A stretch of DNA of 64,000 bases from Gammaproteobacteria bacterium (GTDB taxonomy: Bacteria > Pseudomonadota > Gammaproteobacteria > Steroidobacterales > Steroidobacteraceae). Numbering within the stretch: position 1 is the first letter of the stretch; each line of letters opens with the position of its first letter. Positions 1 to 64,000 of the stretch are shown here, in pieces. The notes below the pieces were generated by a model that saw only the letters and a program-made list of their open reading frames with translations, was not told where the DNA came from and searched no databases. The translations under genes and the position numbers were made by a program. The stretch covers positions 124,001 to 188,000 of the forward strand of contig CANGBB010000002.1 in assembly GCA_947452065.1 (NCBI GenBank), in the 5' to 3' direction.

Positions 1-1079
1 CGCGCGCCCACCTCGAAGAAGATGCCGGTAAATCCATGCACGAGGGGCTGGCTGGCCTGACAGGTGTGGATCTGAACCGTGCCGGTACGCCGCTGATCGA
101 AATCGTCTCCGAGCCGGAGCTGCGCTCTGCGAAGGAAGCGGTCGCCTACATGAAGAAGGTGCACACGCTGGTGCGCTATCTCGGCATCTGCGACGGCAAC
201 ATGCAGGAAGGCTCCTTCCGCTGCGACGCCAACGTGTCGGTGCGGCCGGTGGGCAGCGAAAAGTTCGGCACGCGCGCCGAGATCAAGAACATCAACTCGT
301 TCCGCTACGTCGAAAAAGCCATCCTTTACGAAGTGGCGCGCCAGATCGAGGTGATCGAGACCGGCGGCAAGGTGGTGCAGGAAACGCGGCTGTTCGATCC
401 CGACAAGGGCGAGACGCGTTCGATGCGCTCCAAGGAAGAGGCGAACGACTATCGCTACTTCCCCGACCCGGATCTTCTGCCCGTGCTGTTGACGGACACC
501 TATGTGTCCGAGGTGCGCGGCACCATGCCCGAGCTCCCGGATCAAAAGGCCGCGCGCTTCGTGCAGCAATACGGTCTGTCGGTCTACGATGCCGGTGTGC
601 TCACTGCCAGTCGCGAGCTGGCCGATTACTACGAAACTGTCGTGCGCGAGCTGGGCGGTGAGGCCAAGCTGGCGGCGAACTGGGTCAATGGCGACCTGGC
701 GGCATTCCTCAATCGCGATGGGCTCGAGATTCAGTCCAGTCCGATCAATGCAGCGACGCTGGCCGGGATGCTTCGCCGCATCGCTGACAACACCATCTCG
801 GGCAAGATCGCCAAGGATGTCTTCGAGGCCATGTGGTCCGAGCGTTGCGACGCAGATGCCATCATTGAGGCGCGCGGGCTGCGGCAGATCACCGACGACT
901 CAGCCATCGAAAAGGCTATCGACGCCGTGATGGCGGCCAATCCCGGGCAGCTTGCCGAATATCGTTCCGGCAAGGACAAGCTGTTTGGCTTCTTCGTCGG
1001 CCAGACCATGAAGGCCACGCAGGGCAAGGCGAATCCGGCACTGCTCAACGAGTTGTTGAAGAAGAAGCTGAGTGGCTGA
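1..1079 (+). CDS. gatB: Asp/Glu-tRNA(Asn/Gln) amidotransferase subunit B, 3' part
   Basis: This is the C-terminal three quarters of GatB, which with GatA and GatC amidates misacylated Glu-tRNA(Gln) and Asp-tRNA(Asn). The reading frame is open from base 3, and its first residues, [15 protein letters not shown], match a conserved GatB segment, so the gene starts before the window. About 358 codons are visible of a family length near 475-480. The last 150 or so residues form the helical, YqeY-like tRNA-binding tail. The stop overlaps the GTG start of hslO by 8 bp, so the two are probably co-transcribed. Confidence 0.96.
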
Positions 1080-1971
1080 TTCCGCCGGGCAGGGACAGCT
1101 GCGGCGCTTCCTCGTCGAGCAGCACCCGGTACGCGGGCACCACGTGGATCTGGGCGATGCATGGCGTGAATTGCGCGCCGTGCACCCGTACCCGCCGGCC
1201 GTCGAAGCGCTGCTCGGGGAGACGGTGGCGGCAGTGGTGTTGCTGGCTGCGACGCTTAAATTCGATGGCCGCCTGACACTACAGTTCACGGGCCATGGTG
1301 CGGTCTCTTTGCTGGTCGCGCAGTGCACCCATGATTTTCGCGTGCGTGCGGTCGCTCAATACGCTGACGAGATCCCGCCGCTGGCGGACTTCAGTACGCT
1401 GGTTGGCGACGGACGGCTGGCCGTCACCATCGAAAGCGGTGAGTCGGGTGGCCGGTATCAGGGCATCGTGCCGCTGGATGGCGATGGCATCGGTCCCTGT
1501 CTCGAGGCGTATTTCGCCAGCTCCGAGCAGCTCCCGACGCGTCTGCGCCTGACGGCCCAGGGTGATCGCGCCGCCGGCATGCTCTTGCAGCGGCTGCCAG
1601 GCGCGGCCGGTGGTGAGGCGGTTGCCGCCCGCGAGCATGAGGTCTGGGATGCACTGGTGCGCAACCTCGATACGCTGACGGCCGCGGAACTGTTGCAGCC
1701 CACTGAGACATTGCTGCCCCGGGTGGGTGGTGAGTTGGATTGTCGGCTGTTCGCCGGCACTGATGTTGTGTTCCAGTGCGGTTGTAGCGGGAGTCGTGTC
1801 AGCGACATGCTGCGTTCGCTCGGTGCTACCGAAGTACGCGACATCATCCGCGAGCAGGGCAACGTCAGCGTGCAATGCGAATTCTGCCGACGAAATTATC
1901 GCTTCGATGCCATCGACGTTGAGGAGCTGTTTGCCGGCAGCCCGCCTTCGGCGCCAACGCGGCCCAACTGA
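1072..1971 (+). CDS. hslO: Hsp33 redox-regulated holdase chaperone
   Basis: Hsp33 is a cytosolic holdase that is activated when oxidation releases zinc from its C-terminal cysteine cluster. The diagnostic pattern is present: CGC at residues 236-238 and CEFC at 269-272. The protein has 299 residues, usual for the family. The GTG start overlaps the end of gatB by 8 bp, which suggests translational coupling. An alternative start further in would cut into the conserved N-terminal domain. The combination with gatB is not a functional pair that I know of. Confidence 0.95.
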
Positions 1972-1989
1972 CCGCGCAGCGCCGCGGAT

Positions 1990-2715
1990 TTATGTCTTCA
2001 GCGAGAACGGTGTGAAGTCAGTGTCGCGGTCGTAGTAGTCCTCGCGCTCGGCGCGCTTGAGGAAGTTGACGACCTTATAGGTGACCGGAGTCACCACGAT
2101 TTCCCAGCTGCTCTTTAGTACGTACTGAGTCAGCGTCACTTTGAGCAATAAAGACTGGTCCCAGACGCCGGCAAAGGCGATGGTATAGAACAGCGCCGAG
2201 TCGACCAGTTCTCCGCACAGCGTCGAGCCAATGGTCCGTGTCCACAGCCAGCGACCGCGCGTCAGCAACTTCATTTTTGCCAACACGAAACTGTTGACGA
2301 ATGAACCGCACCAGAAAGCGATGATCGAGCCGGCAACAATCCGCGGGGTGTTGCCAAAGATCGCGGCTACATGCGCCTGGTTTTCAGCCCACTCACGTGC
2401 CGGCGGTAGCACCACGATGACCCAGGCCATGAACGCTGCAAAAGCCAGTGCGGCGAAACCGGCCCAGACGCAGCGACGGTCGCGGGCATAGCCGTACACC
2501 TCGGTCAGGATGTCGCCGAAGATGTACGAGATCGGGAAAAACAGCACACCGGCGGCGAAGGTGATGTCCCCGATCAGCGGCAGTTGCAGCGTGGCCACCT
2601 TGGCCGGGCCGATCAGGTTGGCGCACAGCAGGATGGTCACGTACGCCGCCATGATCAGGTCGTAATACTTGTATTGGCGGGACGGCGCGGAGGTGGGCGT
2701 GTGGGGTATTTCCAT
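1990..2715 (-). CDS. yhhQ: YhhQ-family queuosine precursor transporter
   Basis: This integral inner-membrane protein of 241 residues resembles the YhhQ (DUF165) family, which imports the queuosine precursors preQ0/preQ1. Visible signatures include the run FFPISYIFGDILTEVYG near residue 60 and about six hydrophobic segments. The frame stays open further upstream, but I chose the ATG at 2715 because AGGAG lies about 10 bases before it and the added residues look unlike the family. It faces the TonB receptor gene divergently, leaving a 91-bp shared promoter region. Confidence 0.88.
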   Translation of the reverse strand: MEIPHTPTSAPSRQYKYYDLIMAAYVTILLCANLIGPAKVATLQLPLIGDITFAAGVLFFPISYIFGDILTEVYGYARDRRCVWAGFAALAFAAFMAWVIVVLPPAREWAENQAHVAAIFGNTPRIVAGSIIAFWCGSFVNSFVLAKMKLLTRGRWLWTRTIGSTLCGELVDSALFYTIAFAGVWDQSLLLKVTLTQYVLKSSWEIVVTPVTYKVVNFLKRAEREDYYDRDTDFTPFSLKT

Positions 2716-2806
2716 GCCTGAGAGCTCCTGCAGGTCCGCAGTCTTGAGTGCGACGGCCGCTTGGGCGCACAATACTGTCACATTTCCAACTACCGGGGGG
2801 GTAGTC

Positions 2807-5251
2807 ATGAAGACGTTCCGTCATGGTCTATTGGTTGCTAGCAGCACTGCGCTGCTGGGTCTTGCTGCCGGGCAGACAGCCTTGGCGCAGGATGTGACGC
2901 TCGAAGAAGTGGTGGTCACGGCGCAGAAGCGTGCTGAGTCGCTGGTCGACGTGCCGCTCTCAGTCGAAGCCGTGCAGGGCGAAAAGCTGGCTGAAGCGGG
3001 CATCGTCCGCCTCGATGACCTGAAGGCCTATGTGCCCAATCTGCAGGTCACGGAGACCGGCATCGCCAACAACATCTACGTGCGTGGCATCGGCTCCGGC
3101 CTCAACCAAGGCTTTGAGCAGTCGGTCAGCACTTATGCCGATGGTGTGTTCCGCGGTCGCGGCCACCAGTCGCGCATGCCGTTCCTGGATCTGGAGCGGG
3201 TTGAAGTGTTGCGCGGTCCCCAGCCCATCCTCTTCGGCAAGAATGCCGTTGCGGGTGCGGTCAACCTGATCGGCGCGCGTCCGACGAAGAACTTCGAGGG
3301 CTCCGTGCGTGCCTCGTATGATCCGAATCAGAGCGAGTCAGTCGCCGATGTCGTGCTGTCAGGGCCGCTCAGCGACACGGTAGGTGGGCGTCTGGCGGTT
3401 CGTAGCCGTTCCAGCGCGGGCTATATCAAGAACGCCACCCTCGGTGGCACTGAGCCGAAGCGTGATGAGGGGAGCGGTCGTCTGACCCTCGACTGGAAGC
3501 CCTCCGATCGTCTGGATGCCTCGCTGCGCCTTGAGGGTGGCAACTTCAGCACCAATGGTCGTCAGGTTGAGATCTTCAACGAGACGCCCAGCGGCAATCC
3601 TGCATTTGGTGGTCTGACTTACTCGCAGATCGTCTCGGGTGCGGCACTCCCTCTGGTCGGTTTGCCGACCGGACTGCCTCAGGGCACCAGCCCCTCGGCG
3701 GCCAACAACATCATCGACTATGTGCGTAGCAGCCAGGGCGACACCAGCCGGCTGAACAACCAGGAGGCCGGTCTTACGGTCAACTACGCACTCACCAAGA
3801 AGCTGACGCTGACGTCGGTGACCGGTTACAGCGGCTACGGTCTGATCGAGACCTGCGACTGTGACTTCACCGGTGCAACAGTGTTCAGCGCTGGCGTGAA
3901 GGAAGACTACACTCAGTTCAGTCAGGAACTGCGTCTGACTTCCCCGAAAGAAGATCGTCTGGCCTGGATCGGTGGCCTCTTCTATCAGCGCTATGGCCTG
4001 AACGAAGGTGACTACCTGTTCCTGCCTTACAACAGCCTTGCGATCCCGGTGCTGTCGCTGAATCCGGCGCTGGGCCCGACGGCCGGACTGCGCCAGGCCA
4101 ATGCGGCTTTGTTCTCGAATGTGGTCAACCCGCGCGCCTTTGAGCAAACCAGCAAGCTGTTGTCTGGCTTCCTGCAGGGCACGCTGCGTGTGAATGATCG
4201 CGTGCGTGTCACGGCCGGCGGTCGTTACAGCAAGGAAGACAAGACTGGCTCACGTGTGACCACGCTCAACGCGGGAATCGGTGGTCCGGTTCTCCCGGTG
4301 ACTGCTGGCTTCCCGGGCGGGCCGAGCAACTACGCTCTGTTCGGTGCCGTGCTGGGCATCGTGCCGCACAACCTGTCTGGCAAGCGTTCCGAGAACAATT
4401 TCTCGCCGCTGGTGAATGTGCAGTGGGACTTCAGCACCAACGCGATGGCCTATGCGTCGGCTTCGCGCGGCTACAAGTCAGGTGGTTTCGATGCCCGCTC
4501 GAACAAGCCGCCGGTCGATGGTGGCACGCCGCTGAACAGCGGTACCTTCGAGTTCAAGGATGAGCAGGCCACCACTCTCGAAGTAGGCGTGAAGAGCCGT
4601 GTTAACAGTCGCCTCGAGCTCAACGGCGATGTGTTCTATACCGACTACAAGGATCTGCAGACCACATCCTTCGACGGAGCCATCGGCTTCAACGTTGGTA
4701 ATGGCTCAGCCAAGGTCAAGGGCGCCGAGTTCGAAGGCCGCTGGCAGGCAACGTCTGCTCTGCGCGTGAATGGCACTCTCGCCTTGCTGAACTTCGAGTG
4801 GACCAGCTACTTCGGCCAGTGCGCCTTCGGCGTCACGCCGATCGCTTCGGGCCCGAATGCCGGCAACTGCGACCACAGCGGTGAGTCAAACCAGCTGGCA
4901 CCGAAGGTGACCGGCATGCTTGGTGCGCAGTACGACTGGCATGTCAGTTCAGCAGCGGTGCTGCGCGCCGGTGTGGATGTTGCCTACAGCAGCAGCTACC
5001 TGCTCAACCTGAACCTCGATCCCAACGCCACTCAGCGTGCTTTCACCAAGGTGAACGGCCGTCTGGAACTGGCGGGTAATGGCAGCAATCGCTGGGATCT
5101 GGCGCTGGTGGGCCGCAACTTGGCCAACCGCGCGACGGTGAGCTATGCGGGTGACACGCCGCTGGCTGCGAAGCTGTTCTCGGCTCGCAGCTACTACGGC
5201 TTCGTCGATGCGCCGCGGTCGGTGGCGCTGGAAGCCCGTTACCGCTTCTGA
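2807..5251 (+). CDS. TonB-dependent receptor
   Basis: This outer-membrane active transporter has 814 residues. It starts with a signal peptide ending near AQDVTLEE, followed by a TonB-box-like EEVVVTAQ, a plug domain (roughly residues 40-160, including LERVEVLRGPQ) and a 22-strand-type barrel ending in YRF. The ATG at 2807 is preceded by a run of seven G bases acting as ribosome-binding site, and the signal peptide follows directly. The plug type is the one often seen in expanded receptor families of environmental proteobacteria. The substrate cannot be told from the sequence. Its 3' end overlaps mtgA, on the other strand, by 13 bp. Confidence 0.93.
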   Translation: MKTFRHGLLVASSTALLGLAAGQTALAQDVTLEEVVVTAQKRAESLVDVPLSVEAVQGEKLAEAGIVRLDDLKAYVPNLQVTETGIANNIYVRGIGSGLNQGFEQSVSTYADGVFRGRGHQSRMPFLDLERVEVLRGPQPILFGKNAVAGAVNLIGARPTKNFEGSVRASYDPNQSESVADVVLSGPLSDTVGGRLAVRSRSSAGYIKNATLGGTEPKRDEGSGRLTLDWKPSDRLDASLRLEGGNFSTNGRQVEIFNETPSGNPAFGGLTYSQIVSGAALPLVGLPTGLPQGTSPSAANNIIDYVRSSQGDTSRLNNQEAGLTVNYALTKKLTLTSVTGYSGYGLIETCDCDFTGATVFSAGVKEDYTQFSQELRLTSPKEDRLAWIGGLFYQRYGLNEGDYLFLPYNSLAIPVLSLNPALGPTAGLRQANAALFSNVVNPRAFEQTSKLLSGFLQGTLRVNDRVRVTAGGRYSKEDKTGSRVTTLNAGIGGPVLPVTAGFPGGPSNYALFGAVLGIVPHNLSGKRSENNFSPLVNVQWDFSTNAMAYASASRGYKSGGFDARSNKPPVDGGTPLNSGTFEFKDEQATTLEVGVKSRVNSRLELNGDVFYTDYKDLQTTSFDGAIGFNVGNGSAKVKGAEFEGRWQATSALRVNGTLALLNFEWTSYFGQCAFGVTPIASGPNAGNCDHSGESNQLAPKVTGMLGAQYDWHVSSAAVLRAGVDVAYSSSYLLNLNLDPNATQRAFTKVNGRLELAGNGSNRWDLALVGRNLANRATVSYAGDTPLAAKLFSARSYYGFVDAPRSVALEARYRF

Positions 5252-5967
5252 TCGTTATTGGCCTGGGCGGCGTCGAGCGCGTCGAGATAGCGCACGCCGC
5301 CCAGGCTACTCATCTGACTCAGGATCCAGTCCCGACGTGACTGCAGGTACGCCGAGGGCGCCTCGGCGTGCAGGCGGGTAGGACTGGGTAGCACGGCGGC
5401 CAGAAGAGCGGCCTGTTCACGATTCAGCTTGCTGGCCGGTCGCGCGAAAAAGTGTCGTGAAGCCGCCTCGAGTCCGTAATAGCCAGGACCGAACTGCGCG
5501 GTGTTCAGATACACCTCGAGAATGCGCTCCTTCGGCCACAGTATCTCGATCAGCAGCGTGAAGGCCGCCTCCACACCCTTGCGCAGATAACTGCGACCCG
5601 ACCATAGGAACAGGTTTTTCGCCACCTGTTGCGAGATGGTGCTGGCGCCGTGGACACGGTGGCCCGCGGCATTGCGACGTACCGCCTCACGGATGGAGCG
5701 GAAGTCGAAGCCGGTGTGGAAAGGGAACAACTGGTCTTCGGAGGCGATCACCGCCACGGCAGCATGTGGCGAGATCGCTTCGAGATCGACCCATTCGTAG
5801 TGCGTGCGATAGGCCCGATCGCCGGCGCGCCAAGCATCGATTCGCGCCTCGATCATGAAGGCGCTGGTGGGCGGGTGCACCCAGCGAAGCAGCAGCACCA
5901 ATCCCACCACGAACAGCAGCACGCATAGCACCAGCTTCATCAGCCAGCGCAGTGCGCGCATAAGCAT
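5239..5967 (-). CDS. mtgA: Monofunctional peptidoglycan glycosyltransferase MtgA
   Basis: MtgA polymerises lipid II into glycan strands at the outer face of the inner membrane. The 242-residue protein has one N-terminal membrane anchor (about residues 8-28) and then a GT51 domain. The family motifs are visible in order: EDQLFPFHTGFD with the catalytic Glu, GASTISQQVAKNLFLW, and KERILEVYLN. There is no transpeptidase domain, which separates it from class A penicillin-binding proteins. It is the last gene of a minus-strand group with ppiB and prmC (17 bp after ppiB) and converges on the TonB receptor. Confidence 0.95.
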   Translation of the reverse strand: MLMRALRWLMKLVLCVLLFVVGLVLLLRWVHPPTSAFMIEARIDAWRAGDRAYRTHYEWVDLEAISPHAAVAVIASEDQLFPFHTGFDFRSIREAVRRNAAGHRVHGASTISQQVAKNLFLWSGRSYLRKGVEAAFTLLIEILWPKERILEVYLNTAQFGPGYYGLEAASRHFFARPASKLNREQAALLAAVLPSPTRLHAEAPSAYLQSRRDWILSQMSSLGGVRYLDALDAAQANNDQKR

Positions 5968-5984
5968 CGGCTGCTGACCGTCGG

Positions 5985-6467
5985 TCAGACGCGGCGCGCT
6001 GACAGGATCACGACGTCTTCCAGCGGCGCGTCGGTGTAACCCTGCCGGCGTCCGGTGGCGAGCGCCGCGATCTGGTCAATCGTTTCCATGCCGGCGGTGA
6101 CACGGCCAAAAACCGCGTAGCCATGGTTGCCGGGACGGTAATCCAGGAAGTCGTTGTCCGTGAGGTTCACGAAGAACTGAGAGGTCGCGCTGTGCGGCGC
6201 GTTGGTGCGCGCCATGGAAAGCGTGCCGCGCAGATTCAGCTGGCCGTTGTCCGCCTCATTGCGGATCGGGTCACGAGTTTTTTTCTGCGCGAAGTCTGGG
6301 GTGAGTCCACCGCCCTGGATGACGAATCCGGGCACGATGCGATGGAAGATGGTTCCATCGAAGAACTGTTCGTCCACGTACTGCAGGAAATTGGCCACGG
6401 TCAGCGGCGCATCTTTCTCGAACAGTTCGACGGTGAAATCGCCATGAGAGGTTTTGAACTGGATCAT
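5985..6467 (-). CDS. ppiB: Cyclophilin-type peptidyl-prolyl isomerase
   Basis: This 160-residue single-domain cyclophilin isomerises Xaa-Pro bonds. Family landmarks are the segment FFDGTIFHRIVPGFVIQGG, with the catalytic Arg in FHR, and SMARTNAPHSATSQFFVNL. It lacks a signal peptide, so it is probably cytoplasmic like E. coli PpiB rather than periplasmic PpiA. Its ATG overlaps the end of prmC by 4 bp, which points to translational coupling. Confidence 0.94.
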   Translation of the reverse strand: MIQFKTSHGDFTVELFEKDAPLTVANFLQYVDEQFFDGTIFHRIVPGFVIQGGGLTPDFAQKKTRDPIRNEADNGQLNLRGTLSMARTNAPHSATSQFFVNLTDNDFLDYRPGNHGYAVFGRVTAGMETIDQIAALATGRRQGYTDAPLEDVVILSARRV

Positions 6468-7327
6468 TGCGGCATCCTGGCTTCAGTGACGCGGGGGTGA
6501 CCCGCCAGATCGGCGTGGGAGCGTACGTGAGAGAACCCCGCGCGCACAAGCATTTCTGCGACCGCCGGCCCCTGATCGTTGCCATGCTCAAGGGCCAGTG
6601 CGCCACCCGCCACGAGGTGCCCGCGGGCGCCGACGATGATCTCGCGTAGCGCAGTCAGACCGTCCGGCGGTGATACTAAAGCCGACTGCGGCTCGTGGCG
6701 CAGGGCTGGGTCGGCCAGTGCTGGATCGCCGGGCGCAATGTAGGGCGGGTTGCTGACGATCAGTTCGAAGCGCCGCCCCGGTACCGGTTCATACCAGCTG
6801 CCGCTGACAAACTCGCAGTTGCGCACATCCAGTGTGCGGGCATTGCCCGCGGCCACCGCCAGCGCTGCCGGCGAGGCGTCGGTGGCCGTGATCCGCCAGG
6901 CCGGACGCTCGATGGCCAAAGCCAGGGCCACCGCCCCCGAGCCCGTGCCCAGATCCAGCACCTGTGCCGGACCTGGTGGGCACAAAGCCAGCGCGCGCTC
7001 GACCAGCAACTCTGTCTCGGGCCGCGGGACCAGTACGTCCGGTGTGACCTGCAGACGTCGCGACCAGAATTCGCGCTCGCCGGTGATGTAAGCCAGCGGT
7101 TCACCGCGCACGCGGCGATCGATCCAGGCCATGAACGCATCGCGGGCCGCATCGGGGCAGACTGATTCAGGCTCTGCGTACAAATGACTGCGTGGCCGTT
7201 GCAATGCGCCTGCTAACAAAAGCTGCGCATCCAGGGTCGGGCAGCCGCGCACCTGCGCCCAGTTGAGCATCTGGGCCAGCGTGCTGCCGGCGACGGGAGT
7301 TGTGAGGTCTGATCTGCTAGATTTCAT
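6464..7327 (-). CDS. prmC: Release factor glutamine methyltransferase PrmC
   Basis: PrmC (HemK) methylates the glutamine of the GGQ motif in release factors RF1 and RF2. The 287-residue protein has the helical N-terminal domain, then a Rossmann methyltransferase fold with VLDLGTGSGAVALAL for AdoMet binding and the NPPY catalytic motif in IVSNPPYIAPGD. Its substrate gene prfA lies just upstream on the same strand, but a gene on the opposite strand separates them. The 31-bp gap to that divergent gene must hold both promoters unless they overlap coding sequence. Confidence 0.95.
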   Translation of the reverse strand: MKSSRSDLTTPVAGSTLAQMLNWAQVRGCPTLDAQLLLAGALQRPRSHLYAEPESVCPDAARDAFMAWIDRRVRGEPLAYITGEREFWSRRLQVTPDVLVPRPETELLVERALALCPPGPAQVLDLGTGSGAVALALAIERPAWRITATDASPAALAVAAGNARTLDVRNCEFVSGSWYEPVPGRRFELIVSNPPYIAPGDPALADPALRHEPQSALVSPPDGLTALREIIVGARGHLVAGGALALEHGNDQGPAVAEMLVRAGFSHVRSHADLAGHPRVTEARMPQ

Positions 7328-7358
7328 CGCTTACAAAACATCATTCGTGGAGAGCGTC

Positions 7359-8093
7359 ATGACCGCGCCGGTCCCTTCGGGTTCATTCAGTGCTAGCGAC
7401 ATGCTGGATGCAGCGTACCGCCGCTTCAAGTCCGGCGCTCTGAAGTGCCTCCCGCTGATGCTGCCGGCGGTGCTCGCAGTCCAGGCGGCTGACATCTACT
7501 GGCTGCTCTCCGGTCATCAGAACGCCAAGGTTGCCGATCCGCGCGACGGCACCTTCATCGTGCTGACCATTGTCGGTCTGCTGCTGTTCGTCTGGCTGAT
7601 GGGTGCGGTCATGCTGCGCCTGCAAGCGCTGCGCGTTGGTGGGCTGCGAGGAGTGACCGAAGATCTGAAAGAGTCGGCGACACTCTGGCCGGGCCTGCTG
7701 GCGACCACATTGCTCGCCAGTGCGCTGGTCATGCTTGGTCTGCTGGCACTGCTGATTCCCGGCATTTGGCTGTCCGTTTGTCTGGCACCGCTTTATCCGG
7801 TTGCGCTCATTGAGCGTCCGGCGCCTGCGGCCGCGATCCGCCGGTGCATCGCGCTGGTCAAGCCGATCTGGTTCAAGGTGATGGCGACGTTCGTCATCGG
7901 GATGCTGATCGCCATCGTCTGCCTGTTCACCGTCGGTGTGGTGTTGATGCTCATCCTCGGCGGCGCAACCACGCCGCTGACCACGGCGATCGTCACCACA
8001 GTATCTTTGTTGGTGGTGGCGCTGGCACAGCTGTTCTTCCTGTCGCTGTCGCTCGAAATCTATTGGTCTTCCTCGGCCAGTGCTTCGGCCTGA
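7359..8093 (+). CDS. Multi-pass membrane protein of unknown function
   Basis: The 244-residue product has a short soluble N-terminus with an amphipathic stretch ([17 protein letters not shown]) and then about five or six hydrophobic segments. The pattern resembles inner-membrane proteins of the YciC or glycerophosphodiesterase-membrane-domain type, but I cannot assign a function. I chose the ATG at 7359, in GTCATGACC, over an in-frame start at 7263, which would run into prmC. The 3' end overlaps the 3' end of prfA by 34 bp. It interrupts the usual prfA-prmC neighbourhood on the opposite strand. Confidence 0.8.
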
Positions 8094-9145
8094 TGCTCCA
8101 GCGCCAGCGCGTCGAGCAGTTCATCGAGCTGACCGCTGATGATTGACGTCAGCTGATAAAGCGTCAGGTTGATGCGGTGGTCGGTCATGCGACCCTGCGG
8201 AAAATTATAGGTACGGATGCGCTCTGAGCGATCACCGGTGCCCACCTGAAGCTTGCGCGAACGTGCCTGAGCCGAGGCCTGTTTCTCCTGTTCGGCAGCC
8301 AGCAGCCGCGACTGAAGCAGGGCCATCGCCCGCGAGCGGTTCTTGTGCTGCGAGCGTTCATCCTGGCATTCCACGACGAGGCCACTGGGCAGGTGTGTGA
8401 TGCGCACCGCCGAGTCGGTCTTGTTGACGTGCTGACCACCCGCGCCGGATGAACGGTATGTGTCGATGCGCAGATCGGCGGGATTGATAGTCACGGTTTC
8501 GATCTCGTCCAGCTCCGGCAGGATCGCCACCGTGCAGGTCGAGGTATGGATGCGCCCCTGTGCCTCCGTGGCCGGTACGCGCTGCACGCGATGCGTGCCG
8601 GATTCAAATTTCAGGCGCGAGTAAGCGCCGCGGCCGACCACGCGGCAGATCACTTCGCGATAGCCACCATGCTCGCCGGGATTCTCGCTGACCGTCTCCA
8701 CTTGCCAGCCGCGGCTCTCGGCATAACGGCTGTACATGCGCAGCAGGTCGCCGGCGAAGATCGCCGCCTCGTCGCCGCCGGTGCCGGCGCGCACTTCGAG
8801 GAAGAGATTGCTGTCATCGTGTGGATCGCGCGGTACAAGCAGGGCCTGCAGGGCCTGCTCACGCGCTCCCAGTTCGCGGTCCAGTCGCGCAACCTCCTCG
8901 GCGCCCATGGTGCGCATGTCGGCATCGGCGTCCTGCGCCATACCCTGCGCCGCGCTCCGTTCGGCCTCCAGTCGCAGGTAGTCGCGGAAGGCCGCCGACG
9001 TCGGCTCGAGGCGGGAATATTCCATCGACAGGTCGCGGAACTTCTCGGTCTGTGACACGAGTTCGGGTTCGGCCAGCAGATGCGCGACTTCCTCGCAGCG
9101 TTCAGCGGTCTTCTCGAGCTTTTTTCGGATTGAATCTTTCATCAT
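8060..9145 (-). CDS. prfA: Peptide chain release factor 1
   Basis: RF1 recognises UAA and UAG stop codons and triggers peptide release. The 361-residue protein shows the PAT codon-recognition tripeptide at residues 191-193, typical of RF1 rather than RF2, and GGQ at 236-238 in [14 protein letters not shown]. Two consecutive ATG codons (9145 and 9142) could start it, and I see no clear Shine-Dalgarno sequence before either. Only 19 bp separate it from the divergent TPR gene. The common neighbour hemA is not here. Confidence 0.97.
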
Positions 9146-9164
9146 CGGCTATAGTCACAGCATC

Positions 9165-10901
9165 ATGCGCAGCATTCCGCTTTCCGGCATTCGGTCCTCT
9201 AATCTCCTGGCCGCGGCACCGGCTTTGGCGCTGCTGGCGATGTGCTGGCAGCTCACGGGTTGGGCTGCGGCGCCGCAAGGTGTTCCGGACTCCGCCATCA
9301 TAGCCGCAGAGCTTGCCTTGCAGAGTGGCGATTGCGCCAAGGGCAGTCGTGACTACGTCGCCATAGCCGCTGCCGCCAGCGATGCCAAGCTCGCGCAACG
9401 GGCCGCCGATGTGGCGCTCAACTGCGGTCAGTTTCCTCTGGCGGTCGAGGCCGCTGGGCGTTGGCGTGCACTGAAGCCCACAGAGGGCGCTCCATTGCTG
9501 CTGATGGCGCGCGCCGAACTGGGCCGTGCCCGCGTTGATGATGGGCGTCGGCGCATCAGTGACTGGCTGAACATGAAGCCGGCACCCGATGATCTGGCGG
9601 TGGCCAAGGGCATTGCCGAGATGGCTGGCGCTGCCGGCACCGAGATCACTTTTGCTGCGCTCCGTGACCTCAAGCATGCACGTCTCGCGGGACCTCAGGT
9701 GCAGATGGCAATGGCCGAACTCGCCGCTGAGGCCTATGACTATTCTCAGGCGCTCGACTATGCGCAGGGCGCCGTGAAGGCCGGCATCGATCCGAAAGTG
9801 CTGCGTTCGCTGCGGGTGCGTGCGCTGGCCGGACAGGGCAATGGCGATCGCGCGCTGGCCGAGGCCCGGGCGCTGGCCAAGGAAGATCCTGATGAAGGAC
9901 TTGCCGAGGCCGAGACGCTGCTGTCTCTGGGTCGTGATGATGAGGCGCTGGAACTGTTGCAGCTCCTGCGTGAAGACTCGCACCTCAGTGTGCAGGCGAC
10001 GCGTCGACTGGCACTGCTGGCCTACGCCAGAGCCGACTATGAACTCGCGGAGCGCTTGTTCGCTGAGCTGCTCAACGACCGCAACACGGTGGGACTGGCG
10101 GTCTACTACCTGTCCGTGATCTCTGAGCGCCGCGGCGATGTGGATTCGGCCATGAAGGGCTATCAGCTGCTGGCGCAAAGCGGCTTCGATGACGGCGCGC
10201 GGCGTCGTGTCGCAAGCCTGTTCCTGCGTGACGGCGAGCGCACGCAGGCCATTCGTCTGCTGTCGGCCGAAGACGGGGCCGAGGTGCGCGATCGGATCAG
10301 TGCGGAACTGGCTATTGCCTCATTACTTGCAGAGGGTGGTGCTCCGCAGGATGCCATCTCCCGTCTGGACACGGCGCTGCTGGGCGCGCCTGGCCACCCG
10401 GATCTGGCCTATCAGCGCGCCGTGTATCAAGAGCGCGTTGATCCGGCGGCAGCCATCGAAACGCTCGAGGCGTTGCACAAGCTGCGTCCGCAGGACATGA
10501 CGATCACCAACGCACTGGGTTTCACCCTTGCTGATCATGGGCGTGATCTCAGTCGCGCCGAGAGTCTGATTCGCACCGCACTGCGTGCAACGCCGGACAA
10601 TCCCGCTGTGCTCGACAGCGTGGGTTGGGTGCTGCACAAGCGCGGCAAGTCTGCCGAAGCGTTGCCGTATTTGCAGCGAGCATGGCGCATGTATCACGAC
10701 GGCGATATCGGCTCGCACTATGGCGAAGTGCTGTGGGCACTGGGTCGTAAAGATGAAGCGCGCGCGCAATGGCGTGCGGCGTTGGCCGTTGATCCCGACA
10801 ACCAATTGCTGCTCAGCACTGCCCGCCAATATGCGCCGGAATTGTCCGCGCCGGTGCCACAGCCGCGCACCACCAATGTCTTTGGCGGCACGGCAACCTA
10901 A
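9165..10901 (+). CDS. Exported tetratricopeptide-repeat protein
   Basis: The 578-residue protein has a signal peptide (hydrophobic core around LLAAAPALALLAMC, cleavage probably near GWAAAPQ). The rest is made of helical repeats with the TPR signature, for example near residues 440-540 (ALGFTLADHGRDLSRAESL and VLDSVGWVLHKRGKSAEAL). A TPR protein directly before lolB is a recurring arrangement in gammaproteobacteria and suggests an envelope role, but no precise function is known to me. Its 3' end overlaps the lolB start by 26 bp. Confidence 0.9.
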   Translation: MRSIPLSGIRSSNLLAAAPALALLAMCWQLTGWAAAPQGVPDSAIIAAELALQSGDCAKGSRDYVAIAAAASDAKLAQRAADVALNCGQFPLAVEAAGRWRALKPTEGAPLLLMARAELGRARVDDGRRRISDWLNMKPAPDDLAVAKGIAEMAGAAGTEITFAALRDLKHARLAGPQVQMAMAELAAEAYDYSQALDYAQGAVKAGIDPKVLRSLRVRALAGQGNGDRALAEARALAKEDPDEGLAEAETLLSLGRDDEALELLQLLREDSHLSVQATRRLALLAYARADYELAERLFAELLNDRNTVGLAVYYLSVISERRGDVDSAMKGYQLLAQSGFDDGARRRVASLFLRDGERTQAIRLLSAEDGAEVRDRISAELAIASLLAEGGAPQDAISRLDTALLGAPGHPDLAYQRAVYQERVDPAAAIETLEALHKLRPQDMTITNALGFTLADHGRDLSRAESLIRTALRATPDNPAVLDSVGWVLHKRGKSAEALPYLQRAWRMYHDGDIGSHYGEVLWALGRKDEARAQWRAALAVDPDNQLLLSTARQYAPELSAPVPQPRTTNVFGGTAT

Positions 10902-11499
10902 GCCTTTTCTCTGGCCGCTGACCCTGCTCGCGGCCGTGCTGTCGTTGGCCGGCTGCGCGCATCGGCCACCGGCAAGTGTCGAAGTCGTCAGCAGCTGGTC
11001 CGCGCAGCGAGCATTGTTGCTGGCGCAGCAGCAATTTCAGTTCACGGGTCGCTTGGCTGTGGCCAGCAGCGACGATGGTTTCAGTGGTGGCATTGACTGG
11101 CAGCAGCGTGCGGCGGTGTCCTCGCTTCGTCTGCGCGGCCCGCTGGGCACGACGGCCGTGCAAGTTGAATTCGATGGCCAGTCGCTCGATCTGCGTCTGA
11201 GTGACGGGAGCGACCTGCGCGGTGGTGCTGCAACGGAAGCGCTGTCGCAGGCGCTGGGTTTCGATGCGCCGCTCTCCAGTCTCTCTTTTTGGCTGCGCGG
11301 CTGCGATGATCCAACCAGTCCGGCCGAGACCACGTTCGATGCGCAGAACCGCCTGGCCAGTCTCGGGCAGCGCGGCTGGCAGATCAGCTATGACAGCTAT
11401 CAGCGCCAGGGTGCGCTGTGGCTTCCCCGGCAGCTCACCCTTCGGCGTGAGTCGGTGCGGGTGCGCCTGCTGATCCAGGCCTGGACGGTGCCCGGGTGA
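10876..11499 (+). CDS. lolB: Outer-membrane lipoprotein insertion protein LolB
   Basis: LolB receives lipoproteins from LolA and inserts them into the outer membrane, and it is itself a lipoprotein. The 207-residue product has a lipobox LSLAGC near residues 20-25 and the LolB-type segment FQFTGRLAVAS followed by a beta-rich domain. I chose the ATG at 10876, which leaves a normal lipoprotein signal peptide. The frame is open upstream only as a shadow of the TPR gene. It overlaps the TPR gene by 26 bp and ispE by 4 bp, consistent with a tight operon. Confidence 0.9.
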   Translation: MSLAARQPKPFLWPLTLLAAVLSLAGCAHRPPASVEVVSSWSAQRALLLAQQQFQFTGRLAVASSDDGFSGGIDWQQRAAVSSLRLRGPLGTTAVQVEFDGQSLDLRLSDGSDLRGGAATEALSQALGFDAPLSSLSFWLRGCDDPTSPAETTFDAQNRLASLGQRGWQISYDSYQRQGALWLPRQLTLRRESVRVRLLIQAWTVPG

Positions 11500-12368
11500 G
11501 CGCGGACGGGGGCGGGGTGTGGTGGCCCGCGCCGGCAAAGCTCAACCTCTTTCTGCATGTCGTCGGCCGCCAGCCCGACGGCTATCACTCCCTGCAGACG
11601 GCGTTCCAGCTGCTGGACTGGTGCGATCAGCTGCAGATCGAGCCGACGCCGGGTGAGGAAATCGTCCGGATCGCCGGGCCGACCGGTATTGCCCCGGAGG
11701 ACGACCTCTGTGTGCGGGCCGCACGGCTCCTGCAGCAGGCCAGCGGCTGCCGACAGGGCGCCCGCATCGCGCTGCGCAAGCGAATTCCTACCGGCGGCGG
11801 GCTGGGTGGCGGCAGCTCGGACGCGGCCACCGTCCTTTGTGTGCTGGACCGGTTGTGGCGGCTGAACCTGGGGGTGGACCGGCTGGCGGCGCTGGGCCTG
11901 CAGCTGGGCGCTGACGTGCCCCTGTTCGTGCGCGGCGAGTCGGCCTGGGGGGAGGGCCGGGGGGAGCGATTGACCCCTCTGGCGCTGCCAGAGCGCTGGT
12001 TTGTGGTGATTCACCCCAAGGTCTCGGTCAGCACGGCCGAGGTTTTCCAGGCCCCTGAATTGACACGAAATTCCCCCCTCATCACAATACGCGCCTTTTC
12101 GCCGGGGCCCGGCTTGGATGCCGGCACCCGGAACGATTGCGAGGCGGTGGTTCGCGCACGTGTGCCGCAGGTGGCTGAGGCACTGGACTGGCTGGCGGGA
12201 TTTGCGCCGTCCCGTTTGACGGGTACGGGCGCATGCGTCTTCGCTGCGTTTGATAATGTCGCGGCAGCGGAGCGCGTCGCGGGGCGCGTGCCGGATTGCT
12301 GGACGAGTCGCGTGGCCAAGGGTGTGCAGCGTTCACCGCTCCACTCGCAGCTGGCGACGATGTTTTGA
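11496..12368 (+). CDS. ispE: 4-diphosphocytidyl-2-C-methyl-D-erythritol kinase
   Basis: IspE phosphorylates CDP-methylerythritol in the MEP route to isoprenoids. This GHMP-family kinase has 290 residues, with the opening PAPAKLNLFLHV and the glycine-rich ATP loop PTGGGLGGGSSDAA. The GTG start overlaps the lolB stop (GTGA). The stop codon ends at base 12368, and the tRNA-Gln begins at the very next base, so processing of the tRNA 5' end must cut directly after the coding sequence. Confidence 0.95.
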   Translation: MSADGGGVWWPAPAKLNLFLHVVGRQPDGYHSLQTAFQLLDWCDQLQIEPTPGEEIVRIAGPTGIAPEDDLCVRAARLLQQASGCRQGARIALRKRIPTGGGLGGGSSDAATVLCVLDRLWRLNLGVDRLAALGLQLGADVPLFVRGESAWGEGRGERLTPLALPERWFVVIHPKVSVSTAEVFQAPELTRNSPLITIRAFSPGPGLDAGTRNDCEAVVRARVPQVAEALDWLAGFAPSRLTGTGACVFAAFDNVAAAERVAGRVPDCWTSRVAKGVQRSPLHSQLATMF

Positions 12369-12443
12369 TGGGGTGTCGCCAAGTGGTAAGGCAGCGGGTT
12401 TTGATCCCGCCATTCGTAGGTTCGAATCCTGCCACCCCAGCCA
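12369..12443 (+). tRNA. tRNA-Gln (anticodon TTG)
   Basis: The cloverleaf is complete. The acceptor arms TGGGGTG and CACCCCA pair, including the U1-A72 pair typical of bacterial tRNA-Gln. The anticodon stem GCGGG/CCCGC holds the loop TTTTGAT with anticodon TTG at 12401-12403. The T arm reads TAGGTTCGAATCCTG, and CCA is encoded at 12441-12443. It sits between ispE and prs with no visible promoter or terminator of its own, so it is probably cut from the polycistronic transcript, as known for this locus in other gammaproteobacteria. Confidence 0.97.
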
Positions 12444-12506
12444 GATTGCTGGCGGCATGTCTCGATTCAGAGTTGGGTTAGTCGGAAATCGCTGAGGCAT
12501 AGAAGC

Positions 12507-13460
12507 GTGGATTCACAGTCGCTGGCACTGTTTACAGGTAACGCCAACCCGGTGCTCGCCAACGAGATCGCGCGGCATTTGCATATCCCGGTGGGGCGCG
12601 CTCAGGTCACGCGCTTCAGCGATGGCGAGTGCAACATCGAGCTGATGGAAAACATCCGCGGCCGCGATGTCTTTCTGGTGCAGTCCACCTGTCCGCCCGC
12701 GAACGATCACTTGATGGAGCTGCTGGTCATGGCGGACGCCTGCCGGCGCGCCTCGGCCGCACGCATCACGGCGGTGGTGCCGTATTTCGGCTATGCACGT
12801 CAGGACCGGCGGCCGCGCGCTACGCGCTCGGCTATCACTGCCAAGCTGGTGGCTGACATGATCGTCACCGCCGGCGTGCAGCGACTGCTGACGCTGGACA
12901 TCCATGCCGATCAGATTCAGGGCTTCTTCGATATCCCCGTGGACAACGTCTACGGCTCGCCGGTACTGCTTGGCGATATCTGGCGTCAGGCCTATCCGAA
13001 CCTGATCGTCGTCTCGCCGGACGTTGGCGGTGTGGTGCGCGCGCGTGCCATCGCCAAGCGTCTTGATGATGCGGATCTGGCCATCATCGACAAGCGTCGG
13101 CCGCGACCGAATGAGTCGAAGGTCATGAACATCATCGGTGAGGTGCGTGGCAAGACCTGCGTGTTGATCGACGACATGGTCGATACCGCCGGCACGCTGT
13201 GCCTGGCCGCGCAGGCGCTCAAGGATGAGGGCGCAACCAAGGTGGTGGCGTACATCACTCATGCCGTGCTGTCGGGCAAGGCCGTGGAGCGTATTGGCAG
13301 TTCGGCGCTGGACGAGCTGGTGGTCACGGACACGATCCCGCTGTCGCCGGCCGCACGCGAGTGCAATCGCATCCGGCAATTGAGTGTGGCCGCGCTGCTG
13401 GCGGAGACCATTCGCCGCATCCGCGATGAAGAGTCGGTCAGTTCGCTGTACATCGACTAA
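12507..13460 (+). CDS. prs: Ribose-phosphate pyrophosphokinase
   Basis: Prs makes PRPP from ribose 5-phosphate and ATP for nucleotide, histidine and NAD synthesis. The 317-residue protein is of standard length. It carries the flexible catalytic segment [19 protein letters not shown], the [15 protein letters not shown] region and the PRPP loop [13 protein letters not shown]. It starts with GTG at 12507. The tRNA-Gln lies 63 bp upstream with no terminator between, so the two probably share a transcript. Confidence 0.97.
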
Positions 13461-13473
13461 ACGTTTTCGAGGC

Positions 13474-13503
13474 GGGCGCCACTGGTCGCGGTGACGCCCT
13501 TTT
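13474..13503 (+). terminator. Probable Rho-independent terminator or attenuator after prs
   Basis: GGGCG (13474-13478) pairs with CGCCC (13495-13499). The helix extends by CAC/GTG past one C-A mismatch, and TTTT follows. It lies between prs and rplY. The U-run is short and rplY begins 25 bp later, so partial read-through is plausible. Confidence 0.5.
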
Positions 13504-13528
13504 GTGTTGTAAATGTCAGGAGAAGACA

Positions 13529-14230
13529 ATGCGTATTGGATTTGAACTCAACGCGGAAACGCGGAGTGATCAGGGCAAGGGTGCGAGCCGCCGCCTGCGT
13601 CACGCCGGTAAGGTTCCCGCAGTCATCTACGGAGGCCATGCGGATGCCCGTAATGTGTCGCTCGAACATCATCGTTTGCTGCAGCTGATCGACAACGAGA
13701 AGTTCTACAGCTCGATCATCAGCGTCAGCGTCGGTGCCGAGAAGCAGGCTGTCATCGTCAAGGACGTGCAGATGCATCCGGCCAAGGTTGCCGTGCTGCA
13801 CCTTGATCTGCAGCGCGTCAGCGAGAACGAAAAGATCCGCCTGCATCTTCCGATCCACTTCAAGGGCGAGGCCGTGGCGCCGGGCGTCAAGACCCAGGGC
13901 GGCGTGGTTTCGCACATGATGGCGGACGTCGAAGTGACCTGCCTGCCGAAGGATCTGCCCGAGTATCTGGAAGTGGACATGTCAGCCATGAAGCTGAACG
14001 AAACCATCTTCCTGGCGGATGTGAAGCTGCCGGAAGGCGTGACCATCAGCGCGTTGGCGCATGGTCGCAACCCGCCGGTGGTGTCGGTGCATGCGCCGCG
14101 TGCCGCCGAGCCGGAGCCGACCGCCGAGGCCGCAGCCGCCGAGGGTGCGGTGGCGGGTGCCGCGCCGGCAGCCGAAGCTGGCAAGAAGGACGAGAAGAAG
14201 GACGAGAAGAAGGAAGCCGCCAAGAAGTAA
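13529..14230 (+). CDS. rplY: Large-subunit ribosomal protein L25 (Ctc form)
   Basis: This L25/TL5/Ctc protein binds 5S rRNA in the large ribosomal subunit. At 233 residues it is the long form, with the N-terminal L25 domain (about residues 1-95) and the Ctc beta domain (about 95-185). A low-complexity tail of Ala, Glu and Lys ends in KDEKKDEKKEAAKK. I chose the ATG at 13529, with AGGAGAAG just before it; an in-frame ATG 27 bases upstream has no such site. It keeps the gammaproteobacterial order prs-rplY-pth-ychF. Confidence 0.95.
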   Translation: MRIGFELNAETRSDQGKGASRRLRHAGKVPAVIYGGHADARNVSLEHHRLLQLIDNEKFYSSIISVSVGAEKQAVIVKDVQMHPAKVAVLHLDLQRVSENEKIRLHLPIHFKGEAVAPGVKTQGGVVSHMMADVEVTCLPKDLPEYLEVDMSAMKLNETIFLADVKLPEGVTISALAHGRNPPVVSVHAPRAAEPEPTAEAAAAEGAVAGAAPAAEAGKKDEKKDEKKEAAKK

Positions 14231-14246
14231 GGGCGGCTCGTTCGGG

Positions 14247-14270
14247 CCGGGGCGCCTCGGGGCGTCCCGG
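14247..14270 (+). other. Stem-loop between rplY and pth
   Basis: CCGGGGCGCC (14247-14256) and GGCGTCCCGG (14261-14270) pair over ten positions with one G-U wobble around a TCGG loop. No T-run follows, so this is not a standard terminator. A processing site, a 3' end stabiliser for rplY mRNA or an attenuator would all fit. Confidence 0.5.
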
Positions 14271-14287
14271 TCTGAAAGAGGTGTGTT

Positions 14288-14869
14288 GTGGCGGAAGTCG
14301 CCATCAAGCTCATCGTTGGCCTGGGCAATCCGGGCGAGGAATACGCGCGTACGCGGCATAACGCCGGCTTCTGGTTTGTGGACCGGCTGGCATCCGTCGG
14401 CGCGTGGAAGCGCGAGGGTCGCCATCAGTGCGAGAGCGCGACCGTTCGTATCGGCAGCCATGAAGTGCGGCTGCAGAAGCCAACCACGTACATGAATCGA
14501 AGCGGGGCGGCGGTGCAGTCGCTGGCCGCGTTCTATCGCATCGCACCCGGCGAGATTCTCGTGGTGCATGACGAGATTGATCTGCCACCCGGTGCCGCAC
14601 GCCTGAAGTTTGGCGGCGGACACGGCGGGCACAACGGGCTGCGCGACATCATCGGCTGCATCGGCGCGGATTTTTGGCGGCTGCGTCTGGGTGTGGGTCA
14701 TCCCGGTCATCGCGATCAGGTGGTCGATGCTGTGCTCAGTCGCGCTTCCAAGGGCGATCAGCAGCAGATTGACGCCGCGCTGGAGCGCGGGCTCGATGTA
14801 CTGCCGCTGATCATTAGCGGTCAGTCGCAGCAAGCCATGCAGCAGCTGCACAGTGGCGAGAAATCCTGA
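14288..14869 (+). CDS. pth: Peptidyl-tRNA hydrolase
   Basis: Pth frees tRNA from peptidyl-tRNA that drops off the ribosome. The 193-residue protein begins with GTG and shows the family signature [18 protein letters not shown] with the catalytic His in TRHNAG. The second signature, [16 protein letters not shown], and the PTTYMN segment are also present. The length is normal. It lies between rplY and ychF as in many gammaproteobacteria. Confidence 0.97.
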
Positions 14870-14917
14870 GCGCCGTCATCGACGACGTTCTTATCGAATA
14901 GCGGACAAGGAACAACA

Positions 14918-16009
14918 GTGGCCATCAAGTGCGGCATCGTGGGTCTACCAAACGTCGGCAAGTCGACGCTGTTCAATGCGCTAACACGGGCGCAGATCGC
15001 GGCGGAGAACTATCCGTTCTGCACCATCGATCCGAACGTCGGCGTGGTGCCGGTGCCCGACCCAAGGCTCGACGCACTGGCGGCCATCGTGAAGCCCGAG
15101 CGCATCCTGCCCACCACCGTCGAGTTCGTCGACATTGCCGGCATCGTCAAAGGTGCAGCGCAGGGTGAGGGGCTGGGCAACAAGTTCCTGGCACATATCC
15201 GCGAAGTGGATGCCATCGCGCATGTGGTGCGCTGCTTCGAGAACGACGACATCGTGCATGTCTCCGGCAAGATCAACCCGCTGGCCGACATCGACGTCAT
15301 CAACACCGAGCTGGCGCTGGCCGATCTCGAGAGCGTTGAAAAAGCCTTTGGGCGTGCCGAAAAGGCCGCCAAGGCTCAGGACAAGGACGCCATCAAGCTG
15401 CGCGATGTGCTCGGCCGCGTGCGCGCCGTACTGAACGAAGGTCGTCCCGCGCGTGCGCTGGGGCTGGATGACAATGACCGCGCACTGGTGCGCGACCTGC
15501 ATCTGCTGACCATGAAGCCCGTGCTCTACGTCGCAAACGTGCAGGAGAGCGGCTTTCAGGACAATCCGCTGCTGGCTGCCGTCGAAAAGCTCGCAGCTTC
15601 CGAGCACGCGCAGCTGGTGGCCGTCTGCGCCGCCATCGAAGCGGAAATCGCGCAGCTCGACGATGCCGATCGCAAGGAGTTCCTCGACTCCATGGGGCTG
15701 GAGGAGCCGGGTCTCAATCGCGTCATTCGCGCTGGCTACGCGCTGCTCGGCCTGCAGACCTATTTCACTGCCGGCGTGAAAGAAGTGCGCGCATGGACTG
15801 TACATGCTGGCAGCACCGCACCGCAGGCCGCGGGTGTCATCCATACCGACTTCGAGCGTGGCTTCATCCGCGCCGAGGTCATCGCCTACGAAGACTTCAT
15901 CCGCTGCAAGGGTGAGGCCGGCGCGAAAGAAGCGGGCAAGCTGCGACTCGAAGGCAAGGAATACATCGTCCGCGAGGGCGATGTCATGCACTTCCGGTTC
16001 AACGTCTAA
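14918..16009 (+). CDS. ychF: Redox-regulated ATPase/GTPase YchF (OLA1 family)
   Basis: YchF is a ribosome-associated Obg-family P-loop ATPase linked to stress and translation control. The 363-residue protein has the P-loop GLPNVGKST near residue 8, the conserved [12 protein letters not shown], and a C-terminal TGS-like domain with [12 protein letters not shown]. It begins with GTG at 14918. The last base of pth lies 48 bp upstream. It ends the translation-related string, and the next gene is unrelated. Confidence 0.97.
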
Positions 16010-16015
16010 CACGCT

Positions 16016-16096
16016 GTCAAAGTCAGGGCTTGGCGTTCTGCCCGGCCCTCAAGCCCACTATCCACCGCTCCCCGCGGTTCCCTGACAATTTTTGAC
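16016..16096 (+). other. Extended inverted repeat downstream of ychF
   Basis: GTCAAA-GTCAGGG (16016-16028) is complementary to CCCTGAC and TTTGAC at 16080-16096, with AATT bulged on the right arm. A second helix, GGGCTTG (16026-16032) with CAAGCCC (16050-16056), would compete for the GGG. It lies in the 220-bp gap between ychF and the metallophosphoesterase. No T-run follows directly, so I do not call it a terminator. A smaller repeat, CCGGT-GTA-ACCGG, lies at 16184-16196 nearer the next gene. Confidence 0.4.
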
Positions 16097-16229
16097 TGTC
16101 GGGAAGCCGTTCCGGGCCGTTTTCCGCGTCGCGGTCTCTTTCCAATCAGGCCGGACTGTTGCACATTCCCCTGCCTAACATGACCGGTGTAACCGGCATC
16201 CGGATCTGGTTTTTTCTTCGGGGGTTTTC

Positions 16230-17768
16230 ATGAGCAAGGGCAAACTGATTTTTGCGGGCGCGCTGGCGTCGCTGGTCGTCGTTGCGATCGCGCAGCAGAA
16301 GTACCGTGATCCGCGCAGCTTCGAATACAAGGAAGCGCTGAAGGACACCAAGGCGGTGACCGCCACGGAGCGCAGCACCGGTGGTTATGGTGACCAGCCG
16401 CGCGGCACCGATGACCCGCTGTTCGTTGCGCAGGAGTTGCTGGGCCGGCCCACGGACCGTTCAGTCACGGTCAACGTCGCCTCCCGCAAGGACGTGGATG
16501 CGTACTTCGAATACGGCACCAAGTCGGGGGCCTACACGGGCCGCTCTTCGACCTACCGCTTTGCCGCCGGCGTTCCCACCAACGCCTTCATCGGTGATCT
16601 GAAGCCCAACACCCGCTATTTCTATCGCATGCGTTACAAGCTCGCCGGCGCCGCGGATTTCGCCACGCGTCCCGAGCACTCGTTCATGACGCAGCGTCCG
16701 CCGGGTAGCGCCTTCACCTTCGTCGTGCAGTTCGACCCGCATCTGCTGGCGGCGAACGACATGGATGCCTACAAGCTGTCGCTGAAGAAGATGCTGGCCG
16801 ACAAGCCGGACTTCATGATCGATCTCGGTGACACCGCGTTCATCGATCGCGAGAATCCGGCCACCATGGGCATCCCTGCGTTCCAGGCTCACCTGACGCA
16901 GCGCAATCAGTACGTGCGTTCCTATTTCGATCTGATCAATCACTCAGTGCCGCTGTATCTAGTGCTGGGTAACCATGAGGGTGAATGGGCGGCACGTCGT
17001 GATGGCACGCCGAACAACATGGCTGTCATGCACACCGTGACGCGCAAGCAGTACTTCCCCAACCCCGAGCCCAACGATTTCTACTCCGGTCCCACGCGGC
17101 TGGAGCAGTACGTCGGCCTGCGTCAAGCCAGCTACGCCTGGCAGTGGGGCGATGCGCTGTTCATTGCGCTCGATCCCTACTGGAACGCGCCGCAGGCACC
17201 GGAGCAGGCGGGTGACTGGTGGACGACGCTGGGCAAGGATCAGTACGACTGGCTGAAGAACACGCTCGAGACGAGCAAGGCCAAGTACAAGTTCATCTTC
17301 TCGCACAACCTCATCGGTGGCGTGAACATGAAGGGCCAGATGCGCGGTGGCATCGAGACGCTCAAGTATCTTGAGATGGGTGGTTACAACCTCGACGGCA
17401 CCTGGGGCTTCGACAAGGCGCGTCCGGGTTGGGCCATGCCGATCCATCCGCTGCTGGTTGCCAACAACACCACGATCTACTTCCACGGCCATGACCATCT
17501 GTACGTGAAGCAGGATCAGGACGGCATCGTGTATCAGGAAGGCCCGGTGCCAGCGCGCAGCGGTCTGTATGACGCCACTGCCGCCGCGAAGGACTACAAC
17601 TACACCCACGGCAAGGTGGTAGGTGGCAGCGGTTACCTGCGCGTGCGTGTTGCGCCGGACGATGTGAAGGTCGACTACGTGCAGACCTATCTGCCTAAGG
17701 AAGAGGACGCCACGCACAAGGACGGCATGCTGGGCGACAGTTACACCATCAAGGCGCGCAAGCGGTAA
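16230..17768 (+). CDS. Exported metallophosphoesterase (purple acid phosphatase-like)
   Basis: The 512-residue protein begins with an uncleaved or cleavable hydrophobic signal (residues about 5-21). A beta-sandwich region (about 70-155) resembles the N-terminal domain of PhoD or purple acid phosphatases. A calcineurin-like metal site follows: DPH at 169-171, GD at 200-201, GNHE at 247-250, SHN at 358-360 and GHDH at 420-423. It should hydrolyse phosphoesters in the periplasm or at the surface, but the substrate is unknown. It is followed after 23 bp by an FG-GAP propeller gene, probably in one operon. Confidence 0.85.
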   Translation: MSKGKLIFAGALASLVVVAIAQQKYRDPRSFEYKEALKDTKAVTATERSTGGYGDQPRGTDDPLFVAQELLGRPTDRSVTVNVASRKDVDAYFEYGTKSGAYTGRSSTYRFAAGVPTNAFIGDLKPNTRYFYRMRYKLAGAADFATRPEHSFMTQRPPGSAFTFVVQFDPHLLAANDMDAYKLSLKKMLADKPDFMIDLGDTAFIDRENPATMGIPAFQAHLTQRNQYVRSYFDLINHSVPLYLVLGNHEGEWAARRDGTPNNMAVMHTVTRKQYFPNPEPNDFYSGPTRLEQYVGLRQASYAWQWGDALFIALDPYWNAPQAPEQAGDWWTTLGKDQYDWLKNTLETSKAKYKFIFSHNLIGGVNMKGQMRGGIETLKYLEMGGYNLDGTWGFDKARPGWAMPIHPLLVANNTTIYFHGHDHLYVKQDQDGIVYQEGPVPARSGLYDATAAAKDYNYTHGKVVGGSGYLRVRVAPDDVKVDYVQTYLPKEEDATHKDGMLGDSYTIKARKR

Positions 17769-17791
17769 CGCAGCGCGTCGCGGAGAAAGTC

Positions 17792-19294
17792 ATGCGTCAT
17801 ACCAGTCACGCCACAGTCGCTTCTGCCACAGCAGGGCTGCTGCTGGCTGTGGCTGCGATGCAGGCTCCTTCGCGGGTGGATGCGGCACAGGGAGCGAATG
17901 CAGGCAGGGAGGGCGCAGCGGCCCCCGCTGCTGAGGTCTCGCAAACGCCCTGCGTCGGGCAGATCAGCGGCACGCGCCCGGTGACCGATGTGTTCAAGCC
18001 GGGCTTCACGCACCTGACCGGCGCGAAGGCCAATGACTCCTTCGGTGTAGCGGTTGCCTCCGGTGACATCGATCACGATGGTTTTTCGGACATCGTGGTC
18101 GGTGCGCGCGGTGACTTCACCTCCAACGACAACAAGGGCCTCGTTTACATCTACAAAGGCTCGAAGGCTGGGCTGGTCGCCACGCCCGCTCTGGTGCTTG
18201 AAAGCGAGCAGCCGAAGAGTGAGTTCGGCCGCACGCTGATCGCCGGCGACATCAACGCCGATGGCTATGCCGATGTCATCGTCGGTGCGCACGGCTTCAA
18301 CGGCGGTGCTGGATCACATCAGGGCAAGGTCTATGTGTATCTCGGCGGACCGAAGGGCCTTGCGACCACGCCCGCGCAGACGCTGCTCGGTGAGGTCAAG
18401 GGCGGCGAGTTCGGACGCACCTTCGATATCGTCGATGTGAACGGCGACGGCATCAACGACCTGCTGTTGGGCGCTTCCGGTTATGGCGGTGACCTGTCCA
18501 ATCAGGGCAAGGCCTATGTTTATCTCGGCACCCGCACCGGCCTCGATCCGCGGCCGTATTTCACCGCGGTGGGCGAGAAAACCAATGACGAATTCGGTCG
18601 CGCGATCAGTGCCGCCGACGTCAATGGCGATGGCTTCACGGATCTGGTGATTGCCTCCACTGGCGGCACTGGCAGCAACAACTCCAAGAACACCGTGCCC
18701 GGCTCGATGTATGTGTACTACGGCAGTGCCAAGGGCTTCGGTGCCACCTACAGCGCAAAGTTCGACGGTGAGTTTCCCAAAGGCCATCTCGGCGAGGGCA
18801 TGTTTGCCGTCGGTGATCTCAATCACGATGGCTATGCGGATATCGCCATCGGCGCACGTGATTTCGCTTGCGGTGGCGGCGTCGCTGGCAAGGTCTACGC
18901 CTACCTCGGCGGCCCGAAGGGTCTGAGCGCTGATCGCGTGTGGACCGCCGTGGGTATGGGTGACGGCGGCGTTGGCCGCTCCATCGCGCCCGCCGGCGAT
19001 CTGGACGGAGACGGTTATCAGGACTTCCTCTCAGGCGCGCCGGTGGGCACCGTCGAGAAGGGCGCCGGACTGTATGTGTTCTTCGGCGGCGCCAAGAGCT
19101 GGGGCAGCAAGCCGGTGGTGATCAATGCCAACGATGGCGAGAACGCGATCGGTTTCGGCCTGTTTTCGGCCGGCGACGTTAATGGCGATGGCGCACCCGA
19201 CATCGTTGTCGGAGCCCGCGATGGCGGAGACGCCAAACAGGGCTGGGCTCGGGTCTATTACGGCAAGAAGGGCAGCCTGGCCATCAAACGCTAG
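17792..19294 (+). CDS. Secreted FG-GAP (integrin alpha-type) beta-propeller protein
   Basis: The 500-residue product has a signal peptide (to about residue 30) and seven FG-GAP repeats. Each has a calcium-loop pattern such as GDIDHDGFSD, GDINADGYAD, VDVNGDGIND, ADVNGDGFTD, GDLNHDGYAD, GDLDGDGYQD and GDVNGDGAPD. Seven repeats would close a seven-bladed propeller. In integrins and bacterial relatives this fold binds ligands or carries phospholipase activity, but no catalytic residues are evident here. The close spacing to the metallophosphoesterase suggests that the two are made together. Confidence 0.87.
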   Translation: MRHTSHATVASATAGLLLAVAAMQAPSRVDAAQGANAGREGAAAPAAEVSQTPCVGQISGTRPVTDVFKPGFTHLTGAKANDSFGVAVASGDIDHDGFSDIVVGARGDFTSNDNKGLVYIYKGSKAGLVATPALVLESEQPKSEFGRTLIAGDINADGYADVIVGAHGFNGGAGSHQGKVYVYLGGPKGLATTPAQTLLGEVKGGEFGRTFDIVDVNGDGINDLLLGASGYGGDLSNQGKAYVYLGTRTGLDPRPYFTAVGEKTNDEFGRAISAADVNGDGFTDLVIASTGGTGSNNSKNTVPGSMYVYYGSAKGFGATYSAKFDGEFPKGHLGEGMFAVGDLNHDGYADIAIGARDFACGGGVAGKVYAYLGGPKGLSADRVWTAVGMGDGGVGRSIAPAGDLDGDGYQDFLSGAPVGTVEKGAGLYVFFGGAKSWGSKPVVINANDGENAIGFGLFSAGDVNGDGAPDIVVGARDGGDAKQGWARVYYGKKGSLAIKR

Positions 19295-19323
19295 GCCCCG
19301 GGGCGCCAGATCCACATGAGTGC

Positions 19324-19352
19324 TTGACGCCGGCGAGGGGTGTCCGGAGAAT
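19324..19352 (+). promoter_or_regulatory. Probable sigma-70 promoter of tRNA-Met
   Basis: TTGACG (19324-19329) and GAGAAT (19347-19352) stand 17 bp apart, with four matches of six to the -10 consensus. The GC-rich stretch that follows (CGCGCCTCCC) resembles the discriminator of stringently controlled stable-RNA promoters. The predicted start lies about 30 bp before the tRNA. Confidence 0.5.
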
Positions 19353-19390
19353 CGCGCCTCCCCAGATCCCGCTCCGCGGCTGGGCGGATT

Positions 19391-19467
19391 GGCTAGGTAG
19401 CTCAGCTGGTTAGAGCGTGGCACTCATAATGCCGAGGTCGTGGGTTCGAGTCCCACCCTAGCCACCA
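19391..19467 (+). tRNA. tRNA-Met (anticodon CAT, elongator type)
   Basis: The acceptor arms GGCTAGG and CCTAGCC pair, the D arm reads TAGCTCAGCTGGTTAGAGC, and the anticodon loop is CTCATAA. The T arm carries GTTCGAGTC, and CCA is encoded at 19465-19467. The body closely resembles E. coli elongator tRNA-Met. A CAT anticodon can also belong to tRNA-Ile2 (lysidine-modified), but the overall similarity favours Met. Confidence 0.93.
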
Positions 19468-19537
19468 CATCATCCCAAACTCTATGCTTCTTAAAGTCGG
19501 AAGCCCTCCAACAGAGTCACCCTCCGGGAGAACCTCG

Positions 19538-20845
19538 ATGTCTGCCAGCCTGTCTGTGCGTGCCCTGACTGCGAGTGTGTTGGCGATTGCAATGAGCGTT
19601 GCCAATGTGTGTGCCCAAGCCCAGGCGCCCACTGCGGCACAGGCGACGCCGGCCGCCCAACCGCCCACGCCTGCGACGCCCGCCTACCTGATGCCGATGC
19701 TGCCCGACCCAAAGGCCATGGCGGCGCGCAGCAACCAGAGTCCAACGCTTTCCGGAATTCCCACATCGCCTATCGCGATGGCCGCCGATAAGTTGCCACT
19801 GGACAAGATGGTCCTGCCTCCGGGCTTCAAGGTCGAAACCTTTGTCTCCGGGGTTGCCGGGGCACGCATGATCTATCTGGGGCCGAAGGGCACGCTGTTC
19901 GTCTCCACCGCGCGGCTCGGCCGCATCTACGCGGTGAAGGACCCCTTCGGCAAGAAGGAAGTGATGACCATTGCGCAGGGTCTCACTCTGCCCAACGGCA
20001 TCGCCATGAAGGACGGTGCGCTGATTGTCGTGGCCAACAGCAAGGTGTTCCGCTACGACGCTATCGAGGACACGCTCGATAAGCCCGTGCAGACCGACAT
20101 CTCCGAGAAATTCCGCCTGCCGGGCGATCAGATGCACGGCTGGCGTTACATTGCCTTCGGACCGGACAGCAAGCTTTACATCGCCGCTGGTGCGTACTGC
20201 AATGTCTGTGAACTGAACCCTGGCATCAACGGCAACATTCGCCGTTACGACGCCGACGGCTCCAACATGGAGATCGTCGCGCGTGGTGTCCGCAATACCG
20301 TTGGCTTTGACTGGCATCCGGTTACGCAGGAACTCTGGTTTACCGATAACGGTCGCGACTGGGCCGGCAACGAAGGTCCCGAGGATGAGCTCAATCGCAT
20401 CGCCAAGGGCAAGGACGGTGCTTTCTTTGGCTTCCCGTATTGCCACGCGAACGGCATACCCGACCCGGACATCAAGCGTCCCGATCCCTGCGTCGGGGTG
20501 ACGCTACCTGCGGCACTGCTGGGGCCGCATGCAGCAGCGATCGGCATGAAGTTCTACACGGGCTCGATGTTCCCCGCAAAATACAGGAATGTCGCTTTTA
20601 TCGCTCGGCATGGTTCCTGGAACCGGGAAATCAAGTTCGGCTACGACATCGTGACTGCGACCATTGATGGCGGCAAGGCAAAGGTCGAGCCATTCATGTC
20701 CGGCTTGATAGACAAGGAAAAAAACGTCGGACTGGTGCGGCCCGTAGACTTCCTGCAGTTGCAGGACGGTTCGTTGCTGTTCTCCGATGAGCTCAATGGC
20801 GCGATCTACCGCATCTCTTACAGTGACGCCAAGCTGCGCAAGTGA
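19538..20845 (+). CDS. Periplasmic sorbosone/glucose dehydrogenase-like propeller protein
   Basis: The 435-residue protein has a signal peptide ending near CAQAQA, a Pro/Ala-rich linker, and a propeller of the L-sorbosone dehydrogenase (GSDH) family. Visible marks are PPGFKVETFVSGVAGARMI, GWRYIAFGPDSKLYIAAG, FDWHPVTQELWFTDNGRDW and the late RHGSWNREIKFGYD. Relatives are quinoprotein sugar or aldehyde dehydrogenases. The coupled diheme cytochrome gene (TGATG overlap) would be a natural electron acceptor. GGGAG lies 10 bases before the ATG at 19538; an upstream in-frame ATG at 19484 would delay the signal peptide. The substrate is unknown. Confidence 0.85.
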   Translation: MSASLSVRALTASVLAIAMSVANVCAQAQAPTAAQATPAAQPPTPATPAYLMPMLPDPKAMAARSNQSPTLSGIPTSPIAMAADKLPLDKMVLPPGFKVETFVSGVAGARMIYLGPKGTLFVSTARLGRIYAVKDPFGKKEVMTIAQGLTLPNGIAMKDGALIVVANSKVFRYDAIEDTLDKPVQTDISEKFRLPGDQMHGWRYIAFGPDSKLYIAAGAYCNVCELNPGINGNIRRYDADGSNMEIVARGVRNTVGFDWHPVTQELWFTDNGRDWAGNEGPEDELNRIAKGKDGAFFGFPYCHANGIPDPDIKRPDPCVGVTLPAALLGPHAAAIGMKFYTGSMFPAKYRNVAFIARHGSWNREIKFGYDIVTATIDGGKAKVEPFMSGLIDKEKNVGLVRPVDFLQLQDGSLLFSDELNGAIYRISYSDAKLRK

Positions 20846-21438
20846 TGCTTTTTAAGGTCACTCAGCTCAGGCGTTTCTGTATCCCGGCACTCTGGCTGGG
20901 AATCAGCGTGTTGTTGAGCGCTCCGGTGGTGGCCCAGACTGTCGCCGAGCGCATCCAGATGTGCCAGGCCTGCCATGGCGAAGATGGCAATTCGCGTATC
21001 GCAAACATTCCTTCGCTGGCGGGTCAGCCGGAATTCTTTCTCCTCAATCAGCTTGTGCTGATCCGCGAAGGTGTCCGACCCATCGCGGCCATGCAGGAAG
21101 CTGTTAAGGGTCTCAATGATGCCGACATCCAGGCCATTGCGACCCACTTCGCCGGGCTGCCGGCCAAGGCCAGCGATGAGAAGACCGATCCGGCGCTGGT
21201 GAAGCAGGGTGCGGAACTTGCGCCAGGGCTCGAGTGCATCTCCTGCCACAAACCCGATCTGAGCGGTCAGCAGCAAATGCCACGCCTAGCCCGGCAACGG
21301 CTCGATTATCTCATCATGGCGCTGAAGTCTTTCCGTGATGGCACTCGCAGCGGTGCCGACCCCCTGATGGTGGGGGCGGTATTGGGACGGAGCGATGCGG
21401 AGCTCATTGCGCTGGCACACTACGCCGCATCAAAGTAG
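20845..21438 (+). CDS. Diheme cytochrome c (c4-like), periplasmic
   Basis: The 197-residue protein has an N-terminal signal peptide and two class I heme c motifs, CQACH at residues 40-44 and CISCH at 131-135, one per domain, as in cytochrome c4. Distal Met ligand candidates lie in each half. The ATG overlaps the TGA of the dehydrogenase gene by one base. A GTG one codon earlier is possible. It probably carries electrons from the dehydrogenase to the respiratory chain. The 59-bp gap to the convergent next gene shows no clear terminator. Confidence 0.88.
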   Translation: MLFKVTQLRRFCIPALWLGISVLLSAPVVAQTVAERIQMCQACHGEDGNSRIANIPSLAGQPEFFLLNQLVLIREGVRPIAAMQEAVKGLNDADIQAIATHFAGLPAKASDEKTDPALVKQGAELAPGLECISCHKPDLSGQQQMPRLARQRLDYLIMALKSFRDGTRSGADPLMVGAVLGRSDAELIALAHYAASK

Positions 21439-21497
21439 CGGCCTAAAAAATTCATGGGATAGCGTTCTGGCAGGGTCGCCAGCCAGCGCGCCCCGCA

Positions 21498-24122
21498 TCA
21501 CCACTGCGGCACAATCTTGAAGATGCGAAGCTCCCCTGAAGACTGGTCTGGGGCGAGGGCGTACACATGCGGTCCCCAGTCATGCTCCTCGGCGCAATAA
21601 ATGCCAATGCCAATGGCTGACTTCAGTCGCATCAGCTTGAGAAGGTCTTCCGGGTTGTCGGCGGGCTTGCCGGTCTGCAGGAACGGACGCGGAGACGATG
21701 GGACTCCCGAGATGTTCTGGATCAACTCACCGTTGCCCAGGTACATGGAAGCACCGTCGATGCAGAACGTTGGGTTGTAGCTCGGCAGCAGACCGTCGAT
21801 GTTGGTGAAGAGCGTCAGCTTGTCACCGGTGAGGGCGATGACCCGACTACCGTAGCCGATCCAGAGCGTATCGAAGGTGTGGATTAGGGTGTTGACCCAG
21901 CCGTCACCAAACGCCTTCATGTCGAAGCGCTTGATCGTCTTGTCAGAGGAAATTCGCACGATGCTCTGCAGGTCGGAACCTGCCACATAGAGCGTCATGC
22001 CCTCGTCGTCGGTGACGAACAGATCCGTCTGGATGCCCGATACCGGAATTTCATCATAGACCGCCGAGAATTTCGTCTCGGTGCTGCGGCTCAATCGTTC
22101 ATGGAAAACGGCGTCGCTGCCGATGGCCCAGCGCGCGGCATAAGTCTGCTTGCGCGCAATCGGCACGAAATGCTTCAGCCGTGCGCCGATATCCAGTTCG
22201 AAGTTTGTCTGGATCCCGCCATTGTTCATGTTCCAGGTGCCGAAGCGGTATTGGCCGCCATTGGGGTCGATATAGAGTGTGTCGAAAGAGTCCACTTCCT
22301 CGTAGCCCAGATCTCCGACGTCGAAAGTCCCCACGCCGTTCTTCGAAATGGGTTCCGTCAGCCAGCGTGCTCCGGTGCCGCGGCCGGTGGTGAACTTGCC
22401 CGCTAGGGTTCCACCGTTCTTGGCGGATAGTCGAACGTACAGGCCATCGTTGGTGGCGAAGGGTCGACCCGATGCAAAGCTGGTGTCGGGCGGCGGTGCG
22501 ATCAGTTGTAGCTGGGCGTTGGAAGTGATCGGTGAGGTGCTCGCGCTGCTGGCCAAGCTGCGCGCACCCGGCAAAATGGGTGGCGTGGGCGTGCGCGGTA
22601 CGAGTACCGGCGCCTCTGCGGCTGGCTTCGGCGTACTGGCGAGTTCTCGCATGGCCTGTAGGCCCTTGACGGCCTGGTCTTGGGTTGCGCTGGCCGCGGG
22701 TGCTGGTGTGGCGGGCGCCGAAGTCTGTGGCCCGTTCGTTGAAGCGACGCCGCGCGCCAGGCTGTTGAACACGCCTTGTGTTGCAGCGCCAAGCACCTGG
22801 CCGCCGACTCCGGCATCGGCGCCGGCGATGGCCGAGCTCACGACATTGCCAGTATGGGCAACGGTCAGTGCCCCGAGGGTGCCGACCACGCTGCTGCTCG
22901 GCGTCGCCGTGCTGCTCGCCCCCGTCGCCGCGGCCGGCGTGCTGGTGCTGGATGCAGTTGTCGTGGGAGTTGCCGTACCCGCTGCACCCTTGGCAAGGCT
23001 GGAGAACACCCCTTGCGCCAGTGCGCCGACGATTTGGCCGCCGACCCCGGCATCGGCACTGGCAATGGCCGAGCCCACCACGCCGCCTGTCTGCGTAATC
23101 ACCGCCGAGCCGAGTGCGCCAGCAATGCCGCTGCCTCCGGCCCCGTTGGTGCCGTTGCCAGTGCCGCCGAGCAGCGCGCTGGCAATGGCGCCGCCCGCCC
23201 CCTGATCAGCCACCGTTGCTCCGATCACATTGCGGGTCAGGTCACCGACGGAGAGGTTGGAGTCCTTGCCACTGAACATGGATGAGACAAGGCCCATGGC
23301 AATGCGACCGCCGACGTCGCCGCCGCCGCTGCCGCCGAGCAGACTGCTGCCCAGCGACGAGGTGTTGCCGAGGGAACTGCTGAGGCTGCCCGTGGCCGAG
23401 TCGAGCGCAATCTTGCCGATGACCCCCAGGACCGACTTCCAGCGGCTCTCGCGCTGCTCGCGATTGGCGCCCGTCTGCGTCTTCGAGAGGCTGGCCTGAT
23501 ACCGGTCTTGCATCTCGGCGAGGTAGCCAGGGGACGCCTTGAACAACTTGACCGGCAAGCCAGGAAACGCAAGGTCGCTGACATAGAGTCCGGTGGTCTG
23601 CTCATTCTCGTCGTGGTCGACAACGTCACCATAGAAGACGTAGTAGCCGGGTGCCGAATTCGTGTGCTGGTCGGGTGCCGGCACGAATTGGAATCGGCCC
23701 TTGTATTCCACGCCGAAGCCGGTGTCGTACACGCCCTCGGACCAGGGCGCGATCGTCACATGTAGGAAGGGGTGTTCTTGCCGGCCGTAGGTGCCGGTGA
23801 AGACGGGCAACGTGCCATTCTGGATGCCGATAGCGCGTGGCTGGCTGCCGCGTTCGGGCAATCCATCGGCGGCATAGACCAGCTCGAACTTCCGGCTTGG
23901 GGCGCTGGGCACCATGAGCTGGTAGGTCTCGCCCGCGACAGTGGCCCCGCCGGCGTACTGGCCGTGCATCGACAGGCCCAGTGCCGCGTCCCATGCCGTG
24001 CCAACGCCATTTCGGCAGTTGCCCTGGGTGCACTTGAAGCGTCGCGCGTCGCTGACGTCGAGGGCACTTGCCGGCGCGGCGCTGAGCAACGCCAAGAGCA
24101 GCCAGGAGACGCGCGTCCCCAC
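21498..24122 (-). CDS. Large exported protein of unknown function with duplicated Gly/Ala-rich module
   Basis: I do not recognise this 874-residue protein. A signal peptide ends near PASALDV. Residues 20-210 form a beta-rich globular region. Residues 240-465 are Gly/Ala/Ser-rich and include a module repeated at about 338-382 and 417-461, both built on the core SAIAxADAGVGGQ followed by GVFxSLAxG. Residues 465-530 are a Pro/Ala/Thr linker. The remainder (about 540-874) has beta-propeller-like strands such as LYVAGSDLQSIVRI and DTLWIGYGSRVIAL. It follows its partner gene by 4 bp. The glycine-zipper look of the repeats suggests membrane insertion or self-association, which is inference. Confidence 0.8.
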   Translation of the reverse strand: MGTRVSWLLLALLSAAPASALDVSDARRFKCTQGNCRNGVGTAWDAALGLSMHGQYAGGATVAGETYQLMVPSAPSRKFELVYAADGLPERGSQPRAIGIQNGTLPVFTGTYGRQEHPFLHVTIAPWSEGVYDTGFGVEYKGRFQFVPAPDQHTNSAPGYYVFYGDVVDHDENEQTTGLYVSDLAFPGLPVKLFKASPGYLAEMQDRYQASLSKTQTGANREQRESRWKSVLGVIGKIALDSATGSLSSSLGNTSSLGSSLLGGSGGGDVGGRIAMGLVSSMFSGKDSNLSVGDLTRNVIGATVADQGAGGAIASALLGGTGNGTNGAGGSGIAGALGSAVITQTGGVVGSAIASADAGVGGQIVGALAQGVFSSLAKGAAGTATPTTTASSTSTPAAATGASSTATPSSSVVGTLGALTVAHTGNVVSSAIAGADAGVGGQVLGAATQGVFNSLARGVASTNGPQTSAPATPAPAASATQDQAVKGLQAMRELASTPKPAAEAPVLVPRTPTPPILPGARSLASSASTSPITSNAQLQLIAPPPDTSFASGRPFATNDGLYVRLSAKNGGTLAGKFTTGRGTGARWLTEPISKNGVGTFDVGDLGYEEVDSFDTLYIDPNGGQYRFGTWNMNNGGIQTNFELDIGARLKHFVPIARKQTYAARWAIGSDAVFHERLSRSTETKFSAVYDEIPVSGIQTDLFVTDDEGMTLYVAGSDLQSIVRISSDKTIKRFDMKAFGDGWVNTLIHTFDTLWIGYGSRVIALTGDKLTLFTNIDGLLPSYNPTFCIDGASMYLGNGELIQNISGVPSSPRPFLQTGKPADNPEDLLKLMRLKSAIGIGIYCAEEHDWGPHVYALAPDQSSGELRIFKIVPQW

Positions 24123-24126
24123 GCCA

Positions 24127-25182
24127 TCACTCCCAGGGACAGGGCGACATCTTCGCCGGCACGCCGTCCTGGAAGCAGGTGTGTGTCTCGAGGAAGTCTT
24201 TGCCGTTCACCACGGTCTCGCGCGCATCTTCCATGCCTGGCATGCCCTGCCATGCGACCTTCATCTTCTTGTAGACGTTCTCCATGTACGTGATGTTCTC
24301 GCCGTGCATGGCGTCGTCCTTGGTGTGGTAGACCACCAAGATGTCCGCATTCCGATACGTGCTAATGACGCTGCGCAGGTCATCGACGCCGGAAATCAGG
24401 GTTGTGGTCATTACCGCGTTGAACTGGGGTTTGGAGCTGGTGACGGTCATGGGATCCAGCTCGGAGGAGAGAGAGAAAGTCGCGCCGCGCAGACTCGCAC
24501 CATGGCCGGTCGTGTAATTGGCCATGGTCACCTCATAGGGGCGATTGACTGCCGCGTTGACCTTCTTATTCCCATTTATGATCTTTTCGACGGCCGGGTC
24601 GGAATAGTGGGTTTCGACAGCCGTCGTCATGCGCGAATATAGGGCGACGTCGTCTTGCACAACTCCCTTCGCGACGGCACGCACCACCCAGCGATCAGTG
24701 TGGGTGAGTGAATGAGTAGTCGTTGTCGACGTGGTGCTGCCCGAGGTCGAGGTGTTGGTGCTGTCGGAGATGTTGTCGTACGAGACAAACATCTTGATGA
24801 CGCCGTTGGCCACGTCGCCCTCGCAGGGCAGTTCTGTGACGGTGAAGCGGATATTCCGGAAATCCAGCATCGGTGTCGTGCTGGCCGTCCCGGTCACGGC
24901 GCGCATGTAACGACGGCCATTGCGCTCTATCTTCTTGGCCAGCAGGTCCGGGTGTGCCGCATCCAGCCCAGCAGCCCGATACAGTTCGATCTCCGGCAGC
25001 GTGCAGCTCGCCGTCACGGGCGCCGCTGGCGCCGTGAAGAAACCTGGGGCTTCGATGATCGCGCGGTCGGCCTTGTAACGCTCCAGCATTGCCGCGAAGG
25101 TAGCGTCTTGAATGGACGGGAAGTCGATGGCGCTGGCGGTCATCGGCAGTGCTGCGAGGGCGATCCAGTACAACTTGCGCAT
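24127..25182 (-). CDS. Exported protein of unknown function, partner of the 874-residue protein
   Basis: The 351-residue product has a signal peptide (MRKLYWIALAALPMTASA) and no family that I recognise. A Ser/Thr-only stretch near residue 145 looks like a linker between two domains. Cysteines occur near residues 40, 110 and twice close to the C-terminus (HTCFQDG and SPCPWE), which could form disulfides after export. I chose the ATG at 25182 because AGGAG lies 11 bases upstream and a signal peptide starts there. The next gene begins 4 bp after its stop, so they form an operon. Confidence 0.78.
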   Translation of the reverse strand: MRKLYWIALAALPMTASAIDFPSIQDATFAAMLERYKADRAIIEAPGFFTAPAAPVTASCTLPEIELYRAAGLDAAHPDLLAKKIERNGRRYMRAVTGTASTTPMLDFRNIRFTVTELPCEGDVANGVIKMFVSYDNISDSTNTSTSGSTTSTTTTHSLTHTDRWVVRAVAKGVVQDDVALYSRMTTAVETHYSDPAVEKIINGNKKVNAAVNRPYEVTMANYTTGHGASLRGATFSLSSELDPMTVTSSKPQFNAVMTTTLISGVDDLRSVISTYRNADILVVYHTKDDAMHGENITYMENVYKKMKVAWQGMPGMEDARETVVNGKDFLETHTCFQDGVPAKMSPCPWE

Positions 25183-25241
25183 GCGGGTTTTGCTCCTGGC
25201 TGTGGCGTCGAGGCGGACCTGATTGAATCCCGAATAATGTG

Positions 25242-25284
25242 AAAAAACTGAAACCCATGCTACCAGACGGGCGTTTGCTGGGTT
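25242..25284 (-). terminator. Rho-independent terminator on the minus strand
   Basis: TGGGTT (25279-25284) pairs with AACCCA (25252-25257), and the minus-strand transcript then runs into six U bases (A-run 25242-25247 on the plus strand). The 21-base loop makes it weaker than average. It would end transcription from the TonB receptor gene before the next minus-strand operon. Confidence 0.45.
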
Positions 25285-25323
25285 CGTCGCTATGGCCTGC
25301 TGCGCCCATGTGGTGGCGGCCTC

Positions 25324-25420
25324 AGGTCGGCCCTCTCCTGAGACCCATCGGCGCAGGGTCTGGTGGCTGTCGTAAGGCCCCATCTTGCTTGGAATCGCTG
25401 AAGTGATTCCAGGCCGACCT
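25324..25420 (-). other. Nested inverted repeats, possible three-way-junction RNA
   Basis: Three helices are nested. A closing 9-bp helix joins AGGTCGGCC (25324-25332) to GGCCGACCT (25412-25420). Inside it are AGACCC/GGGTCT (25341-25346 with 25356-25361) and TGGAATC/GATTCCA (25390-25396 with 25405-25411). All pairs are perfect, and the last helix abuts the closing one directly. An alternative hairpin, CTCAGG/CCTGAG (25321-25326 with 25337-25342), would exclude the closing helix. The element starts 3 bp after the receptor stop codon. The strand is inferred from its neighbours. Confidence 0.4.
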
Positions 25421-25423
25421 CAG

Positions 25424-27745
25424 CTACGCCGGGCCCAAGAAATCCCAGCCCCATTGCAGCAGCCAGGAGCGGCGCGGGTAGGGGTGGAAGTTCCAGTACT
25501 GATAGTTGCCGAGGTTGTCGATGCCAAGCGCTGCGTGCCAGCGTCTTGAGCTCTGGTAGCGCAGGCGCAGATCAGTCACCACATAGGGGCTTGCACCCTG
25601 ATAGGCATAGCCGTTGGGGTCGCTGTTATCCAGCGTGGAATATTGCTGGCCGCTGTAGCGCGCACCCACAGTCATCGTCCAATGCTGGTTCCAGCGGTAA
25701 TCGGCCTCTGCGCTGGCGCGCCACTGCGGCACACGCGGCTGGTATTTTCCAAGCGTGTCATTGGGGCTGGTCACGTAGCCGGCATTTTCTTTGATGCGTG
25801 AGTCGGCCCAGGTCAGGCTGGATTGCAATGCCAAGCCATGCAGCAACCAATCGTTGGTTTGCACTGCCAGTTCAATGCCGGGTGTGGCGATCTTTGCAAC
25901 ATTGGTCACGCGCGAGACAACGGTGCTGCCCACCGCAACACGCTCTGAATAAAGTGAATTGCGCACCACTTCATGAAAGCCGGTTGCACGCCAGTGCGAT
26001 GCACCGCGCTGTGCCTCCCAGCTCAGTTCTCCGGTCCAGGATTTCTCAGGCCGAAGCATGGGGTCATTGACCACGGTAAGCACGCCGGAGGTGGCGCCGT
26101 ACAGTTCGTTCACCGTCGGCATCCGTACTGCGCGGCCGACAGATAGCCTTAAAACATCGTCATCCGTTCTCTCCCAAGCCAGCGCCGCTTTTGGCGAGAG
26201 ATAAGTGCTGTTGCGATGGGTGTAGCTCGTCGCGCTGCTGAGAGTAGCGGTTTGACCGCCGTCGGCCTCCCAGCGCTCGGCGCGCAGCCCCAGTACAGTT
26301 TTCCAGCTGGGCGCCAGAGCCCATGCATCCTGAATGAAAGCGCTCTGCATGCGGGTGTTGCCAGCCACGCGGGTGCTCAATGTGCCGCCGGTGTCGGTGC
26401 GCCAATCGCCAGTGAGGGTGCTCTTCAGTGAGCGTAAACGGAATTGATCCTGTTGCAGACCGAAGTCGAACACATGGGTACCGCTGAGGCCCTGCGGTCG
26501 CCAGATGCCCTTGAGTGCCAGAGTGTCCCAGCCGCTGCCGTGCTGGTCTGTCAGTGTTCCTGCACCATTATTCGCGGCGGCGGGCAGGGGTACGGTGGGG
26601 ATGCGCTGCAGATCGCGTTGGTAATCGATCAGGCTGGCGGCCACTTCCCAGTCCCATTGCCCGAGGGTATGGCTCTTAAGAGAGAGTCCGTGGGCTAGCT
26701 GTCGGAACGATTCGTTTGAAAGGCTGAAGTCGCTTGCGGTCAAAGTCGTGTATCGGCCACCGAAGTTGACGGCGCCGCTGTACATCGCATTGCCCGCTGC
26801 ATCGCGCAGATAGCTCTGCGGACGGCTGTTGGCATCGTTCTGCCACACAGTCAGCGCGTAACTGGCGCGCAGCGTTGGCGTGAAATCATAGGATAGCTTC
26901 AGCTTGCCGTGATTCTGCATCGTGCGATATTCGGTCGCGGTGCCGAGTATGTATTGCGGGTTATTGCTGCGATCCTGACCCAACACCGCACCGGTCACGG
27001 CCGTGCCCGCGCTGCCCGCCGTGGTGGCGGTGATCAGACGCGTCGGGAAGGTGAGCGGTTGGCCGTGGCTGTCGGTGTGGTTCAGGTTTATCCACCAGGC
27101 CAGTGCGCCGCTGCGATTGCCGACGGAACCGCTTTCCTGATGAGCGAGCAGCGTTTCGTCGGTGTTGTACAGATGGAAGGGCTGCGCAGCGCCCGCGGTT
27201 TGCAGATGCGCTTCGAAGCGCTCCGGCATGCGCGTCACATAGTCCACGATCGCGCCGGCCGAGTTGCCCGGATAGGCGGCGGAGAAGGGTCCGTACATCA
27301 CGTCCACCCGCTCGATCTCTTCCGTAGTCACTTGGGCCCAGCGCGGTGCAAAGCTGGCGCCATTGCCAAGGAAGTTCGAGATCAGGATGCCATCGACATA
27401 GACGGCTGAGCGTGCACTGTTGCCGGTGCCGGATGCGCGACTGGAAAGCACGGCATGGTTGTAGTCGCCGATATAGCGCTTGCGCACCAGCAGGCTTGGA
27501 AAATATTTGAGTGCGTCTTCGCTGTCGGTGGCGTTCACGCTGCGTGCGATCTGCTCTGCGTTCAGGCCAGCCAGAGTGGTTGGGATCTCACTAGGGAGTG
27601 AGGTCGGCGCGCCGGCGGAGATGGTCACGATGCCAAGCGTCTGCGGTGTTGGTTCACTGCTTGCAGTGGGCGCGGTGTCCGCTTGCGCGGAAAAGCTCAA
27701 TGCCAGCGGCAGCCAAACTGCCACCGGCGTCAATGGATTCTTCAT
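25424..27745 (-). CDS. TonB-dependent receptor
   Basis: This 773-residue outer-membrane receptor has a signal peptide (cleaved near SFSAQAD), a short periplasmic stretch, and a plug (about residues 45-165) with AVYVDGILIS and IERVDVMYGPFSAAYPGNSAGAIV. A barrel of the siderophore/BtuB type ends with WNFHPYPRRSWLLQWGWDF. The ligand is not evident. A DUF2946-like gene lies 107 bp upstream on the same strand. Because that family is often found beside metal and copper receptors, a metal-related role is a reasonable guess but unproven. Confidence 0.92.
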   Translation of the reverse strand: MKNPLTPVAVWLPLALSFSAQADTAPTASSEPTPQTLGIVTISAGAPTSLPSEIPTTLAGLNAEQIARSVNATDSEDALKYFPSLLVRKRYIGDYNHAVLSSRASGTGNSARSAVYVDGILISNFLGNGASFAPRWAQVTTEEIERVDVMYGPFSAAYPGNSAGAIVDYVTRMPERFEAHLQTAGAAQPFHLYNTDETLLAHQESGSVGNRSGALAWWINLNHTDSHGQPLTFPTRLITATTAGSAGTAVTGAVLGQDRSNNPQYILGTATEYRTMQNHGKLKLSYDFTPTLRASYALTVWQNDANSRPQSYLRDAAGNAMYSGAVNFGGRYTTLTASDFSLSNESFRQLAHGLSLKSHTLGQWDWEVAASLIDYQRDLQRIPTVPLPAAANNGAGTLTDQHGSGWDTLALKGIWRPQGLSGTHVFDFGLQQDQFRLRSLKSTLTGDWRTDTGGTLSTRVAGNTRMQSAFIQDAWALAPSWKTVLGLRAERWEADGGQTATLSSATSYTHRNSTYLSPKAALAWERTDDDVLRLSVGRAVRMPTVNELYGATSGVLTVVNDPMLRPEKSWTGELSWEAQRGASHWRATGFHEVVRNSLYSERVAVGSTVVSRVTNVAKIATPGIELAVQTNDWLLHGLALQSSLTWADSRIKENAGYVTSPNDTLGKYQPRVPQWRASAEADYRWNQHWTMTVGARYSGQQYSTLDNSDPNGYAYQGASPYVVTDLRLRYQSSRRWHAALGIDNLGNYQYWNFHPYPRRSWLLQWGWDFLGPA

Positions 27746-27852
27746 GAGGGCTCTCTCAAATGCTGATCGACAGTCACCCGATCGCTACGGACCGGGATCG
27801 ACGGCGCGCACCGAAGTGCTGCGCAAGATGCGGGCGTCGCGCCCGCGGACGA

Positions 27853-28263
27853 TCAGGCGAGTGCGGGTGGGCCGCGCGGCAGCCGCGAATGCGGCGTCGG
27901 TGAGAGATAAGTGAAGGGAGAGCCAACCTCGATGCCGGACAGACGCGGCGCGCTGGCCGCGTTCGTCCAGGTCATTACCCAGGCTGAGGCCAACGCTGGC
28001 TGGAGCGACAGGGCCTGCGGGCACTGTTCGTGAATCGCATGATCGCCCTGGCTGTTGTCAGGCGCGGGCGACGGCGCGTCGTTACCGGGTGTGCTCTGAC
28101 CCGTCAGTGCCAAGGCGAAGGAACAGAGCTTGAGCGAGGGAAGGCCGTTCTGGCCCACATCCGCCATGTAGCCGGCGGGTATCAGCGCCTTGAACAGGAG
28201 TGCCACCAGCAGCAGCTCGCGCAACCAAGGTTGACGCAGGAAATGGCGTACAGCGGGGCTCAT
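27853..28263 (-). CDS. DUF2946-like small membrane/periplasmic protein
   Basis: The 136-residue product begins with one hydrophobic segment (LRELLLVALLFKALIPAGYM), followed by a stretch with LKLCSF and then HEQCPQALSL. This layout matches DUF2946 proteins, whose Cys/His positions suggest metal binding. The frame stays open up to 28353, and an ATG at 28326 even has a GAGGG upstream. I prefer 28263 because bases 28264-28335 are strikingly AT-rich and contain a perfect inverted repeat, so they look like a promoter. Starts at 28275 or 28281 are equally possible. It probably forms an operon with the TonB receptor. Confidence 0.65.
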   Translation of the reverse strand: MSPAVRHFLRQPWLRELLLVALLFKALIPAGYMADVGQNGLPSLKLCSFALALTGQSTPGNDAPSPAPDNSQGDHAIHEQCPQALSLQPALASAWVMTWTNAASAPRLSGIEVGSPFTYLSPTPHSRLPRGPPALA

Positions 28264-28301
28264 TGATGTCAACATTATCATGGAAATTACACAATTCAAT
28301 C

Positions 28302-28321
28302 TGTAACCTTCATCGGTTACA
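28302..28321. promoter_or_regulatory. Perfect inverted repeat, candidate operator
   Basis: TGTAACC (28302-28308) and GGTTACA (28315-28321) are exact complements around six bases. The site lies in an AT-rich stretch between the divergent DUF2946-like gene and the RND efflux operon. The size and symmetry suit a dimeric repressor of the TetR type, which often controls RND pumps. No regulator gene is adjacent. Confidence 0.45.
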
Positions 28322-28445
28322 TTCATCTTTTTCGCCCTCGATTTCGCGGTCATTGGATCGGGTTTCCGTAGCCACCGGCTGGGCCCGGTCTGGCCTGCGG
28401 GCGCCGGTTCTGCCGGGTGAGGGCCCGAGGCAGCCAGTGGATCGA

Positions 28446-29630
28446 ATGCTTTCTGTGTCCTATTCCCATGTCATTGAGCGGCGGGCATCTACCCCCGTTG
28501 TGGGCTTGTTGTTGACGATGGCTTTGGCGACTTTGAGTGCCTGCAGCCATGAGGCCGCTTCCAGCGCGGCATCGCCCAACGGTGCCAAGGCTGGTGATGC
28601 CGCCGCAGCTCACGGAGCGTCCAGTTCCGGCGCGAGCGCGGGCCGGGGTAACGGGGGTTCGCGCGGCGGCACGAACAATGCGGTGCTGGCGCAGAAGATC
28701 AACGCCGTGATGCTCAGCGACGAGACCGAGGCATTGGGCACTGCCAAGTCCAATGAGGCCGTGGATATCACCGCCAAGGCCACCAATCGCGTCGTGGCAC
28801 TGCATCTGCGCGAGGGCGAGTTCGTCAAGCAGGGCGATATTCTGGTGGAGTTCGACGGCACTGAGGCGCGCGCCAATCTGGCGGCCGCCGAGGCTTTGGC
28901 GCGCGACACGCAGAGCCAGTACCAGCGCGGCAAGCAGTTGTTCCAGAACAAGGCACTGTCAGAGTCGGATCTGGTTCAGCTCGAGGCAAAGATGCTCAAC
29001 AGCCGTTCGGCTGCTGAGGCCGCGCAGGCGCGCGTCGATGACACTGTGATTCGCGCGCCCTTTGGCGGGCGCATCGGCTTGCGCAACACCAGCGTCGGCA
29101 GCCTGGTCACGCCCGGACAAGTCATCACCACGCTTGATGATGTCAGCGTGATCAAGCTCGACTTCAGCGTGCCCGAGGCTTTTCTGGCTGCGATCCGCGA
29201 AGGCGATGTGGTCGACGCGCGCAGCAGTTCTTATCCAGACGCGTCTTTCCGCGGCAAGGTGGCGAGTATCGCGACCCGCGTCGACCCGGTCAGCCGCTCC
29301 GTGGTAGTGCGCGCACTGCTGGACAATCGCGATCGTCGCCTCAAGCCGGGTATGTTCATGACGGTTCGCATCAAGCGTCCGCCGGCGCGCACGCTGCTGA
29401 TTCCGGAGCAGGCGTTGATGCCGGAGAACGACAATCAGTTCATCTTCTTGCTGCGCGGGGATGTGGCCCGCAAGACAGCGGTGCAGCTGGGTCGGCGTAG
29501 ACCCGGTCAGGTTGAGGTCGTGCACGGGCTGAGCGCGGGCGACATCATCATCATCGAAGGCGGTGACAAGCTGCGCGATGGCGACAAGGTTCGTGCGAAG
29601 TTGGTCGAAGGCGCGGCGGGGAACGGATGA
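28446..29630 (+). CDS. RND efflux membrane fusion lipoprotein
   Basis: The 394-residue periplasmic adaptor links an RND pump to an outer-membrane channel. It has a lipobox in TLSACS, a Gly/Ser/Ala-rich linker, and a biotinyl-lipoyl-type hairpin domain (AVDITAKATNRVVALHLREGEFV). The coiled-coil segment, the IRAPFGGRIGLRN return strand and the beta-barrel region (PGMFMTVRIK) follow in order. I chose the ATG at 28446, the start nearest the lipoprotein signal; the frame is open further upstream. Its stop overlaps the pump gene by 4 bp. No outer-membrane factor gene follows. Confidence 0.88.
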   Translation: MLSVSYSHVIERRASTPVVGLLLTMALATLSACSHEAASSAASPNGAKAGDAAAAHGASSSGASAGRGNGGSRGGTNNAVLAQKINAVMLSDETEALGTAKSNEAVDITAKATNRVVALHLREGEFVKQGDILVEFDGTEARANLAAAEALARDTQSQYQRGKQLFQNKALSESDLVQLEAKMLNSRSAAEAAQARVDDTVIRAPFGGRIGLRNTSVGSLVTPGQVITTLDDVSVIKLDFSVPEAFLAAIREGDVVDARSSSYPDASFRGKVASIATRVDPVSRSVVVRALLDNRDRRLKPGMFMTVRIKRPPARTLLIPEQALMPENDNQFIFLLRGDVARKTAVQLGRRRPGQVEVVHGLSAGDIIIIEGGDKLRDGDKVRAKLVEGAAGNG

Positions 29631-32600
29631 TTCTGACTGACATTTCTGTGCGGCGACCGGTCTTCGCATTGGTCGCCAGCCTGCTGCTCACCATGCTCGG
29701 CGTGGTGGCTGCGTCGCGGCTTTCCATCCGCGAACTCCCCAATGTTGAGTCGGCGGTGGTCAGCGTCAGCGTTGCCTACCGCGGCGCCAATGCCTCGGTG
29801 ATCGAGACCAAGATCACCCGCGTCATCGAAGATCAGTTGGCGGGTATTGAGGGGCTGGATAAGCTCACATCGACCAGCCAGGACGAGCGCTCGCGCATCA
29901 CGCTTGAGTTCACGCTCGACAAAGACATCGAAGCGGCGGCCAATGATGTGCGTGATCGCGTGTCACGACTGCAGGCCAGTCTGCCGCCCGAGGCCGATCC
30001 GCCGCAGATCAGCAAGGTGGACACCAGTTCAGACAGCGTCGTGCAGTACTCGCTGACCAGCGCCAAGCGTTCGCTCGGTGAACTGTCCGATTACGCCAAT
30101 CGCTACATCACCAACCGGCTCGCGGTTGTTCCGGGCGTCGCCATCGTAGGACTGAACGGTGAACAAGCTCCGGCGATGCGCGTGTGGCTGGACCGGCGCG
30201 CGCTCGCGGCGCGACAACTGACGGTGCAGGATGTCGAGCTCGCGCTCCGCAAAGAGAATGTGGAGTTGCCGGCCGGCCGGCTCGAGTCGCAGCAGCGCGA
30301 GTTCACGCTGCGCACCGAGACGGGCCTGCGCACCGAGGATGACTTTGCCAATCTGGTCGTCGGTCGCGGCGCCGATGGTTATCTGGTGCGTTTGCGCGAC
30401 GTGGCGGAGGTGCGCAAAGGCGTTGTGGACCAGCGCTCCATCTACCGCTCCAACGGCGTCAATTCGGTGGGCATATCCGTAACACCAACCTCCACCGCCA
30501 ATGTCATGGACGTAGTGGCCGGTACCAATCGCGTGGTCGAATCGCTGCAGGGAAGTCTGCCTTCGGACATTAAGCTCAGCGTTGCGACGGACGATACGGT
30601 CTATGTGCGCGACTCGATCCGCGAAGTGGCCATCACCATGGGCATTGCGCTGGTGTTGGTGCTGATCGTGATCTTCGGCTTCCTGGGTAATCTGCGCGCC
30701 ACGGTCATTCCGGCGGTCACCATCCCGGTCTCGATTGTTTCAGCCTGCATCGTGATGGCGGCGCTGGGATTCTCTCTGAATCTGCTCACGCTTCTTGGTG
30801 CGGTGCTGGCCATCGGTCTGGTGGTCGACGATGCCATCGTGGTGATGGAAAACATCGCGCGCCGCATCGAGGAGGGCGAGCCCGCTCTGATTGCCGCGCT
30901 CGACGGCAGTCGTGAAATCGCTTTCGCGGTGATCGCCACGACGTTGGTGCTGATCGCAGTGTTCCTGCCCATCTCCTTCATTCCTGGAAGCGTGGGTCGG
31001 CTGTTCGGCGAGTTCGGTATCTCGGTGGCGGCCGCAATCTTCTTCTCCAGTCTCGTGGCCCTGACGCTGACGCCGATGATGGCCTCGAAGCTGTTTGCGG
31101 CCGGTATCGAGCGCGGCCGCTTCAGTCGCCTGATCGACAATCTCTTCCGTTCGCTCTCGGATCTTTACCAGCGCACGTTGGTTCGCGTGGTGCGTCACTC
31201 CGTGGCTGTGGCAGCGGTGGCTGTTGCGGTCAGTATCGGCGGCTATCTGCTGCTGAGGCAGCTCCCGAGCGAGTACTCGCCGGCCGAGGACCGCGCCTTC
31301 ATGATGATTTCTGTCACCGCGCCGGAAGGGGCCAGCCTGCAGTACACCGAACGCTACGTCTCGCAAGTTGCAGCCATCGTCGGTGAAGAAGTGCGCCCGG
31401 GTGGCGCGCAGATGATGGTCGAGCGCGTGGGCGGCGGCAGCACCTATTACTCGAGCAACGTCAACAATGGACGTGTGATCCTGCGCCTGTATCCGCTCGG
31501 TAAGCTGCGCACCGAGCGTGCTCAGCAGATGGCTACGCGGCTGCGCGCCAAGCTCAATGGTATTCCCGGTGTGCGTATTGCAACACTTCTGCCCAGCGGA
31601 CTGGGTACGCGTGCCAGTGGCCAGCCGGTCCAGTTCGTGCTGGGTGGCTCGAACTATGAGGATCTGGCCAAGTGGCGCGACATCGTTCTCGAGCGCGCCC
31701 GACAGAATCCGGGTCTTACCAATGTCGACTCCAACTACGATCCCCGCAAGCCACAGTTAAAGGTCGAAGTCGATCGCGCGCGTGCGGCTGATCTGGGCGT
31801 TTCGCTCGACACCGTCGGGCAGACGCTGGAGACCATGCTCGGTTCACGCCGTGTCACGACCTACATCGACAACGGTGAGGAGTACTCGGTGGTACTTCAG
31901 GCGAAATCCGATGATCGCGCTACGCCCAGCGATTTGGACAACATCTACGTGCGCCAGGCGCGCGGCAACGGACTCGTGCCGCTGGCCAGTCTGGTGACGC
32001 TACGCGAGGAAGCTTCTTCAAGTCAGTTGAATCGCTTCAACCGACTGCGTTCGATCACGATCAGTGCGGGACTGACTGACGGGTATTCGTTGGGTGAGGC
32101 GCTGAAGTTCCTTGAGGGCGTGGTGCATACCGAACTGCCAGCCGATGCACAGATCGACTACAACGGTCAGTCGCGTGAGTTCCGCAAGGCGGGTGGGGCG
32201 CTCTACACCACCTTCCTGCTGGCGATTGGCATCATCTATCTGCTGCTGGCGGCGCAGTTCGAGAGCTTCCGTCATCCGGCCATCATCATGACCACCGTGC
32301 CGCTGGCTGTGGCGGGTGCTGTGGTGGGACTGTGGTGGCAGGGCGGTTCGGTCAATCTCTACAGCCAGATCGGCGCGGTGATGCTGGTTGGATTGGCGGC
32401 CAAGAACGGCATCCTCATCGTCGAGTTTGCCAACCAGTTGCGCGATCGTGGTGTGGAATTCACCGAAGCCATCGTGCAGGCCTCCGTGACACGACTGCGG
32501 CCCGTGTTGATGACCAGCTTGTGCGCGGTCTTTGGTGCGATACCACTGCTGCTGGCATCAGGCGCCGGCGCTGAGAGCCGCCGTCCCATTGGCGCGGTGA

Positions 32601-32743
32601 TCGTGTTCGGCGTCACCATCTCGCTGCTGCTCACCCTATTCGTGGTGCCAGCGGCCTACATCTTGATCGCACGCGGCTCGCACTCGCCGCAGTATGTCAG
32701 TCAGCTCATCGCTCGACTGCGAAGCACCCGGCCTCAAACCTGA
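29627..32743 (+). CDS. RND (HAE1-type) efflux pump permease
   Basis: The 1038-residue inner-membrane pump has the usual size and duplicated layout: 12 transmembrane segments and two large periplasmic loops. The proton-relay Asp pair is visible in GLVVDDAIVVMENIARRIEEG. The N-terminus (ILTDISVRRPVFALVASLLLTMLG) and the late segment VGLAAKNGILIVEFANQLRD are typical for drug and solvent exporters of the AcrB/MexF superfamily. It is coupled to the fusion protein gene (ATGA overlap). The substrate is unknown. Confidence 0.93.
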   Translation: MILTDISVRRPVFALVASLLLTMLGVVAASRLSIRELPNVESAVVSVSVAYRGANASVIETKITRVIEDQLAGIEGLDKLTSTSQDERSRITLEFTLDKDIEAAANDVRDRVSRLQASLPPEADPPQISKVDTSSDSVVQYSLTSAKRSLGELSDYANRYITNRLAVVPGVAIVGLNGEQAPAMRVWLDRRALAARQLTVQDVELALRKENVELPAGRLESQQREFTLRTETGLRTEDDFANLVVGRGADGYLVRLRDVAEVRKGVVDQRSIYRSNGVNSVGISVTPTSTANVMDVVAGTNRVVESLQGSLPSDIKLSVATDDTVYVRDSIREVAITMGIALVLVLIVIFGFLGNLRATVIPAVTIPVSIVSACIVMAALGFSLNLLTLLGAVLAIGLVVDDAIVVMENIARRIEEGEPALIAALDGSREIAFAVIATTLVLIAVFLPISFIPGSVGRLFGEFGISVAAAIFFSSLVALTLTPMMASKLFAAGIERGRFSRLIDNLFRSLSDLYQRTLVRVVRHSVAVAAVAVAVSIGGYLLLRQLPSEYSPAEDRAFMMISVTAPEGASLQYTERYVSQVAAIVGEEVRPGGAQMMVERVGGGSTYYSSNVNNGRVILRLYPLGKLRTERAQQMATRLRAKLNGIPGVRIATLLPSGLGTRASGQPVQFVLGGSNYEDLAKWRDIVLERARQNPGLTNVDSNYDPRKPQLKVEVDRARAADLGVSLDTVGQTLETMLGSRRVTTYIDNGEEYSVVLQAKSDDRATPSDLDNIYVRQARGNGLVPLASLVTLREEASSSQLNRFNRLRSITISAGLTDGYSLGEALKFLEGVVHTELPADAQIDYNGQSREFRKAGGALYTTFLLAIGIIYLLLAAQFESFRHPAIIMTTVPLAVAGAVVGLWWQGGSVNLYSQIGAVMLVGLAAKNGILIVEFANQLRDRGVEFTEAIVQASVTRLRPVLMTSLCAVFGAIPLLLASGAGAESRRPIGAVIVFGVTISLLLTLFVVPAAYILIARGSHSPQYVSQLIARLRSTRPQT

Positions 32744-32930
32744 GCATTCCGGGTCGCATCATTCTGGTGCGCATGGGAGTTTCATGCGCTGTTTTGGCGC
32801 GACGCGTGCCTTAAATTGGGGTACCTGAGCCGCTCTGAAGGCTGCCTTGTGTTGGTACGGGGTTTGCAAAAGATTTGCTAGGGACATAAGGTTCTCGTTG
32901 TTTCGATTCCTTCATTTAGGGAGTAAAAGG

Positions 32931-33647
32931 ATGTTGAAAGCACGTGTTTATCTGGCAGGGCTGGGTTTGGCTGTGGCAGCTTCGGTTGCGCACGCCGATG
33001 TGACAGCCACGCCTGCAGTCACTTCTGACTATGATTTCCGCGGAATTTCCCAGTCGGCAGCCAGTCCGGCGGCATCGGTTGGTGTGGATTTCAACAAGAG
33101 CGCCCTGCACCTTGGTACATGGGTGAGCACCATTCAGTGGGGCCCCACCTACAAGGGTAACAAGGAGTGGGATCTGCTGGCTGACTACACCTTTGGTAGT
33201 GACGATACCGTCAAGGTGAATGTTGGCGTCATCGATTACATGTATCCCTCGATGACCGATCAGAACACCATCGAACCCTGGGTGACGGTTTCCAAGAACT
33301 GGTTCTCGGGCTCGGTCCGCTACAGCAATGACTGGTACACGCTGGGCAAGGCCTATTACTTCGAGGCCAATGGCACCTTCCCGCTTGGCGACTCCGGCTA
33401 TTCGCTGGGCGTGCATGCTGGTCGTAGCCAGGGCGATGCTTGGAAAGGCATCGAGTACACCGACGGCTCGCTCAGCCTGAGCAAGACCTTCGGCAACTTC
33501 ACCGGTGCCCTCAAGTACGTCACCAGTGATGCGCCGGAGCTGACGTCCAGCCAGTCCAAGAAGGCGTTTGGCAAGGCGAACGTCTTCGAGACGCGGGATC
33601 GCGTGATCCTGACGGTCTCCACGACGCTGCCCTGGGCCAGCAAGTAA
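32931..33647 (+). CDS. TorF-like putative porin
   Basis: The 238-residue protein has a signal peptide ending near VAHADV and then the motif VTATPAVTSDYDFRGISQS, typical of the conserved proteobacterial family named TorF putative porin (TIGR02001). Alternating beta strands fill the rest and the last residues are LPWASK. The ATG at 32931 has AGGGAG about 7 bases upstream. The 187-bp gap before it holds a loose promoter candidate (TTGCAA, 17 bp, TAAGGT near 32863). A strong terminator follows, so the gene is probably a single unit. Confidence 0.85.
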   Translation: MLKARVYLAGLGLAVAASVAHADVTATPAVTSDYDFRGISQSAASPAASVGVDFNKSALHLGTWVSTIQWGPTYKGNKEWDLLADYTFGSDDTVKVNVGVIDYMYPSMTDQNTIEPWVTVSKNWFSGSVRYSNDWYTLGKAYYFEANGTFPLGDSGYSLGVHAGRSQGDAWKGIEYTDGSLSLSKTFGNFTGALKYVTSDAPELTSSQSKKAFGKANVFETRDRVILTVSTTLPWASK

Positions 33648-33665
33648 GTCCCTGATAGGGCAATG

Positions 33666-33693
33666 GGCCCGGCGCGTGCGCGCCGGGCCTTTT
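33666..33693 (+). terminator. Rho-independent terminator after the porin gene
   Basis: GGCCCGGCGCG (33666-33676) is fully complementary to CGCGCCGGGCC (33679-33689), with TTTT directly after. The inner pairs open to form the loop. It lies 18 bp past the porin stop codon and 16 bp before the aldehyde dehydrogenase start. Confidence 0.85.
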
Positions 33694-33709
33694 AGCGCCA
33701 CAATGGCGC

Positions 33710-35218
33710 ATGGTCGATATTTCCCTGCTGCGCACCGCCGATTTCTGGCGCCAGCGCGCTTCTGAACTGGTTCCCGACAGCCACGCGCTGATTGATGGCA
33801 AGCGGGTCGAATCCATCGACGGCGCCACATTCGATTGCCTGAGTTCCATTGATGGACGGCGCCTCGCCGCCGTCGCTGCCTGCGCGGCGTCCGATGTGGA
33901 TTCTGCAGTCGCGTCGGCGCGTGCTGCGTTCTCACGGGGTGACTGGGCCGAGCAGTCGCTGGCCGATCGCAAAAAAGTATTGCTGCGCTTTGCCGATCTC
34001 ATTGAGCGCCATGTCGATGAGCTGGCGCTGCTGGAGACGCTCGATACCGGCAAGCCGATCCGCGACAGTCTGCAGGTCGATGTGCCATCCACGGCGCGCT
34101 GCATCCGTTGGTATGCCGAGGCCGTGGACAAAGTCTATGGCGAAGTGGCACCAACAGGCAGTGACGCGCTGGCACTAGTCACGCGCGAGCCCGTCGGTGT
34201 CGTCGGCGCCATTGTGCCGTGGAATTTCCCGATGCTGATGGCGGCGTGGAAGATCGGCCCCGTGCTCGCAGCCGGCAATTCGCTGGTGCTCAAGCCCTCC
34301 GAGAAATCACCCCTGACGGCGATCCGTCTGGCTGCACTGGCGCTGGAGGCGGGGTTGCCTGCGGGTGTATTCAACGTGGTGCCCGGATTCGGTCCGACGG
34401 CGGGTAAGGCATTAGCGCTGCATCATGACGTGGACGCCATCACGTTCACCGGCTCCACGGCTACTGGGCGTCTGATCATGCAGTACGCCGGGCAGTCGAA
34501 TCTCAAACGCGTCTCGCTCGAATGCGGCGGCAAGTCGCCGAACATCGTCATGGATGACTACCCAGATATCGCCCGCGCGGCGCGTGCTGCAGCCGCGGGC
34601 ATATTCTTCAATCAGGGTCAGATGTGCTCAGCCGGATCGCGGCTGCTGGTGCATTCATCAATCCGTGAGCCGATGCTCGAGCAGATCGCCCGCTTCGCGC
34701 AGCGAATGGTACCGGGCGATCCGCTGGATCCCGACACCCGCCTCGGTGCGCTGGTCGACGAGGAACAGACGCAGAAGGTGCTGGGTTATATCGAGTCTGG
34801 TCGCACTGAGGGCGCGCGCCTGGCGCTCGGCGGCCGGCGCGTACGCGAGCAGACCGGCGGTGGCTATATCGAGCCCACGATCTTCGATGGCGTGCGACCG
34901 GCGATGCGCATCGCCCGTGAGGAAGTATTTGGTCCGGTGCTGTCCGTGATCGGCTTCGACACGCTGGAAGAAGCCGTGCGCATCGGCAACGACACCCACT
35001 ATGGCCTGGCTGCTGCCGTCTGGACTCGGGACATCACGGCTGCCCACCGTGCGGCGCGAAGCTTGCGTGCCGGCATGGTATACATCAACTGTTACGACGC
35101 CGATGACATCACCGTGCCCTTTGGCGGCTATCGCGAATCCGGATTCGGGCGCGACAAGTCGCTGCACGCCTTTGACAAATACACTGAACTGAAAACGACG
35201 TGGATCGACCTGAGCTGA
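33710..35218 (+). CDS. puuC: PuuC-like aldehyde dehydrogenase
   Basis: This 502-residue NAD(P)-dependent dehydrogenase has the catalytic Cys306 (GQMCSAGSRLL) and Glu271 (LECGGKSPN) of the family. Its opening residues and many segments (AELALLETLDTGKP-like, IRWYAEAVDKVYGEVA, VPFGGYRESGFGRDKSLHA) follow E. coli PuuC, which oxidises gamma-glutamyl-gamma-aminobutyraldehyde in putrescine breakdown. The putrescine link is strengthened by potFGHI and aguA in the same region, although puuA, puuB and puuD are not here. The start lies just after the porin terminator, so the promoter must be very close or overlap it. Confidence 0.85.
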   Translation: MVDISLLRTADFWRQRASELVPDSHALIDGKRVESIDGATFDCLSSIDGRRLAAVAACAASDVDSAVASARAAFSRGDWAEQSLADRKKVLLRFADLIERHVDELALLETLDTGKPIRDSLQVDVPSTARCIRWYAEAVDKVYGEVAPTGSDALALVTREPVGVVGAIVPWNFPMLMAAWKIGPVLAAGNSLVLKPSEKSPLTAIRLAALALEAGLPAGVFNVVPGFGPTAGKALALHHDVDAITFTGSTATGRLIMQYAGQSNLKRVSLECGGKSPNIVMDDYPDIARAARAAAAGIFFNQGQMCSAGSRLLVHSSIREPMLEQIARFAQRMVPGDPLDPDTRLGALVDEEQTQKVLGYIESGRTEGARLALGGRRVREQTGGGYIEPTIFDGVRPAMRIAREEVFGPVLSVIGFDTLEEAVRIGNDTHYGLAAAVWTRDITAAHRAARSLRAGMVYINCYDADDITVPFGGYRESGFGRDKSLHAFDKYTELKTTWIDLS

Positions 35219-37383
35219 GCTTTGTTGCCACGGTGCCGCGCGGGCTTGCCGACCTCACCGCTGGGGAGCTGCGCGCTTTGGGCGCCCTCGAAGTCCGTGA
35301 GCGCGGCGCCAGCGTGGGGTTCCGCGGTTCACTGGAGACGGGCTATCGCGCCTGTCTGGAATCCCGCACCGCGAGTCGCATTCTTCTGCAGATAGCGGCG
35401 TTTGAAGCGCGTGACGCGGATGGGCTGCTGGCCGCTGTGCGCGCACTCGACTGGCGGTTGCACCTGGCACCTGGCGCCACCCTGTCCTGTGAGTTCACGG
35501 GCCAGCATCCCGCTATCGACAACACGCATTTTGGCGCGTTGAAACTGAAAGATGGCATCTGTGATCAACTGCGGGCCGCTCGCAGCATGCGTCCCGACGT
35601 CGCTTTGCAGCGACCGGATGTGCCAGTGGTCGCCCATGCTCAGGGTACGCATGTCACGCTGTATCTGGACATGGCGGGTGAGGGGCTGCACCGGCGCGGG
35701 TATCGTTTACAGGCCGGTGAGGCGCCCTTGCGGGAAAACGTCGCTGCCGGAATGCTGCTGCGTGCCCGCTGGCCGCAGCTGGCCGTTGAGGGCGGATATT
35801 TTCTCGATCCGATGTGTGGGTCGGGCACCTTGGTCATCGAAGCGGCGTTGATCGCCAGCGACTCTGCACCCGGGCTGCTGCGTGACTACTGGGGCTTTGC
35901 CGGTTGGGCGGGGCATGATGCAGAACTGTGGCAGTCACTCCGGACGGCCGCGCATGCGCGTGTGCAGCCGGTCGCTGAACAGCCGCGGATCTTTGGCAGT
36001 GATGCCGATGCTCGTGTGCTGCGTGCCGCTGAAGCCAATGCGCAGCGGGCTGGCGTCAGTGAACGGATTCATTTTGGGCAATCCGAGGTGGTCGATGTAC
36101 GACCGCCTGCGGGGGCGTCGCGCGGTCTGGTGGCTACCAATCCACCCTACGGTGAGCGGTTGGGAGACGAGGCTGTGGCGCGCGCCGCACACGAACAGCT
36201 GGGAACCACGCTGCGTGAACATTTCAGCGGCTGGGAGGCGGCTGTTCTGACTGGGGCTGCCGATGGCGCGCGCGCGATCGGACTGCGGACCTACAGGACG
36301 CATGAGCTCTGGAACGGTGCGCTGGCGTGTCGATTGCTGCGAGTGGATCTGGCAAATGCCGGGCGCCGCGCACCGCCTGGCGAGGGTTTGCGACCCTCGG
36401 ATCCTGCGCTGGCGCAGACCCCTGGCGCGCAGATGTTCGCGAACCGGCTGCGCAAGAACGATCGCCTGCTGCGCAAGCAGGCGCAGCGCGAAGACGTCAG
36501 TTGCTATCGGCTGTACGACGCCGATATGCCGGAGTATTCGTTCGCCATCGACCGCTACCAGTTGGCGGATGGCGATGAGCAGCACCTGTATGTGCAGGAG
36601 TATGCGGCACCGGCAAGCATTGAGGCGGCAGCGGCCTCGCGGCGCCGTGCGGAGGCATTGGCTGCGTTGCCTGAAGCCAGCGGTGTCCCCGTCGAGCGCG
36701 TCCACTTACGCACCCGTCAGCGCCAGAGTGGCACCAATCAGTATGAGCGTGTCGGCGAACACGCGCGCTTTCACACGGTGATGGAATCCGGACTGCGCTT
36801 CCGCGTGAACTTCACGGATTATCTGGACACAGGGCTGTTTCTGGATCATCGCGTGACGCGACAGCGATTGCGTTTGGCTGCGCGCGACGCACGATTCCTC
36901 AACCTGTTCTGCTACACGGCCAGCGCCACCGTCTATGCGGGTGCCGGCGGTGCGGCGCGCACCACCAGCGTCGATCTGTCGAACACTTATCTGGACTGGG
37001 CGGCGCAGAATCTGCAATTGAACGGGCTTGATCCGGATCGTCATCAGCTCGTGCGGGCTGACTGTCGTGAATGGCTCCGTGAGGCGGCCGGGCGTCGTGA
37101 TCGCTACGAGCTAATATTCCTCGATCCTCCGACCTTCTCCAATTCCAAGCGCATGGCGGGCGTGCTGGACGTACAGCGCGACCATGCTGCGCTGATCGAT
37201 GACTCCCTCCGGCTGCTCGCGCCCGGTGGCTTGCTGGTATTTTCCACCAATGCGCAGCAGTTCCGGATTGATCCGGCGCTGGCTCAGCGCTGCGTCGTGC
37301 AGGACATCAGCGCCGCGACTATTCCCTTTGATTTCAAGCGTAACGCGCGCATTCATCGCTGCTTCGAGATTCGCGCGGGCTAA
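35200..37383 (+). CDS. rlmL: Bifunctional 23S rRNA methyltransferase RlmKL
   Basis: This fused enzyme makes m2G2445 (RlmL part) and m7G2069 (RlmK part) in 23S rRNA. The 727-residue protein has a THUMP domain (about residues 45-160) and a first methyltransferase domain with DPMCGSGTLVIEAALIA and TNPPYGERLG (near 312). A second methyltransferase domain carries FLDPPTFSNSKRM (near 641). The fused form is characteristic of gammaproteobacteria. The GTG start lies inside the end of the aldehyde dehydrogenase gene (19-bp overlap). Confidence 0.95.
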   Translation: MDRPELSFVATVPRGLADLTAGELRALGALEVRERGASVGFRGSLETGYRACLESRTASRILLQIAAFEARDADGLLAAVRALDWRLHLAPGATLSCEFTGQHPAIDNTHFGALKLKDGICDQLRAARSMRPDVALQRPDVPVVAHAQGTHVTLYLDMAGEGLHRRGYRLQAGEAPLRENVAAGMLLRARWPQLAVEGGYFLDPMCGSGTLVIEAALIASDSAPGLLRDYWGFAGWAGHDAELWQSLRTAAHARVQPVAEQPRIFGSDADARVLRAAEANAQRAGVSERIHFGQSEVVDVRPPAGASRGLVATNPPYGERLGDEAVARAAHEQLGTTLREHFSGWEAAVLTGAADGARAIGLRTYRTHELWNGALACRLLRVDLANAGRRAPPGEGLRPSDPALAQTPGAQMFANRLRKNDRLLRKQAQREDVSCYRLYDADMPEYSFAIDRYQLADGDEQHLYVQEYAAPASIEAAAASRRRAEALAALPEASGVPVERVHLRTRQRQSGTNQYERVGEHARFHTVMESGLRFRVNFTDYLDTGLFLDHRVTRQRLRLAARDARFLNLFCYTASATVYAGAGGAARTTSVDLSNTYLDWAAQNLQLNGLDPDRHQLVRADCREWLREAAGRRDRYELIFLDPPTFSNSKRMAGVLDVQRDHAALIDDSLRLLAPGGLLVFSTNAQQFRIDPALAQRCVVQDISAATIPFDFKRNARIHRCFEIRAG

Positions 37384-37453
37384 TCCTGCGACCGGTCGCT
37401 GCAACTTCCTGGGTGTCTGCGGTGTAGGAACAGGAACAGCGAGGCAAAACCAG

Positions 37454-38020
37454 ATGTCAGCGTCCAGTCCTGATCCTGCGGCGGATTTCGTGGCCTTCAT
37501 GCGCGCGCATCAGGATCGGGTGTACTCGACGGCCGTTCGCATCCTGGCCGATAGCGTCCAGGCGGAGGATGTTGCGCAGTCCGTCTTTCTCAAGGCTTAC
37601 GAACGCTTTGCTGAATTGCGCGATAGTCCGACCGCCATTGGGTGGCTGCGAGCCGTTGCCACGAACCTAGCCATCAACCACCTGAAGCGCTACCGCCGAC
37701 GTTTCGTCTTCTTAGGCGAAGGTCAGCGTGATGATGAGGAGCCGGAAGATTTGCCGGAATTGGTGATGCCGGATCCCGTGCCGACTGCGGTTGCCGGAAC
37801 CCAACGCCATGCACTGGTGGAGGCAGCCCTGCGTGGACTCCCCGAGCATCAGCGGGTACCGCTTGTGCTCTACCATTTTGAGGAGTTGTCATACCTGCAG
37901 ATTGCGGAGCGACTGCAGATCTCGGTGGCGAAGGTCAAAACCGACCTGTTTCGGGGCCGCGCCGCACTGCTACGCACGATCGCCGAGCAGTCTGCAACTT
38001 CCGATCTGCTTGCGGGGTAA
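37454..38020 (+). CDS. ECF-family RNA polymerase sigma factor
   Basis: The 188-residue protein has sigma region 2 (VYSTAVRILADSVQAEDVAQSVFLKAYERF) and region 4 (LPEHQRVPLVLYHFEELSYLQIAERL plus the recognition helix), with the acidic linker of ECF sigma factors between. I chose the ATG at 37454; a longer in-frame start would sit inside rlmL. The next two genes, a small membrane protein and a large membrane protein, follow at 7 bp and by a 4-bp overlap. They are likely its anti-sigma partner and an effector. Confidence 0.9.
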   Translation: MSASSPDPAADFVAFMRAHQDRVYSTAVRILADSVQAEDVAQSVFLKAYERFAELRDSPTAIGWLRAVATNLAINHLKRYRRRFVFLGEGQRDDEEPEDLPELVMPDPVPTAVAGTQRHALVEAALRGLPEHQRVPLVLYHFEELSYLQIAERLQISVAKVKTDLFRGRAALLRTIAEQSATSDLLAG

Positions 38021-38027
38021 TAGGAAC

Positions 38028-38501
38028 ATGGACCAGACACCGATGCAGGATCAGTCTTCCATACAGTGGCTCCACGCCGAGCTCAGCGCGCTGCCGTTGG
38101 CACCGGCGCCGGAATCGCTGCAGAGGCGCGTGCTGGCGGAGCTCGCACTGCGTCAGGCGCAGCCGTGGTGGCGACAGAGCTTTCACGGCTGGCCGTTCGC
38201 TGCCCAGTGGGGGTTTGTAGTGCTCGCGCTGGGGCTGCTGCACCTGATGCTTGGGTGGCTGTTTGCTCCGGTGTCGGAGGCGCTTGCTGCAGCCCTACGG
38301 CCCGGCGGATTGGCCGCGCTGCATGGCATGCAGGCGATTGCCGCTGGTGCGGCGATTGCCGGCAGGGTGGGCCGCGTGCTGTTGGCAGCGCTTCCGACCA
38401 TCTGGTCAATGGTCCTGATGATGACGTTCTTCAGCAGTGTTGTATTGCTGTTCACCAGCGGCACGCTGGTCCATCGCACCCTTACGAGGAATCCCGAATG
38501 A
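38028..38501 (+). CDS. Membrane protein, probable anti-sigma factor
   Basis: The 157-residue product has a soluble N-terminus of about 55 residues and then two or three hydrophobic segments. Its position 7 bp after an ECF sigma gene and its layout fit a membrane anti-sigma factor. The zinc motif HxxxCxxC found in many anti-sigma proteins is absent, so the call rests on context. Its stop overlaps the next start (ATGA). Confidence 0.65.
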   Translation: MDQTPMQDQSSIQWLHAELSALPLAPAPESLQRRVLAELALRQAQPWWRQSFHGWPFAAQWGFVVLALGLLHLMLGWLFAPVSEALAAALRPGGLAALHGMQAIAAGAAIAGRVGRVLLAALPTIWSMVLMMTFFSSVVLLFTSGTLVHRTLTRNPE

Positions 38502-39931
38502 AGCCATCACGCCTGTGGTCCTCTCTGCTGTCCTTCGCTGCCCTCATGGCAATCATTCCAATGGCGGCGATCGCTGCGCCTGATGCGCTCGGTGATCATT
38601 CAGCCAGACCTCGGGGCAATACGGTGGTCACTCTGGGAAGTAACGCTGAGCTGCCCGTCGATGGTCGTGCCGATGCTGTGATTGCTCTTGGCGGCGACGT
38701 CAATACGGCCGGCGATGTCAGGGATGCGGCGGTCGCACTGGCAGGTAACGTGCGCGCCACCGGTCTGGTCGGTGATGCCGTAGTAGCGATCGTGGGCGAT
38801 GTGTACCTGAACAGTACAGCCAAGACCGTGGTCGCAGTGCTTGGTGATGTAGAGCTCGGACCGGACGCGCGCGTCTCGAGCGAGGTCGTCACCATTGGCG
38901 GCACGATTAAGCGCGATCCTGCTGCGGTGATCTCCGGCACGACCCAATCAGTGCTATTGGGAGGGTTTGCTCATCCTGATGGTCTACGCAGCTGGATCCG
39001 GCACTGCGGGCTGCTGGCGCGGCCGCTGGCGCTCGACCTTGACCTGTACTGGGCTTGGGGTCTGGCCCTTGGTTTTCTGGCGCTTTACGCACTCCTGACA
39101 CTCTCGTTTCGCGAGCCGCTGCAGCGCTGCGTCGAAACGTTTGAGCGGCACCCCGGTCGCGCGGTTCTGACGGGACTGCTATCGCTGGTGCTGGTGCCGG
39201 TGCTGGTTCTCTTTTTGGTGGTTACGGTGGTCGGCATTTTGGTTGTGCCGTTTCTGGGCATCGCTGTGATGGGCGCAATGTTGTTCGGCAAGGCCGTAAT
39301 GCTTGTCTGGATCGGTCGCCGTGTGCATCGTAGTGCACCGCCGCTGGTGGCTTTGCTGATCGGTGGCTTGATCGTACTCGCCCTGTACCTGATCCCGGTG
39401 GTCGGACTCGTCGTCTACAAGCTGCTTGGAGGCATCGGTCTGGGTGTCGTGGCCTATACGTTTCTGCTGGCACTGCGGGTTGAGAAGCCGGTTCGACCGG
39501 CAGTCATGACCGAGGCTGCTGCACCGGCGGCGATACCGGCGGATGACACACTACTACCGCGTGCGGGTTTCTGGTCGCGTATGGCTGCTTTGTTCATCGA
39601 TATGGTGCTGATATCGATGGTCGTTCATCTGGTGGCTGATCCCGGCGCGGGTGTCTTCTTCGGCGTGCTGGTCATATACGCCGCCGTGATGTGGAAGCTT
39701 CGGGGTGTCACCATCGGCGGCAGCATCGTCGGCCTGAAGCTGGTACGGACGGATGGCAAGCCCATCGACTGGGCGACAGCCATCGTCCGCGCGTTGGGCT
39801 GTCTGCTGTCTATGGCCATCGGTGGTCTGGGCTTCCTGTGGATCGCGTTCGACAAGGAGCGCCAGGCTTGGCATGACCGGATAGCGGGTACAGCCGTGGT
39901 GAAGGTGTCGCGAGGCATCCCTTTAATCTGA
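38498..39931 (+). CDS. Exported beta-repeat domain fused to membrane domain and RDD domain
   Basis: The 477-residue product has an unusual order. A signal peptide is followed by residues 35-150 with short repeated strands (VVTLGSNAELPVDG, VIALGGDVNTAGD, VVAIVGDVYLN, VVAVLGDVELG), like a beta-helix of the bactofilin type. About four hydrophobic segments follow (about 175-330). A C-terminal RDD domain (about 345-470) carries GFWSRMAALFIDMVLI, VGLKLVRTDG and the terminal DRIAGTAVVK. I do not know a function. Coupling to the ECF/anti-sigma pair suggests an envelope stress or transport role. Confidence 0.8.
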   Translation: MKPSRLWSSLLSFAALMAIIPMAAIAAPDALGDHSARPRGNTVVTLGSNAELPVDGRADAVIALGGDVNTAGDVRDAAVALAGNVRATGLVGDAVVAIVGDVYLNSTAKTVVAVLGDVELGPDARVSSEVVTIGGTIKRDPAAVISGTTQSVLLGGFAHPDGLRSWIRHCGLLARPLALDLDLYWAWGLALGFLALYALLTLSFREPLQRCVETFERHPGRAVLTGLLSLVLVPVLVLFLVVTVVGILVVPFLGIAVMGAMLFGKAVMLVWIGRRVHRSAPPLVALLIGGLIVLALYLIPVVGLVVYKLLGGIGLGVVAYTFLLALRVEKPVRPAVMTEAAAPAAIPADDTLLPRAGFWSRMAALFIDMVLISMVVHLVADPGAGVFFGVLVIYAAVMWKLRGVTIGGSIVGLKLVRTDGKPIDWATAIVRALGCLLSMAIGGLGFLWIAFDKERQAWHDRIAGTAVVKVSRGIPLI

Positions 39932-40039
39932 ACCCCAAGCGGGAGCGTGGCTCGCAAAACCATTTGAGTCTGCAGGGTGTTTTCGGTACTTTCCGTTCCT
40001 TAACATTCCACGGTTCAACAACAGCGGGAGTCAGCGCAG

Positions 40040-41167
40040 ATGAACAGCAGAGCCAGTCGCCTCGGTTTCGGTCTTTCCCTGCTCCTGCTGCTGTCAGCCT
40101 GCGGCAGTAAGGAAGCCGCTGCGCCTGCTGTTGCAGCAGCGGAAGAAAAGGTGCTGAACCTCTACATCTGGAATGACTACCTGGCCGACGACACCATCGC
40201 CAACTTCGAGAAGGCGACCGGCATCAAGGTGACGGTCAGCAATTACGGCAGCAATGAGGAACTGGACGGCAAGCTGGCGCCGGGCCATTCCGGTTACGAC
40301 GTGGTGGTGCCCTCGGCGTCGTTCTACGGTCGCCAGATCAAGGCCGGTTATTACCAGAAGCTGGACAGGGCGTTACTGCCTAACTTCGGCAACCTGGATC
40401 CAGAGATCCTTGGCAAGTTGGCGGAGAACGATCCGGGCAACGAGCACGCGGTTCTGCACATGTGGGGTGTCACCGGCATCGGCTACAACGTCGCCAAGGT
40501 CAAGGCTGTGATGAAGGATGCGCCCATCGACAGCTGGCGGTTGGTGATGGATCCGGCGGTGGCGAAGAACCTTAAGAAGTGCGGTATCGCCATCCTCGAC
40601 TCCGCCTCCGAGATGTTCAAGATGACGCTGGCTTACATGGGCAAGAGCCCGGGCTCCCAGGATCCGGCTGATCTTGCCGCCGCGGGCGAGACCATGAACA
40701 AGTTCCGGCCGTTCATCCGCTACATCGATACTCAGCGCATGATTGGCGATCTGGCCAATGGTGAGATCTGTGTGGCAGTCGGCTACAGCGGTGACATGCT
40801 GCAGGCGCGTGATCGGGCTGTTGAGAACAAGACTGGCGCACAGATTGCGTTCGTGGTTCCGAAGGAAGGCACCATCCAGTGGTTCGACAGTTACCTGATC
40901 CCGACCGATGCGCCGCATCCGAAGAACGCACATGCATTCATCAACTACATGTTGCAGCCGGAAGTCATCGCAGCCGTGACCAACAAGGTCAAGTATGCCA
41001 ATGGCGTCACCCAGGCGGCGCAGTTCGTCGACAAGGCTGTGCTTGAGAACCCGGGCATCTATCCGCCTGCTGATGTGCGCCAGCGGCTGACGGCCGATCA
41101 GTCCAGTACCGACGAAACGACGCACACCATGACGCGTCTTTGGACCAAGTTTAATACCGGTCGCTGA
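40040..41167 (+). CDS. potF: Polyamine (putrescine) binding lipoprotein of ABC transporter
   Basis: The 375-residue binding protein resembles PotF/PotD: NLYIWNDYLADDTIANFEKATGIKV, the mid segment AVLHMWGVTGIGYN, and SAHAFINYMLQP-like late residues. Unlike soluble E. coli PotF, it carries a lipobox (LLLLLSACGSK), so it is likely a membrane-tethered lipoprotein. It starts the potFGHI operon. The gap of 108 bp before it holds no promoter that I would insist on. Whether putrescine or spermidine is bound cannot be decided here. Confidence 0.9.
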   Translation: MNSRASRLGFGLSLLLLLSACGSKEAAAPAVAAAEEKVLNLYIWNDYLADDTIANFEKATGIKVTVSNYGSNEELDGKLAPGHSGYDVVVPSASFYGRQIKAGYYQKLDRALLPNFGNLDPEILGKLAENDPGNEHAVLHMWGVTGIGYNVAKVKAVMKDAPIDSWRLVMDPAVAKNLKKCGIAILDSASEMFKMTLAYMGKSPGSQDPADLAAAGETMNKFRPFIRYIDTQRMIGDLANGEICVAVGYSGDMLQARDRAVENKTGAQIAFVVPKEGTIQWFDSYLIPTDAPHPKNAHAFINYMLQPEVIAAVTNKVKYANGVTQAAQFVDKAVLENPGIYPPADVRQRLTADQSSTDETTHTMTRLWTKFNTGR

Positions 41168-41192
41168 GGCGTTCGGTCGGCGAAGCGGCGAG

Positions 41193-42281
41193 GTGGCTCC
41201 CTACATCCGCATCGCTGGGGTCACCAAGAAATTTGGTGACTTCGTCGCGGTCAATGACGTCACGCTGGATATCCAGCGTGGCGAAATTTTCTGCCTGCTG
41301 GGCGGGTCCGGCTGCGGCAAAACAACGCTGCTGCGCATGCTGGCCGGTTTTGAGATGCCCACCGCTGGGCGTATCGAGATTGATGGAGCCGACATGGCTG
41401 GGGTGCCGCCCTACGAGCGGCCCGTCAACATGATGTTCCAGTCTTACGCGCTGTTCCCGCACATGACGGTAGAACAGAATGTCGCCTTCGGCCTCCGGCA
41501 GGAGGGGCTGGCCAGACCGGAGATCGCCCAACGCGTCAAGGCGATGCTGGATATCGTCAAGCTCGGCGATTACGCGCGCCGCAAACCACATCAGCTGTCA
41601 GGCGGGCAGCGTCAGCGCGTGGCGCTGGCGCGCGCACTCGTCAAGAAGCCCAAGCTGCTGCTTCTGGATGAGCCGCTCGGTGCGCTGGACAAGAAGCTGC
41701 GTGAGCAAACTCAGTTCGAGCTGGTCAACATCCAGGAGCAACTGGGCGTGACCTTTGTCATCGTCACCCATGATCAGGAAGAGGCGATGACGCTGGCGAC
41801 GCGCATTGGAGTGATGAATCAGGGGCGTATCGTGCAGGTCGGTACGCCGCGCGAGATCTACGAATATCCCGGCACCCGTTTCGTCGCGGACTTCATCGGC
41901 AACGTCAATCTCTTCGAGGGTCGCCTGCTGCAGGATGAGCCAGGTCATGTGTTGATCGAAGCGCCGGAGCTGGAGGCGCCGATCTTTGTGGGTCACGGCA
42001 TCAGTTCGGCACCCGGCGCGACGGTCTGGGCAGCCATTCGGCCGGAAAAAATCCATCTCACCCGCGAGCCGCCACCTGGTGCCAATAACCGCGCATCCGG
42101 TGTAATCAAGGACATCGCCTACATGGGTGAGGTCTCGATTTATCTTGTACGGCTCGACAGCGGCCGTATCGTGCGCGTCAGTCAGCCCAATAGCTTCCGC
42201 CACGCGGATGACCAGCTGGTGTGGGATCAGCGTGTGTGGATCAGCTGGCACGAATCAAGCGCTGTGGTGCTGACTTCCTGA
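41193..42281 (+). CDS. potG: Polyamine ABC transporter ATPase
   Basis: The 362-residue ATPase powers polyamine uptake. It has Walker A (GGSGCGKTT), the signature LSGGQRQRVALARAL, Walker B (LLLLDEPLGALD) and the H-loop (IVTHDQEEAM), then a C-terminal TOBE domain. The start is GTG at 41193, 25 bp after potF. PotG is the more likely name because the order is that of potFGHI, but PotA is similar. Confidence 0.93.
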   Translation: MAPYIRIAGVTKKFGDFVAVNDVTLDIQRGEIFCLLGGSGCGKTTLLRMLAGFEMPTAGRIEIDGADMAGVPPYERPVNMMFQSYALFPHMTVEQNVAFGLRQEGLARPEIAQRVKAMLDIVKLGDYARRKPHQLSGGQRQRVALARALVKKPKLLLLDEPLGALDKKLREQTQFELVNIQEQLGVTFVIVTHDQEEAMTLATRIGVMNQGRIVQVGTPREIYEYPGTRFVADFIGNVNLFEGRLLQDEPGHVLIEAPELEAPIFVGHGISSAPGATVWAAIRPEKIHLTREPPPGANNRASGVIKDIAYMGEVSIYLVRLDSGRIVRVSQPNSFRHADDQLVWDQRVWISWHESSAVVLTS

Positions 42282-42283
42282 CC

Positions 42284-43186
42284 ATGCGCCGGCTGTTCTC
42301 ACGGCTGCCGCTCGGACGGAACCTGGTACTGGCGGTGCCGTGGCTGTGGCTGATGCTTTTCTTCCTCGTGCCTTTCCTGATCGTCTTAAAGATCAGCTTT
42401 GCCACTACACAGTTGGCGCAGCCGCCTTACACGCCGCTACTCGAATGGACTGAGGGCGTATTCCCGCGGCTGGTGCTCCACACCGCCAATTATCTGGGCC
42501 TGCTGGCCGATTCGCTCTACGCCGCGGCACTATTCAGTTCGCTGAAGGTGGCGGCAGTTTCCACGCTGCTGTGTCTGCTGCTTGGCTATCCGATGGCCTA
42601 TGGTATGGCGCGCATGGACCGTGCGTGGCGAAACGCGCTGTTGCTACTTGTGGTTCTGCCTTTCTGGACATCCTTCCTGCTGCGGGTCTATGCGTGGATG
42701 GGGCTGCTCCGCAATAACGGATTGATCAACAATCTGCTGCAATGGCTGCACCTGATCGACGAGCCGCTGGTTATGCTGCAGACAAACTTTGCTATGTATC
42801 TCGGCATCGTCTATTCCTACCTGCCTTTCATGATCCTGCCGCTGTATGCGAACTTGGAGAAGCACGACGCCACGCTGCTCGAGGCTGCGGCTGATCTCGG
42901 GTGCAGACCCTTCCGCGCTTTTCTGTCGATCACCCTGCCGCTGTCCATGCGTGGCATCGTCGCCGGGTGCATGTTGGTTTTCATTCCGGCGGTGGGTGAG
43001 TTCGTCATACCGCGCCTGCTTGGCGGCACCGACTCGCTGATGATTGGTCGCGTGCTCTGGGACGAGTTCTTCAGCAATCGCAACTGGCCGCTGGCCAGCG
43101 CGGTGGCGGTCTGTCTGCTGCTGATCCTGGTGTTGCCCATCCTATTGTTCCAGCGTCTGCAGGACGACACGGAGAAGCACTCATGA
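42284..43186 (+). CDS. potH: Polyamine ABC transporter permease
   Basis: The 300-residue inner-membrane permease has six hydrophobic segments and the ATPase-docking EAA motif (TLLEAAADLGCRPFRAFLSITLPL). The ATG lies 2 bp after the potG stop. The frame is open further upstream, but only as overlap with potG. It forms the translocation pore with PotI, whose gene overlaps by 4 bp. Confidence 0.93.
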   Translation: MRRLFSRLPLGRNLVLAVPWLWLMLFFLVPFLIVLKISFATTQLAQPPYTPLLEWTEGVFPRLVLHTANYLGLLADSLYAAALFSSLKVAAVSTLLCLLLGYPMAYGMARMDRAWRNALLLLVVLPFWTSFLLRVYAWMGLLRNNGLINNLLQWLHLIDEPLVMLQTNFAMYLGIVYSYLPFMILPLYANLEKHDATLLEAAADLGCRPFRAFLSITLPLSMRGIVAGCMLVFIPAVGEFVIPRLLGGTDSLMIGRVLWDEFFSNRNWPLASAVAVCLLLILVLPILLFQRLQDDTEKHS

Positions 43187-44019
43187 GCCGGCGTGTCTCG
43201 CCTGGCATTCGTTTGGTGATGTGGACCGGATTCCTGTTCCTGTACGTGCCGATCCTGTCGATGATTGTCTTCTCGTTCAACGAATCGAAGCTGGTCACCG
43301 TCTGGGGCGGATTCTCGACCAAGTGGTATGGCGAGCTGCTGCGCGACCGGCAGATGCTCGCTGGCGCATGGCTGAGCCTGCAGATCGCCTTCGTAACCGC
43401 CTGCGGCGCGACGGTGCTCGGTACACTGGCCGCCTTTGCACTGGTGCGCCACGGCCGCTTTCGCGGTCGGACGCTGTTCTCCGGCATGGTCAGCGCGCCG
43501 CTGGTGATGCCTGAGGTCATCACCGGTCTCTCGCTCCTGCTGCTGTTCGTCGCGCTGGCGCCTTTGCCGTTCATGCCGGCCACACGCGGCTTTGCCACCA
43601 TCGTGATTGCGCACATGACGCTCACGCTCGCGTATGTCACGGTCATCGTGCAGTCACGGCTGGCAACCTTCGATATCTCACTGGAGGAAGCGGCGATGGA
43701 TCTGGGCGCAAGGCCGTTGACCGTCTTCCGCACCATCACGCTGCCACTGATTGCGCCTGCACTGGCATCGGGCTGGCTGCTGGCGTTCACGCTGTCGCTG
43801 GACGATTTGGTGATCGCCAGTTTCACCGCCGGTCCCTCTACCAACACATTGCCAATGATGATCTTCTCCAAGGTACGGCTGGGTGTGACACCCGAGATCA
43901 ATGCGCTGGCTACCATCATGGTGAGCGTAGTGGCAGTGTTCGTGGTAGTCGCTGGCGTGCTGCTGGCGCGGCAGGAGCGGATGCGACTACGCGATTCGCA
44001 GGCGGCCGCACGTGGCTGA
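43183..44019 (+). CDS. potI: Polyamine ABC transporter permease
   Basis: This second permease subunit has 278 residues and six hydrophobic segments, with the EAA motif SLEEAAMDLGARPLTVFRTITLPL. The 4-bp overlap with potH and the shared orientation make the four pot genes one operon. Its 3' end overlaps the start of the aminotransferase gene by 8 bp, so that gene is probably in the same transcript. Confidence 0.93.
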   Translation: MSRRVSPGIRLVMWTGFLFLYVPILSMIVFSFNESKLVTVWGGFSTKWYGELLRDRQMLAGAWLSLQIAFVTACGATVLGTLAAFALVRHGRFRGRTLFSGMVSAPLVMPEVITGLSLLLLFVALAPLPFMPATRGFATIVIAHMTLTLAYVTVIVQSRLATFDISLEEAAMDLGARPLTVFRTITLPLIAPALASGWLLAFTLSLDDLVIASFTAGPSTNTLPMMIFSKVRLGVTPEINALATIMVSVVAVFVVVAGVLLARQERMRLRDSQAAARG

Positions 44020-45208
44020 CTCTCGCAGCGACTTGCTGCGCAGCAAGTTGCCGGATGTCGGCACGACCATCTTCACTGTCATATCCCAACGCGCCGCAGA
44101 GCTGGGCGCGGTTAATCTGGGGCAGGGCTTCCCGGATTACGACGTCGATCCATTGCTGATCGAATGTATCCACCAAGCCATGCTCGACGGCGCCAACCAG
44201 TATGCGCCGATGACGGGTGTGGCGGCTTTGCGCGAAGCCATTGCGCGCAAAATCCAGCGTTTCCGCGGCGTTCGTTTTGATCCCGTCACTGAAATCACGG
44301 TCACTCTTGGCGCTACGGAGGCCATTTTCTCCGCGATTCAGGCGTTGGCGGGACCGGGCGACGAGGTGCTGGTGTTCGACCCCGCCTACGATTCCTATGA
44401 TCCTGCTGTCCGCCTAGCCGGTGCGCGCTGCGTACACGTGCCACTGATGCCGCCGCTGTTCAAGCCAGACTGGGGCCGCGTGCGGGACGTACTCAACGAG
44501 CGTACGCGGTTGGTCATCATCAACTCTCCGCACAATCCCGCCTGCAGCTGCCTCGATGCCGATGATCTGGCCACCTTGGCTGAACTGTTGCGCGGTCGTG
44601 ACTGCCGAGTGATTGCCGATGAGGTCTACGAGCACATGGTGTTTGACGGCCGTAGGCATGCCAGCGTGTTGGAACATGCTGAATTGCGACAACGGTCGGT
44701 AGCGGTGTATTCCTTCGGCAAGACACTGCATGCCACTGGTCTGCGTGTCGGCTATGCGGTCGCTCCTGAAGCGCTGAGCGCTGAGCTTCGCAAGGTGCAT
44801 CAGTTCAACACGTTCTCGATTGCCCATGCAGCGCAGCTTGGGATCGCACGGTACCTGGACAGGCGTCCGGACTGCGGCGCGGATCTGCCGGCGTTCTTTC
44901 AGTCGCGCCGCGATTTCCTGCTGGCACAGCTGCAGGGCAGTGGGCTGGAAGCGTCTCCGGCCGCAGGCTCGTTTTTTCAGCTTATCGACTATCGCGCTCT
45001 GAGCGGCGAGGCCGACACCACGATGGCTGAACGGCTGCTGACCGAAGCGGGTGTGGCTACTATCCCGCTGTCCGTGTTCTATCAGTCACCCCCGCCGCTG
45101 CATTACCTGCGCCTGTGCTTTGCCAAGCGTGAATCCACGCTGCTGGAGGGGGCTGCACGGTTGCGCCGCTGGGCTGAGGGTGCGCATGTACCGGCCGACA
45201 CCCGGTAG
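44012..45208 (+). CDS. ybdL: YbdL-like PLP-dependent aminotransferase
   Basis: The 398-residue enzyme is close to E. coli YbdL, a methionine/kynurenine-type aminotransferase of fold type I. Shared segments include LPDVGTTIFTVIS, GANQYAPMTGVAALREAI, DEVYEHMVFDG and, at the end, LRLCFAKRESTLLEGAARLRRW. The PLP lysine is Lys237 (SFGKTLHATGLRVGY). It starts with GTG and overlaps potI by 8 bp. With the next gene it suggests handling of sulfur amino acids beside polyamine uptake; both draw on methionine metabolism, but the link is inference. Confidence 0.88.
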   Translation: MADSRSDLLRSKLPDVGTTIFTVISQRAAELGAVNLGQGFPDYDVDPLLIECIHQAMLDGANQYAPMTGVAALREAIARKIQRFRGVRFDPVTEITVTLGATEAIFSAIQALAGPGDEVLVFDPAYDSYDPAVRLAGARCVHVPLMPPLFKPDWGRVRDVLNERTRLVIINSPHNPACSCLDADDLATLAELLRGRDCRVIADEVYEHMVFDGRRHASVLEHAELRQRSVAVYSFGKTLHATGLRVGYAVAPEALSAELRKVHQFNTFSIAHAAQLGIARYLDRRPDCGADLPAFFQSRRDFLLAQLQGSGLEASPAAGSFFQLIDYRALSGEADTTMAERLLTEAGVATIPLSVFYQSPPPLHYLRLCFAKRESTLLEGAARLRRWAEGAHVPADTR

Positions 45209-45238
45209 ACCGGCCGGCTGACCGGGTAGAATCGTCGC

Positions 45239-46405
45239 ATGAAGCCGCCCACCCAGATTAACCATCCGCCCGTTGTTGATCTGCCCGCCGACAACCGGGC
45301 TCTGGTGGCGCCCATTTACCAGTCGGTAAAGTTTGAGTTCGATACCGTAGAAGGCGCGCTGGGCTACTTCCGCGGTGAGCGCCCGGGGTTCTTCTACTCG
45401 CGTGGTTCGAATCCAACCACCCGTCAGCTGGAGTTGAGTCTGGCGCAGCTGCAGCGGCGTGACGACGCCATCGTCTGTGCGTCTGGCGTGGGTGCCATGA
45501 GTACCACGTTGCTGTCGCTGGCGAAGCAGGGTGATCACGTGCTCAGCTTCATCGAGACCTATCCGCCCACACGCCAGCTTCTGCGGCGGATGCTGGGCAA
45601 GTTTGGCGTACGACACTCGCTGCTGTCGCTGTCTGACCTGGCCGGCGTGGAGCGTCTGCTGCGTGAGCAGCCCACATTGGCTGTCGTTTTCGAGAGCCCG
45701 ACTAACCCGACCCAGCGCATTGCAGACATCCGAGCGCTGACGCAACTGGCGCGCGCTCATGGGGCGCTGACGGTGATGGACAACACCTTTGCTGGGCCGC
45801 ACCAGCATGGCGAGTTCGATGTCGATTTGTTTACGCACAGCCTGACTAAATCAGTGGGCGGACATGGCGATGTGCTGGGTGGTGCAGTGATTGGCCGGCG
45901 CGAATTGATCGAACGGCTGCATCCTGATTTCACTCTGATCGGCGGCACGCTCGACCCACACGCCGCGTTCCTGATCCAGCGTGGACTGAAAACTTATCTG
46001 TTGCGATATCGCGCGCAGAGTGCCAGTGCGCAGCGCATCGCTGAATGGCTGATGAGCTCGTCAGCCGTTGCGCGTGTTCATTACCCCGGCTTGCCGGAGC
46101 ATCCGGGGCATGCGCTGGCAACGAAGCAAATGCAGGACTTTGGCGCCGTGGTGAGCTTCGATCTGAACGGTGGCGCCGAAGCTGGCCGACGCTTTGCGGA
46201 GGCGCTGAAGCTCTTCGCCACAGCTGCGAGTCTTGGCGCGACCGAGTCGCTGGTGCTTCCTCCACAGATGCTCGGTCATCAGGATCTGACGCCCGAACAG
46301 CGTGTGGCGGCTGGCCTCGCATCCGGTACGGTGCGGTTGTCGATTGGTCTCGAGGACGTCGATGATCTAATTGCCGATCTGCAGCAGGCACTGAGTGCTT
46401 GCTGA
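45239..46405 (+). CDS. Cys/Met-metabolism (trans-sulfuration) PLP enzyme
   Basis: The 388-residue enzyme belongs to the cystathionine gamma-synthase/gamma-lyase/methionine gamma-lyase family. The PLP lysine is Lys204 in THSLTKSVGGHGDVLGG, and the family segments YSRGSNPTTRQLE and VRLSIGLEDVDDLIADL are visible. Sequence alone does not fix which reaction it performs. It lies 30 bp after the aminotransferase and 9 bp before aguA, so it is within the same operon-like run. Confidence 0.9.
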   Translation: MKPPTQINHPPVVDLPADNRALVAPIYQSVKFEFDTVEGALGYFRGERPGFFYSRGSNPTTRQLELSLAQLQRRDDAIVCASGVGAMSTTLLSLAKQGDHVLSFIETYPPTRQLLRRMLGKFGVRHSLLSLSDLAGVERLLREQPTLAVVFESPTNPTQRIADIRALTQLARAHGALTVMDNTFAGPHQHGEFDVDLFTHSLTKSVGGHGDVLGGAVIGRRELIERLHPDFTLIGGTLDPHAAFLIQRGLKTYLLRYRAQSASAQRIAEWLMSSSAVARVHYPGLPEHPGHALATKQMQDFGAVVSFDLNGGAEAGRRFAEALKLFATAASLGATESLVLPPQMLGHQDLTPEQRVAAGLASGTVRLSIGLEDVDDLIADLQQALSAC

Positions 46406-46414
46406 GCGCACCGG

Positions 46415-47530
46415 ATGACTGCTCGCCGCAGCCACGCGCTCCAGAGTACGCCCGCCGCGGACGGATTCTGGATGCCCGGCGAATTCGAGGCGCATGCCGG
46501 CTGCTGGATGCTGTGGCCGCAGCGAGCCGATAACTGGCGCGAGCACGCGCTGCCGGCTCAACAGGCGTTCGTGCAGCTCGCTGCAGCCATCGCTGCATTT
46601 GAACCGCTCACCGTAGGTGTGGCGCCAAGACATCTGCCCTTTGCCCGCTCCGCACTACTGCCAAGGATTCGCGTGGTTCCGCTGGCCAGCGATGATTGCT
46701 GGATGCGCGATGTCGGGCCGACGATCTTGGTCGATCGGCGCGGGCGGCGGCGCGGTGTGGACTGGCGCTTCAATGCCTGGGGCGGTTTGTATCGTCCGTT
46801 TCGTCGTGACGATGCGGTGGCGGCCGGTGTACTGGCCCGCGAAGGGTTGGCTCGTTATCGCGCGCCCTTCGTCAATGAAGGGGGTGCCATCCACAGCGAT
46901 GGCGAGGGCACGCTGCTGGTCACTGAACAATGCCTGCTGAACCGCAACCGCAATCCGCGGCTGGGGCGCACGCGCATCGAGCAGTTGCTTAAAGATTACA
47001 CCGGAGCGCGCAAGCTGATCTGGCTGGGGCAGGGGGTGATCGACGATGAGACCTCCGGACATGTCGATAATCTGGTCTGTTTCGTCAGGCCCGGCGCCGT
47101 CTGCCTGACCTGGACTGATAACCGTCGTGATGCGCAATATCGAGTATCGCGCGATGCTTTCGAGCGACTGATGGATGCGCGCGATGCGATGGGACGACGG
47201 CTCCGCGTCTACAAGTTGCCATCACCGGGCCCGCTGACCCTGACGCGGCGTGAGGCGGCAGGGATCCAGCGCAGCGCTGGCATCCGCACACTGCGTGCCG
47301 GTCAGCGTCTGGCTGGCAGCTATGTCAATTTCTATCTCGCCAACGGCGCGGTGATTGCACCGCTGCTTGATGCACGGCATGACGCGCAAGCGCTGCGACG
47401 GTTACGCGCGATTTTTCCGCGGCGACGTGTGGTGGGTGTTCCGGCGCGTGAACTGCTGCTCGGTGGCGGTAACATACATTGTCTGACCCAGCAGATCCCG
47501 GCGGGCGGTGTCCGGAGGCAGCATGACTGA
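46415..47530 (+). CDS. aguA: Agmatine deiminase
   Basis: AguA converts agmatine to N-carbamoylputrescine plus ammonia, one step of putrescine formation from arginine. The 371-residue protein has the guanidino-modifying fold: WMPGEFEAHAGCWMLWP at the start, DDCWMRDVGPT, the catalytic His in SGHVDNLVCF, and the nucleophile Cys356 in GGGNIHCLTQQ. The N-carbamoylputrescine amidase gene aguB is not adjacent. Its position near potFGHI supports a polyamine cluster. The 3' end overlaps the PPK2 gene by 8 bp. Confidence 0.93.
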   Translation: MTARRSHALQSTPAADGFWMPGEFEAHAGCWMLWPQRADNWREHALPAQQAFVQLAAAIAAFEPLTVGVAPRHLPFARSALLPRIRVVPLASDDCWMRDVGPTILVDRRGRRRGVDWRFNAWGGLYRPFRRDDAVAAGVLAREGLARYRAPFVNEGGAIHSDGEGTLLVTEQCLLNRNRNPRLGRTRIEQLLKDYTGARKLIWLGQGVIDDETSGHVDNLVCFVRPGAVCLTWTDNRRDAQYRVSRDAFERLMDARDAMGRRLRVYKLPSPGPLTLTRREAAGIQRSAGIRTLRAGQRLAGSYVNFYLANGAVIAPLLDARHDAQALRRLRAIFPRRRVVGVPARELLLGGGNIHCLTQQIPAGGVRRQHD

Positions 47531-48365
47531 TCGTGCTCGAAAGTCAGGGCCCAAAGAAGAGTCGCTGGTGAGGAAGGTGCGGCTCGAGCCAGGCAAGAAA
47601 GTACGCCTGCGCGATGAAGATGCTGGCCGCCGGTTTGGCTGGGAAGAAGACGCTGCGCGCGCAGCCACAGCAACATTGCGCGGTCAGCTGGAAGCCTTGC
47701 AGCACAAGTTCTATGCAGACGGACGCTTCGCGCTGCTGGTGGTACTGCAGGCCATCGATGGAGGGGGCAAGGACAGCACCATTCGCCACGTCATGTCGGC
47801 CTTTAATCCTCAGGGTTGCACAGTCACCTCATTCAAAGCTCCCACTACCGAGGAGTCCCGCCACGATTATCTCTGGCGCATTCATCGTCATACCCCGGCC
47901 CGTGGTGAGATCGCGGTGTTTAATCGCTCCCACTATGAAGATGTGTTGATAGCGCGTGTGGATGAGCTGGTGCCTCATGAGGTGTGGAGCGCGCGCTACC
48001 AGCAGATCAATGATTTCGAACAGCTTCTGAATGCCGCCAATACACGCATCGTGAAGCTGTTTCTGCATATCAGCCGTGATGAGCAGAAGCGCCGGCTCCA
48101 GCAGAGGCTTGATGATTCCACCAAGCGCTGGAAGTTCGACCTCTCAGATCTGAAGAAGCGCAAGCAGTGGGATGAATACCAAGCGGCTTACGAGGCCATG
48201 CTCGAGCGTTGCGGCACCCGCCATGCACCCTGGCATGTGATACCGGCAGATCATAAGTGGCTGCGCGATCTGGCCGTGGCGCAGATTCTGAAAGATGCGC
48301 TCAGCGAGCTGCCGCTGCGCTATCCGGACGTGAACTTCGATCCGCGGTCGATCCGCATCGACTGA
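47523..48365 (+). CDS. Polyphosphate kinase 2 family protein
   Basis: PPK2 enzymes transfer phosphate between polyphosphate and nucleotides. The 280-residue protein has the P-loop region VLQAIDGGGKDSTIRHVMS, FNRSHYEDVLIARV (Walker B area) and a lid region with RDEQKRRLQQRLDD. The single-domain length fits PPK2 class I or III; nucleotide preference is not clear from sequence. I chose the ATG at 47523 because GGAGGCAGC stands just before it. The overlap with aguA by 8 bp suggests coupling. Confidence 0.92.
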   Translation: MTDRARKSGPKEESLVRKVRLEPGKKVRLRDEDAGRRFGWEEDAARAATATLRGQLEALQHKFYADGRFALLVVLQAIDGGGKDSTIRHVMSAFNPQGCTVTSFKAPTTEESRHDYLWRIHRHTPARGEIAVFNRSHYEDVLIARVDELVPHEVWSARYQQINDFEQLLNAANTRIVKLFLHISRDEQKRRLQQRLDDSTKRWKFDLSDLKKRKQWDEYQAAYEAMLERCGTRHAPWHVIPADHKWLRDLAVAQILKDALSELPLRYPDVNFDPRSIRID

Positions 48366-48389
48366 AACGCTGCCGCGCTTCGTCGCGGC

Positions 48390-49133
48390 TTACATTCCCG
48401 CCAGTTCGCGCTCTGCAGAGCTGAGCCATTCCGCCTGCGCACGGCGATAGTGGTGGGGGGCTTGCTGGGCGTGGTCGAGCAGCTCGCGCAGAGTGCGCCG
48501 CGCATCGTCAGTGCGTCCTTCGCGCCGCAGGAGCTGGGCGTAACGCAACGCAGCCTCGGCACCGGCGTAGTAGCCCGCCAGCACCCGGTATTCGTCTAGG
48601 GCCTTGGCGGTGTTGCCTTCACCCTCCAGCGAGCGAGCGTATAGCAGGTGACCTTCGGGTGACTTGTAGTCCGGGTTGTGCGCAATCAGTTCGTCGAGAG
48701 TCAGCCGTGCCTCGGCAGGTCGGCCGGCAGTGAACTGCGCTCGCGCTAGGCCGAGCATCAGACCGGGATCATGTTCGTAGAGTCCCTTGAGTGTCTGACG
48801 ATAGATGTCGATGGCATCCGCGGCACGTCCTTGGCGCAACAGTTCCTCCGCGTAGCGCTGCTGGCTAGCGACGCCACCCTGCTGGCGCGCGGCGGCCTCA
48901 TAGCGGCGCAGATCCTGCTCCGGATCCAGGGCCTTCTTCACGCCGCGGTAAGTGCGCTTGGCGGCGCGGCTCCCGAACAGCTCGGGCAGGATCTCAGCCA
49001 CGATATAGGCCAAGCCGCCAAAGGCGGGCAGCATCAGCAGCACCCAGATCCAGACGGTATTGCGTCCGGTGCGCATGCAATGGACGATCAGAACGGCGCT
49101 CAGGATGTAGGAACCGAGGACGTAGTAACTCAT
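48390..49133 (-). CDS. Membrane protein with PLD-N-like and tetratricopeptide regions
   Basis: The 247-residue product begins with two hydrophobic segments (SYILSAVLIVHC and TVWIWVLLMLPAFGGLAYIV), which look like a phospholipase D N-terminal (PLDc_N) module. It continues with helical repeats of TPR type from about residue 85 to the end. I know no function; similar layouts are common in proteobacterial genomes. The ATG at 49133 is preferred because the membrane segment starts there. It faces the patatin gene divergently, with 87 bp between. Confidence 0.8.
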   Translation of the reverse strand: MSYYVLGSYILSAVLIVHCMRTGRNTVWIWVLLMLPAFGGLAYIVAEILPELFGSRAAKRTYRGVKKALDPEQDLRRYEAAARQQGGVASQQRYAEELLRQGRAADAIDIYRQTLKGLYEHDPGLMLGLARAQFTAGRPAEARLTLDELIAHNPDYKSPEGHLLYARSLEGEGNTAKALDEYRVLAGYYAGAEAALRYAQLLRREGRTDDARRTLRELLDHAQQAPHHYRRAQAEWLSSAERELAGM

Positions 49134-49220
49134 GGGGTGCCAGCATACTGGGAGCGGTGGCGTGCCGTGAAGCGTGCGCCGTGTCAGGAGCGGTCGCATC
49201 ACGTAAACTTCACCACTGCG

Positions 49221-51476
49221 ATGCTCCGCCTGACCCAAATGCGCCTGTTTCTGGTGGTCGCTGGCTGCGGCCTGTGGCCACTATGGTCGCTGGCCGAGGA
49301 ACTGGCGGGACCGGCCGCACCCGTGGCTGTCGCAGCCGCGGCGCGTCCCCGCATCGGTCTGGTGCTCTCCGGTGGCGGCGCGCGCGGCACGGCGCACATT
49401 GGCGTGCTCAAGACGCTCGATGATCTGCGCATACCCGTGGACGCCATCGCTGGCACCAGTATGGGAGCAGTGGTGGGCGGTCTCTATGCCTCGGGTATGG
49501 ACGGGCGCGCCATCGAGCGGCTTCTTTCGACGGTCGATTGGGAAGACGCTTTCCGCGACCGACCCACACGCGCGGAGCTGGCGTTTCGCCGCAAGCGTGA
49601 TGACGAAGACTTCCTCGTCAATGTCCCAATCGGTTTTCGCGGCCGTAAACTCCTCATCCCCACCGGGCTGATTGCTGGTCAGAAGCTGACCCAGATCCTG
49701 CGACAGGCCACCTTGCCTGTTGCGGCCGTGACCGATTTCGACCAGCTGCCGATTCCGCTCCGGGTGGTGGCAACGGATCTCGAGTCGGGCACGCCGGCCG
49801 TACTGTCCTCCGGCGATCTCACTGCCGCCATGCGTGCCAGTATGTCGGCGCCCGGGATCTTCGCTCCGGTAGAACGTGATGGCCGGCTGCTGGTTGATGG
49901 AGGGCTGGTGAAAAACCTGCCCATCGATGTGGCACGCACGATGGGCGTCGATGTACTGATCGTTGTTGATGCCGGCATCGCCCTGCAAAACCGCGAGCGC
50001 CTTGGCTCCATTGCCAGTGTGTCGAATCAGGCGCTGGCCATCATGGTGCGTCGTGATGCCGACGAGCAACGCAGTACGCTCGGTTCCCGCGACATACTTC
50101 TGACTCCGCAGCTCGATGAGATATCGTCCTACGACTTTCGTGTATTAAAGCGCGTTGTCGAGGCCGGTCAGGCTGCTGCAGAGACCGAGCGAGCGCGTCT
50201 GGCGAATCTGTCTTTATCGGAACAGGACTATGCGCACCATCTGGCGCAGCGTACCGCAACCCATGCAGACGCCACGCCAGTCGCGGTTCAGTTCGTCCGC
50301 TCTGATGCGCAGTCCGAGCCCTATCAGCGACCGATCGCCGATTTCTTCGGAGACCTCGTCGGCCACCCACTCGATACCGCGGCGATTGAGACACGCGTCA
50401 CCACACTTTATGGCCGCGGCAATCTCGAACGGCTCGATTACCGGCTGGTCACCGATACGCAAGGGCAGCAGGGTCTGGAATTCAGCGCACGTCGCAAGAG
50501 TTGGGGACCGAACTACCTGCGCCTCGGACTCTCGCTGCAGGATGATTTTGCCGGGGGCACCTCTTTCAATGCAGCGGCCCGTCTTTTGTTCACGGAGCTC
50601 AATTCGCTGGGTGCCGAGTCGGTGTGGGATGTGCAGGTTGGCGAGTCGCCACGACTGTCCACGGAGCTGTTTCTGCCGCTGTCGAATCGCGCACGCTACT
50701 TCGTGGCTCCGCACGCCGAGCTTCAGGCCTACAACGTCGCTCAGCTCAGTAACGGCCAGCAGATCGGAGAGTTTCGAGTCCGCAGCTTCGATTATGGTCT
50801 TGATGCCGGGCGCGAGTTCAGTAACTGGGGAGAGCTGCGCGCAGGATTGGCCCGCACCGAAGGCACGACCCGCGTGCGCATTGGTGACTTCAGCAAGCCG
50901 GGTTCGGTCTTCGGTGTGGATGCCGCGTTTCTGCGCTTTGGCTACGATCGCCTCGATAGCGCCAACTTCCCTCATCGCGGGCAGGAACTGCGCGTTGAAT
51001 GGCGACTGGAGAGTGATGGTCGCAGTGGTCCGGGGAGCGATCTGCTGAAGGTGGACTGGCGGGCCGCATGGTCCCGGGGCAAGTACACCAGTCTGGCGTG
51101 GCTGTCTGGCGGCAGTACGGTCAGTGGCAGCACCAGCAACGTCCGCAGTTACTTTCCGCTTGGTGGCTTTCTGAATCTCTCCGGGCTGCGCGCGCAATCG
51201 CTGGCCGGGCCGCATTACGCCATTGCCCGCGGCATCCTGCTGCGCAGTGTGGGCAATGGCGGTGAGGGCGTGTTGAACGTGCCGGCCTATGCCGGCCTTT
51301 CACTGGAGGCGGGCAACGTCTGGTCGCAGCGCCACGAGATTAGCTTCGGTTCAACACATACAGACGCGGCGCTGTTCTTTGGTGCCGATACCTATCTGGG
51401 TCCGGCCTATCTGGCCGTGGGCTACGACGACAGCGGCAAGTCCGCCTTCTATCTGTTCCTGGGTCGCAGCTTCTGA
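49221..51476 (+). CDS. Patatin-like phospholipase with POTRA and beta-barrel (type Vd autotransporter, PlpD-like)
   Basis: The 751-residue protein has a signal peptide and then a patatin lipase domain (about residues 47-330). The oxyanion loop GGGARG, the nucleophile Ser80 in GTSMG and the dyad Asp226 in VDGG are intact. A POTRA-like region (about 360-440, LVGHPLDTAAIETRVTTLYG) precedes a 16-strand-type barrel ending in YLFLGRSF. This order matches PlpD of Pseudomonas, a type Vd autotransporter that displays or releases a phospholipase. The ATG at 49221 gives a normal signal peptide; the ATG at 49239 is an alternative. Confidence 0.9.
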   Translation: MLRLTQMRLFLVVAGCGLWPLWSLAEELAGPAAPVAVAAAARPRIGLVLSGGGARGTAHIGVLKTLDDLRIPVDAIAGTSMGAVVGGLYASGMDGRAIERLLSTVDWEDAFRDRPTRAELAFRRKRDDEDFLVNVPIGFRGRKLLIPTGLIAGQKLTQILRQATLPVAAVTDFDQLPIPLRVVATDLESGTPAVLSSGDLTAAMRASMSAPGIFAPVERDGRLLVDGGLVKNLPIDVARTMGVDVLIVVDAGIALQNRERLGSIASVSNQALAIMVRRDADEQRSTLGSRDILLTPQLDEISSYDFRVLKRVVEAGQAAAETERARLANLSLSEQDYAHHLAQRTATHADATPVAVQFVRSDAQSEPYQRPIADFFGDLVGHPLDTAAIETRVTTLYGRGNLERLDYRLVTDTQGQQGLEFSARRKSWGPNYLRLGLSLQDDFAGGTSFNAAARLLFTELNSLGAESVWDVQVGESPRLSTELFLPLSNRARYFVAPHAELQAYNVAQLSNGQQIGEFRVRSFDYGLDAGREFSNWGELRAGLARTEGTTRVRIGDFSKPGSVFGVDAAFLRFGYDRLDSANFPHRGQELRVEWRLESDGRSGPGSDLLKVDWRAAWSRGKYTSLAWLSGGSTVSGSTSNVRSYFPLGGFLNLSGLRAQSLAGPHYAIARGILLRSVGNGGEGVLNVPAYAGLSLEAGNVWSQRHEISFGSTHTDAALFFGADTYLGPAYLAVGYDDSGKSAFYLFLGRSF

Positions 51477-51521
51477 ACCCAAGCTGCGCGCCGACAAGCT
51501 GCGCACCGAGAGTAATGACGA

Positions 51522-51785
51522 TCAGCGGCTGAGCGCCGAATCCTGAACCTTTTCGAAGGACAGCGCCGGTGCGTCGCCCGGGCGTGAATACTCGTGTTTG
51601 CGGCTCATCTCCGCGAGCGCTGCGTCACGTTCGGCGGCCGTGGCAAACCAGTGCATGCGGCTCCAGTCATCGCCCAGCAGTTGCCTGAATGGATCGCCAC
51701 GACGCAAGCTGACGCGCACCCCATAGGGGCGCTCATTCCGGGTCGAGACGGCCGGCGTGAGGTTGTGAGCGTTGCTGATTCCCAT
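51522..51785 (-). CDS. Small conserved-looking hypothetical protein
   Basis: The 87-residue product starts MGISNAHNLTPAVSTRNERPYG and contains a compact charged core, RSMHW-like (SRMHWFATAAERDAALAEMSRKHEYSR). It is soluble, with no signal peptide. I recognise no domain. The frame continues upstream, but those codons would overlap msrA. It sits divergent to msrA with 49 bp between, which could mean a shared control region. Confidence 0.6.
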   Translation of the reverse strand: MGISNAHNLTPAVSTRNERPYGVRVSLRRGDPFRQLLGDDWSRMHWFATAAERDAALAEMSRKHEYSRPGDAPALSFEKVQDSALSR

Positions 51786-51834
51786 GCCTGCATCCTGCGT
51801 TACAGTGTGCGGTAATTCTAACGGAGATTGACTG

Positions 51835-52407
51835 ATGAATGACGCCCTTCGGCATTTCGTCAATGGCCAGCCACTGGCCGGTCCGTTTCCGACCGGCAGC
51901 GAGCGCGCCCTGTTCGGCATGGGCTGCTTCTGGGGTGCCGAGCGCCTGTTCTGGCAACAGCGCGGCGTGCTCGTCACCGCCGTGGGCTATGCCGGCGGCA
52001 CCACCCCCAATCCCGACTACAAGCTTGTCTGTAGCGGCCGCACCGGCCATGCCGAGGTGGTGCTGGTGGTGTTCGATCCGCAGCAGATTCGCTACGAACA
52101 ACTGCTGCAGCTTTTCTTCGAGCGACACGATTCCACGCAGGGCATGCGCCAAGGCAACGACATCGGTACCCAGTATCGCTCCGCTATCTATCATTACAGC
52201 GAGGCGCAGCGCCACGCCGCCGAGCGTGCGTTGAATCAATACCAAGTCGCACTGAGCGCCGCCGGCTACGGAGCGATTACCACCGAGCTGCGCGCGGCGC
52301 CCGAGTTCTACTACGCCGAGGACTACCACCAGCAATATCTGGCCAAGAATCCCGACGGCTATTGCGGGCTGGGCGGATGCGGGGTGGCGTTGAAGCTTGC
52401 GCAATGA
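51835..52407 (+). CDS. msrA: Peptide methionine sulfoxide reductase MsrA
   Basis: MsrA reduces methionine-S-sulfoxide in proteins. The 190-residue protein carries the catalytic Cys31 in [13 protein letters not shown], the segment [24 protein letters not shown], and a C-terminal glycine-rich GLGGCGV with the resolving cysteine. It has no signal peptide, so it is cytosolic. GGAG lies 11 bases upstream of the ATG at 51835. Confidence 0.96.
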
Positions 52408-52475
52408 GCGACGCCAGAAAAGGCGCTTCGCCTGCGTCGGTATCGATGATTTTATATCGTATGCTGTAGCCGACA

Positions 52476-52499
52476 GACCTGAACGGTAACGCTCAGGTC
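52476..52499 (+). other. Inverted repeat between msrA and ltaE
   Basis: GACCTGA (52476-52482) and TCAGGTC (52493-52499) are exact complements around ten bases. An AT-containing stretch with TTTTT follows about 15 bases later. It could be a weak terminator of msrA or an operator for ltaE. Nothing decides between these. The 138-bp gap holds no other feature that I can support. Confidence 0.35.
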
Positions 52500-52545
52500 G
52501 GTAAACTCTAGTTTTTCAACTCCGAATCCGGGGTGCCCGACGCTC

Positions 52546-53595
52546 ATGAATGACCTGATAGACCTGCGCTCCGATACTGTCACCCGACCCACCGCCGCGA
52601 TGCGCGCAGCGATGGCTGCGGCGCCGGTGGGTGACGATCAATATGGCGAGGATCCAAGCACCAACCAGTTACAGTCGCGCTGCGCTGAACTGTTGGGCAA
52701 GGAAGCGGCGGTGTGGTTGCCCACTGGCACCATGGCCAATCAGGCGGCGCTGCGTACGCTGACGCGGCCGGGTGATGAGGTGATTGCTTCGCGCGAGTCG
52801 CATGCCGGCTGGCATGAAGTGGGCGGTGCGGCGGCCAATGCCGGTGTGCAGCTGCAGGAAATCGGGCAGGGCGGGTGGTTCACAGCCGAGCAGATGCGTG
52901 CAGCAGTGAAGCCGCGCAACTTCGTGATGTTCCCGACGACCACGCTGGTTCAGGTGGAGAACACGCACAACCGTGCCGGCGGCGTTGTGGTGCCACAGGC
53001 CGAGGTGCTGCGCATTTGTGCGGTGGCTCGTGAGCTCGGCATGGCGACCTTTCTCGACGGTGCGCGGCTGTGGAATGCCAGTGTCGCCAGCGGCCTGACA
53101 GTCAGTGAACTGTCTGCGCCGTTCGATATGGTGGCTGTGGCGTTCAGCAAGGGATTGGGCGCGCCCGGTGGTTCGCTGCTGGCGGGCTCGAAGGATCTCA
53201 TCGCGGCGGCGTCGCGGCACCGCCATCGTCTTGGCGGCGCCATGCGCCAGAACGGTGTCTTCACATCTGCTGCGCTGTACGCGCTTGATCATCATCTGGC
53301 CAGGCTCCCTGAGGATCATGCCAATGCGCGTGCTCTCGCTGAAGCACTGGCTTCCAAGGCACCGGTGGTGCTGGATCTGACCACTGTGCAGACCAATATT
53401 GTCGTCTTCCATCTGCCGGACAGCGTCTCGGTGGATGCGCCAGGACTGTCGGCGCTGTCACGGGCGCGCGGCGTGCTGATCAATGCCTTCGGTCCACGCA
53501 CAGTGCGTGTTGCCACTCATCTGGATGTGACGCGCGAGCAATGTGTGCGCGCCGCTTCCGTGCTGGCCGAACTGCTCAGCAACTGTGTCCGCTGA
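52546..53595 (+). CDS. ltaE: Low-specificity L-threonine aldolase
   Basis: LtaE cleaves L-threonine and L-allo-threonine to glycine and acetaldehyde. The 349-residue PLP protein opens with IDLRSDTVTRPTAAMRAAM, has GDDQYGEDPSTN, and carries the PLP lysine Lys202 in AVAFSKGLGAPGGSLLAGS. The next gene overlaps its end by 11 bp, which points to one transcript. Confidence 0.95.
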   Translation: MNDLIDLRSDTVTRPTAAMRAAMAAAPVGDDQYGEDPSTNQLQSRCAELLGKEAAVWLPTGTMANQAALRTLTRPGDEVIASRESHAGWHEVGGAAANAGVQLQEIGQGGWFTAEQMRAAVKPRNFVMFPTTTLVQVENTHNRAGGVVVPQAEVLRICAVARELGMATFLDGARLWNASVASGLTVSELSAPFDMVAVAFSKGLGAPGGSLLAGSKDLIAAASRHRHRLGGAMRQNGVFTSAALYALDHHLARLPEDHANARALAEALASKAPVVLDLTTVQTNIVVFHLPDSVSVDAPGLSALSRARGVLINAFGPRTVRVATHLDVTREQCVRAASVLAELLSNCVR

Positions 53596-54253
53596 GTACG
53601 TCGAGGTCACCACGGGTACCGAGCCTGCCGCCAGTGTGATCTGGCTGCACGGGCTGGGCGCTGACGGTCATGACTTCGAGCCGTTGGTGCCGGAGCTGCA
53701 GTCATTCCTGCCCTGCGCGACGCGCTTCATCTTTCCGCATGCACCGGTTCGTCCCGTGACGATCAACGGTGGTTACGCCATGCGTGCGTGGTACGACATC
53801 CCAAGCTTCGACAGGATGGCGCAGCAGGACGAGGCCGGTATTCGGCAGTCCCATCAGACTGTCATGGAATACATCTCCGCCGAGAACGCACGTGGCATCG
53901 CCACGAACCGCATCGTGCTGGCCGGATTTTCTCAGGGCGGAGCGATGGCGCTGTACTCGGGTGTGCGCCTGAGTCAGCCGCTGGCCGGCATCATGGGTCT
54001 TTCCTGTTATCTGTTGCAGGCTGAACAACTCATGGCCGAGCGTCAGCCGGCAACGCTCACTTCACCGGTGTTCATCGCGCATGGCGACTTCGACCCGATC
54101 TTGCCGCCGGCGATGGGTGAGCATGCCCGCGACCATCTGAGCGCTGCGGGCTATGCGGTCGAATGGCATCGCTACCCAATGCCGCATTCGGTGGCGCCGC
54201 AGGAAATTGCGGATATCGGCCGCTGGCTTGCGAAGGTGCTGGCGGCCGACTGA
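53585..54253 (+). CDS. Alpha/beta-hydrolase carboxylesterase (phospholipase/carboxylesterase family)
   Basis: The 222-residue esterase has the family opening VIWLHGLGADGHDFEPLVPEL, nucleophile Ser116 in GFSQGG, Asp in HGDFDPILP and the catalytic His in PMPHSV. Relatives hydrolyse short-chain esters and lysophospholipids. It probably starts at the GTG at 53585, which overlaps the ltaE stop. A longer in-frame start at 53543 would add residues unlike the family. Confidence 0.92.
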   Translation: MSAEYVEVTTGTEPAASVIWLHGLGADGHDFEPLVPELQSFLPCATRFIFPHAPVRPVTINGGYAMRAWYDIPSFDRMAQQDEAGIRQSHQTVMEYISAENARGIATNRIVLAGFSQGGAMALYSGVRLSQPLAGIMGLSCYLLQAEQLMAERQPATLTSPVFIAHGDFDPILPPAMGEHARDHLSAAGYAVEWHRYPMPHSVAPQEIADIGRWLAKVLAAD

Positions 54254-54260
54254 CAGCGCC

Positions 54261-55094
54261 TCAGCGCGGTTCGCTGCCAGGCTTAGCGTCTTCGAGCGGG
54301 AATGTCTGCGCGCCCGAGCCCGCTGCGGGTGCCGGGTTGGTGGCAGCCGGCGCCAACGGCGTGGCGGATGCTCCCGAACCGCTTGCAGGCTTCGACGCTG
54401 CGGGCAGCATGCCGACGATTTCTGCGATGAAGCGCCGTGCAGATTGCGAATCCGAGCTGACCTTACCGGCAAAGATATTGGCGGCGTCGACATCCTTGCC
54501 GTAGAAGTTCAGGTTGGCCTTCTTGTCGACGGACAGGACGCTGCCCTCAAGTGCCACACCGGCAAACAGGCCGCGCGAGCGCGAGTAAGAAAAGATCTCA
54601 GCATTCTTGCCAGCCGCGGCCTCAGCGGCTCGGCCCAGCGGGCCAGCGGCAACCGACGCGGCAGCGCCGAGCGTCAGCGTGTTCTGCGTGAAGTTCTCGA
54701 CGCTGCGGCGGGTGGTGAACACCAGAATTACGTCAGTGGACTGTGCGCCGATCTGTGCGCCCCAGTTGCCACCACGCAGGGTCAGGAACACCGGACTGCT
54801 GAAGCGGCCCGCTTCATCGCGCACCGTCATCACGCCGCTCCCGAAGCGGCCGCCGAACACCAGCGCTGCCTTGAGTACGTCGGGGATCACCGCGATGCCG
54901 TAGGCGCGATCAACCAGCCAATCGGGTACGTCCTGATCGGGCGATCCACGGAATTCCTGCAGGACCGATGTGGCGCTGATCAGTCGCGCGTCCTCGCGGG
55001 TCTGTGCCGCAGCGGGCGATACGATGGTCAGTGATACGGCGACACTCAGCGCGACGGCGGCGAGCCAGCGACAGGAAGCGGAAAATCTGGTCAT
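54261..55094 (-). CDS. SYLF-domain (YSC84-like) lipid-binding protein
   Basis: The 277-residue product has a signal peptide ending near PAAAQT and a SYLF domain (about residues 35-220) with RAYGIAVIPDVLKAALVFGGRFGSGVM, RGGNWGAQIGAQSTDVILVF and SRSRGLFAGVALEGS. SYLF proteins bind phosphoinositides in eukaryotes; bacterial ones are exported and of unknown role. A Pro/Ala-rich tail ends the protein. It converges on the esterase gene with 7 bp between. Confidence 0.9.
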   Translation of the reverse strand: MTRFSASCRWLAAVALSVAVSLTIVSPAAAQTREDARLISATSVLQEFRGSPDQDVPDWLVDRAYGIAVIPDVLKAALVFGGRFGSGVMTVRDEAGRFSSPVFLTLRGGNWGAQIGAQSTDVILVFTTRRSVENFTQNTLTLGAAASVAAGPLGRAAEAAAGKNAEIFSYSRSRGLFAGVALEGSVLSVDKKANLNFYGKDVDAANIFAGKVSSDSQSARRFIAEIVGMLPAASKPASGSGASATPLAPAATNPAPAAGSGAQTFPLEDAKPGSEPR

Positions 55095-55174
55095 ACGATG
55101 AACCCCTGAAAAATGCGAAAAACTGATGCCGCTGCACCAGCCACGATGACGGATGATCCGCCAGAACCGGGAGG

Positions 55175-55226
55175 AAATAAAGAAGGACTGTCCGCAAACC
55201 GGTAGCGACTCGCGTAGCGGACGGTC
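55175..55226 (-). terminator. Probable Rho-independent terminator of the cytochrome gene
   Basis: GACTGTCCGC (55186-55195) pairs with GCGGACGGTC (55217-55226) over ten positions with one wobble. On the minus strand the hairpin is followed by CTTCTTTATTTCC. It begins 9 bp past the cytochrome stop. The loop is about 21 bases, so the fold is not the strongest. Confidence 0.5.
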
Positions 55227-55235
55227 ACTCCTCGT

Positions 55236-56276
55236 TCAAGGATCCAGCGTGGCCAGATAAGCGGTGACCGCGATGATGTCATCTTCGGTCATTTTCGCCA
55301 CGACTGCTTTCATCAGCGCCGACTGCGGTCCGGCGCGATCACCGACCTGGAAGTTATAGAGCTGGCGGGCGGCATAGATCGCCGAGGTGCCGGCGATGCC
55401 GGGAACGTCAGCGGTTCCCTGCAGCTTCGGCCCGTGACAGAGCACGCATGCGGTCGCGGCACCATCCGTTCCATTCTTCACCAGCGCCTTGCCGCGTGCC
55501 ACGCTGCCCTTGGGCACATAGGCGACGAAGCCGGAATAGGGGTCGCGTGCGACCGCCCGCGCCGTGTCCTGCGGCAGTTCAACGATGCGCTTGCCCAGCG
55601 GCTCAGTCTCTTTTCCTGGCCACGGCAGACGCATACGCCCGCCATTGCCGTAGTTACGCGGGACTTTGTCGGTCTCGACCACTTTCATCCAGCGTATGGG
55701 CTTGATGGCGGCGAACCACTCGGCGGCGGCGCGCGCCTCTTCTTCAGTGGTCGCTGTGCCGATGCGCGTCATGCGTGCGGGGTCCTTGCGGGCACCACTC
55801 TTGAAGTCCGCCATCTGCTGCATCATGTACTGCACCGACTGGCCGGCGAGATGCGATGACTCCGGATGGCCCATGCCGGAGGTGAGGTGACACACCGCGC
55901 AGGCATAGACATCGGGTTTGCGGCCCTTGGCGACCACTTCCGGCATGGGCGCATGGCGCTCGGGGTGCCAGTCGACAGCGGCGAAGAAGTTGCCGACTTC
56001 TGCGTTGGTGTGGGTGAGCTTGCTGCCCGGCACGGTCACGCGCGCATTTGGATCCTCGGCCGCCGGCTGCTGGGCTGAGGTGGTGAGGAAGGCCCATTCG
56101 GGGCGCACGTAAGGACCGGGCACCGGCGGAGGGTAGGGGCTGGGCGGTGCTGTGGCCGCAGCGGGCGTTGCGGCCGTCGGCGTCTCCGCGGACCAGACAT
56201 CACTGCCTTGCGCTGCCAGCGTTGCGAAGACGATGGCCAGCAGCAGAATTGGACGTGAGGATGCCGTCGACATCAT
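55236..56276 (-). CDS. Exported diheme c-type cytochrome
   Basis: The 346-residue protein has a signal peptide, a Pro/Ala/Thr-rich linker and two heme c motifs, CAVCH (residues 126-130) and CVLCH (277-281), each followed by a class I fold. The first domain includes GMGHPESSHLAGQSVQYMMQQM and the second VPGIAGTSAIYAARQLYNFQ. It should transfer electrons in the periplasm. Two adjacent ATG codons (56276, 56273) precede the signal peptide, with GGGGG just upstream. It is divergent from the MFS gene (160 bp between), so the two may be co-regulated. Confidence 0.88.
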   Translation of the reverse strand: MMSTASSRPILLLAIVFATLAAQGSDVWSAETPTAATPAAATAPPSPYPPPVPGPYVRPEWAFLTTSAQQPAAEDPNARVTVPGSKLTHTNAEVGNFFAAVDWHPERHAPMPEVVAKGRKPDVYACAVCHLTSGMGHPESSHLAGQSVQYMMQQMADFKSGARKDPARMTRIGTATTEEEARAAAEWFAAIKPIRWMKVVETDKVPRNYGNGGRMRLPWPGKETEPLGKRIVELPQDTARAVARDPYSGFVAYVPKGSVARGKALVKNGTDGAATACVLCHGPKLQGTADVPGIAGTSAIYAARQLYNFQVGDRAGPQSALMKAVVAKMTEDDIIAVTAYLATLDP

Positions 56277-56436
56277 GAACCCCCGAAGTTCGAACCCCAA
56301 CACCAAACGTTCACACACATCATGGCCAAGGCGTGACCGCCGCACCTTTTTACATTGACAGGCGCTCGCCAGCCGCGTGACACTTTCAATCATAACAACG
56401 CCGCCAAGCGGCTTCACGCAGAGATACCCCAAGATC

Positions 56437-57774
56437 ATGGCACAAACCATCGAACAATTCGTCGGCACGTCCATGGATGATGCAAAGATGTCGCCGCTGC
56501 ATTGGCGCATCTTCTTGCTGATTTCCGCGGGCTACTTCTTCGACGTGCTGAATTTCATCGTCATGGGTTCGCTGATCCCAGACATGGTCAATTCAGGATT
56601 CGCAACCGCCACGCAGGCAGGCTGGGCGCAGAGTGCGACGCTGGTGGGTCTGTTCATCGGCTCGGTGGGTCAGGGGCAGTTCACCGATCGGATTGGCCGC
56701 AAGGCGGTCTATCAGTTCAACCTGCTGCTGTTTGGTCTCGCCACGCTGGCCAGCGCGTTTTCGCCCAATTACACCTGGCTGTGCATCTTCCGCTTCATCG
56801 CTGGCATTGGTCTGGGTGCCGAGCAGCCGCTGTGCTTTGCCTACGCCGGTGAGTACGCGCCCAAGCGCATCCGCGGTCGCATCCTGGCCATGATTCATCT
56901 GATTGGCGGTGCCTGTGTTTGGCCGATTGCTTCGCTGTTCACGCTGGTCGCACGTGATGCGCTGGGTTGGCGCGGCATCTGGATCATCATCGGTTGCGGC
57001 GCGCTACTCGTTTTTGCGTTGCGCTTCAGCCTGCCCGAATCCCCGCGTTGGCTCGCAGCCCGCGGTCAGGGTGATCGCGCGCTGGATATTCTCAAGCGGC
57101 TGCGAATCACGCCCCCGCCGGCAACAACCTTTGCCGCCAGTCCGCCGGTCGTGGCGGCCTCCGATCCGTTTGGCATCGTGTTCCGGCAGTATCGGCGGCG
57201 CGTGGTGGCCGGCATGATCTGCTTCAGCGCTTTCTTTAGTGTCACCATCGGCTTTGGTACCTGGCTGCCCAATATCATGTACAGCCAGGGCTTCACCATC
57301 ACCAAGTCGCTGGGCTATAGCTTTGGCATGACGTTGGCCGCTCCCTGCGCCAGCCTGTTCATGATGTTTGCGCTCGATCGCTTCGGTCGCAAGCGGACTT
57401 CGGTAACGGCCTTCCTGCTGGCCGGCTGCATGGCGGTTCTTTTTGGACTTGCCCAGAGTGACCAGCAGCTGCTGATCGCCGGCTTCGCGATGATTTTCTG
57501 CTACCAGCTGGCCGGCAATTCAATGCAGATCTTCGCCTCGGAACTGTTCCCCACCAGTGCGCGCGCTTCCGGCTTCGGCATTGCCGCCGGCGTGGGCCGT
57601 CTGGGCAATGCGCTGGCCATGCCAACGATCCTTCTGATTCAGACATCTCATGGTCTGCCGGGTGTGGTGGCCTTCCTGACCGTCCTGCTGGTGATCGCGG
57701 CCATCGGAGTCACGCAGATGGGGCCGGAGGCAAAAGGCCTCGCACTCGAAGAATTGGAAGCGAACAAGCGTTGA
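56437..57774 (+). CDS. MFS transporter (sugar/aromatic-acid porter type)
   Basis: The 445-residue protein has 12 predicted membrane segments. Its loop 2-3 motif is DRIGRKAVYQ, and RFIAGIGLGAEQPLCFAYAGEY and SLPESPRWLAARGQ are typical of metabolite:H+ symporters related to aromatic-acid and sugar porters. I chose the ATG at 56437 because the upstream in-frame residues look unlike a protein start. A small GCCGC-CAA-GCGGC repeat (56403-56415) lies in the leader. The next gene follows after 17 bp. Confidence 0.9.
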   Translation: MAQTIEQFVGTSMDDAKMSPLHWRIFLLISAGYFFDVLNFIVMGSLIPDMVNSGFATATQAGWAQSATLVGLFIGSVGQGQFTDRIGRKAVYQFNLLLFGLATLASAFSPNYTWLCIFRFIAGIGLGAEQPLCFAYAGEYAPKRIRGRILAMIHLIGGACVWPIASLFTLVARDALGWRGIWIIIGCGALLVFALRFSLPESPRWLAARGQGDRALDILKRLRITPPPATTFAASPPVVAASDPFGIVFRQYRRRVVAGMICFSAFFSVTIGFGTWLPNIMYSQGFTITKSLGYSFGMTLAAPCASLFMMFALDRFGRKRTSVTAFLLAGCMAVLFGLAQSDQQLLIAGFAMIFCYQLAGNSMQIFASELFPTSARASGFGIAAGVGRLGNALAMPTILLIQTSHGLPGVVAFLTVLLVIAAIGVTQMGPEAKGLALEELEANKR

Positions 57775-57791
57775 CGCGCGGAAGGATAGAC

Positions 57792-59039
57792 ATGTCTGAC
57801 AAGGGTGGAGTGGCCGGGGCTTCGGCCTGGAACGTTCGTTATCTGGGACACAGTGACCAGGGCGGCCGGCCGGATGGTGTGCAGGTCATGGTCAGCCGTG
57901 GTCATGCGTTCGTGGGCCATATGTTCGCGGATGGCTTCTCAGTCATCGACGTTCGCGATCCGCGCGACATGAAGACGGTGGCCTTTGTGCCCGCACCGCC
58001 CAACACCCGTGCACCGCATCTGCAGGTACACGAGAATCTGCTGCTGGTGGTCAATGCCGCCAACGTCTGGGCTCTGCAGCAGTACACCGCCGAGCAGCAG
58101 TACTTCGACAATCCGCTCGCGGATTCCTTCTCGCGCCGCGAGCAGAATTTTGCCGCGGGCCTGCGCATCTATGACATTTCCAACCCGGCTGCGCCGCGCG
58201 AGATTTCCTTCCTGTCGATGCCCGGCATCGGATTGCATCGCATCTGGTACATCGGTGGCCGCTACGCTTACGTTTCGGCACATCTGGACGGCTACAGCGA
58301 CCACATTCTGGCCGTGATCGACATTGCCGATCCGAGCAAGCCCCAGTTGGCCGCCACATGGTGGTTGCCGGGCATGTGGCGCGCGGGCCGTGAGGAGCCG
58401 CAGTGGAAGCAGGGCCAGCGCTGGGCGCTGCACCATGCCATCGTTCGCAACGACATCGCCTTTGCCTCTTGGCGCGATGGTGGTCTGACCATCCACGACG
58501 TCAAAGATCCGACCAACCCCAAGCTGCTGGTACATCGCAACTGGTCGCCGCCCTTCGGTGGTGGCACGCACACCGCAGTCCCGCTGCTGGATCGCAACCT
58601 GCTGGTGGTGGCCGATGAGGCGACGACCAACAACTGCGCCAACGGCATTCCTTATACGTGGATCTTCGACATCCGCGACCTGAGCAATCCGGTATCGATT
58701 GCCACGCTGCCAACTCCGGCGGAGGAGAACTTCTGCGCCAAGGGCGGCAAGTTCGGTCCGCACAACCTGCATGAGAATCGGCCAGGTTCGTTTGTGAGTT
58801 CCAGCCTGGTGTTCTCGACCTATTACAACGCGGGTCTGCGCGTGTTCGACATCAGCAACCCGTTCCAGCCAAAGCAGACCGCCTATTTTGTGGCCCCGCC
58901 ACCAGAGCGGCTGATTGACATCCGCCCCGGCGCGACGCGTGTTGCCTCGGCCTGTGATGTCTACGTTGATCCCAATGGCGTGATGCTGCTTTCTGACACC
59001 AACTGCGGGCTGTACGCGCTGCAGTACGACCCGAAATAG
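57792..59039 (+). CDS. LVIVD-repeat beta-propeller protein
   Basis: The 415-residue protein carries several LVIVD-type repeats, seen as FSVIDVRDPRDMKTV, LRIYDISNPAAPREI, LAVIDIADPSKPQLA, LTIHDVKDPTNPKLL, TWIFDIRDLSNPVSI and LRVFDISNPFQPKQT. Six repeats fit a propeller. No signal peptide is visible. The function of this family is not known to me; it may bind a substrate or be an enzyme. GGAAGG lies before the ATG at 57792. It is co-oriented with the MFS gene and probably in its operon. Confidence 0.87.
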   Translation: MSDKGGVAGASAWNVRYLGHSDQGGRPDGVQVMVSRGHAFVGHMFADGFSVIDVRDPRDMKTVAFVPAPPNTRAPHLQVHENLLLVVNAANVWALQQYTAEQQYFDNPLADSFSRREQNFAAGLRIYDISNPAAPREISFLSMPGIGLHRIWYIGGRYAYVSAHLDGYSDHILAVIDIADPSKPQLAATWWLPGMWRAGREEPQWKQGQRWALHHAIVRNDIAFASWRDGGLTIHDVKDPTNPKLLVHRNWSPPFGGGTHTAVPLLDRNLLVVADEATTNNCANGIPYTWIFDIRDLSNPVSIATLPTPAEENFCAKGGKFGPHNLHENRPGSFVSSSLVFSTYYNAGLRVFDISNPFQPKQTAYFVAPPPERLIDIRPGATRVASACDVYVDPNGVMLLSDTNCGLYALQYDPK

Positions 59040-59109
59040 CGGGGTGCAGGCGGTAGCGGGGCGCTTCAATGGCCCCATTTCCGGGCAGACAATTCTTTGC
59101 GTCGGCGCT

Positions 59110-59163
59110 TTGACCCATGGAAACGGGCGTGACTAGTATTGACCTCGGCCGCCCTGGGGCGGC
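59110..59163 (+). promoter_or_regulatory. Candidate promoter and 5' stem-loop before the aldo/keto reductase
   Basis: TTGACC (59110-59115) and TAGTAT (59134-59139) stand 18 bp apart. About 8 bases later a perfect stem forms from GCCGCCC (59148-59154) and GGGCGGC (59157-59163). It would sit at the very 5' end of the message, where it could protect it from decay. The ribosome-binding site GGAG lies downstream. Confidence 0.4.
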
Positions 59164-59190
59164 GCTGTCACCTCTTTCTCGGAGATCGCC

Positions 59191-60135
59191 ATGATCAACC
59201 GCCGCCAATGTCTTGAACTGGCTCTCGGAGCCGGTGCCGCACTGACGCTCAATGCACGATTGTTCGCAGCGCAACAGTCAGTTCTGCAGCGTGCGATCCC
59301 ATCCACAGGCGAGATGCTCCCGATCATCGGCCTGGGTAGTTCCGCAACTTTTAGTGCGGCAGCCCGAAGTGACGAGCTCGACGGCCTTCGTGAGGTGATG
59401 AAGTCACTGGTCGAGCACGGCGGCAAGGTGCTGGACACGGCACCCGGTTATGGCGCTTCCGAGCAGGTGTCGGGCCAGATCGCACGCGAGCTGGGCATTG
59501 CCAACCGAATTTTCTGGGCCACGAAGGTGAACGTAGCGGGCAGGGGTGCAGCCAAAGCCGATCCCGCCGCCGCCGCTGCGCAGATTGAGGATTCATTCCG
59601 CAAGCTGGGCGTGAGCAAGATTGATCTGATCCAGGTTCACAATATGGGCGATGTGGCCACCCAGTTGCCCATTCTCAAGGATCTGAAGAAGCAGGGTCGG
59701 ATTCGCTACATCGGTGTCACGACCACTTCCCCGGACCAGTACGCAGCCATCGAGCAGGTGATGCGCAACGAGCCGCTGGATTTCGTCGGACTCGATTACG
59801 CCATTGATAACCGTGATGTTGAGCAGCGGCTCCTGCCACTGGCGATGGAGCGGAAGATTGGCGTGCTGGTGTATCTGCCCTTTGGTCGCAGCAGTCTGTT
59901 CCGGCGCGTCGCAGGGCGGTCGGTACCGGATTGGGCCAAGGAATTTGATGCGACGACTTGGGCGCAGTTTTTCCTGAAATACCTGGCGGGTCATCCGGCC
60001 GTCACGGCCATCACGCCCTCTACCACCAAGGCGGCGAACATGATCGACAACCTAGGTGGTGGATCAGGGCGTTTGCCGGATGCAGCTATGCGACGGCGCA
60101 TGGTGGAGTACGTGGACTCGTTGCCGGCGGCTTGA
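59191..60135 (+). CDS. Exported aldo/keto reductase
   Basis: The 314-residue protein starts with a Tat-like signal (NRRQCLELALGAGAALTL) and then an aldo/keto reductase barrel. The catalytic tetrad is visible as Asp82, Tyr87, Lys112 and His150. Export through Tat would make sense for a cofactor-loaded enzyme. It lies between the LVIVD-repeat gene and a large TonB receptor, which suggests work on a substrate taken up by that receptor. The substrate is unknown. Confidence 0.87.
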   Translation: MINRRQCLELALGAGAALTLNARLFAAQQSVLQRAIPSTGEMLPIIGLGSSATFSAAARSDELDGLREVMKSLVEHGGKVLDTAPGYGASEQVSGQIARELGIANRIFWATKVNVAGRGAAKADPAAAAAQIEDSFRKLGVSKIDLIQVHNMGDVATQLPILKDLKKQGRIRYIGVTTTSPDQYAAIEQVMRNEPLDFVGLDYAIDNRDVEQRLLPLAMERKIGVLVYLPFGRSSLFRRVAGRSVPDWAKEFDATTWAQFFLKYLAGHPAVTAITPSTTKAANMIDNLGGGSGRLPDAAMRRRMVEYVDSLPAA

Positions 60136-60248
60136 GGACTTGCGTCCGGCACGCGATCGGAATAATGTCGTTGTTGACTCTGTAATTTGACAATAAAAAT
60201 ATGATTCGTTTTCTTGTCCGTTCAATCGTTTCTCGGGGGGGATGATTA

Positions 60249-63200
60249 ATGATCAAGACCAAGACCACAGGCATTCGTGCCGGGCTCTATGGTGGGCTGT
60301 TTGTATTGGCCTCAGCCAACACACTGGCAGCTGATGTTGGGGGCGACGAAATGTCGCTCGAAGAAGTCACCGTCACAGCAGAGCGTGTGACCAAAGACCT
60401 ACAAAAGACGCCGCAGTTCATTTCGGTCAAGTCAGGCGCGGAACTGAAGTCCGAAGGCAAAGTCAGCGTCGAAAGCCTGTTGAGCGGTGTTGCGGGTTTC
60501 ACTGTCGAGCCCACAGGCATTGGCCAGGACACCCAGATTTACATCCGCGGCATCAGCAATGCGACGGCCGGCGTTTCCATCGTCGTCGACGGCATCTCTC
60601 AGGCCGTGGGTACCCAGTCCAGAGCATCGACCTTCCGCGCCACGTCACTGGACGTATCGCAGGTGGCGATTACGCGCGGCGTGCAGAACGGCGCCGGTGT
60701 CACGGCTTTGTCGGGCACCGTGCAGTTGGTCACCAACAAGCCTGTGTTTGAAAATCAGGTTCTCGGTTCAGTCACCGTCGGTTCGTTCAAGACCCAGAAC
60801 ACCGAGGGTGTGCTCAACCTGCCACTGTCCAGCAATCAGGCCATCCGTATGGCGTTCAACACCGAGCGTCGCGATGCTTATGCCTCCAGCGGGCAGGGTG
60901 AGGTGGACAATCGTGCATTTCGTTTCCGCTATCGCTGGCAGGCCAGTGACTCGCTGGAATTGAACACCACCTACTATGAGAACAAGGTGAGCGGCGCTTC
61001 CAACGCGGCCAGCTCCTCATTGTTCACGGGTTATTGGCAGACGCTGCCGGGCGGTGGTGTCCTCGCCTACAACAACCCCTATTCTGGTGCAACGACGCTG
61101 TGGGGCCAGCAGATTGCTGGCAAGCAGTTCTACTACACGGGCAATGTTCAGGCGGGGTTCACCGCACAGAACTCAGCCACGAATACGGTGGGTGTCGGTA
61201 CTCTGGGTATCAGCTCCACCAATAGCGCCCTGACCACCAACGGCCAGTATTACTACCCGGCGCCCACCTGTCTGGCCAACACGGCCTTCCTGCCCACCGC
61301 TCCGGCGGCTGGCTCGCTGGGAACGGCCGCTAAGCCTTTCGCGACCCTCGCGGATGCCAACGCTGCGCTGGCGAACCTCGGACCGGCGACGCAGATGTAC
61401 GGTTGCCCGTTCAATATGGTCGCTATCCGCAATGGCGTGAATTGGTACGATCGCACGAATCCGTGGGACGACGGCTTCAGGCCGGGCGGCTTCATGAACA
61501 CGGCCAGCGCCGTAGCGCTGACGCGCCAAGGCAGCATTACTCTGGACTGGGCGTTGCCCGCCGGTAACCTGCAGGTGCAGCCCTCGTTCATCTACGGCAA
61601 GTCCTATATCGTCAACGTGGCGCGCGGCACCGGTTGGACCGAGAACAGCCAGCCCGAACAGTACTCCTACCGCGTTGATGCTTCTTTCACCTCCAAGAAG
61701 ATCGGCGACTTCCAGTACATTCTGGGTCTGAATAGCAACAGTACGCCGGGCTATGACGCCGGCACCGTGGTGGGGCCGCAGAGTCGTGTGGTCACCGCGG
61801 CCGTGCTGCCTTGGGCGACCACCAACAGCTTGCCGCCGAGCACGCTGGGTACGCCCGCTCCCAATGCTGGTCAAGTGTCGCTGATGAACACTAACTGCTA
61901 TGCGGTGCTGCCGTCGGTTTCTGGCGGTGTCGTGCAGGCGACCTCCAAGGGCGTGGTCAATAACACGTTCTGCAACGGCAGCTCGTACAGCACTAGCGGC
62001 ACGGGTGACCAGCGCAATGTGGCCTTCTCCGCCAACCTGAACTACACGGCGTTTGACCGCCTGCAGCTCAGTGGCACGGTTCGCTACGAGGACTTCAATC
62101 TGCAGACTCGGCCAATTCCGCCGCTGTTCCTGGTTGATACCGACGGCCAGCGTTATGTGAACGTACTGCCGAACAGCACAACTGCCTCGGCCACCACAAG
62201 CGGCAATCCAAACTCGCCGTATGTGCTGCCGTATCGCATGAACCTCAGTGACGCTGATCTGAACACCATCCTGAACGCGTACGCGCCTCTTCAGGTGGGT
62301 CTGGGTGCGACCACGTTCACGCTCAATGCGCAGTTTGACGTGACTCCCACCATCACCACCTATGCGCGCTTGGCCACAGGCACCAGCGCCAGCATGGCCG
62401 ACGATTCGGGTCGGCGCCCGCAGACCGCCATCAACCTGACGCTGCCGGACGCCAAGGTGCCGGTGTTTGGTGGTAACGCCACTGCCGCGGCCATCGCTCG
62501 CTCGGGACTGCCGTACGAGTACACCGTGGTGCTGCCGGATCGCAACAGTCGTCTGGCCAAGGGTGACATCACCCGCCAGATCACCTACGGATTGAAGTCG
62601 CGCTGGTTCGACAACCGGTTGCAGCTCAATGTCGAGGGCTTCTACAACCGCTATGACAACAAGTCGCTGACCTTCATCACCGGAGCGTTCCCGACCGACG
62701 TCTACAGCGCGCAGTTGAACCCCACCGCCAGCTCGGCGTGCACCAATACCGCACCGACCTCCGGTACGCCCTTCGTCATCGCTCTGGATTCGGCGGGCAC
62801 GGTGGCCAATCGCGGCCTGAGCTGCTTCAACGTGTTCCAGCCGGTGGGTGGTCCCCTCGGCACGGGCGCGCCCTGGACCGGCACGCTGCTGACGCGTGGC
62901 GCTGACGTCGATGTCACTTGGACGCCGACCGCAAGCGACCGCCTCGACGTCACGACCGAGTTCCTCAACACGGCTTATCTGGGTTCTCCGAACCTGCCAA
63001 CCGTGACGGTGGACTCGCTCAGGCCGTACGTGATCAGCGGCAGCAACGACACGCTGCTGGCTTATTACGCGCAAATCTTCAACGACTTCACGCCGGGCGT
63101 GAGGGGTCACCAGCTGGCCAATGCGCCGAAGATGACTCTCAACGCCACTTACCAGCATCGCTTCCGGCTGCAAAACGCCTGGACGATTACGCCGCGAATC

Positions 63201-63563
63201 CAGATGAACTACACCTCAGCGAAGTTCATCTCTTCGGGCGGCGCGGGCGTGCCTTCCACTGACTCCAACAACATCCTCGACAGCAACTGGGCCATCGAAA
63301 ATGGCCGCCGGCTGCCGGCAGTGGTGCCCACGAACCGCATCTACAATGTCTTCGTCCAGCTGATGGCTCCCAGCGGCAAGTGGTATGTCAACGGTTATGT
63401 GAATAACCTGAAGAACACCGCTGTCATGGGTTCCGCCTTCGGCCTGACGACGTACTCCGTCGGCAGCCGTGCCACCAATGATCTGCAGCAGATTGTCACT
63501 TCCGGCAATCTGCAGATTGGTGCACCGCGTGTCGTGGGTCTGACCATCGGCGCGCAGCTCTAA
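60249..63563 (+). CDS. Large TonB-dependent receptor with cysteine-paired loops
   Basis: The 1104-residue outer-membrane receptor has a signal peptide ending near TLAADV, a TonB-box-like EEVTVTAERV, a plug (about residues 45-165, including YIRGISNATAG) and a long barrel ending in VGLTIGAQL. It holds six cysteines, at residues 341, 386, 550, 575, 831 and 859, in long loop-like regions. A run of G bases precedes the ATG at 60249. An out-of-frame ATG at 60242 overlaps that site. The AT-rich leader has TTGACT (60174-60179) as a possible -35 box. The substrate is unknown. Confidence 0.93.
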   Translation: MIKTKTTGIRAGLYGGLFVLASANTLAADVGGDEMSLEEVTVTAERVTKDLQKTPQFISVKSGAELKSEGKVSVESLLSGVAGFTVEPTGIGQDTQIYIRGISNATAGVSIVVDGISQAVGTQSRASTFRATSLDVSQVAITRGVQNGAGVTALSGTVQLVTNKPVFENQVLGSVTVGSFKTQNTEGVLNLPLSSNQAIRMAFNTERRDAYASSGQGEVDNRAFRFRYRWQASDSLELNTTYYENKVSGASNAASSSLFTGYWQTLPGGGVLAYNNPYSGATTLWGQQIAGKQFYYTGNVQAGFTAQNSATNTVGVGTLGISSTNSALTTNGQYYYPAPTCLANTAFLPTAPAAGSLGTAAKPFATLADANAALANLGPATQMYGCPFNMVAIRNGVNWYDRTNPWDDGFRPGGFMNTASAVALTRQGSITLDWALPAGNLQVQPSFIYGKSYIVNVARGTGWTENSQPEQYSYRVDASFTSKKIGDFQYILGLNSNSTPGYDAGTVVGPQSRVVTAAVLPWATTNSLPPSTLGTPAPNAGQVSLMNTNCYAVLPSVSGGVVQATSKGVVNNTFCNGSSYSTSGTGDQRNVAFSANLNYTAFDRLQLSGTVRYEDFNLQTRPIPPLFLVDTDGQRYVNVLPNSTTASATTSGNPNSPYVLPYRMNLSDADLNTILNAYAPLQVGLGATTFTLNAQFDVTPTITTYARLATGTSASMADDSGRRPQTAINLTLPDAKVPVFGGNATAAAIARSGLPYEYTVVLPDRNSRLAKGDITRQITYGLKSRWFDNRLQLNVEGFYNRYDNKSLTFITGAFPTDVYSAQLNPTASSACTNTAPTSGTPFVIALDSAGTVANRGLSCFNVFQPVGGPLGTGAPWTGTLLTRGADVDVTWTPTASDRLDVTTEFLNTAYLGSPNLPTVTVDSLRPYVISGSNDTLLAYYAQIFNDFTPGVRGHQLANAPKMTLNATYQHRFRLQNAWTITPRIQMNYTSAKFISSGGAGVPSTDSNNILDSNWAIENGRRLPAVVPTNRIYNVFVQLMAPSGKWYVNGYVNNLKNTAVMGSAFGLTTYSVGSRATNDLQQIVTSGNLQIGAPRVVGLTIGAQL

Positions 63564-63583
63564 AAAAGCTGCGGCGTAAACAC

Positions 63584-63629
63584 AGCCCCTGCTTCTCTGG
63601 CCTCAGGTCAGAGAGGCAGGGGCTTTTTT
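63584..63629 (+). terminator. Strong Rho-independent terminator after the TonB receptor
   Basis: The arms 63584-63599 (begins AGCCCCTGC) and 63609-63624 (ends GCAGGGGCT) pair over 16 positions with one G-U wobble around a nine-base loop. A run of T bases follows to 63629. It separates the receptor from the convergent Fe-S protein gene. Confidence 0.9.
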
Positions 63630-63641
63630 CTGGTGATGACT

Positions 63642-64000
63642 TTACAGAGCCTCGTCCAATACGCGAGCGACGTGCAGGGCTTCGCGACCCGCGCCGTCAT
63701 GGATCTGGTGGCGGCAACTGGTGCCGTCAGCGACGATCAGATCGTTCTCGCCGGCTTTGCGTACGGCTGGTAGCAAATTCAGCTCGCCCATAGCCAGCGA
63801 GACATCAATCGTCTTGGCATCGAAACCGAACGCGCCGGCCATGCCGCAGCAGCTGCTCTCGATGGGTTTGACTTCCAATCCCGGGACGGCCTGCAACACT
63901 GTTGCCACGGGTCCCATGACATCGAACGCTTTCTGGTGGCAGTGGCCGTGCAGATGAGCAACGCGGCCTCCCTGATCCTTGAACCGCAGCGAGATTTTCT
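63642..64000 (-). CDS. Fe-S oxidoreductase (CCG domain), C-terminal part
   Basis: The frame is open to the window edge, so only the last 119 codons are seen. The segment LHGHCHQKAFDVMGPV, then ESSCCGMAGAFGFDAKTIDVSLAMGE, are marks of the cysteine-rich CCG domain found at the end of (S)-glycolate/D-lactate-type FAD and Fe-S oxidoreductases. The full protein may be a fused FAD/Fe-S dehydrogenase or a GlcF-like subunit, which this piece cannot decide. An in-frame ATG at 63917 is internal. Confidence 0.85.
   Translation of the reverse strand, partial: KISLRFKDQGGRVAHLHGHCHQKAFDVMGPVATVLQAVPGLEVKPIESSCCGMAGAFGFDAKTIDVSLAMGELNLLPAVRKAGENDLIVADGTSCRHQIHDGAGREALHVARVLDEAL

Follow-up and report, generated by a model that had tools for sequence, protein, structure and literature searches.

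An orphan pair of adjacent genes for exported-looking proteins, one carrying a duplicated 45-residue module, in a Steroidobacteraceae genome

Two adjacent open reading frames (ORFs) occupy the minus strand at positions 21498 to 25182 of the 64,000-nucleotide stretch of gammaproteobacterial DNA analysed here (the window). Gene A (24127..25182) encodes 351 aa, with cysteines at residues 60, 120, 336 and 348 and a Ser/Thr-rich stretch at residues about 141-160. Gene B (21498..24122) starts with GTG and encodes 874 aa, with cysteines at residues 31, 36, 787 and 843. A comes first and B lies downstream after a gap of 4 bp, TGGC; the two minus-strand ORFs, their coordinates and this gap were all reproduced from an earlier, sequence-only reading that had described a two-gene pair. 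By eye, a Shine-Dalgarno-like GGGAG precedes the GTG of B. Both N-termini also look by eye like signal peptides, with a basic residue, a hydrophobic run and a cleavage-like site at ASA, and in each protein the hydropathy maximum falls within residues 5-24; signal peptides had been proposed for both. A BLAST comparison of A against B (E 0.096) gave no reason to regard the two as kin. The frame of A stays open for 67 further codons upstream to an ATG (25183-25383, minus strand), giving a 418 aa ORF; this extension is possibly a gene remnant or chance.

We scored codon usage per codon with a model built from ten long window ORFs, of which a family-library check covered all except 48771-51476 and 60249-63563. 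A scored +0.257 and B +0.219 in their own frames, inside the range of the training ORFs' own scores (0.14-0.38), and the remaining five frames of each gene were all negative. Within B, the head scored +0.196, the middle +0.189 and the tail +0.268, so each of these parts reads as coding. With these scores within the training range and a GC content close to that of the window (0.629 vs 0.624), we see nothing that would point to recent import of the pair. At gathering scores Rfam detected two tRNAs and nothing else, and between 21300 and 28400 there were no promoter-like sites (1.4 expected) and no excess of terminator-like sites (6 vs 4.9 expected).

B divides into parts, all on the minus strand. 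A head (23433..24062, residues 21-230) without a family match is followed by a middle rich in Gly, Ala, Ser and Thr by composition and low in charge (22683..23432, residues 231-480), then by a linker rich in Pro, Ala and Ser by composition (22491..22682, residues 481-544), and finally by a tail (21498..22490, residues 545-874) that is beta-rich in a weak model and propeller-like at best. The most distinctive feature of the middle is an internal duplication. When B is aligned to itself without gaps, the top match is of residues 321-399 to 400-478, with a score of 206; the highest score among 200 shuffles of residues 240-520 was 88. Within it lie the two copies of the 45-residue module that had been noticed in the sequence, at residues 338-382 (22977..23111) and 417-461 (22740..22874), which are identical at 28/45 residues and agree at 87/135 DNA positions; this observation is confirmed. 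Nei-Gojobori counts over the 45 codons gave dN 0.32, dS 1.13 and a dN/dS of about 0.29, and over the core alone (345-377 and 424-456) dN 0.18, dS 0.87 and a dN/dS of 0.21, consistent with purifying selection on the copies. The flanks of the repeat have diverged more (dN 0.62 and 0.70; dS 0.92 and saturated). The low dN relative to dS in the module, together with these more diverged flanks, suggests that the duplication is old and that its core has been retained by selection.

Further copies may lie upstream. Residues about 296-324 (23151..23237) align to the module with a gapped score of 51.5, which 0.67% of 3000 shuffles of residues 288-330 matched; residues 257-285 reached a gapped score equalled by 3.4% of shuffles of 231-290, and the whole stretch 231-330 likewise gave 3.4%. 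Ungapped tests with 2000 shuffles were weaker, at 4.6% (288-330), 2.8% (231-290) and 11% (231-330). Since the regions for these tests were chosen after looking at the sequence, we regard residues 296-324 as a probable third, decayed copy and residues 257-285 as a possible fourth.

The Gly-rich character of the middle had led to the suggestion that glycine-zipper-like repeats might point to membrane association or assembly. This did not survive comparison with shuffles. In residues 231-480 we counted 2 GxxxGxxxG motifs against a shuffle mean of 1.99, and GxxxG was not in excess (9 vs 10.1). The looser patterns [GAS]xxxGxxxG (8 vs 5.2) and G...[GAS]...G (9 vs 5.2) were reached by 15% and 6% of shuffles, respectively, and GxxG (16 vs 10.1) by 1.6%. 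Both GxxxGxxxG matches belong to a single Gly run (263-272) outside the modules. Membrane helices usually have a hydropathy of about 1.6; the highest 19-residue hydropathy of B beyond its signal peptide is 1.29, and in neither protein does any stretch beyond the signal peptide reach the hydrophobicity of a typical membrane helix. On the motif counts against shuffles we rejected the glycine zipper, and membrane association is not supported.

To describe the folds we ran AF2 without an alignment on A and on residues 528-874 of B. The model of A was unusable (pLDDT 31.1); that of B had a mean pLDDT of 40.4, consisted mostly of strands, and was best around residues 718-777, a run of strands with block means of 55-63. 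With this low-confidence model, Foldseek returned 931 matches at E <= 10, of which none reached E <= 0.001. The best match (E 9.4e-3) was to the extracellular domain of BT4673 (PDB 3va6), which holds the first and third places among the best 50 of the 931 and which we take to be the propeller of a hybrid two-component protein. Chain B of the BAM complex, Vps18, WDR41 and others among these best 50 are, we assume, propellers as well, and beta-galactosidases take many of the 50 places. Blade repeats were not apparent in the sequence of the tail: its whole-tail self-match scored under the top shuffles, and among ten pairs of hand-cut blocks one reached 0.02 against shuffles and the others at least 0.10. 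A Pfam propeller profile, Beta-prop_Rol-3, left a trace at 0.077-0.12 (0.077 with a tail fragment), below its cut-off, and the stretch LWIGYG...DGLLP of B presumably resembles a propeller blade motif. The propeller-like tail of the sequence-only reading therefore keeps the strands and the BT4673 match of a weak model in its favour and has no sequence repeat beyond shuffles behind it; we treat it as a hint.

We searched for relatives of both proteins widely. As had been claimed for the pair, A and B could be assigned to no known family: the profile libraries Pfam, NCBIfam, PHROGs and PADLOC gave nothing above cut-off for either, and whole B gave no family match at E <= 10. Below threshold, A matched FTR_C at 0.0054, weakening to 0.15 with a fragment, an NCBIfam counterpart at 0.026, and DUF7858 at 0.022 whole and 0.0053 with the fragment. 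Against PDB sequences, whole B had no match at E <= 1 and the tail none at E <= 10; A had 4 matches at 0.36 or worse, and the head 3 at 0.17 or worse. Plasmid and phage searches returned no match to the pair, and neither did pattern-based scans of viral and genome contigs, which find close relatives only.

Genome searches, in sets that overlap, gave the same picture. A was found in one of 60 relatives' genomes and B in one of 150 family genomes, in both cases the source genome itself, where each gene is single-copy. The whole-B query scored only part of the first-look candidates, so B was searched also in pieces; the tail was found in 1 of 296 genomes of the order, again its own, and the middle in 2 of 196, the match other than its own (3.3e-4, at E <= 0.001) containing two stops. 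Across 369 genomes of the class, A had matches in 23 at E <= 0.1, its own counted; those in the other 22 were short and mostly weak, the best (5.5e-4) crossing five stop codons. The head likewise matched in 22 of the 369 at E <= 0.1, its own counted, with a best value of 2.5e-3 among the 21 others, and the tail in 3 at E <= 0.01, its own and two short ones. Neither gene was present in the 14 other genomes of the genus that were searched (72-97% complete), and A was absent from both genomes taken from the genus of another genome (G030). An ORF comparison of loci against A and B covered 87 records, with 7 from the source genome excluded. The best BLAST rows, whose E-values refer to a small locus set picked for such matches, were, for A, a piece of 31 residues in L005 (7.6e-5) and, for B, one of about 85 residues in L087 (2.4e-4). 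Inspected by eye, the latter match lies in a frame opposite a RidA-like gene, and the L086 match in a helicase-like ORF. Such matches, L005 and L087 among them, are short pieces from a biased set, and we judged them to be chance. Together, the family, PDB, plasmid, phage, virus and genome searches yielded no credible relative beyond the source genome.

The pair sits downstream of a gene for a TonB receptor (25424-27745) on the same strand, 241 bp upstream of A, and an ORF upstream of the receptor is DUF2946-like (0.013, below cut-off; unit 25424-28353, minus strand). On the side of B, a GSDH-like protein and a cytochrome c are encoded on the plus strand, convergent to the pair. Elsewhere in the window, a calcineurin-like phosphoesterase with a purple-acid-phosphatase-like N-terminus is followed by an FG-GAP repeat protein (16230-19294, plus strand), and a tRNA-Met gene (19391-19467) comes right after these two. 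A search of 100 family genomes for the receptor gave homologues in 16 at E <= 1e-60, counting the source genome; the closest homologues are 57-60% identical. We retrieved six further receptor regions, five of which (L100 and L102-L105; five genomes, three genera) had readable downstream DNA; genome G072 stops just beyond the receptor and the contig of G007 inside it, and both are uninformative on A and B. In L104 and L105, both from a single related genus, the homologue carries a fused copper chaperone domain, PCu(A)C, which suggests a copper link for the receptor; the receptor in the window is unfused. In L102, from a different genus, a 745 aa ORF beside the receptor homologue (4985-7219) has a lipoprotein-like start with a Gly run and no Pfam match at E <= 0.001, and its product is possibly exported.

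This neighbourhood raises the possibility that A and B are accessory genes of the TonB-receptor unit, perhaps in copper uptake. Their strand and position downstream of the receptor, and the PCu(A)C fusions of its homologues, speak for such a role. Against it, tblastn found neither A nor B at E <= 0.01 across 14.5-15 kb in the five readable loci, all of which carry the receptor (45-61% identity), and five mechanically chosen ORFs downstream of the receptor homologues had no match to A and a single 30-residue trace (E 0.32) to B. The window's GSDH and cytochrome c are missing from these loci too, so the five are not empty versions of the A/B site, and what they share with the window is the receptor unit. 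Judged by these comparisons, the A/B pair is no standing part of that unit, and we consider an accessory role improbable. A Cdz-like system, in which the two proteins would act as a surface toxin or as aggregating partners and the Gly-rich modules would drive aggregation or insertion into a target membrane, appears more improbable still. It would fit two exported-looking neighbours, one with Gly/Ala-rich repeats, but the motif counts and hydropathy given above oppose it, as do proteins of 351 and 874 aa; moreover, a scan of 11 distinct window ORFs recognised no type I secretion genes, the pumps encoded at 28200-32743 being of the RND efflux type by score.

The likeliest alternative, to which we give a little under an even chance, is that A and B belong to a known family but have evolved so fast that the searches used here no longer reach the remaining similarity. 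Sequence searches are the whole basis of the pair's orphan status, A has its weak matches to FTR_C, the NCBIfam counterpart and DUF7858, and the closest receptor homologues are just 57-60% identical, so close relatives of the genome may be missing. On the other side, the libraries and PDB gave nothing above cut-off even when pieces were searched alone, and the FTR_C match weakens with the A fragment. A decayed family would fit much of the reading that we develop next and would mainly lower its novelty.

That reading, which we put forward tentatively, is that A and B form a lineage-restricted exported pair, in which B is a modular head-spacer-tail protein of the envelope or surface and A is its partner. 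In its favour are the adjacency and codon scores of the two genes, the low dN/dS of the module, the low-charge middle followed by a Pro-rich stretch, and the strands and BT4673 matches of the tail model; against it stand the poor AF2 models, the many beta-galactosidases among the best 50 structural matches and the absence of blade repeats detectable by sequence. On this reading A and B would be co-transcribed and their products exported across the inner membrane through Sec; folding would follow beyond the cytoplasm, where disulfides could form, as each protein has an even number of cysteines (4 in each). B would then sit in the cell envelope or on the cell surface with a head-spacer-tail layout, its Gly/Ala/Thr-rich repeats and Pro-rich linker keeping the tail away from the head; the tail, beta-rich and perhaps propeller-like, would thereby be free for ligand binding. 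A, encoded first, may serve as a folding or binding partner of B. The 4 bp gap is the one basis for this putative functional link, in a pair known from one genome. Less probable, and in our view unlikely, is a stronger version in which the two would be the first examples seen of a two-component exported system so far undescribed, with B as a surface protein whose conserved Ala/Gly module, in at least three copies, is an assembly unit, and A as a dedicated partner. The safest statement is that A and B are an orphan, exported-looking pair, probably under selection. Orphan exported genes are common in under-sampled bacterial lineages. Good support for coding and apparent constraint make the pair a fair target for structure work, and if A binds B and the module is indeed an assembly unit, B would represent a new kind of surface protein.

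Three known systems invite comparison. Residues 31-42 of B, CTQGNCRNGVGT, recall what we take to be the opening of MORN-repeat exported proteins; unlike these, B has no match to a Pfam MORN profile at E <= 10. The tail resembles the propeller domain of BT4673 in so far as this domain ranks first and third in the Foldseek search with the low-confidence model, but differs in that the match reaches only E 9.4e-3, no Pfam propeller family scores above cut-off and blade repeats are undetectable. Contact-dependent glycine-zipper bacteriocins of the Cdz type are small toxins of 84-86 aa (about 5-10 kDa) with an extended GxxxGxxxG motif, type I secretion and an immunity protein (PMC5380434). A and B are far larger, B has no excess of the zipper motif, and neither type I secretion nor immunity genes were recognised among the 11 ORFs scanned; what the pair has in common with Cdz is two exported proteins encoded together and Gly/Ala-rich sequence.
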